Origin: Clostridia bacterium
Lineage (GTDB): Bacteria; Bacillota; Clostridia; Christensenellales; Borkfalkiaceae
Direction: 5' to 3'
Assembly (NCBI GenBank): GCA_029059705.1
Contig: JAIDVM010000031.1
Span: 1-64,000, forward strand
Length of the DNA: 64,000 nucleotides
The notes beneath the pieces were generated by a model, which was not told where the DNA came from, searched no databases, and saw only the letters and a program-made list of their open reading frames with translations. Below, one piece after another: positions 1 to 64,000 of the stretch. The position numbers and the translations under genes were made by a program. Positions within the stretch are counted from its first letter, which is position 1, and each line of letters opens with the position of its first letter.

Positions 1-55
1 ATTTTGCGCCGCGGCTTTTATTTTTTCATTTTTTTATTAAATAACAAAAAATTAA

Positions 56-95
56 CATATTTGTACATGTATTAAAATAATACATGAACTTTTGA
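56..95. promoter_or_regulatory. Copy 1 of a 40-bp upstream motif with 21-bp palindrome catgtattaaaataatacatg (66-86)
   Basis: Read directly; similar to copy 2 at an offset of exactly 148 bp. Confidence 0.6.
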
Positions 96-203
96 CTTGA
101 TTTTATCACTTGTTTTTAGCTCTGTCAACAGATTTTAACACTTTTTTTATGGCAAAAATTGCCGCGGCAACCCGATTTTGTCCCTAAAACTGAAAAATAA
201 TTG

Positions 204-243
204 CATATTTGTTCATCTATTATTTTAATAGATGAATTTTTTA
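204..243. promoter_or_regulatory. Copy 2 of the 40-bp upstream motif with 21-bp palindrome catctattattttaatagatg (214-234)
   Basis: Read directly; the palindrome differs from copy 1 at symmetric, mutually compensating positions. Confidence 0.6.
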
Positions 244-348
244 ATTAAGGTTCCAAGGCGAATTGTTACAAAATAACAATCCGCGCGGGCTTTCCGCCCC
301 TTCAACCCTACCCAACCGGAGGGGCGGAAAAAATATTTTAACAGCGTT

Positions 349-406
349 TGTCATGTTGAGCAAAGCGAAACATCTAAAAGATTCTTCGGCTGCGCTCAGA
401 ATGACA
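349..406. repeat. Convergent pair of short dispersed repeats (TGTCATTCTGAGCGNAGCGAAGAATCT type)
   Basis: tgtcatgttgagcaaagcgaaacatct...agattcttcggctgcgctcagaatgaca. Confidence 0.8.
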
Positions 407-484
407 GAGAGCAGGGTAGGGCACACAACAAGCTAATTCACGCGCGCCGCAAAAACAAACGGCGCGACGAATTAAATAAACACA

Positions 485-3400
485 ATGGCACGGCAAAAAA
501 CGGCGAATTTGGGTCGCCCGCCGTGCGGGGTTAGGGGTATGTTTAATAATTTTAATTGCACGGGCAACGGCTCGCGCAGTATTTTTGGTATACTGCGCAA
601 AAATAAAAGAAATTTGTTGCTCGCTTTTTTATGCGCAGTACTTTCGGTCTGCGCAATTTTTGCATGTTCATTAATGGCGGTCAACAGCTTTGCCAACGCG
701 GAAGAACCGTCCCCCCAAGCGGGTTCAGCCGACGTGGTTTCTTATAGAATAAGCGGCACCTGCGCCCAAATGGAAGCGGGGTGGGTTGCGGCGGTTAAAC
801 GCAGCGTTGAAACAAAATCGCAAGTGAAAATTATTCTTGGCAATGACTGGAATGCGGCAACCCATGCCGACTTCAAAACGGCTTTGGGTACTACAAACGG
901 TTATTTTTCTTATGGCGCAATTTACATAGATACGGGAATGGATATTATAGTCGATTTAAACGGTTATAAGCTTAACCGCGGTTTATCTGCAAGTAATTAT
1001 TATATTAATGGCAGAGTAATATATGCTCATAATGGTAAATTAACCATAGAGGACAGCTCCGAAGCAAAGTCGGGCGCAATTACGGGCGGCGCAACCGGAG
1101 ATGGTGTGACAAATAATTCCTCGCACGGAAACGGCGGCGGAATTTATGTGGCATACGCCACGGTTATTTTTAATTCGGGCAATATTACCGGCAATTCTGC
1201 TAAGCTTGGGGGCGGTGTAGGCAATAGTGTTCAAAACGGCGGCTATTTCATTATGAACGGCGGCTACGTTTCGGGCAATAAGGCTGTGATTGGCGGCGGT
1301 TTACACGGTTATATGAACGTGGAATTGCACGGCGGCGTCGTTTCGGAAAATACTGGCAACGGCATATATGTAGATACTACTTGCCATTTTAAAATGACAG
1401 GCGGCTCGATAATTAATAACACAGGTTCTGGCATACAAGTGCACGTAGGCAATACGGATATGACCATGTCGGGCGGAACCATTTCGGGCAATAGCGGTTG
1501 GGGCATACATGTTACTAACGACAAGGTAGCCGGCAGCTCCACCAGCCCCACGTTCGGTATGACTATTTCGGGCGGTTCAATAACAAACAACAAAGCGGGT
1601 GGCATAACAACTTTGCGCTTGGCGCAATATAAATTTTCGGGTTCACCCAAAATTTATAACAACGGCGGTACGGGCAATCTTGTTATGGCAACTTCAACCG
1701 ACACGGCTCCTGTTATATCGGGCAAGCTTACCACGGGTGCGTATATAGGTGTAACAGGCTTCGCAAGTAACCCCACGGCTCAGGTTTTCGCAACGGGATA
1801 CACGGCGGCGGGCAACGCCGCGGCGGACGTTTCGCGTTACTTTTTTGCAGACAACAAATCTTACAAGATTAATCTTAATGCAAACGGCTCATTGCAACTT
1901 GCAACAGGCGGCACAACTTCAAGCCTTGCAAGCGCTTGGACAACCGCCGTAAACAACAGCGGCACCTTTAAAATGACTTCAAACTGGGTTGCAACCGCAA
2001 ATTCAACCTTTACAACCTCGTTTAACGGCGCAAGCGACACGGTAACCACAACCAGCACGCCTTTTCGCTACGGGGCGCTCAACGTTCCAAGCGGTAAAAC
2101 CGTAACTTTGGACTTAAACGGCTATACCTTAGACCGCGCTCTTACTAAAACACAATCGGAAGGGCGTATAATGACGGTATACGGTACTCTCATAATAAAA
2201 GATAGTTCGGGCAACAACGGCGGAACTATGACGGGCGCTTACAGCACTAATACTAACGGTTCAATATACGTTGCAAACGGTGCAAAATTAACGCTTCAAA
2301 GCGGCACAATTTCGGGCAATACAATTAGGAACGGCGGTGCAGTGGTGATTGCCGGTAACGGCACGTTTACTATGACGGGTGGCGTTATAAGAAATAATAT
2401 TGCGACGACAAACGGCGGCGGTGTTTATTTGGAAAACGGCACGTTTACAATGACGGGCGGCGAAATTAAGCAAAACACCGCAACTTACGATTCTTCTACG
2501 AGTGCGGGCGGTCTTGGCGGCGGCGTTTATCTTTCAAGCGGTACATTATCGTTGTCGAACACAGCTAAAATACACGACAACTTTACAACGACTTCGGTTG
2601 CGACGAGCAACGTTTATTTGCCCTCGGGGAAAACCATAACAATCGGCGGCGCGCTCAATTCGGGCTTTAATGTCGGCGTAACAATGGCGGCGAAAACGGG
2701 CACGTTCACCACGGGCTACGGCACGGCGAACTCCGCAAAAAATCCTTGGGATTATTTCACCTCGGACAACGGCAGTTACGAAGTTTCTTCAACGGGCACG
2801 GGTACCTCTAAGCAGGCGACTTTGGGGCTTTTGATTGACGTGCCTTCCGCGCCTGCGGGCTTGACCTTTAACGGCTCCGTTCAAGAGATAATTTCTAACT
2901 ACAACACGCAATATATTGCGTCTTACACCGTTTCGGCAACTTATGAAACGGGCACGACGAAAACGATTACGGTAACCACGCCCACGGTTGACGGCATGTT
3001 TATTAAGGCGCGCGACGCGGCGGATTACCGCATTACGTTTAAGTTGAAATCGGGCTATTCGTGGAAGACGACGAAAACGGCGGCGGACGTGACCGTTACG
3101 GCGACGATAAACAAAAAGACGATAACGGCGGCGAGCACGGCGGCGAACAAGGTTTATGACGGAACGACGGCTGCGACGGTGACGGTTGGGACGATTACGG
3201 GCAACAGCGACGGCGCGAATTTAACCGTTTCGGCAACGGGCACGTTTGCGGATAAGAACAAGGGCACGGACAAGAACGTGACCGTGGTTTACACGCTTGG
3301 CGGCAGCAAGGCGACGAACTACACCATGGCAAACAAGACCGTTAAGGCGAGCATCACCGCAAAGACGATAACGGGGCTTGCCTGGGCGAACGATGATTTG

Positions 3401-6400
3401 ACTTATACGGGCACGGCGCAAAAGCCGACCGCGACGGTTGGCACGGCGCAAGGGCTTTGCGCGGGCGACACGGCGTTTGCGGCGACTGTGAGCGGCGAGC
3501 AGACTAACGCTTCGGCTTCGGATTACACCGCAACGGCAACCGCGCTTGCGAATTCCAACTATGCATTACCCGCGGCGGGCACGGCGTTTTTGAGCCATAC
3601 TTTCACAATTAAAAAGGCGGAAATTTCGGTAACGTGGAGCACGGCGGCAATAACTTATTCGGGCGCGGCGCAAAAACCGACGGTGACGGGCGTTAATATC
3701 CCCGCAACGGTTACGGGCGGCACCAAACCCGCGGCGGCGAACTTTACTTATACCATAACTGCGGGCGGCACGAACGCGGGCACGGCAAACACCGTTAAGG
3801 CAACGCTTGCAAGCGCGTTTACGGGCAACTTTAAGCTTGTTGCTACGGGCTCGGACGGCGTTGACGCGGCGGGCGAGAGCGTGACGAAAAATTACGAAAT
3901 TAAAAAGGCGCAGCTTACGGTAACCGTAACCCCCAACGCGTGGGTTTACGACATGGCTCCGCACAACATGATTGCGGACGGTTACGACGCAAAAACCGTT
4001 GACAACAAAACGCCCACATTCGGCGGCGGCGCGGCTGTTTGGCGCTATGCAACCAGCACGGACAACGGCGCGACCTGGAGCAGTTGGTCCACGACTATGC
4101 CGCAATTAACCAACGTTTCGCAGGGCAGCACGAAAATTAAAGTGCAGGTAGAGGCGGACAACCACGAAATTTACGAAAGCGCGGTTTTGTCGGTTGTTAT
4201 CACGCCCGCGGACATAACTTCTTCTTCGATTACGCAGCTTGCGCCCGTAACTTACACGGGCGAACCGCAGCCTTTAACGGTAAGCGGCGACAGAAAGCTT
4301 GCTATTTCGATAACCTTTGCAAACGGCAGAACGGAAAACCTTGTTTTGGATAAGGATTACGAAGTAACTTATTCCAACACGAACGGCGGCTCGGGCGACA
4401 GAACCAACGCGGGCACGGTAACCGTTACTTTGCGCGGCAAGGGCAATTACGACGCGACCAAAACGACAACGACGACTTTTGTAATAAATAAAGCTAAGAT
4501 TAATTTGCTTAGCTGGACTTCGCCCGCCGATTTGCATTACAGCGGCACGGCGAAGGATTGGACGGCAGCGGCGGTTTCCACCGCAAACAATATTGCAAGC
4601 ACGTATTTACCCGTTGCGGGAACGGATTTCACCTATATCTACGCGCCCGTTGACGCGGGGCTTGCGCTTGTCGGCGGCAAGGCGGTAAACGCGGGCAATT
4701 ACACCGTAACCGCAGAGTTGAAGGCGGGCTCGGCTTATGCCAACAACTTTGAGTGGGATACTTCGGTTTCCAACGTAAACACCCGCGCGTTTAAGGTTAA
4801 TAAAGCCGTTATCAACGCTGGCGATATCACGTGGGATAACTTAAAGCAGAACTACACCGGCACGGCGTTGCACCCTACTATAAATATGGGCTCGGTCGGC
4901 TACGCCACGTCGGTGGACAGCGCGGCGCAGTTGACTGCTAACGACTTCGAGTACACAACGCAGACAAACGCGGGCGCGAACCAAAGCATAACCGCAACGC
5001 TTAAAGAGGGCGCGGCAAAGAACTTCACTTTCTCGGCGGCAGACGAAGGCTCGGCAAGCATAACCACGCGCGACTTCGAAATCGCGGCGGCTGCGATTAC
5101 TTTAAGCATAACCGACTTGGCGGCGCTTGCGTACATCGGTATTTACGACGGCGAAAAGCACGGCGCGATGAAAAATTACCTCGACAAGGTGGTTTTAAAG
5201 CATACGCGCGACGAAAGCTCGGTTAAGTGGTACTTCACTTACGACAACCTTGGCACGGGCACGGAGGTTTGGTCTAATACCCTGCCCGAGGTTACCAACG
5301 TTTCCGACAGCAGAACAATCCATTTTAAGGTCGAAGCGGATAACCACACCGCCTACATAGGCAGCACGGACATTAAAATTACGCCCAAAGACGTAACCGT
5401 AACCGCCAACAGTATTGCCGTTACGGGCAAAACCTACGACGGCAACGCCAACGTTGCCCATGCGGACGTAGACGTTTCGGGCGTGCAGTTCAGCTGGTAC
5501 CACAGCGGCGACGAGCTGGGCATTGAATTCACGGACGCAACCTACGCCGACAGAAACGCGGCAACAGGTAAAACCGTTACCGTAAGCGGCATTTCGCTTG
5601 TCGGCGCGGCGGCGGGCAACTATAACTTAACCGATACCGCCGCGATTTCCACGGCTACCATTACGCCTTTAAAGGTTGTAATAGAGTGGTACCACGACCA
5701 AATCGACGACGCACACAAGGGCTTGGACGCAAGCTACGAAAAGGGTGTTGAACACGTCGCACTGGCGGTTATCGCCAACAAGAAAAACGCGGCGGATACC
5801 GACAGGCTTGACGTAAGCTTCGTCACCGCCGGCACGGTTGCAATCGACAAAGCAGATTACCCCGTCAGAGTTAATTCCGAAATAACCAACGCAAGCGGCA
5901 ACTACACCTTAGAGGGTGTGGATTTAAGCGCAGTGTTAAAGGTAAAAGGCTCGGGCTTCCTTATTTACAGAGAGGAGGACCCCGAAATTTCCAAGCTCGT
6001 CTACGACGGCACGGAAAAGCTTCCCGTGTTGTACTATACCGATAACGACGGCAAAAAAGTTTATTTAACGACCGCGGCTTACGAAAGCTACACGGTTGTC
6101 AGCACCGACGGCGCCGAGGTTGTCGGCGGCAAGTCGATAAACGCGGGAGCATACAGGGCGACTATCGAGCTTTCGCAAACCTACGACTGGTCGGGCAGCA
6201 TAAGCGGCTCGGCGGATTCGCTGGTGCGCTCGTTCACTTACACCATAGAAAAAGCCACCGTAGCGGGGCTTGCGGTTAAGGGCGAAGACGGCGTAACCGC
6301 AAACGGCGGAAACGTGTTCACCGCAACATATACCAAGGGCAAAGTCCAGATTTTGGGCGCGGATTGGAGCAACATAACCGTAAACGGCACGGCTCTTGCC

Positions 6401-9400
6401 AACCTTTCCGAAGACGTTAAAAACGCTTTCTTCAACGCAGACGGCAGCGTTAAGGGTATTGAAGCGGTCGTTTATTACGACGGCACCACGGCCCAGCGCG
6501 AAAACGCAAACGAAAGCGGTTACGCGGTGGAAGTCCGCTTTAACGTAAACGGCAACTTTAACGCAATAAGCTCGCTTTCCGCAACCCTTATAATCCTTCG
6601 CAGAGAAGTAGACATAAGCGGCGCGGCGTTCCAGGGCGACGGCTTTACGGGGCTTACAACGGCGTACGACGGCAGCTTTAAAAAGGTAAAGGTTGTGGGA
6701 CTTCCCGAAGGAGTAACCGCAAACATTACCTATTACTTAGGTACCGAAAGCAAGGGCACCGACGGCGTTCAGGCAATAGGCAACTACACCGTCAGGGCAA
6801 CCTTCAATTACGACAGCGCAAACTACAAGCTCGTTAATACGGCGGGCGGCAGCGAAATAACCGTAATAGACGACGCTCTTAAAATTACCGCAAAGGGCAT
6901 AGATTTAAGCGGCGTTCAGTTGGTCGGCGACACTACGGGCACGGGCGGCATAACCTATGACGGCAGCGTTCACAAGGTAATCGCGGCAAACGTTCCCGAT
7001 GGCGTAACGGGCGTGGAATACGTTTATAAAAAGAACGGCGAAGAGCTGGCTGCCGAAGGCGTTAAGGACGCGGGCGAATATACGGTTGAAATTACGTTTA
7101 AGGTCGACCCCAACTACGGCGACGACGTAACCGCGCACGCGGAAATAAGAATTAATCCCGCGCCTTTGACCATAACGGCAAACGACGTAACGGTAAGCTA
7201 CGGCGACGCGCCCACGGATAACGGCGCAACCTTTACGGGGCTTGTCAGCGGCGACGGCGCAAGCTTGTTCACGCTCGCTTACGAATACAAAAACAAGCAG
7301 GGCGGCAATTACGACTTCTATGCGGGCGTAGGCGAATACGTGGTGGAAGTAAGGGTTGCTTCAAGCTCCACCGACAACTACACGATAACTTCTGAGGCGG
7401 GCAAACTCAACGTTAAAAAGCGCGAAATAAAGGTAAGCTGGCAAAACTCTTCAACCGACGGCAACACCTCGTTCGAATACGTTTACAGCGGTTCCGAATT
7501 CAAGCCCTATGCAAGGGTAACCAACGCCGTCAACGGCGACGTTCTTACGCTTGTAATAAGCGGCGGTCAAACCAACGCGGCACTCAACTGCGTGGCAAAA
7601 GTCGTTGGTATTACGGGGTTAAAGGCTGATAACTACGCCCTTCCCGTGGTTGATTTAACGCAAACCTTCAACGTTTTACCCAAGCCCCGCACGGGCGTAA
7701 TTGTCTGGGACGAAAGCGAATATTATTACAACGGTCAGGCGCAGGCTCCCAAGGCTTACTACTTTGAAAACGAAACGGACAGAGTTCCCAAGGAGCTTAC
7801 CGTTACCACAAACGTAAGCGCGGTCGGCGTGGGTAAATACACCGCAACGGCTTCGCTTGGCACAAATTACGATTTGAAGGGCGAAACCACAAAAGAATTC
7901 GAAATCAAGGCGCGCAAAGTATTCATCGAAATCGACGACGCCTCGGTTAAATTCAGCAACGACATAGATTTAAGCGTGCTCACTTGGAGCTACGTTGCGG
8001 GCAGCGACGAATTCGTCAGCGGCGACGCATACACAATCAGCTTCGACTGCGGCAGCATTACCGCAAAGGGCAAATACGCAATCGTCGGCAAATTCACTTC
8101 CAACAACGCTAAAAATTACGAAGTAAGCTTCGTCGGCAGCTGGATTAGCCACGACGACAAAAACGGCAGGTGCGGCACCTTAACCGTAACCGAAGGCACC
8201 TACGACGTAAACGGCATAACCTTTACGGGCACGGAAGTAACCTACGACGGACAGCCGCACGGCATAACCGTAAAGGGCTTGCCCGAGGGCGTTGAAGTTG
8301 CAAGCATAACCTACGTCAAGGACGGCAAAATTTACGCCGCCGAGGACGTAATAAAGGTGGGCGAGTACACCGTTGAAATAACCTATAAGAGCACGAACCC
8401 CAACTTCACCGCGCTCACGGGCGCTACGGCAACGCTCACAATCAAAAAAGCGGCGCTCACGGTTAAGGCAAACGACAACACCATAACCTACGGCGACGAA
8501 CCCGTTTCGGCGGGCGTAAGCTATTCAGGCTGGGTAAACGGCGAAAGCGAAGCGTTAAACGGAATTATTTCGGGCGCGCTGCAATATGTTTACACCTATG
8601 CAAAATACGGCAACGTCGGCAGTTATAGAATTGACGTAGTCGAAGGCTGCATACTCTCCGAAAACTACGAAATAACGTTCATTCCCGGAACCTTAACGGT
8701 TGTTGCAAGGGAGCTCAGCGTAGAATGGTTTAAGGACGGCAACCACAACGCCGACGAATTAAAGTATATCTACGACGACGGCAATCCCGCTAAGGAATAC
8801 GCTCCCGTAGCGGTAATTATGGGCGGCGTCGTAAACGGCGACAGCGTAAGCGTAACCGTAAAGGGCGCGCAGAGCAAAATCGGCGTAAACTATACGGCAA
8901 CCGCAGTAACCGACAACGCAAATTACGTTGTAAGGGCGGCGGACGCAACCGTTAAGTTCAGCGTAATCCCTTCGGCTAAGTATACCGTAATCTGGGACAA
9001 CAGCGAAATTACTTACAACAAGTCCGAGCACAAACCCGCGGCAATTTACTTTGACGAGGCGGGCAACCAACACGCGGTCGACCCCGAAAACGTAATAATA
9101 ACCTCGGGCGACGGCGTAAACGCGGGCAACCACGTTGTAAGCATAAAGGCGGGTACAACCGCACAGGACGGAAAACCCCTCACGTGGGAAGCGTTCGGTT
9201 ACGAAATTCTTCCCGCAAAGGTTACGGTGCAAATCGCACCCGCAACTTCTACGGTAGAATACGGCAAAGTGCTTGCGTGGAAGGACGCGCTTGGCTCTGC
9301 CGACTGGACTGTAACAAGCGGAACCGTTTACGGCGGCGACAGCCTGCAACTCACCTTTAAGGTTGCGGCGGACAATTCGTCGGGTGTAGGCGTTTACGCG

Positions 9401-12400
9401 GTAACCGCCGAAAGCGGCAACAATAACTATTCGGTAACCTTTATCGACGGCACGGTAACAGTTGAAAAAGCGGAAGTCGTAATGAACGCCGCGGTAACGG
9501 GCGCGTTCGGCACAACTCCCGTAGTGCATACCGCAGGTTATAACGGCGCAACGCGCGAGGTTAAAATTTCGGGCGAACTTCCCGCGGGTATTACGGGCGT
9601 AAGCTACGAATATTACCTCGGCGGCAAGCTTATAAGCTCTTACGGCGTAAAGAACGCGGGCGAATATACCGTAAAGGCAATATTCACCACCGACGGCAAC
9701 CACAAGGTAACGGGCGAATATACGGCAACGCTTAAAATAACCGCAAAGGCGGTCGGCAGCATAACCATGCCCGCAACCAAAACGGTTACCTACGACGGGC
9801 TCGCGCACGCATTGCTTTTAAGCGGCGACAGCGAAGCGGTTAAGGAAGTTAAATTCACTTACACGGGCGCAAAATACGGCGCGGTAACCGAAGCCGTAAA
9901 CGCCGACGTTTACACCGTAACCGCCGTAATATCCTTCAACGAAAACTACGACGCAAGCGGACTTGCGGGCTATAACGCGGCAACGGGCGAAGTAACCTTA
10001 ACGGGCACGCTCACCATAAACAAGGCAACGCTCACCGTCAAAGCAAACGACGGCTCGGCGGAATACGGCGAGGCGGCTAAGACCTACGGCTACGAAATTA
10101 CGGGCTTTGTCGGCGGCGAAAGCGCGGCTGACGAAAGCGTGATTAAAGTAACTAACGTAACCTACGGCTTTAACACGGGCAAAAACGTTGCCGGCACCGA
10201 CGCGGGCGAGTATAAAAACGAAATCACGGTTACGCTTTCGTATACTTCAAACAACTACGAAGTAGCTTACGCAACCGTCGGCGGCACGTATACCGTAACT
10301 CCCAAAACGATAAACTCGGCGGACGTAACGTGGTACGACAAAGAGGGCGGCACGGCAGGCGTAGAGTTTACTTATAACTACGACAACGGCAAAACGTTCT
10401 TGCCCGTGGCTGTTTACAAGGACAGCGGCATAACCTTGGTCGTAAGCGGCGCGCAGAGCGTTGCGGGCGACAACTACACCGCTAAAGTAGTGGATATTAC
10501 GGGGGCAAACGCAAAAAATTACGCCCTTCCCGTAGTCGATATAAAGGTAAGCTTCAGCATAACCAACGAGCCCGTTGTGGAATACGAGGTTATCTGGGAT
10601 AACGTAACCCATGTTTACGACAACACGGAATATAAGCCCACGGCTTACTATTACGACGGCAACGCCAAGGTTGAAATTCCGGCGGGCGACATAACCGTTT
10701 CGGGCGGCAGCGCAATAAACGCGGGCACTTATACCGCAAGCGTAAACGCAAACCTAAACGGCAAAACGCTTACAAACACGTCCATGGCGTTCACCATTTC
10801 CAAGCGTTCCGTTTATATAAGAATAAGCGACGCTTCCTCGCGCTACGGCGAAACCCCCAACATGGGCGCGGTAAGCTGGAAGTACGAATATGCAAACGAC
10901 GCCGAAAGGCAGTTCCTTGCGGGCGAAAAGTACACGATAACGTTCACCTGCGGGGCAACCTCTTCAAGCTCGGTCGGCAAATACGCAATCAGCGGACACT
11001 TCGTTTCGGGCAACGCTAAAAATTACGACGTAATCTTCGTCGGCAGCTATGTTTCGGCAAACGCAGCCGAAAACGGCAAGTTCGGCACTCTTACGATAGA
11101 CAAAGCCGTTTACGATATGACAAAGGTCACCTTCGTTGGCGTTGAAGTAACCTACGACGGACTTGCGCACGGCGTAACGCTCAGCGGACTTCCCGTAGGC
11201 TTGACCGCGGATAATTACGAATGCACCTATGCAAGCGCAAGCGGCTGGAGCGTTGCGGGCGCGGTAAACGCGGGCGTATACAACGTAACCGTAACCTTCA
11301 AGGGCTTGGATACCGAAAACTACGAACCCGTTGAACCGCTTACGACAACGCTTACCATAAAGAAAGCTTCGCTCGTAATCACCGCAAACGACCACACGGT
11401 AACCTACGGCGACGCGGCTTCGGCAAACGGCGTAAGCTACGTCGGCTTTGCAACGGCAAACGGCGTAACCGAAACCGAAAGCGTGTTAAAGGGACAGCTT
11501 ACGTTCGCTTACAGCTATACCAAGGGCGACAGCGCGGGCAGCTACCGCATCACGCCTTCGGGACTTAGCTCCGACAACTACGAAATAACCTTCCGCGCGG
11601 GCACTTTAACCGTCGATAAAAAGACGGTAACCGTAAAATGGTATTACGACAGCACCCGCGGCGACCAGCCCCTCGAATACAGATACGACAACGGCAAACT
11701 TTTCGCGCCCGTGGCGGTGGCGGAAGGCTTGCTTGCGGGCGACAGCGCGGAAATAACCGTTAGCGGCGCGCAGGGCGCGGTAGGCGTAAACATCACGGCA
11801 ACCGCAAGCGCAATCAGCAACCCCAACTACAAATTGCCCGCGGACGGCAGCGAAAAAACTACGTTCAGTATTCTGCCCACGCGCGACAACTACGTAATCT
11901 GGGATAACACGCGCTTCGTTTACGACGCAACCTCGCACAAGCCCACGGCGTTCTATATCGACGCAAACGGCGTTCAGCAGCCCATTCCCGCAGATAAAAT
12001 CAGCGTGGACGGCGGCGATGCTATCGACGCCAAGGAAGGCTATTACCTTGCGGCTATCGACGAGGTTTACTACAACAGCCTCAATCTTGCGGGCGACAGA
12101 CAGTTCAGGTTCTACGTCGACCCGCTCGAAATAGAAATAGAAATTCTCGGGCAAACCGCAACCTACGGCAACGTAAGCGGCGCGGCGCAAAACGCGTGGA
12201 AGTACGCGGGCGCAAACAAGTTCCTTGCGGGCGTAAATCAACCCATACCCGCAGGCTCCACGCTCGAATATCTCAATTTCTTCGCGGAAGTCGGCAACCA
12301 AACGCCCATAGGCGAATACGCAATTACCCTTGTCTGCGGCAGCGGCAATTACAGGGTAACTTACGTCCGCGGCACGCTCACGATAACCAAGGCGACGGTG

Positions 12401-15400
12401 CAGATGACCGAAGCGGTTACGGGCGTGTTCGATAACGGCACTACGGCAAGCGCGGCCAACACGCATAACTACAACGGCCAGACCTTTAAGGTTGAAATCA
12501 CGGGCGAGCTTCCCAAGGGCATAACAGGCGTAAGGTACGAATATTACCAAAACGGCAAGCTCGTGTCCGCTAACGGCGTGCGCGAAGCGGGCGAATATAC
12601 CGTAAGGGCAATCTTCACGGTAGACGGCAACTACAACGAGATAACCGAAGAATACACGGCTATCCTCAAAATAACGCAGGCGGAAATAGACATCAGCGGC
12701 GTAACGTTCGACGCAAACAAAACGCTCGTTTACAACGGCGGGCAGCAGCCCGTGTTCGTAATGGGCGACGCAATAGGCGTTGAACGCGTAGACTACGACT
12801 ATTACGAATACAGCGAAAGCGCAACCGACCACCGCGGGGCAAAGCTTAACGGCTATCCCCAAAACGTCGGCAAATACGTTGTAATCGCAAAGTTCGTCGC
12901 GGCTGAAAACTACACCGCAAACGGCGCGCAAAAGGAAATGGTTCTGGAAATAACGAGGGCGGAGCTTACCGTTGTCATTACTAACAAAACCACGGTTTAC
13001 GGCACGGCGGCACCCGCGCTCGGCGCAAACGATTACACCGTTTCGGGGCTTTTGGGCGCCGACGACAAGAGCGTAATCGGCTCGTTGTCGCTCTCGTATG
13101 AAAATTACGGCGGCGCTTCGGCGGACGCAAAGTCTTACGTAATTTCCGCAAGCGAAGGCGCGGCGTTCAACGTTGCCAACTATTCGGTAAAGGTAATTAA
13201 CGGCACGCTCACGGTAACCGGATACTTCATTAACGCAAACGAAGTTAAGTGGTACGACGACAACAGCGGCGCAAATTTACAAACCTATATTTACAGCTAC
13301 GACGGCTCGGCTCACACGCCTTACGCGGTTGCTATAATCAACGGCACAACCGTTGAGCTTACCGTTGCGGTAAGCGGCGGCGACGGCGTATCCGTTGGCA
13401 GCTATCTTGCAACGGTTACGGGCGCAAGCGGCAACGCAAATTATGAGGTCGCGGCGGATATCAACTGCGCGTTCGTAATAATGCAGCAGCCCCCCGTAAA
13501 CTACGAAGTGGTTTGGACTAACACGCAGTTCGTTTACGACGGCCAGCCGCACGTTCCCACGGCAAGCTATTTCGACGGAACTTCGATAGTAACCGTAGAC
13601 CCCGCCGACGTTACCATAAGCGACGGCAAGGGCGGCACGGCGGCAATCAACGCAGGCGAATACACCGCAACCGTAACGGTTGAAGGCAATACCGTAAGCA
13701 CAACGTTTACCGTATCTCCCAAAAAGGTTTCGGTAATAATAGGCGAAGTTCAAACCGTTTACGGCACGGCTCCCGATTTAAGCAACGTAAGCTTTGATTG
13801 CGACGGCGCCGACAGAGCCAACATAGAAGCGGATATCCGCTTCGTCTGCACGGTTCCCGTAACCGCAAACGTAGGCACCTACGCAAACGCTATCGAGGGC
13901 TACTACCCCGCGGGCGGCAACTACGAAGTTATATTCACAAACGGCGCGCTGCGCATAAGCAAAGCCCGCCTCGATACCTCCGGCATAGAGTTCGAAGACG
14001 CAACGGTAACCTACGACGGCAAAAAACACGCGGTAACGCCCACAAGCTTACCCGCAGGTTTAAGCGCTCATGTTTCCTATTACACCAGCGAAAGCGGCTG
14101 GAGCTACGATATCGACGGCGTAAGTGCGGCAGGCGTTTACACGGTAACGGTTGTTCTCGTGCTTGACGAAAGCATAGCGGGCAACTACGAACCGGTAACG
14201 GGCATGACGGGCACGCTTAAAATCAATCCCGCAATCTTAACCGTTACGGCAAAATCCAACGCGATAACCTACGGCGAAGCTCCCGCACCGCATGCGGACG
14301 GCGTAACCATAACGGGCTTCGTAAACGGCGAGGACGTAAGCGTTCTCAAAGGCAAACTCGATTATGCCTTCAACTACAACGTTGGCGGCAGCGTCGGCGC
14401 CTACAGCATAACGCCTTCCGGCTTGCATGCCGACAACTACGAAATTAAATTCGTAAGCGGCGTTTTAACGGTAAACAAGCGCGTTGTAACCATCAGCTGG
14501 TACAAGGACAGCAGCCTGTCCGAAAGCGGCGAATTCCGCTATACCTACGACGGCGCAACCGAATTCAAACCCCACGCAGTGGCGGGCAACCTCTACGGCA
14601 ACGACAGCGCGTCGCTCACGGTAAGCGGCGGACAAATCAACGCGGGGCTTAAATATCTTGCAACCGTAACCAAAATTTCCAACAATAACTACGCGTTGCC
14701 TTCCGACGGCAGTCAAAGCGTAAGCTTCGATATTTTGCCGAGGAGCAACGTAATAGTCTGGGAGAACACGGAGTTTATCTATAACGGGTTAAGGCAGGCC
14801 CCCGGCGCGTACTATTTCGACGCCGACGGCAAACAGCAGCCCTTAACCGTAACGGTAAACGGCTATCCCCAGCAGGCGGGCGAATACGTTGCAACCGCAA
14901 CCGCTCCCGCGGGCGTAACTCTCACGGGCGACACTACGAGAAAGTTCGTAATCAAGCCCAGGGAAATCACAATCGAAATCCTTTCGGTAACCGAAACCTA
15001 CAAGCGTTTGCCCCAGTTCGACCAAAGCGGTTGGAGGTACGTAGGCGACGCAACAATTACCGACGGCAATTACATCAGCCTTATTTGCCCCATCACCTCG
15101 ATGATAGACCCCGACGCGGGCACTTACCCCATAACAGGCGTATGCACCAGCAGCAACTACAAGGTAACGTGGATTAACGGCACTTACACTATAGTCCGTC
15201 AGGAAATCCCCGTTCCCGCTCCCGCAAGCAAGGCGTACACGGGCGCAACGCTCGTTGCCGATTTGGAACACAGCGATATGTACAGCGTAATCCAAAACCT
15301 TGGCGGAGTTGCGGTGGGTAAATACGCGGTAACCTTCGCGCTCAACGCGGCGTATGCGCGCAACTACAAGTGGGCGGGCACCGAAGAATACTACATCACG

Positions 15401-17707
15401 GTAGACTTCGAAATCACCCGCGCAGTCAACGAGTTTACAAAGCCCTTCGAAATGAACTGGACGGTAGACACCGCCGACACTACTTTGGGCAAAAACGAAC
15501 CCGAAGCTGCGTTCGGCACTCCCGTAATCGCATTCTATTACGACGAAGGCTGCACGCGCGTTGCCGAAGAAAGCTACATCTTAGGCTCGGCAACCCCCGG
15601 CATGACATTCTGGGTAAAGGTAACCGTAGACGGCACCGAAAACTACACGGGGCTCGAATTCAAGCACTCGATACTCATAGTAGGCGACAGGGCGCTCGCG
15701 CTCAATTGGGAAACCTTCTCGGCGGTTTACGACGGCCGCGAACACGCTCCCAAAGCTTACGTCAATATCGAAGGCAGAAAGGTTTACTTAAAGGTAGAGG
15801 TAGACCGCAAGGCTGTTCACGCGGGCGAATACACCGCAACGGCAATATTCGAAGCGGAAGACGGCACAAGCCTCGAAGGCTACAAGCTTCACGAAGGCGC
15901 GCCCTCGGCGGATAAGGAAATAAGGTTTACCATTTCCCCTTGCGAAGTGCGCGTGGAAATAGGCGACATTTTAGACAGAGTTTACGGCACGCCTTTCGTA
16001 AACGCGGATATGCTTCTCAGCAAAAACGTTTACGGCACGGTGGTTGCGGGCGACAATCTCGGCATTAAATTTACCACCGAGTTCACCGAAGTAAACGGTT
16101 ACGTTCCCGTTGGCAAATACGCAATTACGGGCAGCTGGAACAACACCGACTACAACGTAATCTTCTTCGGCAATTGGGAAGGCGACGAATTCCACCAGGC
16201 GCAGACTGCGGGCGTATACAGCGTTATTCCCGCGGACATAACGGTTAAAAAGTCGGGCAGCGAATGGTTCGACCAGGACGACGTTTACGATAAAAACCAG
16301 CCCTCGCTCGTATCGCTTGCAAAGCGCAACGACGACGACACCGAATACGTAAACATTGCCTTAAAGGGCGACAAGAGCGCAAAAGCCACCATAACCTACA
16401 GCTTCCTTTACGAGTACGACGACGGCAAGGTTATGACCGACGAAATGATTAAAAGCTTCATCGTCGAAGGCAACACTGCAGTGCCCGAAATAAGGCAGGC
16501 GGGCGATTGGGTAATCTATTACCGCATAACCGAACAAAACCACAACGTAAAATACGGGCAATGGGTGGTAAGAATCCGTAAAAACACCGAATTCATAGTG
16601 GTAAGCTTTAAAAAGGCGTTCACCACGCAATACGGCGACACGGTATTCGGCACCGACTTAATGCCCCAGCTCATTGATACCGAAGGCAACAGCGAATATT
16701 TAGAGCTTGGCAACGGCTTAGAGGGCATTACGTTATTGCAACTTCGCAAAATCGCGCGCGCTTACGCTTACGAAGACGTAACAAGCAACATGGGCTTCGT
16801 CGGCAGCAGCACGGCGGCAGGCAAGTATTGCATAAGGTTTGTAATCCGCGACGAATACGCCGAAGAATACGACGGCGTTGAGTTCAAATACAGCGACAGC
16901 AACGACAAGGCGGACACCAACCTCGACAAATACGAAGTAACCCGCCGCGAATTAACCCTCGAATGGGGCGAAACGTCGTTCACCTACGACGGCGCGGGGC
17001 ACGTTCCCACGGCAACGCTCAAAGGGCTTGTCGGCGGCGAGGCGGTCGAACTCAACAACATCGTTTTGGGCGAAGCCAACACCTTGCAGCTTAAAAACGG
17101 CGACGTAATGAACGTAACGGTAAGCCTTTATCAGGGCGCAAACACTTCAAGCGCGGGCGCGTTCATTTTAAGGGCCGAGATAGACAACGCCAACTACGAG
17201 TTAAAGCTCGGCTCAATCGTAACGGTAAACGTTGCAAAGCGCGCCTTGGAAATCGTTTGGGGCGAAACCTCGTTTAATTACGACGGCGCAAGCCACATTC
17301 CCACCGCAACCATAAAGGGCTTCGCGGGCGGCGAAGAAATTACCTTAAACGATATCGTCATCGGCGAAGTAAGGGAAATAACCCTTTCAAGCGGCGAAGT
17401 CGTTAAAATCCGCGTAACGCTCATCAGCGGCAGCGACACAACAAACGGCAACTATGGCTTAAGGGTAGAAGTGGTAGACAGCGGCGATTACGAGCTGCAA
17501 AACGGCTCGGTAATAACCGTCACCATCACCGATAACAGCAAAGTGGCGCTTCCCAACTGGGCAATCTACGCAATAGCAGGCGCGGCGGCGTTTGCAGTAC
17601 TGCTGATAATAATCCTTATAGCGGTACTTAAAAAGCGCAAAAAGGCGCAGCATGCTGTTGAAGGCTTAATCGACGAAGACGGCTTCATGGACGATTACGA
17701 AGGCTAA
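485..17707 (+). CDS. Giant cell-surface repeat protein (5740 aa): N-terminal signal/TM, beta-helix blocks, MBG/YDG-type Ig-like repeat array, C-terminal TM plus basic tail
   Basis: Single uninterrupted ORF; hydrophobic LLLAFLCAVLSVCAIFACSLMAVNSFANA near the N-terminus; repeated TMTGG.I..N.A..GGG motifs; more than 20 YDG/YNG-type motifs; C-terminal WAIYAIAGAAAFAVLLIIILIAVLKKRKK. Start uncertain (ATG 485 or ATG 539; neither has a strong SD). Confidence 0.9.
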   Translation: MARQKTANLGRPPCGVRGMFNNFNCTGNGSRSIFGILRKNKRNLLLAFLCAVLSVCAIFACSLMAVNSFANAEEPSPQAGSADVVSYRISGTCAQMEAGWVAAVKRSVETKSQVKIILGNDWNAATHADFKTALGTTNGYFSYGAIYIDTGMDIIVDLNGYKLNRGLSASNYYINGRVIYAHNGKLTIEDSSEAKSGAITGGATGDGVTNNSSHGNGGGIYVAYATVIFNSGNITGNSAKLGGGVGNSVQNGGYFIMNGGYVSGNKAVIGGGLHGYMNVELHGGVVSENTGNGIYVDTTCHFKMTGGSIINNTGSGIQVHVGNTDMTMSGGTISGNSGWGIHVTNDKVAGSSTSPTFGMTISGGSITNNKAGGITTLRLAQYKFSGSPKIYNNGGTGNLVMATSTDTAPVISGKLTTGAYIGVTGFASNPTAQVFATGYTAAGNAAADVSRYFFADNKSYKINLNANGSLQLATGGTTSSLASAWTTAVNNSGTFKMTSNWVATANSTFTTSFNGASDTVTTTSTPFRYGALNVPSGKTVTLDLNGYTLDRALTKTQSEGRIMTVYGTLIIKDSSGNNGGTMTGAYSTNTNGSIYVANGAKLTLQSGTISGNTIRNGGAVVIAGNGTFTMTGGVIRNNIATTNGGGVYLENGTFTMTGGEIKQNTATYDSSTSAGGLGGGVYLSSGTLSLSNTAKIHDNFTTTSVATSNVYLPSGKTITIGGALNSGFNVGVTMAAKTGTFTTGYGTANSAKNPWDYFTSDNGSYEVSSTGTGTSKQATLGLLIDVPSAPAGLTFNGSVQEIISNYNTQYIASYTVSATYETGTTKTITVTTPTVDGMFIKARDAADYRITFKLKSGYSWKTTKTAADVTVTATINKKTITAASTAANKVYDGTTAATVTVGTITGNSDGANLTVSATGTFADKNKGTDKNVTVVYTLGGSKATNYTMANKTVKASITAKTITGLAWANDDLTYTGTAQKPTATVGTAQGLCAGDTAFAATVSGEQTNASASDYTATATALANSNYALPAAGTAFLSHTFTIKKAEISVTWSTAAITYSGAAQKPTVTGVNIPATVTGGTKPAAANFTYTITAGGTNAGTANTVKATLASAFTGNFKLVATGSDGVDAAGESVTKNYEIKKAQLTVTVTPNAWVYDMAPHNMIADGYDAKTVDNKTPTFGGGAAVWRYATSTDNGATWSSWSTTMPQLTNVSQGSTKIKVQVEADNHEIYESAVLSVVITPADITSSSITQLAPVTYTGEPQPLTVSGDRKLAISITFANGRTENLVLDKDYEVTYSNTNGGSGDRTNAGTVTVTLRGKGNYDATKTTTTTFVINKAKINLLSWTSPADLHYSGTAKDWTAAAVSTANNIASTYLPVAGTDFTYIYAPVDAGLALVGGKAVNAGNYTVTAELKAGSAYANNFEWDTSVSNVNTRAFKVNKAVINAGDITWDNLKQNYTGTALHPTINMGSVGYATSVDSAAQLTANDFEYTTQTNAGANQSITATLKEGAAKNFTFSAADEGSASITTRDFEIAAAAITLSITDLAALAYIGIYDGEKHGAMKNYLDKVVLKHTRDESSVKWYFTYDNLGTGTEVWSNTLPEVTNVSDSRTIHFKVEADNHTAYIGSTDIKITPKDVTVTANSIAVTGKTYDGNANVAHADVDVSGVQFSWYHSGDELGIEFTDATYADRNAATGKTVTVSGISLVGAAAGNYNLTDTAAISTATITPLKVVIEWYHDQIDDAHKGLDASYEKGVEHVALAVIANKKNAADTDRLDVSFVTAGTVAIDKADYPVRVNSEITNASGNYTLEGVDLSAVLKVKGSGFLIYREEDPEISKLVYDGTEKLPVLYYTDNDGKKVYLTTAAYESYTVVSTDGAEVVGGKSINAGAYRATIELSQTYDWSGSISGSADSLVRSFTYTIEKATVAGLAVKGEDGVTANGGNVFTATYTKGKVQILGADWSNITVNGTALANLSEDVKNAFFNADGSVKGIEAVVYYDGTTAQRENANESGYAVEVRFNVNGNFNAISSLSATLIILRREVDISGAAFQGDGFTGLTTAYDGSFKKVKVVGLPEGVTANITYYLGTESKGTDGVQAIGNYTVRATFNYDSANYKLVNTAGGSEITVIDDALKITAKGIDLSGVQLVGDTTGTGGITYDGSVHKVIAANVPDGVTGVEYVYKKNGEELAAEGVKDAGEYTVEITFKVDPNYGDDVTAHAEIRINPAPLTITANDVTVSYGDAPTDNGATFTGLVSGDGASLFTLAYEYKNKQGGNYDFYAGVGEYVVEVRVASSSTDNYTITSEAGKLNVKKREIKVSWQNSSTDGNTSFEYVYSGSEFKPYARVTNAVNGDVLTLVISGGQTNAALNCVAKVVGITGLKADNYALPVVDLTQTFNVLPKPRTGVIVWDESEYYYNGQAQAPKAYYFENETDRVPKELTVTTNVSAVGVGKYTATASLGTNYDLKGETTKEFEIKARKVFIEIDDASVKFSNDIDLSVLTWSYVAGSDEFVSGDAYTISFDCGSITAKGKYAIVGKFTSNNAKNYEVSFVGSWISHDDKNGRCGTLTVTEGTYDVNGITFTGTEVTYDGQPHGITVKGLPEGVEVASITYVKDGKIYAAEDVIKVGEYTVEITYKSTNPNFTALTGATATLTIKKAALTVKANDNTITYGDEPVSAGVSYSGWVNGESEALNGIISGALQYVYTYAKYGNVGSYRIDVVEGCILSENYEITFIPGTLTVVARELSVEWFKDGNHNADELKYIYDDGNPAKEYAPVAVIMGGVVNGDSVSVTVKGAQSKIGVNYTATAVTDNANYVVRAADATVKFSVIPSAKYTVIWDNSEITYNKSEHKPAAIYFDEAGNQHAVDPENVIITSGDGVNAGNHVVSIKAGTTAQDGKPLTWEAFGYEILPAKVTVQIAPATSTVEYGKVLAWKDALGSADWTVTSGTVYGGDSLQLTFKVAADNSSGVGVYAVTAESGNNNYSVTFIDGTVTVEKAEVVMNAAVTGAFGTTPVVHTAGYNGATREVKISGELPAGITGVSYEYYLGGKLISSYGVKNAGEYTVKAIFTTDGNHKVTGEYTATLKITAKAVGSITMPATKTVTYDGLAHALLLSGDSEAVKEVKFTYTGAKYGAVTEAVNADVYTVTAVISFNENYDASGLAGYNAATGEVTLTGTLTINKATLTVKANDGSAEYGEAAKTYGYEITGFVGGESAADESVIKVTNVTYGFNTGKNVAGTDAGEYKNEITVTLSYTSNNYEVAYATVGGTYTVTPKTINSADVTWYDKEGGTAGVEFTYNYDNGKTFLPVAVYKDSGITLVVSGAQSVAGDNYTAKVVDITGANAKNYALPVVDIKVSFSITNEPVVEYEVIWDNVTHVYDNTEYKPTAYYYDGNAKVEIPAGDITVSGGSAINAGTYTASVNANLNGKTLTNTSMAFTISKRSVYIRISDASSRYGETPNMGAVSWKYEYANDAERQFLAGEKYTITFTCGATSSSSVGKYAISGHFVSGNAKNYDVIFVGSYVSANAAENGKFGTLTIDKAVYDMTKVTFVGVEVTYDGLAHGVTLSGLPVGLTADNYECTYASASGWSVAGAVNAGVYNVTVTFKGLDTENYEPVEPLTTTLTIKKASLVITANDHTVTYGDAASANGVSYVGFATANGVTETESVLKGQLTFAYSYTKGDSAGSYRITPSGLSSDNYEITFRAGTLTVDKKTVTVKWYYDSTRGDQPLEYRYDNGKLFAPVAVAEGLLAGDSAEITVSGAQGAVGVNITATASAISNPNYKLPADGSEKTTFSILPTRDNYVIWDNTRFVYDATSHKPTAFYIDANGVQQPIPADKISVDGGDAIDAKEGYYLAAIDEVYYNSLNLAGDRQFRFYVDPLEIEIEILGQTATYGNVSGAAQNAWKYAGANKFLAGVNQPIPAGSTLEYLNFFAEVGNQTPIGEYAITLVCGSGNYRVTYVRGTLTITKATVQMTEAVTGVFDNGTTASAANTHNYNGQTFKVEITGELPKGITGVRYEYYQNGKLVSANGVREAGEYTVRAIFTVDGNYNEITEEYTAILKITQAEIDISGVTFDANKTLVYNGGQQPVFVMGDAIGVERVDYDYYEYSESATDHRGAKLNGYPQNVGKYVVIAKFVAAENYTANGAQKEMVLEITRAELTVVITNKTTVYGTAAPALGANDYTVSGLLGADDKSVIGSLSLSYENYGGASADAKSYVISASEGAAFNVANYSVKVINGTLTVTGYFINANEVKWYDDNSGANLQTYIYSYDGSAHTPYAVAIINGTTVELTVAVSGGDGVSVGSYLATVTGASGNANYEVAADINCAFVIMQQPPVNYEVVWTNTQFVYDGQPHVPTASYFDGTSIVTVDPADVTISDGKGGTAAINAGEYTATVTVEGNTVSTTFTVSPKKVSVIIGEVQTVYGTAPDLSNVSFDCDGADRANIEADIRFVCTVPVTANVGTYANAIEGYYPAGGNYEVIFTNGALRISKARLDTSGIEFEDATVTYDGKKHAVTPTSLPAGLSAHVSYYTSESGWSYDIDGVSAAGVYTVTVVLVLDESIAGNYEPVTGMTGTLKINPAILTVTAKSNAITYGEAPAPHADGVTITGFVNGEDVSVLKGKLDYAFNYNVGGSVGAYSITPSGLHADNYEIKFVSGVLTVNKRVVTISWYKDSSLSESGEFRYTYDGATEFKPHAVAGNLYGNDSASLTVSGGQINAGLKYLATVTKISNNNYALPSDGSQSVSFDILPRSNVIVWENTEFIYNGLRQAPGAYYFDADGKQQPLTVTVNGYPQQAGEYVATATAPAGVTLTGDTTRKFVIKPREITIEILSVTETYKRLPQFDQSGWRYVGDATITDGNYISLICPITSMIDPDAGTYPITGVCTSSNYKVTWINGTYTIVRQEIPVPAPASKAYTGATLVADLEHSDMYSVIQNLGGVAVGKYAVTFALNAAYARNYKWAGTEEYYITVDFEITRAVNEFTKPFEMNWTVDTADTTLGKNEPEAAFGTPVIAFYYDEGCTRVAEESYILGSATPGMTFWVKVTVDGTENYTGLEFKHSILIVGDRALALNWETFSAVYDGREHAPKAYVNIEGRKVYLKVEVDRKAVHAGEYTATAIFEAEDGTSLEGYKLHEGAPSADKEIRFTISPCEVRVEIGDILDRVYGTPFVNADMLLSKNVYGTVVAGDNLGIKFTTEFTEVNGYVPVGKYAITGSWNNTDYNVIFFGNWEGDEFHQAQTAGVYSVIPADITVKKSGSEWFDQDDVYDKNQPSLVSLAKRNDDDTEYVNIALKGDKSAKATITYSFLYEYDDGKVMTDEMIKSFIVEGNTAVPEIRQAGDWVIYYRITEQNHNVKYGQWVVRIRKNTEFIVVSFKKAFTTQYGDTVFGTDLMPQLIDTEGNSEYLELGNGLEGITLLQLRKIARAYAYEDVTSNMGFVGSSTAAGKYCIRFVIRDEYAEEYDGVEFKYSDSNDKADTNLDKYEVTRRELTLEWGETSFTYDGAGHVPTATLKGLVGGEAVELNNIVLGEANTLQLKNGDVMNVTVSLYQGANTSSAGAFILRAEIDNANYELKLGSIVTVNVAKRALEIVWGETSFNYDGASHIPTATIKGFAGGEEITLNDIVIGEVREITLSSGEVVKIRVTLISGSDTTNGNYGLRVEVVDSGDYELQNGSVITVTITDNSKVALPNWAIYAIAGAAAFAVLLIIILIAVLKKRKKAQHAVEGLIDEDGFMDDYEG
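760..2840 (+). repeat. Two tandem right-handed beta-helix-like blocks inside the giant protein (about 760-1900 and 1912-2840)
   Basis: Both blocks follow the order W..AV...., VDLNGY.L.R/LDLNGYTLDR, I.DSS...G, then G/N/T-rich TMTGG..I..N rungs and a SYE/YKIN...L closing segment. Confidence 0.65.
7706..14761 (+). repeat. Higher-order tandem repeat within the giant gene, period about 2.9 kb (about 965 aa)
   Basis: The VIWDN..YVYD..H.P-type module Trp codon is at 7706, 8993, 10595, 11900, 13514 and 14759; spacings 1287, 1602, 1305, 1614 and 1245 nt alternate short/long. Confidence 0.8.
16952..17530 (+). repeat. C-terminal tandem pair of about 98-aa repeats
   Basis: LTLEWGETSFTYDGAGHVPTATLKGLVGGEAVELNNIVLGE... 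followed by LEIVWGETSFNYDGASHIPTATIKGFAGGEEITLNDIVIGE...; Trp codons 294 nt apart. Confidence 0.85.
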
Positions 17708-17725
17708 TATTTTACAGTAACTCAG

Positions 17726-17757
17726 GGCTTCCCCGAAAACAAAGGGGAAGCCTTTTT
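17726..17757 (+). terminator. Rho-independent terminator of the giant gene
   Basis: ggcttcccc-gaaaacaaa-ggggaagcc followed by ttttt. Confidence 0.85.
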
Positions 17758-17758
17758 C

Positions 17759-17787
17759 TTGCAAAGTTAAAAGTTTTGCGGTATAAT
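17759..17787 (+). promoter_or_regulatory. SigmaA-type promoter TTGCAA-N17-TATAAT for apbE
   Basis: -35 at 17759-17764, -10 at 17782-17787, 6 nt before ATG 17794. Confidence 0.65.
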
Positions 17788-17793
17788 AAAATC

Positions 17794-18915
17794 ATGAAAA
17801 AGCTTTATGCGGCAATTTTAAGCGTTTTAATAGCTTTCACCGTGTTAATCTGCGGGTGCGGGACAAGCATTCCCAACCCGTTCTTTTTCAACGCCATGCA
17901 CGCGGACGTAACCGTAACCGCCCACGGCAAAACGGACGCGGATTTTAAAAATTTCTGCGTGGAAATAAAAGAAACGCTTTCCGCAATCGAGGCTTCGGTT
18001 TCGGCAACCGACCAAAACTCTTACGTTTCGAAATTCAACCGCGCGGCTGCGGGCGAAAAAGTTCAGCTCGACAAGTGCGCATATGATATTCTGTCGCTCG
18101 CAAAGCAGGCTTACGAAATAACGGAAGGCTTTTATAACCCCGCCGTTTATTACAGCGTGCAGGCGTTTACAAAAGATAAAAACGCGCCTTTCACGCCCCC
18201 CGCAACCGAGGTCACCGACAAATACAAACAGCTTGCCGACATGTTCGGCGAGCTTGAATTAATCGTCGAAAACGGCGCATATTACGCGGTTAAACCGAAT
18301 TTCACGGTGGAAATCAACGGCGAAACTTATTCCATTAAGCTCGATTTGGGCGGGATAGCAAAGGGCTACGCCGCAAATGTAATAAACGCGCTGTTTGCAA
18401 AACACGGCTACGAAACCGGTTACGTAAATCTGGGCGGCAGCAGCATAGTATGCAAAAGCTCAAAGTCGGGCGGCGCTTATACCTTGGGCATGACAAATCC
18501 CCGCTCGCCGACGGGCGACAATTATTTAACTACCACACTTCAAAACGACAACCTTTCAACAAGCGGCGATTACCGCAATTACTTCATTCACGAGGGCGTA
18601 AGGTATTGCCACATAATCGACCCTACAACCGCCCGCCCCGTGCAAACGGGCGTTTACACCGCCACGGTAATCGGCGGCGACCCCGCCCTGAACGACGCTT
18701 ACACCACGGCTATTATGACAATGGGCACGCAAAAGGCGGTGGAGTTCATAAACAAAAATCTTTCTTCAAGCCGAGTGTTTTTCGTTTGCGAAGAGGGGAT
18801 AATAACAAACGTTCCGCCCACGGGTTACACCCTTAACAAAAACTGCGGCTACGCCGTAATAAACGAAATTTCGCAGGACGGCAAAATAATTTTGGGTGAT
18901 AATTATGTCGCTTAA
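17794..18915 (+). CDS. apbE: FAD:protein FMN transferase (ApbE family lipoprotein); track ORF begins 17776 (TTG), ATG 17794 preferred
   Basis: Lipobox-like LICGCG; ApbE features LDLGGIAKGYAAN, GYVNLGGSSIV, HIIDPTTARPV. Confidence 0.9.
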   Translation: MKKLYAAILSVLIAFTVLICGCGTSIPNPFFFNAMHADVTVTAHGKTDADFKNFCVEIKETLSAIEASVSATDQNSYVSKFNRAAAGEKVQLDKCAYDILSLAKQAYEITEGFYNPAVYYSVQAFTKDKNAPFTPPATEVTDKYKQLADMFGELELIVENGAYYAVKPNFTVEINGETYSIKLDLGGIAKGYAANVINALFAKHGYETGYVNLGGSSIVCKSSKSGGAYTLGMTNPRSPTGDNYLTTTLQNDNLSTSGDYRNYFIHEGVRYCHIIDPTTARPVQTGVYTATVIGGDPALNDAYTTAIMTMGTQKAVEFINKNLSSSRVFFVCEEGIITNVPPTGYTLNKNCGYAVINEISQDGKIILGDNYVA

Positions 18916-19453
18916 AAAAGTAACGCAGGTCAAGGCGGACAAGGGCTTTAAAATCTGGGATTTAATAATTTACGGCGCGGTTGCTTTAATAATAGCCGTA
19001 ATCTTTATCGCCGTCTTTGTCACCCGCGACGCAAGCCCCTTAAAGGGCGTAAAAATTTACACCGACGAGGTTTTGGTTTTCGAGTATAACTTCACCGACG
19101 GCGAATATAAAAATTATTCGCCCCAAACCGTCGTTATAATCGAAAAGCCGCTTGCCGTTCAGTCCGTGGGTTCTCATGTCATTCTGCATGACCCCCCTGT
19201 CATTCTGAGGCTTGCCGAAGAATCCCCCGCCGAAAATACTTTAAAAATAAAAGTAACCGCAAACGGCGGCTACAACGTTATTGAAATAGATAAAGCGGAA
19301 AGGTCGGTTAAAATAACCGAAGCCGACTGCGGCAAGCGCGACTGCGTTTACACCGCCGCAATTACGGACAACAGCGGCATGATTTATTGCTCGCCCCATA
19401 AACTTCGTATTTTGCCCTACGACTTCGATGCCGGCGACAACATAATAATTTAA
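18905..19453 (+). CDS. NusG domain II-containing protein with N-terminal TM (track ORF starts 18896; ATG 18905 preferred)
   Basis: N-terminal TM; ADCGKRDCVYTAAI....GMIYCSPHKLRI pattern typical of NusG_II family proteins; adjacent to apbE. Confidence 0.75.
   Translation: MSLKKVTQVKADKGFKIWDLIIYGAVALIIAVIFIAVFVTRDASPLKGVKIYTDEVLVFEYNFTDGEYKNYSPQTVVIIEKPLAVQSVGSHVILHDPPVILRLAEESPAENTLKIKVTANGGYNVIEIDKAERSVKITEADCGKRDCVYTAAITDNSGMIYCSPHKLRILPYDFDAGDNIII
19178..19225 (+). repeat. Short dispersed repeat lying inside the NusG_II ORF
   Basis: gtcattctgcatgacccccctgtcattctgaggcttgccgaagaatcc; the last 28 nt are identical to 59103-59130. Confidence 0.85.
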
Positions 19454-19504
19454 AAAGATTTAAAACGATAACCCCCCGAAAGGGCGTTTGTCATATACAA
19501 ACAA

Positions 19505-19550
19505 ATAGCACACCATACTTAAAAAACTAAGTGTAGCGTGCTATATTTTT
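19505..19550 (+). terminator. Probable terminator downstream of the NusG_II gene
   Basis: atagcac...acttaaaaaactaagt...gtgctat followed by attttt. Confidence 0.6.
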
Positions 19551-19586
19551 AATTGCTGGAATGATAAATTTCAATTTTTCTGACTG

Positions 19587-19630
19587 CTCGTCGTTGCGAG
19601 GGAGCAATGCGACCGCGGCAATTCAGACTG
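19587..19630. repeat. Related dispersed repeat of the GTCATTGCGAGGAGCGAAGCGAC-GCAATC type (degenerate)
   Basis: ctcgtcgttgcgagggagcaatgcgaccgcggcaattcagac. Confidence 0.5.
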
Positions 19631-19658
19631 TTCCGCTCTTTCCAAATATTTACGTCAA

Positions 19659-19703
19659 AACCCCGAAAAACGTTAATTTTTACGCTTTTCGGGGTTGTTT
19701 TTT
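19659..19703. terminator. Terminator between the convergent NusG_II gene and rnfB
   Basis: aaccccgaaaa...ttttcggggtt followed by gtttttt. Confidence 0.75.
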
Positions 19704-19776
19704 AATTGTACTATATCCGTATTTTACATAAAAAGTACGGATTTTTCCATATCTTTAAGATGTATTTAAGTCTTCG

Positions 19777-20661
19777 TTAAGCCGTTTTTTCGGCGGGCTG
19801 TTCGGGCTTTGATTTTATTTCTTCAACCTTTTCAGCGGCAATTTTGCGGCTTAAAATAATCTTTTTGGGGCATTTCTGCGCGCACGTCATGCAACCGGTG
19901 CACTTTTCGTAATCTATGCGCGGCAGGTTGTCAACCATCGTAATCGCGCCGTTCGGGCAGCTTTTTGCGCAAATTCCGCAGCCAATGCAGCCCGTTTTGC
20001 ACGCCGAAATCACTTCTTTGCCCTTTAAAAGGGAGGAGCACCCAACGTAAACGGGCGCGGAGGAAGGAATTCTGCCAATAAGCTTTTTGGGGCAAGCCGT
20101 TATGCACGCCCCGCACGAAACGCACTTGTCGGGGTCAATCTTAGCAACGCCGTTTTTAATGGCAATTGCGCCCTCGGGGCACGCCGCCGCGCAGTCCCCG
20201 CACCCAAGGCACGCGAACTTACACGATTTATTGCCGCCCAAAAGCGAATTGCACCCCGCGCACGTCGGATTGCCCATATATTGAAACTTAACGGCGCAGT
20301 TTTCCGCCGTTCCGCTGCAATGCACCGTTGCAACCGTGGGTTCTTCGTCTTTAAGCTCAATGCCCAAAAGCTTTGCTATTTCAGCCTTTTTTTCGGGCGA
20401 GGTTACGTGACAGTCGGCAAGGTTTCCGCTTCCGTCGGCGAGCTTAGCCGCAAAGCCGCCGCAGCCCGAACAGCCGCAGCCGCCGCAGTTCGCACCCGCA
20501 AGATTTTCTAAAATTTTTGTGACTTTTTCGTCCACGTTTACTTTAAAAACTTTGCCTACGATAAGTATGAGCGCGCCGATAAGTATTGCCGAGCCGGCGA
20601 AAATGCCGACTACTATTCCCAAAGTTATCCAGGTCTGCGAGGTTATTTCCAAAATATTCAT
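19777..20661 (-). CDS. rnfB: Rnf electron transport complex subunit B (ferredoxin-type iron-sulfur protein)
   Basis: N-terminal TM, GANCGGCGCSGCGGFA motif, multiple CxxCxxCxxxCP clusters. Confidence 0.95.
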   Translation of the reverse strand: MNILEITSQTWITLGIVVGIFAGSAILIGALILIVGKVFKVNVDEKVTKILENLAGANCGGCGCSGCGGFAAKLADGSGNLADCHVTSPEKKAEIAKLLGIELKDEEPTVATVHCSGTAENCAVKFQYMGNPTCAGCNSLLGGNKSCKFACLGCGDCAAACPEGAIAIKNGVAKIDPDKCVSCGACITACPKKLIGRIPSSAPVYVGCSSLLKGKEVISACKTGCIGCGICAKSCPNGAITMVDNLPRIDYEKCTGCMTCAQKCPKKIILSRKIAAEKVEEIKSKPEQPAEKTA

Positions 20662-20677
20662 TAAATTTTAAACCTCC

Positions 20678-21271
20678 TTAAATCGAGAATACCATAAACG
20701 CCATGCATATAAAGCAAGCCGTAACCATTGCGGTGGGGAAGCCCGTTAAAGCCTTTGGCGTTTTGTAATAGTTGAGTTTTTCTCTAAGTCCGCTCATTAT
20801 AACCATTACGAGAGTAAAGCCTATGCCCGCGAATAATGCGTATAAAACCGCCCAGCCGATATTCATTGTTGCCGTGCCTATTATCGCTTCCATGTCGCCT
20901 ATTACAAGCTCGGTTACGCCGAGCACCGCGCAGTTGGTGGTTATGAGCGGCAGATACACGCCCATTGCGTTGTAGAGCGAGGGGGAAAGCTTTCTTATAA
21001 TCATTTCAAGCATCTGCACGAGCGAGGCTATGATGAATATAAAGAAGATTATTTCAAGAAAGCCAAACCCGAGCGGCTCCATAACGCAGGTGTAAATAGG
21101 GTAGGTGACAAGCGTTGCAAGCGCCATAACCACGGTAACCGCAACGCCCATGCCGAGCGCGGACGAGGTCTTTTTCGAAACCCCTAAAAAGGGGCAAATG
21201 CCGTAGGATTTGTTGGTTATGAAGTTATTCGTCAAAACCGCCGCCAAAACTATTGCAATAAACGTTCCCAT
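20678..21271 (-). CDS. rnfA: Rnf complex subunit A
   Basis: Membrane protein with NNFITNKSYGICPFLGVSK; ITTNCAVLGV; operon position. Confidence 0.93.
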   Translation of the reverse strand: MGTFIAIVLAAVLTNNFITNKSYGICPFLGVSKKTSSALGMGVAVTVVMALATLVTYPIYTCVMEPLGFGFLEIIFFIFIIASLVQMLEMIIRKLSPSLYNAMGVYLPLITTNCAVLGVTELVIGDMEAIIGTATMNIGWAVLYALFAGIGFTLVMVIMSGLREKLNYYKTPKALTGFPTAMVTACFICMAFMVFSI

Positions 21272-21272
21272 T

Positions 21273-21920
21273 TTACGCGCCCTCCTTTAAAAGGTTTTCG
21301 CGCGCGAGCCTGTTGGACTTAACGCGCCTGGATTTTTCAAAGCAGTCCAAAACGTAAGTGAACACCGCAATCGCAAGCCCGTAAACGAGGAAGGAGCCCG
21401 CGGGCGTTGCAAGCATGGCAATTTTAAAGTCCATTATTTTCAGCCCGAAAAGCGAGCCGCTGCCGAAGAACTCGCAGATAATTCCCATCAACGTGAGCGC
21501 GCACGTAAAGCCCAAGCCGTTGGCAATTCCGTCCACGGCGGATTCCAAAACTGTATGCTTGTTTGCAAACGCTTCGGCTCTGCCGAGGATTATGCAGTTT
21601 ACTACGATTAAAGCGAGGAACCCGCCCAAGCTGTCGTAAAGGGATGGCAAATACTTTTCCAGAACCATTCTAACGAATGTAACCAAAGTTGCGATAACAA
21701 CTATGTAGCACGGTATGCGCACCGCGTTTGGAATAACCTTTCTCAAAGCCGAAATAATTATGTTGCTCAAAGTCAGAACGACCAAAACAGTTAAGCCCAT
21801 GCCCGCCGCCGAGGTTGCCGACTTAATAAGCGCAAGGGTGGGGCAGGTGCCCAAAACCAGCATAAGCGTGGGGTTTTGAAAAATAAGTCCGTCAAGCGTA
21901 ATTCTCTTATACTTGTTCAT
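21273..21920 (-). CDS. rnfE: Rnf complex subunit E
   Basis: NPTLMLVLGTCPTLA; IVVNCIILGRAEAFA; operon position. Confidence 0.93.
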   Translation of the reverse strand: MNKYKRITLDGLIFQNPTLMLVLGTCPTLALIKSATSAAGMGLTVLVVLTLSNIIISALRKVIPNAVRIPCYIVVIATLVTFVRMVLEKYLPSLYDSLGGFLALIVVNCIILGRAEAFANKHTVLESAVDGIANGLGFTCALTLMGIICEFFGSGSLFGLKIMDFKIAMLATPAGSFLVYGLAIAVFTYVLDCFEKSRRVKSNRLARENLLKEGA

Positions 21921-22576
21921 CAGCCGTTACCTCCCAAAAGTCCGCCGACAAAGCTTAACGCTCCGTTCACCGCGTTGCACACGGCGGTTGAGGACATCGT
22001 CGCGCCCGACACTATATATTCGTCGTTATCCTTGTCGGGAACGTATTGTATTCCCGCCTCGTAACCGTCCACTATGTCCTGTAAAAGTGATGAGCCGTTT
22101 ATATCCGACATCAGCGTCTGCGACGCGCTTTGCGAAATTACAACCCTGTATATGCCCGAAATAACGCCGTTTTCAACGGTTATCGCAACCCAGCAGGTTA
22201 TGTTGCCGCCCGCGTAGCCGCGCTTGCCCTTAGAGGATACGAGATAGTTGAAAACTTCGTTGCCGTCCTCGGTGAATTTAACCTTATAAGCCTGTTTAAC
22301 TTCAGCCGCGCCGATTGCAACCGGTTTTTCCAAAAGCCCTTTGGGGTTCGAAACGGTGCTGTCGATAACGGCGTCGTTGCCGTTTTCGTCAAGTCCGTAA
22401 ACGGTTACTTCCTTGCCCTCGTAAATGCTCGTAACGGCTCTTTGCAGCCTTTCGCCTTCGGTTACTTCCATAAACCCGAAGCAAACCGTTAAAAACGCGC
22501 CGCTAACCAAAAGCACGCACAAAAGGGCGGTTATGCACTTAAAAACGTTGCTTTTAAAAAACTCTTTAACGGTCAT
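21920..22576 (-). CDS. rnfG: Rnf complex subunit G (FMN-binding)
   Basis: N-terminal TM plus FMN-binding domain with SGATMSS flavinylation-type motif; operon position. Confidence 0.93.
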   Translation of the reverse strand: MTVKEFFKSNVFKCITALLCVLLVSGAFLTVCFGFMEVTEGERLQRAVTSIYEGKEVTVYGLDENGNDAVIDSTVSNPKGLLEKPVAIGAAEVKQAYKVKFTEDGNEVFNYLVSSKGKRGYAGGNITCWVAITVENGVISGIYRVVISQSASQTLMSDINGSSLLQDIVDGYEAGIQYVPDKDNDEYIVSGATMSSTAVCNAVNGALSFVGGLLGGNG

Positions 22577-23665
22577 TTATTTGCCCTCCTTAACGCTCTT
22601 TTGCTTTTTTTCGCGCTTATATCCGAAGGGTTTGCGCCGTATATATCTGTCGATTAACGGCACTAAAAGGTTCATTAGCATTATTACGAACGAGGCGACT
22701 TCCTTTTTTGTAAAGACTTGCAAAAGCGCAACCAAAATTGCGCCCGCAACGTAATAAACCACTTGCCCCCAAACGCCCTTAGGCGAGGTTACGTAGTCGG
22801 GGAACATGAACACCGCCGCAAACAGCACGCCGCCCGAAAGGATATGCGGCAGGAACAGCGAAATATCGAAGGTGTATCCGTGCGCGTAGTAGCCCGTAAG
22901 CTTATCCGCGTCGCCCGCAAACCCGCCTATAAGCGTTGCGGTTAAACCGAACACGGCGATAAAGAGGAGGGGCTGCCACCACTTGATAACCTTTCTCACC
23001 GAAAGATATATGTACCCTAATATAATGGCGATACCGCACGTTTCGCCTATGCAGCCCGCAACGCCCGTGCCCAAAAGAAGGTCTACGGCGTTTAACGCGG
23101 TTCCTTCACCAACGGCTAAAAATCCCGAAAGATTTGTCGCGCCCGTAATTATGTCTGCCGAGCTTTCCATTATGGGGCCGAAGTTGGCCTTAACGTAAAC
23201 GTTCATCGACATGGTAAAGCTTAAAAGCATAAACACGCGCGCCGCCGCCGCGGGGTTGACAAGGTTTTTGCCCGTGCCGCCGAACAGCATTTTAACGATT
23301 GCAATGGCGAACACGCTGCCTATGATTACCTCGTACCAATTCACGCGCGAGGGGAGTATCAAAGCCAGAATAAGCCCCGTTACGACTGATGTGAAATCGA
23401 ACTGTTTCCACCAGTTGAGGCACACATATCCTGCGTTTTTGCACTTTTCGGCAAAGCCTTTTTTAAGAATAAAATAATATATAAACTCCGTTGCCACGCA
23501 CGCTAAAACGGCGGTTAGCTCCACAACCAGCGCCTGCCAGCCGAAGAACACTATGCCCGCAACCGCGCACGGCAAAAGCGAAATGATAACGTCTATCATT
23601 ATGCCTTTTGTGGTGCGGCGTGATTTTACGTGAGGGGGAGTGGAGATTACCACGGTGTTATCCAT
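22577..23665 (-). CDS. rnfD: Rnf complex subunit D (track ORF extends to 23701; ATG 23665 preferred)
   Basis: Polytopic membrane protein; GTGKNLVNPAAAARVFM; TGATNLSG; FPDYVTSP; 8-nt overlap with rnfC. Confidence 0.93.
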   Translation of the reverse strand: MDNTVVISTPPHVKSRRTTKGIMIDVIISLLPCAVAGIVFFGWQALVVELTAVLACVATEFIYYFILKKGFAEKCKNAGYVCLNWWKQFDFTSVVTGLILALILPSRVNWYEVIIGSVFAIAIVKMLFGGTGKNLVNPAAAARVFMLLSFTMSMNVYVKANFGPIMESSADIITGATNLSGFLAVGEGTALNAVDLLLGTGVAGCIGETCGIAIILGYIYLSVRKVIKWWQPLLFIAVFGLTATLIGGFAGDADKLTGYYAHGYTFDISLFLPHILSGGVLFAAVFMFPDYVTSPKGVWGQVVYYVAGAILVALLQVFTKKEVASFVIMLMNLLVPLIDRYIRRKPFGYKREKKQKSVKEGK

Positions 23666-25073
23666 TGTCTTTCTCCTTTTTGTCGTCGTTGGTTTTTTCA
23701 TTGGGCATCAGCGGCACTAAGGGTGCGCTTCTTCCCTTTTGGTCGGCGGGCTTAGGCGCGGCGGGTGCCGAAGTCATTTTAGCCCGCAAATATCCCTTGG
23801 TTTTGCGTATTGCCTGAATTAAAGGTCGCTTGGCGGGGCAGATATATTCGCACGCGCCGCACTCTATGCACGAAAGCACGTTGCCGTATTTGGCCGCCGC
23901 GTCAAAGTCGCCCGCAGCCGAATAAAACGCCGTGTTCACGGGCATTAAGTGCATGGGGCAAACGTCGGCGCACTTGCCGCAGTTAAGGCAGGGGGTGGGT
24001 TCTTCGGCGGAAGCTTCGGTTTTGTCCAAAAGCAGCACGCCCGAAGTCGTTTTGTGCGTATAAACGTCGTAGGTCGAAATCGCCATGCCCGTCATAGGCC
24101 CGCCCTGAATAACTTTTTTGGGGCTGACAAGTTCGCCGCCGCAAAAATCCACAATGTATTTAATAGGCGTGCCTACGCGCACCCTAAGGTTTTTGGGATT
24201 TTTAACGGCTTTGCCCGAAACGGTTAAAACCCTTTCGTAAAGCGGTTTGCCAAGCTCGACGGCCTCGCATACGGCAAAAGCGGTGGCTACGTTTTGAACG
24301 ACTACGCCGCAGTCGGCGGGCAGCTTGCCCATGCCTACGCGCCGTCCCGTGGTTACGTAAATGAGTTGCTTTTCGCCGCCCATAGGATATTGCTTTTTTA
24401 AAATCACGGGCTTTATGTCGTCGAATTTTTCAAACGCCTTAATGCACTCGGGCTTGTTCGCCTCGATGCCGATTATTATGTTCTGCACGCCCAAAGCGCG
24501 CGCAACGTATCTTGCCCCGCGCGCGATTTCTTCGGTGTGTTCGAGCATAAGGCGGTGGTCGCAGGTTAAATAAGGCTCGCACTCCGCGCCGTTTAAAATA
24601 AGCGTGTCAACGGGTGTGCGCGGCGCAACTTTAACCGCCGCGGGAAAACCCGCGCCGCCCAAGCCCACTATGCCGCACTCCTTAATGCGCGCTTTAATCC
24701 GCTCGCCGTCCGCGTCCGCGGGGAGGGGGTCGAAATAAATTTTTTCTTCCGAACCCTCGTCGCGTTTGATAAATATGAACTTTTCGTTCGCGCCGTTTGC
24801 GCCCGTTTCCTCTTTAATTTCGGTAACCGTTCCCGCAACGCTTGCAAACACGTCCGAGGAAATCGGTCCGTCCGCCCGCGCAATCAGCTCGCCCTCTTTA
24901 ACGCGCTGCCCAACCTCCGCAACAGGCACGGCGGGTTTGCCGAGCGACTGCGCCGTTGAAATCGCAACGACTTCGGGCGGCGGCAGCGTTTCGATGGGCG
25001 CGTTTTCCGAAAGCGCCTTTGCGCCTTTGGGGTGTACGCCGCCGAAGTAAAGTCTACCTTTAACAGCTTTCAT
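23658..25073 (-). CDS. rnfC: Rnf complex subunit C
   Basis: GLGGAGFPAAVK; ILNGAECEPYLTCDHRLM; CLNCGKCADVCPMHL; CIECGACEYICPAKRPL; SD aaggag before ATG. Confidence 0.95.
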   Translation of the reverse strand: MKAVKGRLYFGGVHPKGAKALSENAPIETLPPPEVVAISTAQSLGKPAVPVAEVGQRVKEGELIARADGPISSDVFASVAGTVTEIKEETGANGANEKFIFIKRDEGSEEKIYFDPLPADADGERIKARIKECGIVGLGGAGFPAAVKVAPRTPVDTLILNGAECEPYLTCDHRLMLEHTEEIARGARYVARALGVQNIIIGIEANKPECIKAFEKFDDIKPVILKKQYPMGGEKQLIYVTTGRRVGMGKLPADCGVVVQNVATAFAVCEAVELGKPLYERVLTVSGKAVKNPKNLRVRVGTPIKYIVDFCGGELVSPKKVIQGGPMTGMAISTYDVYTHKTTSGVLLLDKTEASAEEPTPCLNCGKCADVCPMHLMPVNTAFYSAAGDFDAAAKYGNVLSCIECGACEYICPAKRPLIQAIRKTKGYLRAKMTSAPAAPKPADQKGRSAPLVPLMPNEKTNDDKKEKDNG

Positions 25074-25087
25074 TCTTCTCCTTTCAT

Positions 25088-25205
25088 AAATGCGCTTCCG
25101 CTGCGCGTAACTATGTTGAACTCCGCTTTTTTTCAGTCACGTACTTCTGTGTACGCTCCTGTCAAAAATGCTCGTTCGCCTTGTTACGCTTGCGTTATCG
25201 CATTT
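25088..25205. repeat. Long imperfect hairpin element between the Gx-transporter gene stop and the rnfC SD
   Basis: Outer arms aaatgcg...gcgtaac (25088-25111) and gttacgc...cgcattt (25183-25205); apex gtcacgtacttctgtgtacgctcc (25136-25159). Confidence 0.8.
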
Positions 25206-25755
25206 AAAGTTTATCAGGTTTATTGGTTTTATTTAACAATTTTTCAAATACGCTCTGCGGCACGCACTTAAAAACGAACAGCGTAACCGCGCCGACAACC
25301 GCGCCCGAAAGCACTCCCAAAAGCGCAAGATAGGGCAGGTTGGCAAACATTAAAAAAGACCCCGACAAAAACACGAACACGACGTTTTGCGTTACGTTGT
25401 GTAAAACCGCCGCAGCAACCGAAATTGCCGCAAGCGAAACTTTGGGGTAAACTGAATACATGAGCGCGGAAGAGAGCGCCATCGAAACAACTCCGCCCGT
25501 AAAGCTGTAAAGCATAGAGGAGAGGTTGCCAGCGTACACCGCGCCCAAAAACGTTTTTACGGCGACCACGGCGAACGCCTCGGCGGGCGAATATAAAATA
25601 AGCGCAATCAGCGAAAATACGTTTGCCAATCCCGCCTTTGCGCCGGGGACGAAAAGCGGCGGCAAAAGACTTTCGATAATAAAAGCCACCAGACTAAGCC
25701 CCGTAAGTATTCCAAGAACGGCTATCTTTTTTGCCGCGTTTTTTGCCGTGCCCAT
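25204..25755 (-). CDS. Gx transporter family / heptaprenyl diphosphate synthase component I-like membrane protein (track ORF to 25773; ATG 25755 preferred)
   Basis: GLSLVAFIIESLLPPLFVPGAKAGLANVFSLIALI signature; first gene of the rnf operon. Confidence 0.85.
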   Translation of the reverse strand: MGTAKNAAKKIAVLGILTGLSLVAFIIESLLPPLFVPGAKAGLANVFSLIALILYSPAEAFAVVAVKTFLGAVYAGNLSSMLYSFTGGVVSMALSSALMYSVYPKVSLAAISVAAAVLHNVTQNVVFVFLSGSFLMFANLPYLALLGVLSGAVVGAVTLFVFKCVPQSVFEKLLNKTNKPDKL

Positions 25756-25761
25756 GCTTGT

Positions 25762-25790
25762 ATTATACAACAAATTCTGTAATTAGTAAA
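25762..25790 (-). promoter_or_regulatory. Candidate rnf-operon promoter TTTACT-N17-TATAAT (minus strand)
   Basis: -10 reverse complement attata at 25762-25767, -35 at 25785-25790; ATG 25755 begins 6 nt after the -10. Confidence 0.5.
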
Positions 25791-25874
25791 TAGAAAAACA
25801 GAAAGAATATTACAAAATTTTTTATTTTATCTCATAATTTCGCCAAAAAATGTTATTAAGTATAAAAATAACGA

Positions 25875-25912
25875 AATCTCCCGCCCAAAACGCGGGCGGG
25901 AGATTGTTGTTT
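25875..25912. terminator. Terminator hairpin downstream of yitT
   Basis: aatctcccgccc-aaaacgc-gggcgggagatt, T-rich flank. Confidence 0.75.
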
Positions 25913-25955
25913 TTAAAAAATTGCTCAAACTAATAAAGCGGTTGGGTTTTAAGCT

Positions 25956-26924
25956 TTAAAGCTCGTCGTCGTTGTGGTTTTTATAGCCCTCGCCGTAAAT
26001 TTCCCTTGCCGAGGAAACAATCATAAAAGCGTTGGGGTCGGTTTGCTTAACCGCGTCGTGCAGCTTGGGGTACAAAAAGCCCTTAATCGCGCACATGATT
26101 ATTTTGCGGTCGTAAGGGTTTGCCGAGGTTAAATCCGCTTCGTCGGGCGCATTTTCTTTTTTGCGCAGCTGTGCGTAAGCTCCGTTGGCATCCAAAAGGG
26201 TTGCGCCTGCGTCAAGCTCGTTTAAAATCTTTTTACACATGGCTTCGGCGTGTTCGGCGGTGGTAATAACGTAAACGAGCTTCGCCGTGTTTCCGCCGTA
26301 TAAAAACCAGTCGAACAAAACGACGTAAACGATTATCGTAAGCACGGTGTAGCACGCAAGCACTACGTTTTGGAAAACCGCAACCGAGCCGACGACGATT
26401 AACATATCAATCGCCATTGAAATGGTGCCCGTGCGAATGTAACGGAATTTTTTTCTTAAAATCTTTACGAGGATATCCGTTCCGCCCGTGGTTGCGCCCA
26501 TTCTGAAAATAAGCCCCAGCCCCACGCCGAACATCGCGCCGCCTATAAGCGCCGACAATAAAAGCGTGTCGCTGCCCATGTCGGGCATGAATTGCAGCAC
26601 CGTGTTGCTCCACAAAAACATCAAAAGGGAGGAAAGAACGGTTGCGTAAACGGACGGCAGGATAAATTGTTTGCCCAAAAAGATAATCCCGAGGACGAAC
26701 ATCGGCACGTTTATTGCGATTACGAGTATGCCCGTAAGCTGTAATTCCTTGCCTGCGGCAAGCCCGATAAGGTGGTTTATGATAATCGCAATTCCCGTAA
26801 CTCCGCCGGGCGCAATGTCGTTCGCGTCTAAAAACAGCGAGGCGCCAAGCGAAAAAATAACGCAGCCGAGCGTTATTACCACATATTTTTTAAGGTATTC
26901 GAAGACTTTTTTTCTGTTTTTCAT
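25956..26924 (-). CDS. YitT family membrane protein with C-terminal DUF2179-type domain
   Basis: GVTGIAIIINHL; GATTGGTDILVKIL; C-terminal soluble domain with DAGATLLDANGAY..RKK. Confidence 0.88.
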   Translation of the reverse strand: MKNRKKVFEYLKKYVVITLGCVIFSLGASLFLDANDIAPGGVTGIAIIINHLIGLAAGKELQLTGILVIAINVPMFVLGIIFLGKQFILPSVYATVLSSLLMFLWSNTVLQFMPDMGSDTLLLSALIGGAMFGVGLGLIFRMGATTGGTDILVKILRKKFRYIRTGTISMAIDMLIVVGSVAVFQNVVLACYTVLTIIVYVVLFDWFLYGGNTAKLVYVITTAEHAEAMCKKILNELDAGATLLDANGAYAQLRKKENAPDEADLTSANPYDRKIIMCAIKGFLYPKLHDAVKQTDPNAFMIVSSAREIYGEGYKNHNDDEL

Positions 26925-26942
26925 GCCGTAGCTCCTTATAAA

Positions 26943-26971
26943 ATTATATCAAACGGTTGCAATAATGTCAA
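26943..26971 (-). promoter_or_regulatory. Consensus promoter TTGACA-N17-TATAAT for yitT
   Basis: + strand attata 26943-26948 and tgtcaa 26966-26971, 17-bp spacer, SD aaggagc downstream. Confidence 0.85.
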
Positions 26972-27080
26972 TTCCGTTCGCAAAAAGTAAGTTATTTTCG
27001 GCACAAGTTGATAAAAAAAGTATTTTTATACCGTCAAAATAAAATTTTTCGGTTTTTTATGCGTAAAGCGGTTAAATCAC

Positions 27081-27109
27081 TTGAATTTTACTTCTGTATA
27101 TTATATAAT
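27081..27109 (+). promoter_or_regulatory. Promoter TTGAAT-N17-TATAAT for the 27212 gene/operon
   Basis: -35 27081-27086, -10 27104-27109. Confidence 0.75.
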
Positions 27110-27211
27110 AACTTATAAGCGGAATTTAGCTTTGTGCATAATTTATGAATATTTATTTATACAAAACGCCGCAAAACGCTGTTGACGGTTTGCGGAAAGG
27201 CAGGAGCAGTA

Positions 27212-30200
27212 ATGAAAAATTTGTTTAAAAAGGATAAAAACACCGAAACGAGCGCAGTGGACGCGGAAAAGAGCGTTGTGCCCGAAGGCGTAAACGGCAA
27301 CAACGCGTCGGCAAAATCGAAATTGAAACTCGACAAGAGAATGATTTTGATAATCTGCGCGGCTTGTCTTGCGTTTGTTTGCGTGGTGCTTGCAATTGTT
27401 TTGCCCATATGCCTTACGGGCGGCGAGGGTGAGTATTTTAAGCTTAAATACGACATTCCCGACGGCGTTATTATAGAAATCGAAAACGAGGACGGCGCCG
27501 GCATCAGCAGCGGCTGGGAAGTTAAGGGCGGCGTAAACGTAAGCTTTAAGCTTGCTTACGAGGCCGAACACGAAGGAATTCCCGAAGTTGAGATAAACGG
27601 CAAAACAGTAAAAGCCAACGGTGAAGGCGTTTATTCCTTTACCATGAATTCGGACACCACGATTAAGGTTACGGGCGTTTTCGTTAAAAGAGAATATCAG
27701 GTAACCTTCGACGGCGGCGCAGACGGCTGGGTTCGCTATTCTTCGGCTGATTACGACCTTTCCAAGCCTATCTCGGTAAGGGGCGGCGTGCAGGTAACCT
27801 TTGACGTTTCGGTAAGCGTTTATTACAAGCAAAGCGGGTATACCGTGCTTGCCAACACGGTTGTTGTGAAGCCCGATGAACAGGGGCACTATACCTTTAC
27901 GGTTATAGGCAAAACCACCGTTTCGGTAATCAACCTCAAGCAGGAAGACCCCTTCTCGGCAAGAGAGCGCGAGAACGGCACGCTTTACACCGACGGCGAC
28001 GGCACGAGGGCAAACCCTTACAGAATAAGAAAACCCATCGACCTTTACGCTATGGCCGATTTAATCGGCAACGAATTTTATGCCGGCGCGAATTATCAGA
28101 TGGCTTATTACCGTCTTGAAGAAGATATCGATATGGAGGGAGAGCGCCTTTATATAATAGGTGACGGCTTTTCTACGAGCTCTTCCGTGTTTGCGGGCAA
28201 CTTCGACGGCAACAACAAAACCATATCCAATTATTATATAGCGGACGAAATTATAGAGCAATCGGCGTTCACCAAAGTGTTTACGCCCTTCCTTGGCTTG
28301 TTCGGCGTTGCAACCGCAACAAATTACGGCGCGGCTGAAATTTACGATTTAAACCTTAAAGACTTTAAAATGGAAATTTCACACGCCGACAAAACGGCTT
28401 TCTTTGCAGGCGGTTTGGTTGGCATGGGCTCGGGCGCGGCTATTACGAACTGCTCGGTGCAGGGTGAAATTATAGCCTATGCGGGCGAGGACCCTTACAG
28501 GGTTACTCTCGGCGGCGTTGTCGGCTATCTCAATTCGGCGGTTACCAACAGCGGCTCGTCCATTCCCGCTTATATCCGCTCCTGCTCCGCGGACGTGAGG
28601 ATAGACGGCAGGGCAGGCTTTATCGAAAGCATCGGCGGCGTTGTCGGCAACCTTTATTCTTACGACGCGCTCACACCCGCATACGTTTTAAACAGCTATT
28701 CCACGGGTGACGTAAACGGCGCAATAAGAACGGGCGGTATCGTCGGTTCGTTAAACGAGTACAGCTCGGTTAAAAACTGCTATGCAACGGGCATAGTGGA
28801 AGCTAAAAACGAAGCGCTCGGAATTATCGACGACAGCGTAAGCAACGCATATGCGGGCGGTATTGCGGGTTATGCCGAATACGGCGCGATAATTTCGGAC
28901 AGCTTCTCTGTGTGCGAGATTTACGCTTCGGCAATAAAGGGTGCCGCATACGAGATAACGGACGGCATTGCCGCTTACGTAAAGACAAGCGGCGCAATCC
29001 CCGCGGGCGCATATCACGCGCTTGTGCTCAATTCCTATTCAAAGGCAAAAACTGTTTACGGAAAGCAGGAAAGCAATATTAACGACGGACTTATTCAAAA
29101 CACGTTGCTTTGGGATAATGTGGACTGGACTTTTAGCGGTCAGCCCGGCGAATATCCTTCGGTAAACAAGCAAATCGTATCAAAAACGTTTACCATAACC
29201 GTAAACTTCGGCAACACTCACACGGTTGGCGGAAGCCGCGACTATTCGCGCAGATTAACCGACGTTTATTCCGATATGGCGGGGCTGTACGGCGGCGTAT
29301 ATGTTGGAAATAACATTGTCAGCATCGACCAGTATCTCGATTCCGACACGGCGGGTTACAGAACTTACGGATATTACTTCGACGCGGACCATACGCAGAG
29401 AATACCCAATTCCTACGTTCCCACGAGGGACATGACTATTTACGCCGAGTTTGTTAATTATAACGAGGTGGCGGGCAGATATTACGTTCAGAACGGCGTA
29501 AACGGCAGCGCAAGCTATATCGATTATCAATACAATAACCAAAACGGCACTGTCACTTACGGCGTTAAAACCCCCATGGGCAAGAGCGCGTACGTCGAGC
29601 TTGACCTTAAGGGCAACTTAATTTACCGCAACGGCGTAATCAGCAACAAAGCGACCTATTATTACAACGGCGAATCTTTGATACTCGAGGGCGTTTACGT
29701 GTTCTTCGAGGATACGCAAACGGGAGTGGACGCCGAAACGCAGCAGCCTGAGGTAATGTCGGAAACGTATTATCTTAATTTAATCGCGGTTAAAAACGGC
29801 GTAAACCTCGATATGTATAACGGTTCGGTTTATTCAAGCTCCAAACCGTTAAAGGCGATTAAGCAGCTTAACGGCTTTAACTACGGATATTATTACAGCG
29901 GAAATACAACCTATCTTTTCAACCCCGACATGACGGGTGTAAGAACGGAAGGTACGACGACCACAAACTTTAATTATTCCGTAAACGGCAACACGATTAA
30001 CACCGACGGCGTGGGTAATCTCAGTCTTTCTTCGCTCACGGCGTTCGACCCTTATTTCGGCACGTGGGAAAAATCCGCGGGCAGCAACAAGCAATACACC
30101 TTTGACGGTAAGGGCGGCTACACCTACGAAGAATTCGGCTATAAGGCTAACGGCGAAAAGCAGGTTTATAATTCTGCCAAAGGCTCGTATACTTCGGGTT

Positions 30201-32269
30201 TGGTAGGCGGCAAGCCGATAAAAATCGAAAACGACCTGCTTGTAATCGACGGCGAAACCTATTATAAAAAAGGTAGCTTTGTGGGCTCGTGGCGCTATCC
30301 CGACGCCCGCCAGAACGCTGTGCCCATAGATATACACTTCGGCGGAATTTCCGCGCTCGGCTACGGCGGAGCGGTTATCGACTACGGCGATTATTACGGC
30401 AAGGTAAACGTTGAATATCACGCGATTAACGCAGCCGACGGCACCATAACAATAGAGCTTTACAACGGCGATTATCTCTTTGGCAGCCTTGTTTATTTCC
30501 CCGTGGAAAGAACCTTGTCGGGCAGCATAATTTCGGCTTCGGCAAACACTACGGGCTCGCCCACGATGATTGACAACGCAAAGTTCTTCCTCTTCGACGA
30601 CTTTATGGGAAGCTGGGTAAGCAACGAAAACGGCTTGGAGCTTATTAACTTCAACGGTTTCGGCAACTATGACTTCGAAGGCACTTCGGCGCACCACGTG
30701 GTTAAGGGCGAAATCACCATAAACGGTGTAAGCGCGGGCGCGTACACGCTTGAAAACGGCAAGCTTGTCGGTTCGTTCAGCTATAACGGCACTAATTACG
30801 CGATTAGATTTGACGAGAGCTTAAAGCTTGTAATCGTAACCCCCGACGGCGGTTCGGCAATTAAGCTGTTCGGCTTGGACGGCTGGGAGAAAATAACTTT
30901 GGAAGCTGCCGACGGCACGCAGTATTCGTTTAACGGTCACGGCAACGTAACCGAAGGCACTAAGACGGGCGGCACGGTAACTATAACCCACGCAAGCGGC
31001 ACTGCAACCGAAAGTAAATACACGCTTTCGAACGGCATGCCCGTAATAGGCGGCAACACGCTTACCGCGGGCGACGGCAAGTATACCTTGGGCGGCGCGA
31101 GCCTTTGGGTTAAAACCGATTTCGCAACGGTAGACAAATGGTATTATAAGGACGGCAGAGAGATTAAAGAGCTTACCGTGGGACGTATCGGTCCCAAGGA
31201 CGGCGGCTTTGTCGTTGACGCGATAACCTACGACGGCAAAACCGTAAACGGCGCGGTTTACGATTTGGAACACAACGAAATTTACGTTGTGGACGCGGAC
31301 GGCAACATAACGCTTACGCTGAGCGTAATGAAGATAACGTCCGCAGATATTAACGAAACCAGCCTTGCGTTCGAGGTTTTGGAGAATAATCAGGCTCGCA
31401 ACTTCGTGTGCATTACCGAATTCGACGAATATAAAGGCGAATATAAGTCGGCAAGCAACAAAAAAGTAGTGTTCGACGGCTTCGGCGCTTCGGTTTACGC
31501 AACGGGTGAAGTTGTGGAATACAACGCACTCAATGAGGAGGTTTTTGCTTATACCTACGAGATTGAGGGCGACGAACTGAAGTTGACGCACACGGAAGTA
31601 ACGGCAACCGGATTTATAATCGACGATTACGTCTTTAAAGCGGGTGCGCAAACGGAAGACGCTTATGTAATGAACGGCAAATATTACACTATCGTAAAGG
31701 TAGACGCGCTTTACAACCTCGAAGCGTTTAAGCGCGGCTCGTTCAATACCGTAGACCAAAGCGTGAAATACGTATTCGACGGCATCGGTACTTTAACCGA
31801 AACCGTTGTTTCGACCGGCGCGGAAAAAACCTATAATTACAGGATTATGGGCAGTTACGATACCTTGTTGATGACTTATACTCTTTACGTAACGGATGAA
31901 AGCGGTCAGATTTATGCCGGCGAACTCAATTTAAGCTCTACAAACTCGCTCCGCCTTTCGGAAAGAGACAGGTTCTACGGGCTTACGGTTTACGGCGTGG
32001 ATAAGGAAGGCAACGTAGACAAAACCGCAAAATATTCCTTTAACGGCAACGTTTCGGGCCCGCTCAATTATGTAAAGGGCGAGGACGTAACCACTTATAA
32101 CTACAAGCTTATAGAGGATAACGGCAACGTTTGCAAGTTTGAAATAACCTTGCCCAACGACCAGAGCAAAAAGTATGAGGGTACTCTCAAATTCGTAATT
32201 AACGAATACACCCAAGACGAAAAGGACAGAGAGTATTGGACGCTTGCGCTTAAGGAAATAAAAGGCTGA
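27212..32269 (+). CDS. Large extracytoplasmic repeat protein with N-terminal signal anchor, GLUG-like and InlB-B-like segments, and FDGxG-type repeats (track ORF starts 27182)
   Basis: SD aggagc before ATG 27212; TM MILIICAACLAFVCVVLAIVLPICL; GGIVGSLNEYSSVKNCYATG; repeated Y.F(D/N)G.G modules. Confidence 0.85.
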   Translation: MKNLFKKDKNTETSAVDAEKSVVPEGVNGNNASAKSKLKLDKRMILIICAACLAFVCVVLAIVLPICLTGGEGEYFKLKYDIPDGVIIEIENEDGAGISSGWEVKGGVNVSFKLAYEAEHEGIPEVEINGKTVKANGEGVYSFTMNSDTTIKVTGVFVKREYQVTFDGGADGWVRYSSADYDLSKPISVRGGVQVTFDVSVSVYYKQSGYTVLANTVVVKPDEQGHYTFTVIGKTTVSVINLKQEDPFSARERENGTLYTDGDGTRANPYRIRKPIDLYAMADLIGNEFYAGANYQMAYYRLEEDIDMEGERLYIIGDGFSTSSSVFAGNFDGNNKTISNYYIADEIIEQSAFTKVFTPFLGLFGVATATNYGAAEIYDLNLKDFKMEISHADKTAFFAGGLVGMGSGAAITNCSVQGEIIAYAGEDPYRVTLGGVVGYLNSAVTNSGSSIPAYIRSCSADVRIDGRAGFIESIGGVVGNLYSYDALTPAYVLNSYSTGDVNGAIRTGGIVGSLNEYSSVKNCYATGIVEAKNEALGIIDDSVSNAYAGGIAGYAEYGAIISDSFSVCEIYASAIKGAAYEITDGIAAYVKTSGAIPAGAYHALVLNSYSKAKTVYGKQESNINDGLIQNTLLWDNVDWTFSGQPGEYPSVNKQIVSKTFTITVNFGNTHTVGGSRDYSRRLTDVYSDMAGLYGGVYVGNNIVSIDQYLDSDTAGYRTYGYYFDADHTQRIPNSYVPTRDMTIYAEFVNYNEVAGRYYVQNGVNGSASYIDYQYNNQNGTVTYGVKTPMGKSAYVELDLKGNLIYRNGVISNKATYYYNGESLILEGVYVFFEDTQTGVDAETQQPEVMSETYYLNLIAVKNGVNLDMYNGSVYSSSKPLKAIKQLNGFNYGYYYSGNTTYLFNPDMTGVRTEGTTTTNFNYSVNGNTINTDGVGNLSLSSLTAFDPYFGTWEKSAGSNKQYTFDGKGGYTYEEFGYKANGEKQVYNSAKGSYTSGLVGGKPIKIENDLLVIDGETYYKKGSFVGSWRYPDARQNAVPIDIHFGGISALGYGGAVIDYGDYYGKVNVEYHAINAADGTITIELYNGDYLFGSLVYFPVERTLSGSIISASANTTGSPTMIDNAKFFLFDDFMGSWVSNENGLELINFNGFGNYDFEGTSAHHVVKGEITINGVSAGAYTLENGKLVGSFSYNGTNYAIRFDESLKLVIVTPDGGSAIKLFGLDGWEKITLEAADGTQYSFNGHGNVTEGTKTGGTVTITHASGTATESKYTLSNGMPVIGGNTLTAGDGKYTLGGASLWVKTDFATVDKWYYKDGREIKELTVGRIGPKDGGFVVDAITYDGKTVNGAVYDLEHNEIYVVDADGNITLTLSVMKITSADINETSLAFEVLENNQARNFVCITEFDEYKGEYKSASNKKVVFDGFGASVYATGEVVEYNALNEEVFAYTYEIEGDELKLTHTEVTATGFIIDDYVFKAGAQTEDAYVMNGKYYTIVKVDALYNLEAFKRGSFNTVDQSVKYVFDGIGTLTETVVSTGAEKTYNYRIMGSYDTLLMTYTLYVTDESGQIYAGELNLSSTNSLRLSERDRFYGLTVYGVDKEGNVDKTAKYSFNGNVSGPLNYVKGEDVTTYNYKLIEDNGNVCKFEITLPNDQSKKYEGTLKFVINEYTQDEKDREYWTLALKEIKG

Positions 32270-32329
32270 AAATTTTAATAAACGATTTACGGAACAAAAG
32301 TATACACACACGGAATGTACGGAGGTTTT

Positions 32330-35300
32330 ATGAGAAACAAATTTAAAAGGTTTGCCTGTCTCGGGCTTACGGCGGTGTTCATGGCGTCGTTCTCGGCGGG
32401 AAATATTCTTGCTTTCGCCGACAGCGGCGAAAGCCCCGCTCAGGTGGAAAGATATCAAAATACCGAAATTGAAAACGTAACGGGCAAGGTAGACCTTTCC
32501 GACATTACGCTTAAAAACTTAAATTCTTCGGTTCTCAAAAATACGGACAATTACGAGGTTAAGGACGAAACCCGTACTTTAATCGTAACCCTCGACAAAA
32601 GAACGGTGCTCGACTATATGCCCGACGGCGAAAACGTTGCGGACTATCTTTCTTCGTACAGCGGAAAGAAAGCCGCGCGTGCCGTAAACGAAACGCAGAA
32701 CGAGCTTTTAAACGCAATCCACGCAAAAAATATAGGTTACAGCCTTGTTTATCAGTACACGGCGGTAACCAACGCGGTTGCTATAAAGGTAAACACCAAA
32801 TACATTTCCGCAATAAAGAGTATCCCCGGCGTGGAATCGGTTGTCGTATCCGAAACCTATTACGCTCCCGAAGAGGTAACCGCCGAGGATGGCGCAACCA
32901 ACGCAACGCTTGCAAACGTTTATAAAACGGGTATTTACAACTCGGACAAATACGTGCAGGAGGGGCTTGACGGCAGCGGCATGACGGTTGCCGTTTTGGA
33001 TACGGGCTTGGATTATACCCACTCCGCATTCAGCACCGAAAGATTTACTTCAAAAGACCTTGGCATGACAAAGGACGACGTGGCTGAAAAAACCGTTGGC
33101 GCAAACGTGCTGAACGCGGTAACGCTTTCGGCTAACAAAGGGCAGACGGTAACCGCGGACGATTTGTACGTAAATGAAAAAATTCCGTTTGCATACGACT
33201 ATGCGGACAAGGACGCGGACGTTTATCCTTCTTATTCGCAGCACGGCACGCACGTTGCGGGCATAGTTGCGGGCAACGACACGCAATATAAGGACAAAAA
33301 CGGCAACACCGTTTCCGAGCCTTTTTACGGCGTTGCACCCAACGCGCAGCTTGTAATTTGCAAGGTGTTCACCGACGACTTCGACAGCGACGAGCTTGGC
33401 GGAGCGGTAGCGGAAGACATAGTTGCCGCGCTTGAAGATTGCGTTAAACTTGGCGTTGACGTAATCAACATGTCGCTCGGCACCACCGCGGGCTTCTCTA
33501 CAATGTATATCGAAGGCGACGACGAAGGTCAGATGTTTGCAAAGGTTTACGAAAACATCAAGAAACAGGGCATAAGCATGATGTGCGCGGCGAGCAACGA
33601 CTTCAGCTCGGGCTACGGCAGCGCTTTCGGTACTAATAAGGCTGACGCGCCCGACTCGGGCACGGTAGGTTCGCCTTCCACCTTCGTGGGCGCAATGTCC
33701 GTTGCAAGTATAAACGGCCAGCTTTCGCCCTATATGACCTTTAACGGCAACCGCGTTTACTTTCAGGACGCCAGCGACGCAAACGGCGTAAAACAGAACT
33801 TTATCGACGATATGCTCGGAAAGAAGGGCGAGGCGGGTTCTAAAGACAGCGCCAAATTTAAATTCGTCGTAATAAGCGGCCCGGGCAAAGCGGGCGACTA
33901 CACAGCCGCGGTTTTAAACGAAATAGAAAAAGCACATGCGCAGGGCGAAAAGATAATCGCACTCGTTTCGCGCGGTTCCACAACCTTTAAAGATAAGGTT
34001 TTAAAGGCAATAGAAAAGAAAGTCGACGCGATTATAATCCACAATAACGTTGCCGGCACCGTAGGCATGACTTACGGCGACATCAAAAACCCCATTCCCG
34101 CGGTTACTATAACCATGGACGCGGGCAACATGATGAGGTACGAAACCACGGCAAGCGGCAAGCTGCAAGAGCGTTTGACGGGTGAAATAATCCTTGACAG
34201 AAGCTACGAAGCTGGCCCCTTCATGAACGATTATTCGTCGTGGGGCGCAACTCCCGACTTAAAGTTAAAGCCCGAAATAACAGCGCACGGCGGCGAAATT
34301 ACTTCAACCGTTGCGGGCGGCTATGCCGAAATGAGCGGAACTTCGATGGCTACGCCCAACCTTGCGGGCTTTACCGCGCTGTTGCGCAGCTATCTAATTA
34401 AAGAGCACGCAGACCTTGTTTCCGACGAGAACGGCGTGAACAGCGTGCTTTTGAACAGACTTATCAACCAGATTTTGATGAGTACGGCAAAAACCGTTTA
34501 CGACCAGAACGAGCTTCCCTATTCGCCCCGTAAGCAGGGCGCGGGGCTTGCAACGCTCGACAACGTAATGAGCACCAACGCTTATTGCTGGACGGACGAG
34601 GCAAACGGCGGAGCGGAGGACAACCGCCCCAAAATCGAGCTTGGTTACGACAAAAACTGCAAAGGTGTTGAGGACGCGAAGAGCACGTTTGAAAACTTAA
34701 CCTTCTACGTAACCAACTTTGGCAGTACGCCGCTTAAATTCAGAACGAATTCGATATTCATGACCGAAACGCTTTCTTCGGACGGGCTTGCCGTTGCCGA
34801 AAAGGCGTATATACTCGACGACAACAAGGCAGTTTGGACTTTAAACGACGCTCCTATAAACGAGGGCGAGGAATTCGAAGTACCCGCGGGAGCTTCGGCA
34901 AAGCTTACCGTTACTTTATCCCTTTCAGATGCGGAAAAGAAATATATTCAAACAAGCTTTAAAAACGGCATGTACGTTGAGGGCTTTTTAAGGCTTATTT
35001 CCTCTACGGACGGTCAATGCGACTTAACGGTTCCCTTTATGGGCTTTTACGGCAACTGGAAAAAAGCGCCCCTTTTGGACTACGACTGCTATGAAATTTC
35101 AGACTTCCAGAAGGACAGCCAGTATACCGACGAAACGCGTCCCCAGCCCCGCGTTTGGGCAACGCAGATGTACTTAAAGTACTACAACAACGATTATTCC
35201 ATTCCCATGGGCGGTTTTGCTTATCTTCAGGACGATTCCGACGGGGTTCAGCAGATTTATACCGAAAGGGAACACGCCGCTATTTCGTGTTACAACGTTT

Positions 35301-38300
35301 ATAACGGCGAGGGCAATACGGATAACTACATGACCACCACGGAAATAAGGGGATTGTATACCGGTCTGCTGCGAAACTGCGAAATTGTAACCTACGACTT
35401 GTATAACGATGAAACGGGCGAGCTGATTAGCGGCAACAACTGCGTTTACAGGGTTGAAAAGGCTTATGCAAGCGGCGGCAGCGCGCATCCCGCAAACGTG
35501 GAAATGAAGCTGAATCCTTATGATTTGGGGCTTAAATCCAACGGAAAATACAGGGTGGATTACAAATTCTACTTCGAGTACGAGGATTATAAAAACGGCG
35601 TGCCCGTAGACCCCGAAAACACAGTTTCGATGTCGTTCTACGTGGACTACGAAGCTCCCATTTTGCAGCAGTCGCGCATAAGGTATTTCGATTATAAGGA
35701 AAACAATAAAAACAAACAGAGAATTTATCTCGATTTGGACGTTTACGACAACCATTATCCGCAGGCGGTGGTGTTGTGCTATGCAAAGAGGGAAAACGAC
35801 GTAACCTCGCTCGAAATGGTTACGCGCTATGCAACCCCCGTATACAACGCGGTTAAAAACGGCACTACAACCGTTTCGATAGACATAACCGACGTTTACG
35901 AAAAATACGGCGACAGGTTTTTCGTCCAGATAGACGACTACGCGCTCAACCACAGCGTTTGGCAGATTGACCGCATAAAATCGAACGTTGTTCAACTTCC
36001 TGAAAACTTCGATATAAACGGCGCAAGCGAAATTACCATCGGCGTAAACGAGGCGGCAAAGATTTCGTTGAATTACGAAGGCAACGCAAATCTTTCTAAC
36101 TTTACCTGGTCGTCGTCGAGCCGCCGTGTGTTGCAGGTTAAAAACGGCGAAATCTTCGGCGTTGCTCCCGGCACGGCAACCTTAACCGTAACGGGTAACA
36201 ACAACGTCCGCAAAACGATAACCGTTAACGTAGTCGAAAGCAACACCGTGTTAAACATGCCCGCCATGTCGTTCGGCACAATAACCGGCGCAAACAACAA
36301 CCTTGTAAAGGCGCAGGGCGCTGTTGACGTAAACGCGGGACAGAAGTTCCAGCTTGAATTAAATACCGACCCTTGGTATTACGTTTATTCCGACGCTTAT
36401 AAAAACTTAAAGATTAAATGGACTTCAACCGACACCACGGTGGCAACCGTTGACCAGAATGGCAACGTCGTAACTCAGGAAAAGTGGGGCTCGGCGTCGA
36501 TAATGGCAACCGTTATGGACGGCGAAATTGAAACTATTTACGGCGCGTCGGTAAGGCTGAACGTTCAGGAACCCTTTAAAATAAGCAACTATACTCTTAC
36601 CAAATATTACGGTTTGGGCGGCGATAACGGCGTTTTAAAGGTTGACGACGACAAAAACATTATGTATATAGGCGAGGACGCGTTTGAGGACGTGGATAAC
36701 GTAAGGGTAATAATTCTCCCCAAAACTGTTATTCAAATCAACGAATACGCATTCAGAAACTGCACCTCGCTCGAAGAAGTTTATTTTATCGACCAAAATA
36801 AGATTAAACCCGCAAACTCTGCGCTTTCGATAATCATGCGCCGCGCGTTCTACGGTTGCAAAAACCTTAAAAAGGTGGATTTGTCAAACTGTAAATCGAT
36901 AACGGTATGCGAGGAAGCATTCTGGGGTACGTCTTACGACAGAAACGGTAAAGAACTGGACGGCTGCGTAAACCTTAGCGAGATAGTCGAAATGACTAAA
37001 ATCGGCACAATGGGCAACCGCGCGTTTGCGGGCACGGCTATTAAAACGGCTGATATAAGCGGCTTGCATATAGCGGGTAAAGACGTTTTTGCCGACTGCA
37101 AGGCGTTGAACAAGGTAGTCACCTCCAAGGATTCCGCAATAGGCGAAGGTATGTTCAGCGGCTGCTCCGCGCTTGAAGAAGTTACGATAAACGCGGCAAA
37201 GGTGGGGGCGCGCGCATTTAAGGGCTGCACAAAGCTTGCAAAAGCAACCTTCAATTCCGCGCTCAGCTACAGTCTGGGCGACGAAGCTTTTGCCGGCTGC
37301 TCCGCGCTTGCAACCGTGCAAAACGCAAACTGCATTGCAAAAGCGGGCGACAAAGCCTTCGACGGTACGCCTTATCATAATTCGGCTTCGGCAATTTATT
37401 CAAACGGCGGCAGAACGTTAGTTTTGGCTCCCGCAATAATCGACGGCACTTTCAGCCTTTCGGGTGTCACCGAAATTGCGCCCTACGCGTTCTCTTCGAG
37501 CAGACTTGCTTCGGGAGTAACTACAATAAATCTTGCAAGCGTTGAAAAGATAGGCGAAGGCGCGTTTGCACGCCTTGGCATAACAAGTATAAACATTCCT
37601 TCTACCGTAAAGGAAATTGCCCCGCACGCGTTCGAGGGCACGGCGATTACTTCTTTAAGTATTCCTTCAAGCGTAACTACTTTAAGCAACTACGCTTTTG
37701 CCGACTGCAAGTCGCTTGAGAGCGTAACCTTTGCCGAAGGCATTAAAGCGATAGGCGACGGCGTGTTCGCGGGCTGTACCGCGCTTAAAAACGTAACTCT
37801 TCCCCAAAGCCTTAAAGAAATGGGCAGCCTTAACTTCAGCGATTGCTCTTCGCTTGCCCAAATCAGCCTTCCCGCGCTTGAAGCTCTCGGTTTCGGCACC
37901 TTCCTCGGTTGCACAAATCTTGCTTCGGTAACCTTTGACGCGGGCGCAAGCACCACGGGTACGGCGACGTTCGGCAGAATTGTAATGCAGGCTGACGGCA
38001 GCGTTGTGTTCGACGGCTGCAAGGCGCTTACAAGCGTAACGCTCGGCAATAACGTTAAAGAAATCGGCGCGTATGCTTTTGCGGGCTGCACCTCGCTTGA
38101 AAATCTTGTTACGGGCGCAACTTCCGTAGGAATGTACGCATTTGCGGGCTGTACCGCCCTCACAAACTTGACGGGGCTTGATAAAATTGTTATAATAGAA
38201 GACGGTGCTTTTACAAATTGCAGCAAGCTTTTGGATTTGAACCTTTCGGCGGCGCAATTTATAGGCAACGGCGCTTTTGCGGGCGTGGGCTTTACTTCGC

Positions 38301-39664
38301 TCAAACTCGACAGCGTAATCTCGATAGGTATCGAAGCGTTTATAGACGGCAAGACTGCGGAAGTCCGTCTTCCCGCAAGCCTTGCGGAAATCGGCGACGC
38401 GGCATTTGCACGTTCTACTAATTTAAGAAGCTTTACCGTAGACGGCGGCAACAATATTTTCTTTGCCGATGACGGCGTTTTATACCGCAATATCGATGGG
38501 CAAACGGGCGCATACGAGCTTTGCGCTTATCCTTCGGCAAAAGTAATAGGACTTGTCGACGGCATGCGCACCTACGAAGTGAAGGAAGGCACGGTTTCCG
38601 TTCAGAGCTACGCGTTTGCATTGCTCAACAACAACACGGTGAACAGGGTTAAGCTCCCTTACAGCGTAAAGGTAATAGGCGGCGGCGCGTTCTTCCAAAG
38701 CAACATTATCGAATATCATTTCGAAAGCATTAACGCTCCCGTGCTTTTAACCGAGGTTGATTACGGTTTAAGCTCAGGTTCAAGTTATTACCTTTACTAC
38801 AACAATTTCTACGATTATTTCCTCGAGCATTACGCTCCGTTGCAAGGTCCGCTGACGGGCGCGGCAACGTTGAAGATATACAAGCCTACCAACGGCATCG
38901 GTTACGATAACTTTATTTTCAAAAATTACTTCTCGTCGGCAGTCGAACTCGGCGAGCTGATGGAAGACTTAACCCGCACCGTAAAGAACATGATTGAAGG
39001 CTTTAAGTATACGGTGGAGGACATAAACGGTTGGTTAAACCTTCCCGTAAACGAAGATAATAAGAAAATGGTTACGGAATTCTCCGAGCAGGTTAAGGAA
39101 GCTCACCGCCTCTACAACACGATACGCGGCGAAGTTCAGCTCAATCACCTCGGTGCGGAAACCGCCGAAAAGCTTTTTGCAACCGAAGCGGCGCTTAAAC
39201 CCGTAAAGAGCAAATTCAACGTTCCTTTCCGCGTAACCTCGCTTTCGGTAAGTCAGGATTCAACCTATAAAAAGGAATACCGCGAAGGCGAAAGGTTTAA
39301 CCCCAAGGGGCTTATCGTTATAATCAATTACGACGATTATTCCACCGCGATTGCGGACATGTCGCAGCTTACGCTTTCTCCGACTTACGACAGAGAACTT
39401 AACACGCTCGACAACTACGTGGAGTATAACGGCTACGGCACGAGAGTAAGGGTTCCCATAACGGTAACCAACGGAAACAGCGGCAATAACGGCGGCGAAG
39501 GCGGAGTAAATCCCGCGGTTATATACGGACCGATAATCGGCGTTGTCGTCGTTGCGGCGGCAGTTGCGGCAACTTTGATAATTTTGAAAAAGAAAAAGGC
39601 GGCCGCACCCGCGGCAACCGTTGCCCAAAACGAAGAAGAAACTACCGGCAAATCCAAAGAATAA
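32330..39664 (+). CDS. Cell-surface S8 subtilisin-like serine protease with Ig-like domain, BspA-type LRR region and C-terminal TM (track ORF starts 32315)
   Basis: Catalytic motifs VAVLDTGLDYTHSAF, HGTHVAGIVAG, SGTSMATPNLAG; SD ggagg before ATG 32330; C-terminal YGPIIGVVVVAAAVAATLIILKKKK. Confidence 0.95.
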   Translation: MRNKFKRFACLGLTAVFMASFSAGNILAFADSGESPAQVERYQNTEIENVTGKVDLSDITLKNLNSSVLKNTDNYEVKDETRTLIVTLDKRTVLDYMPDGENVADYLSSYSGKKAARAVNETQNELLNAIHAKNIGYSLVYQYTAVTNAVAIKVNTKYISAIKSIPGVESVVVSETYYAPEEVTAEDGATNATLANVYKTGIYNSDKYVQEGLDGSGMTVAVLDTGLDYTHSAFSTERFTSKDLGMTKDDVAEKTVGANVLNAVTLSANKGQTVTADDLYVNEKIPFAYDYADKDADVYPSYSQHGTHVAGIVAGNDTQYKDKNGNTVSEPFYGVAPNAQLVICKVFTDDFDSDELGGAVAEDIVAALEDCVKLGVDVINMSLGTTAGFSTMYIEGDDEGQMFAKVYENIKKQGISMMCAASNDFSSGYGSAFGTNKADAPDSGTVGSPSTFVGAMSVASINGQLSPYMTFNGNRVYFQDASDANGVKQNFIDDMLGKKGEAGSKDSAKFKFVVISGPGKAGDYTAAVLNEIEKAHAQGEKIIALVSRGSTTFKDKVLKAIEKKVDAIIIHNNVAGTVGMTYGDIKNPIPAVTITMDAGNMMRYETTASGKLQERLTGEIILDRSYEAGPFMNDYSSWGATPDLKLKPEITAHGGEITSTVAGGYAEMSGTSMATPNLAGFTALLRSYLIKEHADLVSDENGVNSVLLNRLINQILMSTAKTVYDQNELPYSPRKQGAGLATLDNVMSTNAYCWTDEANGGAEDNRPKIELGYDKNCKGVEDAKSTFENLTFYVTNFGSTPLKFRTNSIFMTETLSSDGLAVAEKAYILDDNKAVWTLNDAPINEGEEFEVPAGASAKLTVTLSLSDAEKKYIQTSFKNGMYVEGFLRLISSTDGQCDLTVPFMGFYGNWKKAPLLDYDCYEISDFQKDSQYTDETRPQPRVWATQMYLKYYNNDYSIPMGGFAYLQDDSDGVQQIYTEREHAAISCYNVYNGEGNTDNYMTTTEIRGLYTGLLRNCEIVTYDLYNDETGELISGNNCVYRVEKAYASGGSAHPANVEMKLNPYDLGLKSNGKYRVDYKFYFEYEDYKNGVPVDPENTVSMSFYVDYEAPILQQSRIRYFDYKENNKNKQRIYLDLDVYDNHYPQAVVLCYAKRENDVTSLEMVTRYATPVYNAVKNGTTTVSIDITDVYEKYGDRFFVQIDDYALNHSVWQIDRIKSNVVQLPENFDINGASEITIGVNEAAKISLNYEGNANLSNFTWSSSSRRVLQVKNGEIFGVAPGTATLTVTGNNNVRKTITVNVVESNTVLNMPAMSFGTITGANNNLVKAQGAVDVNAGQKFQLELNTDPWYYVYSDAYKNLKIKWTSTDTTVATVDQNGNVVTQEKWGSASIMATVMDGEIETIYGASVRLNVQEPFKISNYTLTKYYGLGGDNGVLKVDDDKNIMYIGEDAFEDVDNVRVIILPKTVIQINEYAFRNCTSLEEVYFIDQNKIKPANSALSIIMRRAFYGCKNLKKVDLSNCKSITVCEEAFWGTSYDRNGKELDGCVNLSEIVEMTKIGTMGNRAFAGTAIKTADISGLHIAGKDVFADCKALNKVVTSKDSAIGEGMFSGCSALEEVTINAAKVGARAFKGCTKLAKATFNSALSYSLGDEAFAGCSALATVQNANCIAKAGDKAFDGTPYHNSASAIYSNGGRTLVLAPAIIDGTFSLSGVTEIAPYAFSSSRLASGVTTINLASVEKIGEGAFARLGITSINIPSTVKEIAPHAFEGTAITSLSIPSSVTTLSNYAFADCKSLESVTFAEGIKAIGDGVFAGCTALKNVTLPQSLKEMGSLNFSDCSSLAQISLPALEALGFGTFLGCTNLASVTFDAGASTTGTATFGRIVMQADGSVVFDGCKALTSVTLGNNVKEIGAYAFAGCTSLENLVTGATSVGMYAFAGCTALTNLTGLDKIVIIEDGAFTNCSKLLDLNLSAAQFIGNGAFAGVGFTSLKLDSVISIGIEAFIDGKTAEVRLPASLAEIGDAAFARSTNLRSFTVDGGNNIFFADDGVLYRNIDGQTGAYELCAYPSAKVIGLVDGMRTYEVKEGTVSVQSYAFALLNNNTVNRVKLPYSVKVIGGGAFFQSNIIEYHFESINAPVLLTEVDYGLSSGSSYYLYYNNFYDYFLEHYAPLQGPLTGAATLKIYKPTNGIGYDNFIFKNYFSSAVELGELMEDLTRTVKNMIEGFKYTVEDINGWLNLPVNEDNKKMVTEFSEQVKEAHRLYNTIRGEVQLNHLGAETAEKLFATEAALKPVKSKFNVPFRVTSLSVSQDSTYKKEYREGERFNPKGLIVIINYDDYSTAIADMSQLTLSPTYDRELNTLDNYVEYNGYGTRVRVPITVTNGNSGNNGGEGGVNPAVIYGPIIGVVVVAAAVAATLIILKKKKAAAPAATVAQNEEETTGKSKE
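36640..38760 (+). repeat. BspA-type leucine-rich repeats within the subtilase
   Basis: Repeated IG..AFAGC.AL..V.LP..L..I pattern. Confidence 0.85.
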
Positions 39665-39686
39665 TTCTTAACTTTAAGAGGATTAA

Positions 39687-41078
39687 ATGAGCAAGAGAAC
39701 AAGATTTAAGCTGTTAATACTTGCGGCGGCGCTGTGCGTTACCGCAGCGCTGTTTGCGGGTTGTTCGGGCGAGCTTAAAGTCAACGACTTTTTGGGCCAG
39801 AACAACGCACTTAATCAGCAGGTAACTTATTACGGCAACGGCGGTTATTTCAATAATACCAACAATATAGTAGAAAAAAATATCTATTATCACGTTGACG
39901 ATTATGTAATAACCGATTTCAGCAACATTAACGGAATATCGCTTGCAAGAGAAAACTACGTTTTCCTCGGCTGGTACCATACCGAACTCACCGACAAAAT
40001 CGACGGAGAAGGCAACGTTGTGTATGACACCGAGGGAAAACCCGTTCAGGTTCCCGTTTTCGAGACAATCGAAGTAATAATAAACGACAAGGCAACCGAG
40101 GTAAAGGTAGCTAAAATAGACGAAAACCGTCCGCTTGAAGCGGGCTTGAAAATGCCCGCAAACACCCATTATTACGTGGGCGCAAAGTGGGCGCAGGACG
40201 TTCAGCTTCAATACGTTTTGGCAAGCGACGACCCGATAACCGTTAAAGTGGACGGTGTGGACACCGTAAAGAACAAGGGCGACGTAATTGCTTATAAAAA
40301 CTTTTATAACAACTCCACAACGATAGAGGACAAAGCTCCCGTCGCAAGTTCCGATTCGACGTTCCTTCAATGCTTCCTCGACGCGGATTGCAAAATCCCC
40401 GCGGCGGGCATTACGATTAATAAACCCGATTTCGATGACGAAGACGCGCAGCAAAAGGCAACCGTTTACGTTAAGTATATCAAGGGAATTTACACCGTAG
40501 TAAGAACCGAAGCCGACGTAAGAAAAATGTTCAACAGTCTGCAAGACGAAACGAGCTTTTATATCTTTAACGATATCACGTGCAGCGGCAACGGCTTACA
40601 GTTTAATCCTAAATCGTCCGCGGGCAGAACCAATTGCAAAATCGAGGGCAACGGACACACGATTTCGAACCTGAGATTTGAATTTGTAAGCGCTTCGTCG
40701 ATAATCATGGGCGAAACCTATTCGATTTTCGGTAAATTCGGCGCTTCTGCCGAAATTAAAAACTTAACTTTAAATAACGTAAAGGCAAGCTTTAATTCAA
40801 ACAGAAATCTGGGCGGATTATATTTCTTGTGCTCGGGCGACGACGGCGCTACGTTTGAAAACTTTGAAATAAAGAACGCGGTTTTAGACGTAGACGTATC
40901 GGGCAGAGTTTCAAACATTCAGCTCATAAACGGCGTTTACCAAAGTAATAACTGGCTGGTCGGCGGCGTTGCTAACGACGCGGATTACAATAAGTTCGGC
41001 AATGGTAAGCTTACGATAAACGGCAAAAAGCTTATCGTAAAAGACGAGGTCGTTGTTGACGAACCCGCAAAGGAATAA
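39687..41078 (+). CDS. Lipoprotein with InlB-B-repeat-like segments
   Basis: Lipobox LFAGCSG; YVFLGWYHT segment; collinear with neighbours. Confidence 0.75.
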   Translation: MSKRTRFKLLILAAALCVTAALFAGCSGELKVNDFLGQNNALNQQVTYYGNGGYFNNTNNIVEKNIYYHVDDYVITDFSNINGISLARENYVFLGWYHTELTDKIDGEGNVVYDTEGKPVQVPVFETIEVIINDKATEVKVAKIDENRPLEAGLKMPANTHYYVGAKWAQDVQLQYVLASDDPITVKVDGVDTVKNKGDVIAYKNFYNNSTTIEDKAPVASSDSTFLQCFLDADCKIPAAGITINKPDFDDEDAQQKATVYVKYIKGIYTVVRTEADVRKMFNSLQDETSFYIFNDITCSGNGLQFNPKSSAGRTNCKIEGNGHTISNLRFEFVSASSIIMGETYSIFGKFGASAEIKNLTLNNVKASFNSNRNLGGLYFLCSGDDGATFENFEIKNAVLDVDVSGRVSNIQLINGVYQSNNWLVGGVANDADYNKFGNGKLTINGKKLIVKDEVVVDEPAKE

Positions 41079-41110
41079 TTACAAACCAACGAAATATCAG
41101 GAGGTAATAT

Positions 41111-43849
41111 ATGAATAAATTTTTTAAAGGAGCGATAGTGATAGGCGTGGGTTGCACCATGCTTGCAACAACGGCGCTGACTGCTTGCGGCGGTCAGGCT
41201 CTCGACACCGAAAAGCGTCCGTTAATGCTTTCGATTGGCTCGGTTGACGACAACTACAATCCGTTTTTCTACTCGGCATTGAACGACGGCGAATTGGTTT
41301 CGATGACGCAGATTTCCATGCTCACCATAGACAGCGACGGCGACATTGCTTGCGGCGACGACTGGCCCACCGTAGTGCAGGACTATAAATATACGATGTA
41401 CAACACGAAAGAGGTTGGCTCAGGCACTCCTACGGGCGTTGTGACAAGCGAAGGACAAACGGGCACCGGCAGCATGGACGGCAGAACGGAATACGAATTC
41501 CTTATTAAAGACGGAATTAAATTCAGCGACGGGCAGCCCCTCACCATAAAGGACGTACTTTTTAACTTATATGTTTACCTCGACTACGCATACACGGGTT
41601 CGTCCACAATGTATTCAACCGATATTCAGGGCTTAAAGGCGTACCGTTCGCAAACCCCCGGACTTGCCGACGACGGCAGCACCGATTTTGATAGCAGATT
41701 CCGTGAGCTTGCTCAGGATAGAATAACAAATCTTCTTAATTGGTCAAACGGTCGTGTTGATACGTATGATGCTGATGATTTGGCTGTTGTTGACGAGCTT
41801 TTTAAAGAGGAAATCAACAGCGACTGGAACGCGCTTTCGACAAGCTGGTCCGAAACGTTTAAGCACGCTTACAGATTTGAAGAAGTGTGGCAGGCTTACC
41901 TCTTTCAGGAGGGTATAATCGAGGTTCAGACAAAGCTTAATGATTACGGCGCAACCGTGGAGATTTTCGAAGATAAAAACGGCAACGGTAAACGCGACGA
42001 CGACGTTAATAATTCCGATAACAGCGAAAAATATTATACTACTCTCGACCCCAACCAAAAAGGTTCGCAGCAAGGCGCCGAAGGAACCGTTTCCGCAGCT
42101 CGGATTATAGAAGAGGTTGAGGCTGCTGCTACCCCCGAAAAAATTGCCGATTATATCGCCAATCATAATGAAGATGGCGTAACCATAACCGAACAAATGG
42201 CAAAAGAAGCTCTTTGGAAGGAAGCTTGCTTAAAAATAGTAAAAAGACAGTATTTGACTAAGGGTACAGACGGTTATACAAACGTTCTTTCGTACTGGGC
42301 TACGGGCTCTAAGGTTCTCGAAAGATTTATCGGCGACGAAAGTACAAAATATTTCAAAACGCATCAAGGTGTAAAAAGCATTAAAGGTATAACTACTTAT
42401 AAGACGGATACGTTTAACGGTCAAAAGCTCGGTGGCGAATACGACGTGCTTAAAATAGTAATCAACGGCATTGACCCCAAGGCAATATTCAACTTTGCAT
42501 TTGCAGTTACTCCGCTTCATTATTATTCCGGCTCGTGGACGAATTCAGAAACGGGTGTGACAACCAATTATGTAACGGAATTTAACGGCGTAGACAATTT
42601 CGGCGTAGCCGTAGGCGACAGCGACTTTTTCAGAGACGTTTTGGGCGCTCCCGAAAAGAACTCTCTTCCCGTAGGCGCGGGCGCTTATAAGGCGACCAAC
42701 TTCAACGGCGAAGACAATATAACGGGCGGCTTTAAGAGCGGCGACAATATTTTCCGTTATAAGCGCAACGAGTATTTCCATACAACAGGCAAAAATATCC
42801 AAAACGCTAAAATCAAGTTTGTAAACTACAAGGTTTATAACGACGATAAGATTATGGAAGCGCTTTCCAAGGGCGAAATAGATTACGGTATGCCCAATGC
42901 AAGCCTTTCAAACTTTAACCTTATTTCGCAGTCTCAAAATTCTCATCTTGCAAAGGAAAATTACCGTACGGGCGGTTACGGCTACGTTGGCATAAACCCC
43001 AAAAAAGTGCCCGAATATCCCATAAGACTTGCCATTATGAAGGCAATGAATGTTAATAAAGCGCTTGCAATGTACGGAACTCAGCTTGCCGAGGGCATTA
43101 ACAGACCTATGTCTTCAACCTCGTGGGCCTATCCCAGGGGAATAGGACCGCATGAAACTATCGGCGAATATCAAGCCGATGAGGCGCTGCTTAAAGCCGA
43201 GCTTGAAGAACTTGTAGCCAAAGCAGGCTATACGAAAGGCCCCGACGGAATCCTGATGAAGGATGAGCAGAAAGAGGGGATGGCAAATGCTGCAGATGAC
43301 ACCAAGCTTGACATTAAGTTTACTATTGCGGGCGAATCGGTAGCCGACCACCCCGCATACGCGATGTTCCTTGACGCAAAGGAAATTCTTGAAAGCGTTG
43401 GCTTTAAAATTACCGTTTCGGCGGACTCGCGCGCGCTTAAAATGCTTGCAAACGGCGAATTGGCGGTTTGGGCGGCAGCGTGGTCTTCTTCGGTAGACCC
43501 CGATATGTATCAGATTTATCACAAGGATTCAAAGGCAACCAGCGTTAAAAACTGGAACTATCCCAATATTCTGCAAGACCAGTCAACGTGGAGTTATGAG
43601 TTTGATATTATAGACGAACTCAGCGATAAAATAGACGAAGCAAGAACGGTTTTGGGTAAAGAACAACGTAAAACTATTTACGGCGAATGCCTTGACCTTG
43701 TAATGGAGCTTGCGGTTGAATTCCCCGTTTACCAAAGGGACGACCTTTGCGTTTATAACAAAAACGTTATTGCGGCAAATTCGCTTGTTAAAAACCCCAA
43801 CCATAACTTAGGCTTATTCGGAAAAATCTGGGAAATCAACTACGTATAA
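41111..43849 (+). CDS. oppA: Peptide ABC transporter substrate-binding protein (OppA/DppA family), enlarged
   Basis: Lipobox TALTACGG; YEFLIKDGIKFSDGQPLTIKDVLFNLYVYLD; followed by oppBCDF-like genes. Confidence 0.9.
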   Translation: MNKFFKGAIVIGVGCTMLATTALTACGGQALDTEKRPLMLSIGSVDDNYNPFFYSALNDGELVSMTQISMLTIDSDGDIACGDDWPTVVQDYKYTMYNTKEVGSGTPTGVVTSEGQTGTGSMDGRTEYEFLIKDGIKFSDGQPLTIKDVLFNLYVYLDYAYTGSSTMYSTDIQGLKAYRSQTPGLADDGSTDFDSRFRELAQDRITNLLNWSNGRVDTYDADDLAVVDELFKEEINSDWNALSTSWSETFKHAYRFEEVWQAYLFQEGIIEVQTKLNDYGATVEIFEDKNGNGKRDDDVNNSDNSEKYYTTLDPNQKGSQQGAEGTVSAARIIEEVEAAATPEKIADYIANHNEDGVTITEQMAKEALWKEACLKIVKRQYLTKGTDGYTNVLSYWATGSKVLERFIGDESTKYFKTHQGVKSIKGITTYKTDTFNGQKLGGEYDVLKIVINGIDPKAIFNFAFAVTPLHYYSGSWTNSETGVTTNYVTEFNGVDNFGVAVGDSDFFRDVLGAPEKNSLPVGAGAYKATNFNGEDNITGGFKSGDNIFRYKRNEYFHTTGKNIQNAKIKFVNYKVYNDDKIMEALSKGEIDYGMPNASLSNFNLISQSQNSHLAKENYRTGGYGYVGINPKKVPEYPIRLAIMKAMNVNKALAMYGTQLAEGINRPMSSTSWAYPRGIGPHETIGEYQADEALLKAELEELVAKAGYTKGPDGILMKDEQKEGMANAADDTKLDIKFTIAGESVADHPAYAMFLDAKEILESVGFKITVSADSRALKMLANGELAVWAAAWSSSVDPDMYQIYHKDSKATSVKNWNYPNILQDQSTWSYEFDIIDELSDKIDEARTVLGKEQRKTIYGECLDLVMELAVEFPVYQRDDLCVYNKNVIAANSLVKNPNHNLGLFGKIWEINYV

Positions 43850-43876
43850 AAACCGATACGTTCGGAGCAAACATTC

Positions 43877-44872
43877 ATGACAAAATATATTATTAAAAGA
43901 ATACTTTTGTCCGTCGTAATTTTGTTTTTCGTTTCGCTTATTCTCTATTTGCTGATAAGGTGCATGCCCGTAAGCTTTATAGAGAATAAGTTTAACGAAA
44001 TAAATTCGGCCGGAAACCTGACGGAGGAGGACTTTAAAAGACTTCTTGCGATTTACGGTTTGGAGGACAACAGCTTCGGCGGTATAATAAGGGGTTACTT
44101 CGGCTGGCTCGGTAACTTTTTAAAGGGCGACATGGGCGTTTCTTTCCAAAAGCAAAACCCCGTAAGCCAGGTAATCGGCGAAACTATGGGCATTTCCTTC
44201 GGAATTGCCTTCGTTGCGCTCATTATCGAACTTATCATTGCCATTCCCCTCGGCATAAAGTGCGCAACCAACCAATACGGCAAGTTCGACTATGCCACAA
44301 CGGTTTTGTGCATGACACTTATGGCGTTTCCGTCGTTCTTCCTCGGCAACTTATTCATTAAAATATTTGCCGTCGACCTCGGCTGGTTTGATATAGGCGG
44401 CTTAAATTCGGGTTCGCTGCAGGGCGTTTCGTTTTTCGTGCGTTTCGGCGATATGGTTTGGCACTTGATTTTGCCTATTACCGTAATGGTGCTGCTTGAT
44501 ATAGGGCCGATGATGCGCTATACGCGAACCAACACTTTGGAGGTTTTAAACGCCGACTACATAAGAACGGCGCGCGCAAAGGGACTTTCGGAGAGTAAAG
44601 TAGTTTATAAGCACGTATTCAGAAACACGCTCATTCCGTTAATTACGCTTTTATCGTCAACGCTTCCAATGCTTTTCGGCGGCGCAATGATAACCGAAAC
44701 GGTGTTTGCAATTCCCGGTATCGGACAAACGGCGTATAACGCGCTTAAAGTAGGCGACATTCCCCTTGCAATGGGCTATAACATGTTTATTGCAATTCTC
44801 ACGGTGGTGGGCGTCCTTTTGGCGGACATAATGTACGCCGTGGTAGACCCCAGAGTTAAATTAGGAAAATAA
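43877..44872 (+). CDS. oppB: Peptide ABC transporter permease
   Basis: MTKYIIKRILLSVVILFFVSLILYLLIRCMPV; DYIRTARAKGLSESKVVYKHVFRNTLIPL. Confidence 0.93.
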   Translation: MTKYIIKRILLSVVILFFVSLILYLLIRCMPVSFIENKFNEINSAGNLTEEDFKRLLAIYGLEDNSFGGIIRGYFGWLGNFLKGDMGVSFQKQNPVSQVIGETMGISFGIAFVALIIELIIAIPLGIKCATNQYGKFDYATTVLCMTLMAFPSFFLGNLFIKIFAVDLGWFDIGGLNSGSLQGVSFFVRFGDMVWHLILPITVMVLLDIGPMMRYTRTNTLEVLNADYIRTARAKGLSESKVVYKHVFRNTLIPLITLLSSTLPMLFGGAMITETVFAIPGIGQTAYNALKVGDIPLAMGYNMFIAILTVVGVLLADIMYAVVDPRVKLGK

Positions 44873-44877
44873 GTGCT

Positions 44878-45969
44878 ATGGAAGAAAACAAAAAGGAAAA
44901 CGGCGTAGAAACAGCTACGCCAACCGAAAAGGAAAACTTTAACGATAACCTCCACGGCGAAAACCTTACCGAACGGGCAAAGGTGCTTTCTCCCGGAATG
45001 ACTGTTTTAAAGCGGTTTTTCCGCTCTAAGCTGTCGATTATAGGTCTTGTGGCAATAATAATTTTGTTTTTGTTCTCGTTTGTCGGGCCTCTGTTTTCCC
45101 CTTGGAGCGGCAACGGCGGCACCATTAAGGATTACGACCCCGCCAGCAGACCTATTTTGGGTACGTATTCTACAATAGAATACATAGGACCTGACGGCAA
45201 CGTTTATACGGCTTACGACGTAACCATAGACGAGCTTTTGGATTACGTCAGCCTTGGCGATATTTCGGGCAGCCATTGGCTTGGCACCACTTACGAAGGC
45301 TACGATGTTTTCACGCGCTTAATGTACGGCGGAAGGGTTTCGCTTACGATTGGTTTCGTGGTAATAATACTCGAAACGTTAATCGGCGTTGTTCTTGGCG
45401 GGCTTGCGGGTTACTTCGGCAAATGGGTCGATAACCTGATAATGCGAATAGTTGATATTTTAAGCTGTATTCCGTCCCTTCCCATAATGCTTATACTAAG
45501 CGCCGTATTCGAGTCGGCGAATATCATGGATATTTCAAGGCTCTATTACATGATGGCAATTCTATGTCTGATGGGCTGGACGGGCACGGCAAGGCTTGTC
45601 CGAGGGCAGATTCTTTCGCTGCGCGAGCAGGAATTTATGCTTGCGGCAAAGTGTTCGGGTCTGTCCACAGGCAAAAAGATATTCAAGCACCTGCTTCCCA
45701 ACGTAATCCCCCAGCTAATCGTTTCTATGACGCTCGGCTTGGGCAGCATAATATTGATGGAAGCAACGCTCGGTTACTTGGGAATAGGCGCTCCTCCCGA
45801 AGCGGCAACGTGGGGCACAATGATAGAGCTTGCGTCTAACGCGCGTTACAGAAATTTCTATCCCAACCTCTGGCTGGGTGCGGGCATATGTATAACGCTT
45901 GCAATTCTCGCGTTCAACTTCGTCGGCGACGGACTTCGCGACGCGTTCGACCCTAAAATGAAGAGGTAA
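44878..45969 (+). CDS. oppC: Peptide ABC transporter permease
   Basis: HWLGTTYEGYDVFTRLMYGGRVSL; AAKCSGLSTGKKIFKHLLPNVIPQLIV. Confidence 0.93.
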   Translation: MEENKKENGVETATPTEKENFNDNLHGENLTERAKVLSPGMTVLKRFFRSKLSIIGLVAIIILFLFSFVGPLFSPWSGNGGTIKDYDPASRPILGTYSTIEYIGPDGNVYTAYDVTIDELLDYVSLGDISGSHWLGTTYEGYDVFTRLMYGGRVSLTIGFVVIILETLIGVVLGGLAGYFGKWVDNLIMRIVDILSCIPSLPIMLILSAVFESANIMDISRLYYMMAILCLMGWTGTARLVRGQILSLREQEFMLAAKCSGLSTGKKIFKHLLPNVIPQLIVSMTLGLGSIILMEATLGYLGIGAPPEAATWGTMIELASNARYRNFYPNLWLGAGICITLAILAFNFVGDGLRDAFDPKMKR

Positions 45970-45971
45970 CA

Positions 45972-47279
45972 ATGGCGGACAACAAGACACAGGATAAGAA
46001 AAAACATTATATATCGCGTTCCGAATCGCGGCAAATCGCCAAGGAAAACTCCAAAGCGATAAGCTTTTACGAAAAGCAGAAGAAACGCAAGGTAAAGCCC
46101 GAAGAATACACTACCGAAATGAAGGACGATAAAAATATCGTCGAATTCGAGGACTTGCACACTTATTTCTTTTCCGATGCGGGCACCGTTAAAGCCGTAA
46201 ACGGCGTAACCTTTTCCATTCCCGCCGGCTCTACGGTGGGCGTAGTCGGCGAAAGCGGTTGCGGCAAAAGCGTAACCTCGCTTTCGTTAATGCAGCTTGT
46301 GCAGGCTCCCAGCGGGCAGATTGTAAAGGGCTCGATACGCTTTAAGGCAGACCTTTTTAAACGCGACGCAAAGGGCAAAAAAATTCCCGTTTACGAAACC
46401 GAAATTGACGAAAACGGCGAAGAAAAGGTTAAGCTCAACGAAAAGGGCAAACCCATAATCAAGAAAAACGAGCTTGGCGGCAACCTTTACGAAATGGAAA
46501 GCCGCGTGGTTGACATTGCAAAAATGCCGACCGAGGCAATGCGTTCGATTCGCGGCAGAGAAATCGCAATGATTTTTCAGGAGCCGATGACCTCTTTAAA
46601 TCCCGTATTTACGATAGGCAACCAGCTTGACGAAGTAGGCAAGCTCCACATAGAGGGCATTTCAAAACAGCGCGTAAAAGAGCGCAGTATCGAAATGTTA
46701 AAGCTTGTAGGCATTGCCGACCCCGAAGGCGTCTACAAAAAATACCCGCACGAGCTTTCGGGCGGTATGCGCCAAAGGGTTATGATTGCAATTGCGCTTT
46801 TGTGCAACCCCAAGCTAATCGTTGCCGACGAGCCCACAACCGCGCTCGACGTTACAATTCAGGCGCAGATTTTAGACTTGTTGCGCGATATCAAGGGCAA
46901 AATAAACGGTTCAATCATGCTCATTACGCACGATTTGGGAGTCGTTGCCGAAATGGCGGACTTTGTTGTGGTAATGTACGCGGGCAAAGTAATCGAAATG
47001 GGCACCGCGGAAGATATTTTCGACCACCCCATGCACCCTTACACGATAGGCTTGCAAAAGAGTAAGCCCACGGTTGATTCGCAGGTGGACGAGCTTTATT
47101 GTATTCCCGGCTTCGTTCCCAACCCCATAAACATGCCCGACTATTGCTATTTCCGCGACAGATGCGAAAAGTGCCTCGAAAAATGCGCGGGCGAATACCC
47201 CAAACTCATAAAGGTAAGCGATACGCACAGCGTTTCGTGCTATCTTTACGACGGCGCGGAGGTGAAGAAAAATGGCTAA
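45972..47279 (+). CDS. oppD: Peptide ABC transporter ATPase
   Basis: GESGCGKSVTSLSLM; LSGGMRQRVMIAIAL; DEPTTALDVTIQAQIL. Confidence 0.93.
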   Translation: MADNKTQDKKKHYISRSESRQIAKENSKAISFYEKQKKRKVKPEEYTTEMKDDKNIVEFEDLHTYFFSDAGTVKAVNGVTFSIPAGSTVGVVGESGCGKSVTSLSLMQLVQAPSGQIVKGSIRFKADLFKRDAKGKKIPVYETEIDENGEEKVKLNEKGKPIIKKNELGGNLYEMESRVVDIAKMPTEAMRSIRGREIAMIFQEPMTSLNPVFTIGNQLDEVGKLHIEGISKQRVKERSIEMLKLVGIADPEGVYKKYPHELSGGMRQRVMIAIALLCNPKLIVADEPTTALDVTIQAQILDLLRDIKGKINGSIMLITHDLGVVAEMADFVVVMYAGKVIEMGTAEDIFDHPMHPYTIGLQKSKPTVDSQVDELYCIPGFVPNPINMPDYCYFRDRCEKCLEKCAGEYPKLIKVSDTHSVSCYLYDGAEVKKNG

Positions 47280-48741
47280 CGAAGAATTATTAACCGAAGT
47301 AAAAGCCGGCAATGAAGCGGACGAAGCGCTTGCAATCGCCCCCGAAGAAAGAAGGTTTACCGTGCCCGAAGTTCCAGTGCACGACAGTTTTTTGGAAGTG
47401 GACGGGCTGTGCAAATACTTTACGGTGGACACCGACATTCTCGGCAGACCCACAAAGTTTTTAAAAGCGGTAGACAACGTTTCGTTTAAGGTAAAAAAGG
47501 GCAAAACGCTCGGCATAGTAGGCGAAAGCGGTTGCGGCAAAACTACGCTCGGTAGAACCATTTTAAGGCTTTACGACGTAACCAAGGGTGACGTTTGGTT
47601 TAAAGGGCAAAAGATTTCCGACCTTAAAAACCGTGAGTTTGATAAGCTCCGCCCCAACATGCAGATGATTTTTCAGGACCCTTACGCAAGCTTGTCGCCA
47701 AGAATTACCGTCGGCGAAATAATCGGCGAGGCGGCGCTTCAACACAAAATAGTTGAAAGAAGCGAGTATCACGATTATATTTTAAGCGTAATGGACATGT
47801 GCGGACTTCAACCGCATTACTTCGAAAGATATCCCCACGAGTTTTCGGGCGGTCAAAGACAGAGAATTTGTATTGCCCGCGCGCTTGCGTTAAAGCCCGA
47901 GCTTGTCGTCTGCGACGAACCCGTTTCCGCACTCGACGTTTCCATTCAGGCGCAGATTATCAACATGTTGATAGAGCTGAGAAAAACTCTCGGTTTGACA
48001 TATTTGTTTATCTCGCACGACTTGTCGGTGGTTAAACACATTTCCGACGAAGTCGGCGTAATGTACCTCGGCAACATGATGGAGTACGGCAGCAACGACG
48101 CGATTTTCAATCACACGCTGCATCCTTATACGCGCGCGCTGTTTTCGGCAGTTCCCGTGCCCAACCCGCACGTAAAGATGAACAGAATAATTTTGCGCGG
48201 CGACATTCCCTCGCCCGTCAACCCGCCCAAGGGCTGCAAGTTCCATACGCGTTGCGAAAACTGCATGGATATTTGCTCTAAGGTGGCGCCTCCTTTTAAA
48301 GAGGTGGAAGAAGGTCATTTCTGCGCGTGCCACTTATACACAACGGAAGAAGAGCGCGAACAGCTTTTAATCGAGGCGGAAGAGGAAGAAAAACGCCTTG
48401 CTGAAATAGAGGCAAAAAAAGTAACCTTTAAAAAGGTGTGGGGCACGGTAACCGACAAGGTTAAGAGCGTGATAAAAAAGGACAAACCCGAAGAGGCGCA
48501 ACCCGCCGAAACTCCGATTGAGCAAAACGGGGAAGTTGCCGAAAGCGTAACCGCCCAGCCCGCCGTACAGCCTGAACAAAATGCGGTGCAGCAACCCGCG
48601 CCTTGTCATTCCGAGCCCGCTTGTCATTCCGAGCAAAGCGAGGAAGCTCCCGCAGTTAAAGAAAAACCCGCAAAAAAGAGTAAAAAGGCGGCAACGGCGC
48701 AGCCCGTGCCCGCCGAGGTAAAAGATGCCGAGGAAAAATAA
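47272..48741 (+). CDS. oppF: Peptide ABC transporter ATPase with C-terminal low-complexity extension
   Basis: GESGCGKTTLGRTIL; FSGGQRQRICIARAL; DEPVSALDVSIQAQI; about 100-aa E/A/K/P-rich tail. Confidence 0.92.
   Translation: MANEELLTEVKAGNEADEALAIAPEERRFTVPEVPVHDSFLEVDGLCKYFTVDTDILGRPTKFLKAVDNVSFKVKKGKTLGIVGESGCGKTTLGRTILRLYDVTKGDVWFKGQKISDLKNREFDKLRPNMQMIFQDPYASLSPRITVGEIIGEAALQHKIVERSEYHDYILSVMDMCGLQPHYFERYPHEFSGGQRQRICIARALALKPELVVCDEPVSALDVSIQAQIINMLIELRKTLGLTYLFISHDLSVVKHISDEVGVMYLGNMMEYGSNDAIFNHTLHPYTRALFSAVPVPNPHVKMNRIILRGDIPSPVNPPKGCKFHTRCENCMDICSKVAPPFKEVEEGHFCACHLYTTEEEREQLLIEAEEEEKRLAEIEAKKVTFKKVWGTVTDKVKSVIKKDKPEEAQPAETPIEQNGEVAESVTAQPAVQPEQNAVQQPAPCHSEPACHSEQSEEAPAVKEKPAKKSKKAATAQPVPAEVKDAEEK
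48603..48650 (+). repeat. Tandem dispersed-repeat sequence inside oppF, translated as CHSEPACHSEQSEE
   Basis: ttgtcattccgagcccgcttgtcattccgagcaaagcgaggaagctcc. Confidence 0.8.
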
Positions 48742-48976
48742 AAAAGACGACCTCGATATGGAAACCAGCTTTGCGGACATGAATATTGAAGGCTTCAGTT
48801 GGTACAATCCTCACGCAAAAAACAAAAACGGCGTTAAACAGGTCAAACAAAAGATAACCCGCAAGGAATATTGGGCAATGGTTCGCGGCGCGTTTGCCGC
48901 AATGCTGCCCATGATTGGGTGCATAATCCTTGCTATGGCGGCGGTTGTTGCAATCGCCTATCTTTGGCTCGGCTAA
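48725..48976 (+). CDS. Small (83 aa) single-TM protein overlapping the oppF 3' end
   Basis: ORF overlaps oppF by 17 nt; C-terminal TM MLPMIGCIILAMAAVVAIAYLWLG. Confidence 0.65.
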   Translation: MPRKNKKDDLDMETSFADMNIEGFSWYNPHAKNKNGVKQVKQKITRKEYWAMVRGAFAAMLPMIGCIILAMAAVVAIAYLWLG

Positions 48977-49092
48977 ATTGTTTTATAAACTTCGCAACTG
49001 TTTCTAAAACAATTTATAACTGTAAATTAATAATAAAATCGGGGGACGAATTTTTTCGTTCCCTTGTTGCTAAAAAATAACAGGAGGTGGAT

Positions 49093-49896
49093 ATGAAGGA
49101 AAAAACGTCAAAAACCGTGCGCCTTGTAAGCGGCGTTGTGCTAAGCTTAATGACGGTTATTCTCGGCGCGCTTTTTATATGGCAGGTGCTTGATATTTTG
49201 GCAATAGGCACGGCGGAAGGACACGAAGGTTTCATATTCACAAGCGAGGACGTGGGCGCAAGGCTGTTTAAGCTTTTGCCCGCAATTGTAATATGGATAG
49301 CGTTAATCATTGCGGGTTTCGTTTTGTGGGAAGTTTTCCCCGTAAAGCCCGCCCGCGGCAAAAACGATAAAAGCTACGTTTTAAAACGCTTTAAAAAGCG
49401 TATTCCCGCGGCTGTTCCCGAAGAACTGCAAGGCTCGTTGCAGTTTATTAAGGGCGAAGAGGAAAATTTAAAAATAATCCGCATAATCGCAACCGTCATT
49501 TGCGGCGTTGGCGTTTTGTGCGGGATAATCTATCTTTCCAACCCCGCCAACTTTCCCAAAGCCGACGTAACCGCGGAAATGGTAAACATGGTTAAAAATA
49601 TTTTCCCGTGGGTTGGCGCGGCGCTCGTGTTGTGGTGCGGCGTGGCGGTTTACGAAGAAATTTCTTCAAAAAACCAGCTTGAACACGCAAAAAAGCTTGC
49701 GGGCAAAACAAAAATTGAAATTATCCACGGCAAAATTTATGCGTTCTTAAATCACAAATTTTTCCTCTTGGGCGCGAGAATAACGCTCGGCATACTTGCG
49801 GTTGCTTTCATAATCGCGGGCATTACGGGCGGTTCTATGCACAGCGTGCTTATAAAAGCAATAAATATTTGTACGGAGTGTATCGGTCTTGGCTAA
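49093..49896 (+). CDS. Multi-TM membrane protein ending in CTECIGLG (track ORF starts 49087)
   Basis: SD aggaggt before ATG 49093; about five TM segments; 8-nt overlap with the next CDS. Confidence 0.75.
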   Translation: MKEKTSKTVRLVSGVVLSLMTVILGALFIWQVLDILAIGTAEGHEGFIFTSEDVGARLFKLLPAIVIWIALIIAGFVLWEVFPVKPARGKNDKSYVLKRFKKRIPAAVPEELQGSLQFIKGEEENLKIIRIIATVICGVGVLCGIIYLSNPANFPKADVTAEMVNMVKNIFPWVGAALVLWCGVAVYEEISSKNQLEHAKKLAGKTKIEIIHGKIYAFLNHKFFLLGARITLGILAVAFIIAGITGGSMHSVLIKAINICTECIGLG

Positions 49897-51628
49897 GGTT
49901 AAAAATTTCTTTTCAAAAGTCGGACTGTGGTTCAAAAATCACGCTCCGTCAAAACGCAGAATAATTCAGGTTTACGCGGCGCTTTTAACAAACGCCAACA
50001 TAAAGGGCTTTGTAACGGGCAGAATTTACCGCGGAGCCACAAAAAATTTGTGTACTCCCGGTTTAAACTGTTATTCCTGCCCAGGCGCGGTTGGCGCCTG
50101 TCCGTTGGGCGCGTTGCAAGATTCCCTTGCAAAGTCTGATACAAGCTTTCCTTATTATATATTGGGTATACTTGGACTTTTGGGGCTGCTGTTTGCAAGA
50201 ACGATTTGCGGCTTCTTCTGTCCCGTAGGCTTGGGGCAAGAGCTTTTGCATAAAATCAAAACCCCCAAACTTAAAAAGAGCCGTTACACCCGCATACTTT
50301 CGTATTTAAAATACGTGCTGCTCGCGGTTTTGGTAATCGCAATCCCGATAATCTATCAGGGCGTACCCGCCTTCTGCAAATACGTTTGCCCCGCGGGCAC
50401 GTTCGGCGGAGCGGGGGGATTGCTGATGAACCCCAACAACGCAGACTTCTTCGACATGCTCGGCTACTTATTCAGCTGGAAGTTCGTGCTCCTCGTAATT
50501 TTCATCGTTGGCAGCATATTTATTTACAGGTTTTTCTGCCGCTTCTTCTGCCCGCTCGGCGCAATTTACGGCTTCTTCAATAAAATCGCTTTGATGGGCG
50601 TAAAGCTTGACGAAGAAAAGTGTGTTGACTGCGGCTTGTGTATTCAAACGTGCCAGATGGACATTAAGCACGTTGGCGACCACGAATGTATTAACTGCGG
50701 CGCGTGCATAAAGGTTTGCCCCACGCAGGCGATAAGCTGGAAAGGTTCGCAAATCTTTTTGCACTCCAATATGGTAACCGCCCCCGCGGCGGCTGCCGAA
50801 AGCACGGAAAAAGTAAATTTGCTGGCTGTCGGCTCTAACGGTAAAACGGCGACCGCACCCCTTGCCGAAACGGTTACAACCAAAACCGCGCAAGAAGCGG
50901 TAAAGAAACAAACGGTTATAAACCCCGTAGAGGAAGAGGGCAAAATCCAGCCCACGGCAACGGGCAACGCAATAAAAGCCCCCGCAATGGTAAAGGTTAA
51001 ACGCCCCAAAAAGTCAAAGCAGTTCTGGCTTGAGCTTGCCGCGTGGATAGCGGCGGCGGTGGTGCTTTTAACGGCGCTCGTTTATTACAACTTCCTTGCT
51101 CCCACGTCGTCTACGGTGGCTTACAGCGTCGGCGATAAGTGCCCCGACTTCACACTCACGCTTTACGAAAGCGCGGCTACAAAGAAAGATGACGGCTATT
51201 ATAAAAAGATTTCTTCTAACGTAATAGCGGACGACACAATTTATACTGCGGGCATTGTAACGGTAATAAACTTTTGGTATAAGGATTGCGACCCTTGCAA
51301 GGCAGAGCTTCCTTATTTTGCAAAGGTAAAACAAGAGTACGGCGACCAAATCTTGATGGTAACCGTTCAAACAGACCCTTATGCGGACGTTCAAAAGTTT
51401 ATCGATACAACGGTGGACCCCACCGACGGCACAACGCCTTGGCGCGACTGGGGCATAATCTTTGCAGAGGAAGACCCCTCGCTTGATACCTACGGAATGT
51501 TCGGCGGTAAGTCGGCGTTCCCCACAACGGTAATAATCGACGCTGAAGGCATAATCAGTTTTTACCGCGACGGTCCGCTTGAAGAGGCAACCCTTCGCAG
51601 CGAAATCCAAAAAGCCCTTGATAAGTAA
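49889..51628 (+). CDS. NapH-type membrane polyferredoxin fused to a C-terminal TlpA-like thioredoxin domain
   Basis: CPLGAL, FFCPVGLGQE, CKYVCPAGTFGG, FCRFFCPLGAIYG, CVDCGLCIQTCQMD, CINCGACIKVCP; then TM and VINFWYKDCDPCKAELPYF....SAFPTTVIIDAEG. TTG start. Confidence 0.9.
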   Translation: MAKVKNFFSKVGLWFKNHAPSKRRIIQVYAALLTNANIKGFVTGRIYRGATKNLCTPGLNCYSCPGAVGACPLGALQDSLAKSDTSFPYYILGILGLLGLLFARTICGFFCPVGLGQELLHKIKTPKLKKSRYTRILSYLKYVLLAVLVIAIPIIYQGVPAFCKYVCPAGTFGGAGGLLMNPNNADFFDMLGYLFSWKFVLLVIFIVGSIFIYRFFCRFFCPLGAIYGFFNKIALMGVKLDEEKCVDCGLCIQTCQMDIKHVGDHECINCGACIKVCPTQAISWKGSQIFLHSNMVTAPAAAAESTEKVNLLAVGSNGKTATAPLAETVTTKTAQEAVKKQTVINPVEEEGKIQPTATGNAIKAPAMVKVKRPKKSKQFWLELAAWIAAAVVLLTALVYYNFLAPTSSTVAYSVGDKCPDFTLTLYESAATKKDDGYYKKISSNVIADDTIYTAGIVTVINFWYKDCDPCKAELPYFAKVKQEYGDQILMVTVQTDPYADVQKFIDTTVDPTDGTTPWRDWGIIFAEEDPSLDTYGMFGGKSAFPTTVIIDAEGIISFYRDGPLEEATLRSEIQKALDK

Positions 51629-51643
51629 CTTGTCATTCTATAT

Positions 51644-51703
51644 TGTCATTCTGAGCGTAGCGAAGAATCTTTGACGGGATATTTCGCTGCGCTCAATAAG
51701 ACA
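51644..51703. repeat. Convergent dispersed-repeat pair
   Basis: tgtcattctgagcgtagcgaagaatct...atttcgctgcgctcaataagaca. Confidence 0.8.
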
Positions 51704-51738
51704 AAAACAAAGCATGACAAACAATACAACAACAAAAA

Positions 51739-51766
51739 AGCCCCCGCGGCGTACGCCGCGGGGGCT
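51739..51766. terminator. Bidirectional terminator: perfect 28-bp palindrome between convergent genes
   Basis: agcccccgcggcgtacgccgcgggggct flanked by A- and T-rich tracts. Confidence 0.9.
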
Positions 51767-51787
51767 GATTTTTATTTCTTTACTGAA

Positions 51788-53914
51788 TTAGTTTGCCGCA
51801 ATGGTTACCCAAATAGGTGTTTCGGTAAGGTTTCCTGCACATGAGAATGCATACTTATAGCCGTCACGGTAGATAAATTGATTAGAAGTATAATTGTTTG
51901 CGGCGTTAAGTTTAATTTCTTGTTCGGGAGTATTTTCGCCCGTATATACGTAAAGTATAATTTCCTGACCGAAAAGTCCCCTGCCGCCGTCAACGGTAAT
52001 GGTGTAGGTTCCGAAATCGCCGTCAAATTCCAAATAATCAGTTTTTGTAGGTCCGTCAAGCGTAACTTCCTGGTCTTCACCAACGGTAAGACCGAGAGGC
52101 GCCTCGCAAGGTATAAGCTTTATGGAATAGGTATCGCCGAAAATGGCATCGCCACCGAACATTAAGTTAAAGACGTATTTTGTGCCCGCTTCAAGACGGA
52201 ACGGTTTGTTGTTCTCTTCATAAGAATCATATACGAAGTTCCATGAACCGGGATTAAGCTCGATAACGTCGATTTCTGCGGGAACGGGCGAGAAGCTTTC
52301 GCCGCCCTCAAAATTATACCAGCCGCTTTCTTCGGGGGTAAACGTAAATACTACGTCGTTTTCCTCATAAACCATGTCGAACTTTTGGTTGAGCGTTACG
52401 GCGGGGTTGTCTTGCGCGTAGTATACGCAGGGCAACATCCATTTAGACTCTAAGTTGTCCTTATCGGCGGGGGTAATTCCCGCAAAACGATAGTTTTTAG
52501 CCGCTATCTCAAGGAAGGATTTCATTTCGTCGGTAACATAGCAAACGTTGTCGCTGTTCATTGCGTTTAATTTATATGCTTTTACAAAGTTTTCATAATC
52601 GTACTTTTTGCCGTCTTTGGAATTTGTGCAGATATAACCGTTTCCTAATACGTTACCGTTGCCGTCATCCGTCTTCCATTGGGTTAAAGGGTCGCCTACT
52701 CTGTCGCTGACAAGGTTATTGATATCTTCGCCAAGCATAACCAAAACCAAGGGACCGTTTGCGTCGTTCAAATGATAATATCCGTCGTCGCCCTTTACTA
52801 TCGTGCTGTTTTCGGGTACTGCCGTAAGCTGTTTAGCGGGAACGGGTTTTGCGTTGGCTTGGGTTGCCACTACGGGTACTGTTTCGTCGGAGGGCTTTGT
52901 TTCTTCCTCAACGTCGGCAGTTCTGGTAACTGTTACTGTTACCGTGCACTCAACGCTTGCGGTTACATAGAAGTAAGCTGTGGAAGAAGCCGTGTCGGAT
53001 TTAAGCGTAACGGTGGTGCTTTGGGCAAGGTTTAACGGTTCGCCGCTGTCTTTGTCAAAGCCGTTGTATATGTTGTAGAATTGCGTCAACGCGGGAGCAG
53101 CGGAGGAGGGGGTTGCGGTTAACGTAAAGTCGTAAACGCCCGAAGCCGCCTTTTTTGCGCCTTCTACAATTTTGTTCGTAATATTTCTTGCCGCTGCCTC
53201 TGCTTCCTGGTCGGTCATGCCGGGCTTTTTAATAGGTTCGCCGGTATAAGGGTCAACGTCGTTTTTGCCTACGGTAGTGGTTTTGTAAGGCGCGAAGGTG
53301 AAATAGCTGAACACGCCGGGCTTAACCTGCAATTCAAGGGTTTTGGTTTGACCCGCTGCGTCTATGATTTCGTTTCCGTTTTCAACTTTAAATTCCCTTA
53401 CGTAGGGGTGGGCTGCTTTGTCGGCAGTATAGAAGTTGTTGGGCTTGTAATCAAAAGTAATAGTCGCGTTTCTGTTTTCGTCAAAATTAAAGCTGGTTAT
53501 TGCCAAGCCTGTCGTGGTGTCTTTTTCGGTATGCAGTTCATAGCCTTTAAGAGCTTCGCCCGCCTTTGCGTAATAAGTTCCGCCTTCAACTGCGTTAAAC
53601 TCGTTTGCCGCAAGGTTGGAGGTTTTGTCGGTGCACTTAAATTCAGCTTTGCCGTTTGTTTTCGTTTTTGCGGTTGCAAGCATATTCGATTCCAGATAGT
53701 TGCCGCTTTCGGGGCTGAACTTGTTTTGGTTGCACCATAACTCTACCGAAACGTTTGCAATGGGGTTTTTCTCCGCCGAAGTGTCGGTTACCGTTACCGT
53801 ATAGGTGGAGGTGTCGGGCTTGTCGTTGCCTCCGCAGGCAACCAACTCGAACGAGCATGCAAACAAGCAAACTACGCTTACAAGCACGGCGAGCAGTTTT
53901 TTGCACTTAGTCAT
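51788..53914 (-). CDS. Lipoprotein with N-terminal prealbumin-like (CNA-B/SpaA-like) domain
   Basis: Lipobox FELVACGG; TYTVTVTDTSAEKNPIANVSVELWCN; SD aaggag. Confidence 0.75.
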   Translation of the reverse strand: MTKCKKLLAVLVSVVCLFACSFELVACGGNDKPDTSTYTVTVTDTSAEKNPIANVSVELWCNQNKFSPESGNYLESNMLATAKTKTNGKAEFKCTDKTSNLAANEFNAVEGGTYYAKAGEALKGYELHTEKDTTTGLAITSFNFDENRNATITFDYKPNNFYTADKAAHPYVREFKVENGNEIIDAAGQTKTLELQVKPGVFSYFTFAPYKTTTVGKNDVDPYTGEPIKKPGMTDQEAEAAARNITNKIVEGAKKAASGVYDFTLTATPSSAAPALTQFYNIYNGFDKDSGEPLNLAQSTTVTLKSDTASSTAYFYVTASVECTVTVTVTRTADVEEETKPSDETVPVVATQANAKPVPAKQLTAVPENSTIVKGDDGYYHLNDANGPLVLVMLGEDINNLVSDRVGDPLTQWKTDDGNGNVLGNGYICTNSKDGKKYDYENFVKAYKLNAMNSDNVCYVTDEMKSFLEIAAKNYRFAGITPADKDNLESKWMLPCVYYAQDNPAVTLNQKFDMVYEENDVVFTFTPEESGWYNFEGGESFSPVPAEIDVIELNPGSWNFVYDSYEENNKPFRLEAGTKYVFNLMFGGDAIFGDTYSIKLIPCEAPLGLTVGEDQEVTLDGPTKTDYLEFDGDFGTYTITVDGGRGLFGQEIILYVYTGENTPEQEIKLNAANNYTSNQFIYRDGYKYAFSCAGNLTETPIWVTIAAN

Positions 53915-53942
53915 AAATGTTCTCCTTAAATTTATTTTTTGT

Positions 53943-53985
53943 AAAAGCGCGGAAAAATTTTCGTAATCTTCCGCGCTTTTTTAAG
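53943..53985 (-). terminator. Terminator downstream of the 127-aa lipoprotein gene
   Basis: aaaagcgcggaa...ttccgcgctttt. Confidence 0.7.
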
Positions 53986-53999
53986 TTTTTAAATTCGCG

Positions 54000-54383
54000 T
54001 TAGTTTGTTTTGATAAGGGCGATAGTAACCGTTCCGTATGCAGTTACGTAAATTTCTTTATTTTCGTAATCGTAACCGTCAGGCAGTTTTAAAAGAGATA
54101 CGTGAAAGCTTTCGCCTGCGCCCAAAGCTTTGGCGGGAGTATAAGAAGCTTCACCGTTTGCGTTTAAGCGCATAGTGGGGAGCGAGCAACCGCCCATTGT
54201 TCCGTCGGCTTTTTTAACGCACCATTGCGGTTGAATTTGCGTAAAATCAATATCGTCCGCGCAGGTTACCTTAACGGAATAAGTCGTTGCGCCGTCGCCG
54301 CAAGCGGGCATAAACGCGCAGGTCAGCGTTGCCGCTACGGCAACCAATAAGCCGATTACTAAAAGTTTTAAGTTCTTTTTCAT
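54000..54383 (-). CDS. Small (127 aa) lipoprotein, stand-alone prealbumin-like domain
   Basis: Lipobox CAFMPACGD; TYSVKVTCADD...LPDGYDYENKEIYVTAYGTVTI; SD ggagg. Confidence 0.7.
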   Translation of the reverse strand: MKKNLKLLVIGLLVAVAATLTCAFMPACGDGATTYSVKVTCADDIDFTQIQPQWCVKKADGTMGGCSLPTMRLNANGEASYTPAKALGAGESFHVSLLKLPDGYDYENKEIYVTAYGTVTIALIKTN

Positions 54384-54409
54384 GAATTATCCTCCAAATT
54401 TTGTTTTAA

Positions 54410-57283
54410 TTAAACGTTGTAAAATTCTTCATAGCAAGCAAACATTTTCCATGCGCCAGTGTTAAGCCCGTCGTTTGCAAAGTTGCTGTTAAAGTTTTGA
54501 ATAAAGTTTGCCAACAGATTTACAAGCTCGGAAGAAGCTTCCAAAAGTCCGAAATCGGGGTCTGATTTTTTCTTGCCCGTCTTCGAAAGCGAAAGGAACT
54601 GCTTCATTCTCGTCGTGTTGTTTCCAAAATAGTTGGTGTTGTTTATCATCCATTCAAGCGAGTGGTTTTGCTGGTCGAAGAAGTTTCCGTGTACGAAGTC
54701 GATATAAATTTTAGAGCCGTACGAGTTGTTGACGTTGTGATAATAAATTCCGTCCTGACCCAAAATGGTGGGAACCGCAAGGTAGTAAACAAATCCGTCT
54801 AAGGTATAAGTCCATGCGCCTTCGCCGGTGGAGCAAACTTTAAACATGCTTGTGGATTTTTCTTCCAAAAGCTTTATCGTCAGTCTATATTCGCCGGGCT
54901 GTGTGGGAACCGCCGTGTCGCATTGAAGGAAATAAGTTCCCGCATCCAAAACCTGATATTTATAGATGTTTGACCTTTCCAGGGAGTTTCTGCTGAACAT
55001 GTCGTAGCGCAAGTCGATGTGTTCGTCAAAGATTAAGTCGCCAAAGGTGTTTCCGTTCGCTTTATAAAGCGCAACTCTGGGGTCGGTAGTCGTATCGTCG
55101 AAGGAAGTGGTAAACAGATAAATTCCCCTGCTGGGCAACGTTATTTTATACCAAAGTCCGCTGCCGTTTTCCGACGAGATAATTTTTGTTTTGTTTACGT
55201 CCAGCTCAAATTTGGAGCCTTGGAATACTACGTTATAAGCGTTCTCGGCTTTCAGTCCCTTAACGGGGTCTTTATATCTGTAGCAGTTGTCTTTATCCTC
55301 TTCGGCGCTTGCATACACGTCGTGTTTGTTGCCGAAATGGCGGTAGAAGTAGCAGAATTCAAGCCATTGGTCGTCGTAATAAGCATATTTTGCTTTGTCG
55401 CCGTCGTTTTTGTGTTCCTCGGCGTAAGCTTTTGCAAACTCGATTATGGCGTTTTTCAAATTTTGGGTCAACGGCGTAAGCTGGTTGTCGGAAAACTGTT
55501 GCAGGTAGTAGTTGGTTATAATCGTGTCGGTAACCGCCTCGTCGCCGTAATTAAATTTGAGTTTTCTGTCCTTTTCGGCGCTTTCATAGTTAGACATGTA
55601 CCAGTAAGAAATGTGATAGAGGGAGGAAGGTTGCATTTTTGCGCTGTCGGGTGTGAAACTGTCGGCGCCGAAGTGTCTTTCGCTCCAGGGTGAAACGTCT
55701 ATTATGTTTGCAAGCAGCAAATATTCTTCGCCTTGTTCGTCCGTGTAATAATAATAGCCGTCGTCTTTAATTTTAAAGCTGTCTTCCGGAATTCCGTAAG
55801 AACCGTTGTTAAGCGTTTTTCCGTCTATTACCGCAACGCGCTGGTCAATAGCCGTTTCGCTCTTTGTTACGTCGGTTATCGTAATGTTTCTTATCGAAGC
55901 CGTGTCGGTACCCGTATCCTGCAAGGGGTCTTTAATGTAAATGAACGAAAGCGAAATTGTAACCGTATGGTCGGCAACATATACGCCGTAATTTTGTACC
56001 CAGCCGTCCGTGCTGCCGCTTGTTCCCGTGGAATTGCCGCTGTGCTGACCGACTATCTGTCTGTTTACAAGCGCATATAAAACGTCGCAGCCCGCTTCGG
56101 TGTCAACCTTATATTCGTAAGAAAGCGCGTCGCCGCTGTTAAGCGTTATGTCCATATAAACCGTGGCGTAGGAGTAAGGTACTTTGCTGTTGGATGCGGT
56201 CATATAACCGCCGCCCTCGCCTATTATCCAAGGCCACGTATAAGGAACGTCCTTTTCGTTGGTTTCGGGTGTGAAATCGCCAACCTTTCCTTCGGTGCCT
56301 TCGCCGAGTACGTTCGCCTTAAATTCGGAAGACGCGGGCATTTCCACGCTGCCGTCAAATTTGGTGCGCTCCGAAGGCGTTTCGGGATTGTCGGAATTGG
56401 AAGGGTCGTCCTGAGTGTAGTCGTCGGACGAATATTTGTTGAAAAGCGCCTTCCATGTGGATTCCTGAGGAATACTCGATGAGTGTACTTCCGCAATTAC
56501 GCCGTATCTGTCGATAAAAACGGTGGTGGGGAAGGCGCTTACATTGAATGCGTTGGTTATTCCCGCGTTGTCGCGCGCCAGATGAAAGGTCAACTTCTGC
56601 TCGGACTGGAACTTTGAAATCGCCGCCGCGTCGTCTTGATAGTTAAGCGCGACAACGCTCACCGTGTCGGCATAAGACTTGTACGCAGCCTCGAGTGCGG
56701 GGAATTCCGCAACGCATGCGGGGCATTGCACGTACCAGAAGTTCAAAACGACCACGCGCTTTGTTTCAAAAAGCTCTTCAAGCGTAAACTGCGCGCCGTA
56801 GGTGTTGGTAAAGCTGAAGTTGTGCATTATATCCCCAAGGGCGTATTTCGTACCCGAAGTCATGGTGTTTGAAATGACTTTGGAGGAAATAACTACTTCG
56901 GCTCTTTCCTTGTCGGCGGTGGTTCTAAACGTGGTGCCCGCGGGAATGAAATACCCTTGCGGCAATTTTTCCTCGTCAACGACAAGCTGGTATTCGTCCG
57001 AAGGTAAACCGAACTCGATTAAGCCGTCGCTTGAAGAAATACCGGTCATTTTAACTTCGCCGTTTTTAACCGCGGATACGGTTACGTTGGAAAGCGAAAG
57101 CCCGCCAATCGATTTAACCGAAATTACGTATTTGCCTCTGTATTCCTCGCCGCCGTTTACCGTTCCGGGGTTTCTGAAATTCGGAGACATGCTTTTGCCG
57201 CCGCATGCGGCAACCGCCACGGCTACGCAAACCGTAAGGCAGGTAATCAACGCTGTTAAAAGTATTTTTCTTAACTTACTCAT
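54410..57283 (-). CDS. Lipoprotein with prealbumin-like domain, TlpA-like thioredoxin domain and C-terminal region similar to the 51788-53914 lipoprotein (track ORF to 57301)
   Basis: Lipobox VAVAACGG; VVVLNFWYVQCPACVAEFPALEAAYKSYAD....FNVSAFPTTVFIDRYGVIAEVHSS. Confidence 0.85.
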   Translation of the reverse strand: MSKLRKILLTALITCLTVCVAVAVAACGGKSMSPNFRNPGTVNGGEEYRGKYVISVKSIGGLSLSNVTVSAVKNGEVKMTGISSSDGLIEFGLPSDEYQLVVDEEKLPQGYFIPAGTTFRTTADKERAEVVISSKVISNTMTSGTKYALGDIMHNFSFTNTYGAQFTLEELFETKRVVVLNFWYVQCPACVAEFPALEAAYKSYADTVSVVALNYQDDAAAISKFQSEQKLTFHLARDNAGITNAFNVSAFPTTVFIDRYGVIAEVHSSSIPQESTWKALFNKYSSDDYTQDDPSNSDNPETPSERTKFDGSVEMPASSEFKANVLGEGTEGKVGDFTPETNEKDVPYTWPWIIGEGGGYMTASNSKVPYSYATVYMDITLNSGDALSYEYKVDTEAGCDVLYALVNRQIVGQHSGNSTGTSGSTDGWVQNYGVYVADHTVTISLSFIYIKDPLQDTGTDTASIRNITITDVTKSETAIDQRVAVIDGKTLNNGSYGIPEDSFKIKDDGYYYYTDEQGEEYLLLANIIDVSPWSERHFGADSFTPDSAKMQPSSLYHISYWYMSNYESAEKDRKLKFNYGDEAVTDTIITNYYLQQFSDNQLTPLTQNLKNAIIEFAKAYAEEHKNDGDKAKYAYYDDQWLEFCYFYRHFGNKHDVYASAEEDKDNCYRYKDPVKGLKAENAYNVVFQGSKFELDVNKTKIISSENGSGLWYKITLPSRGIYLFTTSFDDTTTDPRVALYKANGNTFGDLIFDEHIDLRYDMFSRNSLERSNIYKYQVLDAGTYFLQCDTAVPTQPGEYRLTIKLLEEKSTSMFKVCSTGEGAWTYTLDGFVYYLAVPTILGQDGIYYHNVNNSYGSKIYIDFVHGNFFDQQNHSLEWMINNTNYFGNNTTRMKQFLSLSKTGKKKSDPDFGLLEASSELVNLLANFIQNFNSNFANDGLNTGAWKMFACYEEFYNV

Positions 57284-57446
57284 TGTCTTTCTCCTTTTCA
57301 AGTTTCTATTCCTTATTATTTTAATATATTTATAATCTTAAATCAAGTAAATTGTCGATAAAAATACAAAATTTATTCAGTAACAACTAAAAAATTTTTC
57401 GGAAATTTATAATTATTCGCATAAAACATCAAAATGTATAAAATCC

Positions 57447-57475
57447 TTGACATTAGTTTAACTCAAAGTTATAAT
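57447..57475 (+). promoter_or_regulatory. Consensus promoter TTGACA-N17-TATAAT for the aminopeptidase gene
   Basis: -35 57447-57452, -10 57470-57475; SD aaggag upstream of ATG 57506. Confidence 0.85.
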
Positions 57476-57505
57476 ATTAACCGAAAAAATCAAAAGGAGA
57501 ATTTT

Positions 57506-58879
57506 ATGGATTTGAAATACGAACGCAAAAACGTTTATAAACAGGCCGACGGCAAAGAGCTTGAAAAAATTTACGACTTTGCCGAAGGCTATAAGGACTT
57601 TTTAAATAACTCCAAAACGGAGCGCGACGCGGCTTTGACCGCCAAAAAGCTTGCCGAGGAAAACGGCTTTAAGCCCTTTTCTTTTTCCGAAAAATTAAAG
57701 GCGGGGGACAAGAGATATTTTATTAACCGCCACAAAAACGTGTTCCTTATTTCGGTCGGCACCGAGGACGTTGCAAAGGACGGCGTAAGAATTATGGTTG
57801 CTCACGTCGATTCGCCCCGTCTTGACTTAAAGCCCAACCCCATGTTCGAGGACGCGGGGCTGTGCTATCTTAAAACGCACTATTACGGCGGCATAAAAAA
57901 GTATCAATGGACGGCAATTCCCCTTGCGCTCCACGGCGTGGTTATGCTCCCCGGCGGTGAAAGACGTGAAATCTGCGTGGGCGAGGACGAAAGCGACCCC
58001 GTTTTCTATATAACCGACATTTTGCCCCACTTGGGTGCTGAGCAGGCGTCAAAGCCCCTTTCTAAGGCAATCGACGGCGAAAGCTTAAACGCGGTAATAG
58101 GCGGGCTTCCCGCGGTTTCGGAAGAGGGCGAAGAGGAAAAGGAAGCGGTTAAATCGCAGATTTTAAAGCTTTTAAACCAAAAATACGGCATAACGGAAGT
58201 GGACTTTCAATGCTCGGAGCTGTGCTTCGTTCCCGCTGGCAAGGCGCGTGACGTCGGTTTTGACAAAGCGCTTATTTCGGCTTACGGTCACGATGACAAG
58301 GTTTGCGCTTATCCCGAAATGCGCGCGGTTTTCAAAAGCAATTCAAAGCACACCGTAATAGCCGTGTTCGCCGATAAGGAAGAGGTGGGCAGCGACGGCA
58401 CCACGGGCATGCAAAGCAAGGTAATTTCCGACGTAATCGAAACGGTTGCGGCTTCGTTTAAGGTAAACCCCATAGAAGTACGCTATAACTCTAAGTGCAT
58501 TTCCGCGGACGTAACCGCGGCTTACGACCCCGCGTTTTCTTCCGTTTTCGAAAGGCGCAACACCACGTTCATTTCGTGTGGCGCGGCGGTAAGCAAGTAT
58601 ACGGGCGCGCGCGGCAAGTCGTCCACGAACGACGCCGACGCCGAATATATGGGCTGGATTAGGGATATTTTTGACGCAAACGGCGTAACGTGGCAGGTTG
58701 GCGAGCTTGGCGCGGTTGACCAGGGCGGCGGCGGAACCGTTGCAAAATTCATTGCAAATTTGGGCATAGACACGGTGGACGTGGGCGTTCCCGTGCTTTC
58801 GATGCACGCTCCTTACGAGCTTATTTCAAAGGCGGATATTTATTCGCTGTATTTGGCTTGTTTAGCCTTTTGTAAGTAA
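57506..58879 (+). CDS. M18 family aminopeptidase (track ORF starts 57434)
   Basis: MVAHVDSPRLDLKPNPM; ADKEEVGSDGTTGMQSK; VDVGVPVLSMHAPYELISKAD. Confidence 0.92.
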   Translation: MDLKYERKNVYKQADGKELEKIYDFAEGYKDFLNNSKTERDAALTAKKLAEENGFKPFSFSEKLKAGDKRYFINRHKNVFLISVGTEDVAKDGVRIMVAHVDSPRLDLKPNPMFEDAGLCYLKTHYYGGIKKYQWTAIPLALHGVVMLPGGERREICVGEDESDPVFYITDILPHLGAEQASKPLSKAIDGESLNAVIGGLPAVSEEGEEEKEAVKSQILKLLNQKYGITEVDFQCSELCFVPAGKARDVGFDKALISAYGHDDKVCAYPEMRAVFKSNSKHTVIAVFADKEEVGSDGTTGMQSKVISDVIETVAASFKVNPIEVRYNSKCISADVTAAYDPAFSSVFERRNTTFISCGAAVSKYTGARGKSSTNDADAEYMGWIRDIFDANGVTWQVGELGAVDQGGGGTVAKFIANLGIDTVDVGVPVLSMHAPYELISKADIYSLYLACLAFCK

Positions 58880-58881
58880 GG

Positions 58882-59001
58882 CACGGGTTATAAACGTCGC
58901 AATACTGTGTTGTGCTTGCGTTTTCCTTGGGTCACGTACTTCTGTGTACGCTCCCCGTCGTCAAGCCGCGCACTCCTTGTCTTGCTTGTTTCTAACCCGT
59001 G
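58882..59001. repeat. Second long hairpin element, same 24-nt apex as 25088-25205
   Basis: Arms cacgggttataaac (58882-58895) and gtttctaacccgtg (58988-59001); apex gtcacgtacttctgtgtacgctcc (58931-58954). Confidence 0.8.
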
Positions 59002-59021
59002 GGTGTATCGGCTCCTGCAAT

Positions 59022-59048
59022 AGATTCTTCGCTTCGCTCAGAATGACA
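59022..59048 (-). repeat. Dispersed repeat (GATTCTTCGCTTCGCTCAGAATGACA)
   Basis: Read directly. Confidence 0.8.
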
Positions 59049-59102
59049 ATGCAATTTGTTATTCGTGTAATGCCATTCAAAATAATTTGTTATCTTTGAA
59101 TT

Positions 59103-59130
59103 TGTCATTCTGAGGCTTGCCGAAGAATCC
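59103..59130 (+). repeat. Dispersed repeat identical to 19198-19225
   Basis: tgtcattctgaggcttgccgaagaatcc. Confidence 0.85.
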
Positions 59131-59183
59131 TTTAAAAGGGGAGCGTGGGAAGTATACGGTTAAGCGACTATCACAATAAAAAC

Positions 59184-59211
59184 AGCGGCGGACGCATTTG
59201 CGTCCGCCGCT
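59184..59211 (-). terminator. Terminator hairpin downstream of the 488-aa ORF
   Basis: agcggcggacgca-tt-tgcgtccgccgct. Confidence 0.75.
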
Positions 59212-59242
59212 TAAATTATATCAAATTAAAGTTTAACAAATT

Positions 59243-60622
59243 TTATTTTCCGCTTAAATCCTCGCTGGGAACAAAGCTGTAAACTTCTTTTAAAACCCTG
59301 CGCACGAACAGCTTGTATTTATTCGCGCCCGATTCGAACAGCACAAAAACTCTGTCGCCCGAAACGCACAAGCCTTCGGACATGGAGGGAATAGAATACT
59401 CCTTTAAAAGGCTGCCGCTGTCAACAAAGAAAACCTTCATTGCGCTGCGGTTTAAATTGTTTTCGGTTGCGGGCGCGCCCGTAGTGGTGGTTATGCCCTT
59501 ATATTCGAAATACTTTTCGTCCTTGTTGAAGTTGCGGAAGGTTTTATAATAATTACTGCTGCTTACGGTGCCGCTTTGATAGCTCTGCTGCGGGTTTATC
59601 TCGCTCCAATCGTAATAATAGAGTTTGGAATTTTTCAGCCCGTAGCTCTGCGAAAGTACCAGCTTGTCGTCAAGTTCGGTTCTTGTCGAGCCGTCGGTGT
59701 TTGTCATGGTTTTCGTCTTGTGTATGCGTGCAAACCCTTGAATTTCGCCCGGAATAGAGTAAATGTTCTGAACTTCGGGCACTCTGTTTCTGTCCTGCTC
59801 TCTAAGTCTTTCCGAGCTTATGCAGTTCAGCCCCGTTATGTTCGTTTCGTTAGTCATGGTGGTGGAGGGGTTTACGCTGTATTCGTAAACGAAAGCCGTG
59901 TTATAGTCGCCGTTTATGGTTTCGCCTTGGTGGCTTTCGTCCGTTTTATAAGCGTTCCCGCGCGAAAATTCGCCAACGTAAAGCTTGTCCCCCTGCAACT
60001 CGTTATAGCTCTCGTTGTATCTTTCGTCACGGTAGTAATAAAGGAAAGCCGCCCTGCCGTTTGCATTGAACTTTGAGGTTAAGTCGATTTCGCCGTTTTC
60101 ATGCGCTTTAACTATAATTTCGCGCCCGATTTTATAATCGTAGGTTTTGTCCGTCGTCTTTGCGCAATAAACGTAGCCGTCCTCGCCCTCGGTCGAGCAC
60201 ACCCAAAAAAAGTAACCGTTGGTTGCCACGCCGCCGCAATGACCGTCGTAATAACCGTCGCCGCCCACGTTTTTCATGGTAACGTAGCCGATATAGCCCT
60301 TGGTTTTGCCCACGACGTAAATGCGGGAGGGGGCGTTTTTAAAGTAAGAGCTTATAAAAAAGTACTCGTCGCCCTCGTAGGTTTCCGTATTTTTGGTTCC
60401 GTCCTCGTTTTCGGTTTCAACCTTAAATTCCTTTGTTTCCCAGTTCGCTATGCCTTGCGGGCACGCGCCGTCGGCAAGCCCCGGTATTTCGAATTCCGCA
60501 TTAAAGGTGCCGTCGAACTGCGGATAGGTGTCGCCCCAGTACCACAAAAGCAAAAAGGTTGCAAGCACCACTACCGCCGAAAAAATAACTATTCCCGTTA
60601 CAAACAGCTTTTTATTCTTCAT
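59243..60622 (-). CDS. Membrane-anchored extracytoplasmic protein of unknown function (track ORF to 60709)
   Basis: N-terminal TM LFVTGIVIFSAVVVLATFLLLWYW; SD ggag before ATG 60622; no family recognised. Confidence 0.65.
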   Translation of the reverse strand: MKNKKLFVTGIVIFSAVVVLATFLLLWYWGDTYPQFDGTFNAEFEIPGLADGACPQGIANWETKEFKVETENEDGTKNTETYEGDEYFFISSYFKNAPSRIYVVGKTKGYIGYVTMKNVGGDGYYDGHCGGVATNGYFFWVCSTEGEDGYVYCAKTTDKTYDYKIGREIIVKAHENGEIDLTSKFNANGRAAFLYYYRDERYNESYNELQGDKLYVGEFSRGNAYKTDESHQGETINGDYNTAFVYEYSVNPSTTMTNETNITGLNCISSERLREQDRNRVPEVQNIYSIPGEIQGFARIHKTKTMTNTDGSTRTELDDKLVLSQSYGLKNSKLYYYDWSEINPQQSYQSGTVSSSNYYKTFRNFNKDEKYFEYKGITTTTGAPATENNLNRSAMKVFFVDSGSLLKEYSIPSMSEGLCVSGDRVFVLFESGANKYKLFVRRVLKEVYSFVPSEDLSGK

Positions 60623-60701
60623 TTTTAAGCCGCTCCAAAATAATATTCCATTTAATTTTATCAAATTTCGACGATAAATGCAATTAATTTGCAGCGGTTT
60701 T

Positions 60702-61061
60702 TCAGCCAAAAAGTCTTTTTAAAATTACGCCGAATATAAACGTTGCCAGCGCGCCGATAAAAGCGAGAAAAATTTTAAAGGTAACGTCGCGTTGCTTTTG
60801 CTTTGCCGTGCGCTTAAACGCAAACCCGCTTTCTTTTAAATTAATAACGTACATCTTCTCGCCCTTGCGCTCAGAAGAAATTATGTCAAAGTATCCGTCG
60901 CACTTTAAGGCGTATAAAATATCTTCGAGCCGTTCGGCGGTGTATTTGTGCTTTGCGGGCAAAACGGACAGTATGTCAAGCGGCGAAACAAGGCACCCCT
61001 CCGTGCCGTCGCAAAGCGAATAAACTGCCGCCATAACCTCGTTTTCGTAACGGTTCAGCAT
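60702..61061 (-). CDS. Small protein: winged-helix-like N-terminus plus C-terminal TM
   Basis: LEDILYALKCDGYFDIISSERKGEKMYVINL...; TM FLAFIGALATFIFGVILKRL; overlaps neighbour by 7 nt. Confidence 0.65.
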   Translation of the reverse strand: MLNRYENEVMAAVYSLCDGTEGCLVSPLDILSVLPAKHKYTAERLEDILYALKCDGYFDIISSERKGEKMYVINLKESGFAFKRTAKQKQRDVTFKIFLAFIGALATFIFGVILKRLFG

Positions 61062-61453
61062 TTAAAAACCGCCGTAATTATTCCCGCAAGAACGCTCCCG
61101 AGCGCGCCGCCAAAAAACGCCGCCAAAAACGTAAATAAATAACGCTTTTTTTGCGGAGTTTCGCTTACGGTAGCCGTTTCCGCCGCGCTTTCGCAAGCGG
61201 AGGGGGCGGGGAGGGGTTCGGGTTCGTATTTTTTCAGCGAAGCCGCGCAATATAAATCCCCGCTCGAATACCTTAAATCGATAAACCCGCCCGAAACGAG
61301 ATTTTTTAAAGCTTTTTTAAGCTCGGTTTCGTTTTTTTCGGCGTCTTCGGGGAAGTCCTCAAAAAATTCGTCCTCGGAAATGATAACGTATCTCCCCAAG
61401 GGCGCAAGCGAACAAATTTTATTTAGCACCGCAACGCAAATTCTGTCCATCAT
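61055..61453 (-). CDS. Small protein: winged-helix-like N-terminus plus C-terminal TM (track ORF to 61468; start uncertain)
   Basis: ELKKALKNLVSGGFIDLRYSSGDLYCAAS; TM LFTFLAAFFGGALGSVLAGIITAV. Confidence 0.6.
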   Translation of the reverse strand: MMDRICVAVLNKICSLAPLGRYVIISEDEFFEDFPEDAEKNETELKKALKNLVSGGFIDLRYSSGDLYCAASLKKYEPEPLPAPSACESAAETATVSETPQKKRYLFTFLAAFFGGALGSVLAGIITAVFKC

Positions 61454-61495
61454 TATAAATAATGTCAATTTTCCGCGCTTTTTATACCTGAAAAA

Positions 61496-61524
61496 AACCG
61501 CCCGAACAAAAGGTTCGGGCGGTT
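61496..61524 (-). terminator. Terminator hairpin
   Basis: aaccgcccgaac-aaaag-gttcgggcggtt; A-rich + strand flank gives a U-tract on minus-strand transcripts. Confidence 0.75.
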
Positions 61525-61554
61525 ACGGTTAAATTTTTAATCAGTCCATCCGCT

Positions 61555-61582
61555 CGTCATTCTGAGCGCAGCGAATAATCTT
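61555..61582 (+). repeat. Dispersed repeat
   Basis: cgtcattctgagcgcagcgaataatctt. Confidence 0.75.
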
Positions 61583-61589
61583 TTAACTT

Positions 61590-61928
61590 TTAATTCCCCG
61601 TCGAGGCGTAAATTATTCCGCCTATAAAAAATCCGACGAATACGGCAAGCAGAATATAAGCGGCAACGGTAACGTATAAAACCGCCTTAAAATTATTTTT
61701 CTTTTTTTGCGTTGCCAAAAACGCCAGCGAGGCAAGTGCGCACAAAACGGCGGCAATCAGCCCGTACACGCCGAAAATATTCGGCAGGCACAGCGTTAAA
61801 ACAAACAGCGCAAGCCCGACTGCCGAAGCCGCCGCGCCCACCCAAAAATAAACCGTAGCGTCGCTTTCGGGCAAGGAGTTCACTTTTTTCAACTCGTCTT
61901 TTTTATCGTTGTTTTCTTTTTCGTTCAT
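61590..61928 (-). CDS. Small multi-TM hypothetical protein
   Basis: Three hydrophobic segments; 4-nt overlap with rqcH. Confidence 0.6.
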   Translation of the reverse strand: MNEKENNDKKDELKKVNSLPESDATVYFWVGAAASAVGLALFVLTLCLPNIFGVYGLIAAVLCALASLAFLATQKKKNNFKAVLYVTVAAYILLAVFVGFFIGGIIYASTGN

Positions 61929-63619
61929 TGCGGTTTCTCCGTTGAATTTTCGTCTTTTAACAGCTCGCCGTGTCCGTTCGGTTCGGCAAGTAAAGTTTTA
62001 TAATCGGTGTAGATAACAAACCCCGCGTTCGTTTTGGGCGGCTTTTTAACAAACCTGCGCAGGCAGTAATCAACGGGCACTTTGCTTGCGCCCCGCCCGT
62101 CGGAATAATAAGCGCAAATTTCCGCCGCCGTCAAAATAACCCCGTTGGGCACGGGTTTTCCTTCAGTTAAAATAACCGCGTGGGAGGAGTGGTAGGTTTT
62201 GGTGTGCAGCCACAAATCCTGCGGCGAAACGCTCTTTAAAAGTCTGTCGTTCTGCAAATTGTTGCGCCCCGCCAAAATTTTAAAGCCGCCGCATAAAAAC
62301 TCGCGGAAGGGCGAAATTTTCGCGGGTTTTTTCTTTTTGTTATCGTCCTTTAAAAGCCCGCAAATTTTAAGCTCTTCTTCAGTCTCTTCAAGGTCCAAAA
62401 GCGTTTCGGCGGCGCATATGTGCGCCCCAATGCTGTTAAAATAATTTAATTTTTCTTCTGTTTCGCGCTTTTGTTCGGTTACCGAAATAACCGTTCTTTT
62501 CATTTTTGCGTATTTTTTGTAATATTTTTGCGCGTTGTCGGCGGGCGCCAGCGACTTGTCCAGCGCGATTTTGATTTTGCCGCCCTGTTCGTCGTAATAA
62601 TTCACCGCCTCAAAGCTGTCCATACCCCGTTTAACGGCATATATGTTGGCGGTAATCAGCTCGCCCTTCAGTTTTACAAGCTCCGCGTCGCGGCACTCGA
62701 AAAGCCTTGCGTCAAAGGTGGCAATTCTCTTTTCAAGCTTTTTAACCGTTGAATTAACCGCGGTTAAAAGCTTTCTTTTCGCCTCTTCGAAGGTTTGCTT
62801 TTGCATAACGTAAGCGTAAAAAGCCGTTTGCGCCTCTAAAACGGAGGGGTAAACGCGCTTGTTTTTATCCGCGCTTTTAACCTTAAAATCGTTCGGCTCG
62901 CCGTTTAAAAAAGTTACGCAGGGTTGAGCTATACCCCCGCATATATAGCGGTTTACGTCGTTTGCCGTCGGTTCTTCGTTAAATTCGGCGCAGATTTCGA
63001 GGGCGGTGGAGTAAGCAACCCCCAAAACTCTGTCCGCAATAAATTTAGCGCGGTCGCCGTTTGTGTCGTTTAAGGCTTTAAAAGCCTCTTCGAGCGCGCT
63101 CACGTTTTCGGGGTTGATTTTATCCTGCCGTTCGGGCAAAGTGTATTTTGCCCCCGTGAACAAAACGCGCCTCGTGCTTTCGCCTATCGCCGTCGTTTTC
63201 AGCGCGCCTAAAATTATTCCGTTTTCGCACAAAACCGCGTTGGAATACTTGCCCATCAGCTCGCAGAAAAGGCTTAAATTTTTCGTTTCGAATTCCGACG
63301 TGCACAAAAAATCGAACCTCACGATGCGCTCGCCTGCAATTTGTTCCACCGCCGTAATTTCGGCGTTTTGTAAATGTTTTCGCAAAAGCATGCAAAAAGC
63401 GGGCGCAACCTTCGGCGCGGGCTTTTCAAAACCGCACAAATTTAAACGGCATTTGCTTGCCGAAAAACAAGCTTCGAGTTTAACCGTGCCCTTTCGGGTG
63501 TATATAATAAACGTGAGGTCGTCGCGGCTCGGCTGGGTGATTTTGGAAATTTTCCCGCCGACGAGCAGATTTTCAAGCTCTTTTGCGACGAATTTAATTG
63601 TAAAAGCGTCCTGCGGCAT
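61925..63619 (-). CDS. rqcH: NFACT / Rqc2 homolog RqcH (fibronectin-binding protein A family)
   Basis: MPQDAFTIKFVAKELENLLVGGKISKITQP; LLRKHLQNAEI; SPQDLWLHTKTYHSSHAVI; VPVDYCLRRFVKKP; SD gaggt. Confidence 0.92.
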   Translation of the reverse strand: MPQDAFTIKFVAKELENLLVGGKISKITQPSRDDLTFIIYTRKGTVKLEACFSASKCRLNLCGFEKPAPKVAPAFCMLLRKHLQNAEITAVEQIAGERIVRFDFLCTSEFETKNLSLFCELMGKYSNAVLCENGIILGALKTTAIGESTRRVLFTGAKYTLPERQDKINPENVSALEEAFKALNDTNGDRAKFIADRVLGVAYSTALEICAEFNEEPTANDVNRYICGGIAQPCVTFLNGEPNDFKVKSADKNKRVYPSVLEAQTAFYAYVMQKQTFEEAKRKLLTAVNSTVKKLEKRIATFDARLFECRDAELVKLKGELITANIYAVKRGMDSFEAVNYYDEQGGKIKIALDKSLAPADNAQKYYKKYAKMKRTVISVTEQKRETEEKLNYFNSIGAHICAAETLLDLEETEEELKICGLLKDDNKKKKPAKISPFREFLCGGFKILAGRNNLQNDRLLKSVSPQDLWLHTKTYHSSHAVILTEGKPVPNGVILTAAEICAYYSDGRGASKVPVDYCLRRFVKKPPKTNAGFVIYTDYKTLLAEPNGHGELLKDENSTEKPQ

Positions 63620-63630
63620 GTACACCTCTT

Positions 63631-63735
63631 TCGCAAAAGTTTCGCCTATTCTGCGGCTAAAAACTTTTGCGATTTAAGGGCTTCTCGCCCTCAGCCCGCA
63701 ATCTACGGGCAAACTTTTTATTAAATTGCGGGCTT
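63631..63735. repeat. Inverted-repeat cluster upstream of rqcH
   Basis: tcgcaaaagttt/aaacttttgcga (63631-63642/63661-63672) and agcccgcaat/attgcgggct (63693-63702/63725-63734). Confidence 0.6.
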
Positions 63736-63973
63736 CACCTCGCTCAGGCGAAAGGGTTCGCAAATTGGGTCGCGCTGCGCAAAAGCGTGGTTTTGCTTGC
63801 GCCGTTTATTATTTAAGTATTTATAAGTATACCGCAAAAAATTTAAAAAGTAAATTTATTTACTTCATTAAAACGCTTTTCAAAATTATAATAATGTGCT
63901 AAAATAAAAAACGGTTGCGCTTTGAAAAACGCGCGAAAATCAATTTAAAATCATTATTTTTTAGGAGAAACAT

Positions 63974-64000
63974 ATGAACTACACACAGGCAGTCGGTGAA
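63974..64000 (+). CDS. 5' end of a truncated CDS (MNYTQAVGE...; possibly a folC-like start, not provable)
   Basis: SD aggaga 5 nt before ATG; ORF open to the window end. Confidence 0.4.

Follow-up and report, generated by a model that had tools for sequence, protein, structure and literature searches.

An 11-domain super-repeat of MBG/YDG-type domains in a giant protein of a Clostridia bacterium and its relatives

Multi-domain super-repeats are already known from titin and from the muscle protein nebulin. The C-zone of the titin A-band is built of 11-domain super-repeats whose end copies are unlike the middle ones, in which domains one super-period apart are the most alike and which arose by recursive block duplication (PMC10665226). 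The giant protein described here, P25, likewise has an 11-domain super-repeat of small beta-domains, with the greatest likeness between domains one super-period apart, and an array that we attribute to block copying. The two differ in that titin has 11 copies made of FnIII and Ig domains, whereas P25, from another kingdom, has about three made of MBG/YDG domains; no homology is claimed, and as far as can be told the equal number of 11 is a coincidence. The titin period matches a binding filament, but no comparable partner of P25 is known. Nebulin also expands by a fixed multi-domain block, although its short, unrelated repeats, with a period of seven, are unlike those of P25 (PMC1553488).

Among bacterial surface proteins, P25 resembles the fibrillar adhesin-like proteins in its great length and its tandem MBG/YDG stalk; these proteins have an export signal and a membrane anchor, both of which are predicted in P25 (PMC8286594, PMC9210967). 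Typical fibrillar adhesin stalks consist of one or a few repeated domains, with no 11-domain super-period reported (PMC8286594, PMC9210967), and P25 differs further in having neither an LPxTG motif nor a confidently identified adhesive domain. As a tandem array, P25 can also be likened to the rod-like surface arrays of the periscope proteins Sgo_0707 and SasG, the latter with a two-domain E-G5 composite repeat akin to the composite block of P25 (PMC8201768). However, the repeats of periscope proteins have identities of at least 80%, and strains differ in their number (PMC8201768), whereas the units of P25 share 29-42% identity as protein and 47-54% as DNA, and we rejected P25 as a periscope protein on this ground. 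Surface proteins of 3,000-8,000 aa, like P25, include Giant1-5 of Apilactobacillus kunkeei (PMC12863079) and the giant adhesin of Mobiluncus mulieris (PMC10619420). Giant1-4, with an N-terminal beta-solenoid followed by a repeat rod (PMC12863079), resemble the layout proposed for P25, but the repeats of Giant1-5 and the Mobiluncus adhesin are helical or Ig-like, have simple periods and belong to other domain families. We found no bacterial protein with a super-period this long in the open-access papers searched.

The giant protein and its array

The window, the whole 64,000-nucleotide stretch analysed, is presumably of gut Christensenellales origin (mouse or other gut). P25 and the features within it are as follows.

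485..17707, + strand, single ORF of the putative giant surface protein P25, 5740 aa
611..700, + strand, N-terminal hydrophobic segment with a long basic leader, aa 43-72, read from the translation
1103..1522, + strand, parallel beta-helix-like region, aa 207-346 (Beta_helix PF13229)
5381..5641, + strand, YDG domain upstream of the array, aa 1633-1719 (PF18657)
6602..7165, + strand, F0-G0 pair opening the array
7166..8455, + strand, unit 1 (odd), A-B-C-D-E
8105..8206, + strand, insert-bearing end of the D module of unit 1, NAKNYEVSFVGSW...
8456..10030, + strand, unit 2 (even), A-B-C-D-F-G
8456..11371, + strand, full 11-domain super-repeat, ABCD-FG-ABCD-E, modelled with AlphaFold2
9479..9757, + strand, F module with GELPAGITGVSYEYY
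10031..11371, + strand, unit 3 (odd), A-B-C-D-E
11012..11116, + strand, insert-bearing end of the D module of unit 3, NAKNYDVIFVGSY...
11372..12964, + strand, unit 4 (even), A-B-C-D-F-G
11372..14236, + strand, second copy of the 11-domain super-repeat, same frame
12401..12688, + strand, F module with GELPKGITGVRYEYY
12965..14236, + strand, unit 5 (odd), A-B-C-D-E, without the D insert
14237..15208, + strand, unit 6 (even, terminal), A-B-C-D, tree support 98/94
15698..16240, + strand, diverged C-D pair downstream of the array, found in all six proteins
17558..17629, + strand, C-terminal hydrophobic segment, read from the translation
17660..17704, + strand, acidic C-terminal tail EGLIDEDGFMDDYEG, common to the family

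The array takes up half of P25 (aa 2040-4908 of 5740) and is tiled gap-free by 33 MBG/YDG-type domains, arranged as FG-[ABCD-E-ABCD-FG]2-ABCD-E-ABCD. An earlier sequence-only reading had placed it at 7706-14761; the array is real, and its extent is longer, 6602-15208. The super-period is 11 domains (5 + 6), or 955-978 aa, with 38% identity between the second super-repeat and the first. The landmark Trp codons are in-frame TGG exactly where they had been noted, at 7706, 8993, 10595, 11900, 13514 and 14759. The two motifs described as phase-specific also proved to be so, GELPxGITGVxYEYY occurring only at 9572 and 12503 (noted as about 9571 and 12502) and NAKNY[ED]VxFVGS only at 8105 and 11012. 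The extra GELP module reported for the long units is present, with the refinement that these even units carry two domains, F and G, in place of the single E of the short, odd units. In profile comparisons, A falls with D (98.7% probability, YGX type) and B with C (97%), and a third group is formed by E, F and G (>99%). In unit 5, the third odd unit, with its C landmark at 13514, the D-module insert has been lost.

When the protein is compared with itself without gaps, offsets of 953-977 aa dominate. The best 60-residue scores at these offsets are 209 and 190, against 118, 108 and 102 at the adjacent-unit offsets of 429, 538 and 525, and a maximum of 58 in a shuffled copy. As the super-period offsets score far over the shuffled copy, the alternation is real and well beyond chance.

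Outside the array, P25 contains further, non-periodic YDG/MBG domains, and PF18657 (YDG) scores 84.9 bits for a piece of the protein. The N-terminal hydrophobic segment, with its long basic leader, is probably an export signal. The beta-helix-like region, a candidate binding region, scores 23.1 bits against PF13229, just under the 25.9-bit cut-off, and Pfam profiles found no known adhesive domain in P25. At the other end, the hydrophobic segment, probably a transmembrane helix, is followed by KKRKK and then by the conserved tail (ALPNWAIYAI...KKRKK...IDEDGFMDDYEG). A GG_III-CTERM match at the C terminus scores below cut-off, and the LPxTG-type motif of sortase-anchored proteins is absent near it. 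The layout of the ORF is also seen in paralogues and orthologues.

Odd and even units across six giant proteins

The source genome also encodes P39 (6075 aa, G000:C39:49132-67359) and P36 (6455 aa, G000:C36:109261-128628), two paralogues that share the layout of P25. Of the 93 other genomes of the genus, two (G022 and G075) were found to contain relatives, placing the family in 3 of 94 in the genus. Genome contigs were also scanned with a profile of three terminal units. A further relative, S347, lies in a genome from another family of the order, on a contig that holds little but the giant ORF and so may be mis-binned; it is the nearest relative of P25 (74% amino acid identity). The family set thus comprises six giant proteins, the three paralogues and three from other genomes. 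All six parse to XX[ABCD-X-ABCD-XX]n-ABCD-X-ABCD-(X)-CD, where n is 2 in five proteins and 3 in the sixth, and keep a super-period of 916-978 aa. Five have six units and P36 has eight, exactly one extra super-repeat, and none of the six shows a single-unit change, so that copy number in the family changes by whole blocks. Unit 6 of P25 is the orthologue of the terminal unit in every relative.

No common neighbourhood of the giant genes was found on reading the flanking genes by eye, with the window ORFs checked by profile; the neighbours include ApbE/Rnf genes, a P-type-ATPase-like ORF, a phage-like stretch, an integrase-like ORF and glycine-cleavage-like ORFs. A phage origin was considered and rejected, with one weak phage match only. 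Plasmid matches were to ordinary MBG proteins.

Trees of concatenated ABCD modules were built from 26 units of four proteins and 38 units of six. In both, units separated by one super-period join each other before they join their neighbours, as the sequence-only reading had predicted, and domains at that distance are more alike than neighbours, as in a titin-type super-repeat. In the 38-unit tree a single branch separates the odd from the even units (bootstrap 99, SH-aLRT 99), as one does in the 26-unit tree (100/97). With 38 units, the split appears in 98% of bootstrap trees, and none of 500 label shuffles scored as low. It is independent of the D insert, since modules A, B and C without D still give 96; module A alone gives 83. 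In single-module trees, A requires 1 change, D 2, B 3 and C 6, compared to 9 with shuffled labels, and B and C alone fail to recover the split. When the six units of a protein are divided three against three, which can be done in ten ways, odd/even is also the best split by identity in all five six-unit proteins. Of the 19 odd units, 16 carry the D insert, as against none of the 19 even ones; its loss in unit 5 is common to P25, S347 and P39, and the insert is the only phase-diagnostic feature at the 70% level. Taken alone, P25 has a modest phase signal (2 percentage points of identity), which is decisive only once the relatives are added.

The split across six proteins supports the duplication of a composite multi-module block, as first proposed from the sequence, and together with the distribution of the D insert it indicates that the block predates their divergence. 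We propose that, within a giant surface protein, a block of 11 beta-domains (ABCD-E-ABCD-FG) was duplicated before the divergence of the six known proteins. Point mutation, along with small insertions or losses, would then have altered the copies, and one more block would have been gained by one paralogue or lost by the others. Domain repeats usually expand by duplication of multi-domain blocks, often in the middle of the repeat (PMC1553488). We hold to block duplication with confidence and claim no particular order of interior events; for the whole explanation, block duplication jointly with the long-stalk role considered below, we estimate a probability of about 0.8.

Interior units tend to group within lineages, and it is possible, at somewhat less than even odds, that the interior super-repeats were amplified or homogenised in each lineage, leaving only the first and last units truly orthologous family-wide. 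The similar copy number would then be partly convergent. In line with this, the first units form one group across all six proteins (90/77), as do the last (98/94), and in P25, S347 and P39 units 3 and 5 (92/76) and units 2 and 4 (74/30) are nearest each other. Within P25, and likewise within P39, the F modules look homogenised: those of P25 units 2 and 4 match at 57%, compared to 51% and 46% with their P39 counterparts, and P39's own are likewise closer to each other (64%). Duplication in mid-array is also common (PMC1553488). However, P25 and P39 modules other than F show strict positional pairing, and the units of the two proteins pair position by position in both trees. AU tests for one group at each position (position 3, p=0.04-0.12; 5, p=0.08; 4, p=0.16; 2, p=0.52) do not discriminate between the two histories. 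A single group of P25 units 1 and 2 was rejected (AU test, p=3e-51), a result that carries no information here, since both units have very close orthologues.

Domain fold and likely role

The Pfam family MBG_2 (YGX type, PF18676) matches P25 at 143.1 and 85.2 bits, with a cut-off of 25, and matches all 26 units scanned. MBG domains without known function also occur in proteins of other taxa. AlphaFold2 folds the 11-domain segment as all-beta with a mean pLDDT of 76.8 and a pTM of 0.33, so that the domain folds can be fairly trusted and their relative placement, hence any rod shape, cannot. MBG and YDG domains are classed as stalk domains of fibrillar adhesins (PMC9210967), and P25 combines large size with tandem domains of these types, as fibrillar adhesin-like proteins do. 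Judged from sequence features, P25 is most likely a membrane-anchored fibrillar adhesin-like protein with the array as its stalk. We infer a surface location, in which ~33 small MBG/YDG beta-domains would act as a long stalk, holding the N-terminal beta-helix region, and with it the putative binding function, off the cell, while one transmembrane helix would keep the C terminus in the membrane.

We consider it unlikely that P25 is instead a structural coat or scaffold, S-layer-like or matrix, whose 11-domain period matches something periodic. The super-period is strictly conserved, and Foldseek neighbours include the S-layer proteins Sap and SbsC beside cadherins, contactins and adhesins; these matches, however, at a TM of about 0.1, extend to beta-domain strings of every sort and are unspecific. 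Three divergent paralogues in one genome, and a family found in only 3 of 94 genomes in the genus, are unlike a coat protein.

It is quite unlikely that the 11-domain block is a functional unit selected as a whole, a fixed-period ruler or scaffold with a binding site at a set place in each block; were it so, copy number would set reach or ligand number in whole-block steps, with a period of perhaps some 40 nm, given titin-like extended domains. The retention of an 11-domain super-repeat in a presumed gut bacterium through the divergence of six giant proteins makes it possible to ask in a prokaryote, independently of titin and nebulin, whether such blocks persist because they serve a function or are a mere relic of duplication. 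Candidate functions are the period, the spacing of ligands, and the avoidance of misfolding between neighbours.

Age and constraint of the copies

With only 47-54% nucleotide identity between units, the duplication is ancient, and synonymous differences (0.55-0.69 per site) are near saturation. Tandem Repeats Finder, at its default threshold and with a longest period of 500, found no tandem repeat in the DNA, which points to low similarity at that level and is expected of copies so diverged and of the period limit. Against S347, dN/dS is 0.06-0.16, approximate because dS is near saturation, and the array is under purifying selection, with units 1 and 6 changing least. Rapid allelic length change is not expected of copies this old, and the allelic length variation anticipated by the sequence-only reading is unlikely, though P36 has its extra super-repeat.

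An origin as a simple ABCD-X tandem, with the alternation produced by selection tied to the one- or two-domain junction or by i/i+2 gene conversion rather than by block copying, seems distinctly improbable. Adjacent domains in large proteins are generally dissimilar, possibly as a protection against misfolding (PMC8201768, PMC1553488), and module C alone carries little phase signal, both of which would suit such an origin. Yet A, D and ABC without D, together with the insertion and the junction type, all carry the split, which extends over six proteins, one of them longer by a full block. An assembly artefact or recent unstable expansion is very unlikely, its chance next to nil, for although the window comes from a draft assembly of 41 contigs, copy identity is low, synonymous sites are near-saturated, the DNA shows no detectable tandem array, and genomes assembled separately show the same layout.

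The genus also has less complex arrays of these domains: another G075 protein, of 2655 aa, contains a simple A-C-X three-domain tandem, period 248 aa.

The acidic tail and the C-terminal region

P25, the 5740-aa giant surface protein, ends in an acidic motif.

17660-17704, + strand: acidic tail of P25, [DE]GFx[DE]xY

Within the genome of P25, this motif lies no more than 10 residues from the end in four giant MBG proteins (one in the window, the others on contigs C36, C39 and C4), each time preceded by a transmembrane helix and a KR-rich stretch. None of the remaining three matches in that genome is C-terminal behind a transmembrane helix. Giant MBG proteins of other genomes have ends resembling this tail, which may serve as a signal for sorting or for anchoring.

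A near-C-terminal domain is present twice in P25 (window 16964-17555), the copies WGETSFTYDGAGHVPTATLKG and WGETSFNYDGASHIPTATIKG lying 98 aa apart and sharing 76% identity in an 82-nt stretch of DNA. Two such domains were also parsed in S347, the closest relative of P25, and one in the paralogue P39.

F modules

The F modules of the P25 repeat array (window 9479-9757 and 12401-12688) are more alike within P25, and likewise within P39, than are counterparts between the two proteins, in which they differ from the ABCD modules. Local gene conversion among F modules is a possible explanation.

Other giant proteins and arrays

Close to the P25 gene, the window holds other very large surface-type ORFs.

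27182-32269: 1695-aa GLUG protein
32315-39664: subtilase of 2449 aa carrying BspA-type LRRs, plus a transmembrane segment at the C-terminus

A 15-kb contig (CATLHE010000018.1) consists almost entirely of a single copy of a P25-type giant ORF. It is assigned to a genome (G347) of a family other than that of P25, probably through mis-binning, or else through transfer.

Elsewhere in the genus, a 2655-aa ORF (G075, contig C7) carries a simple tandem array of three domains, A-C-X, with a period of 248 aa and the same domain types as the P25 array. An MBG-rich protein of 8080 aa (G091, contig C1; L080/L081) has a dockerin-like sequence at its end (DLNGDGAVTAADITAIGNYI).
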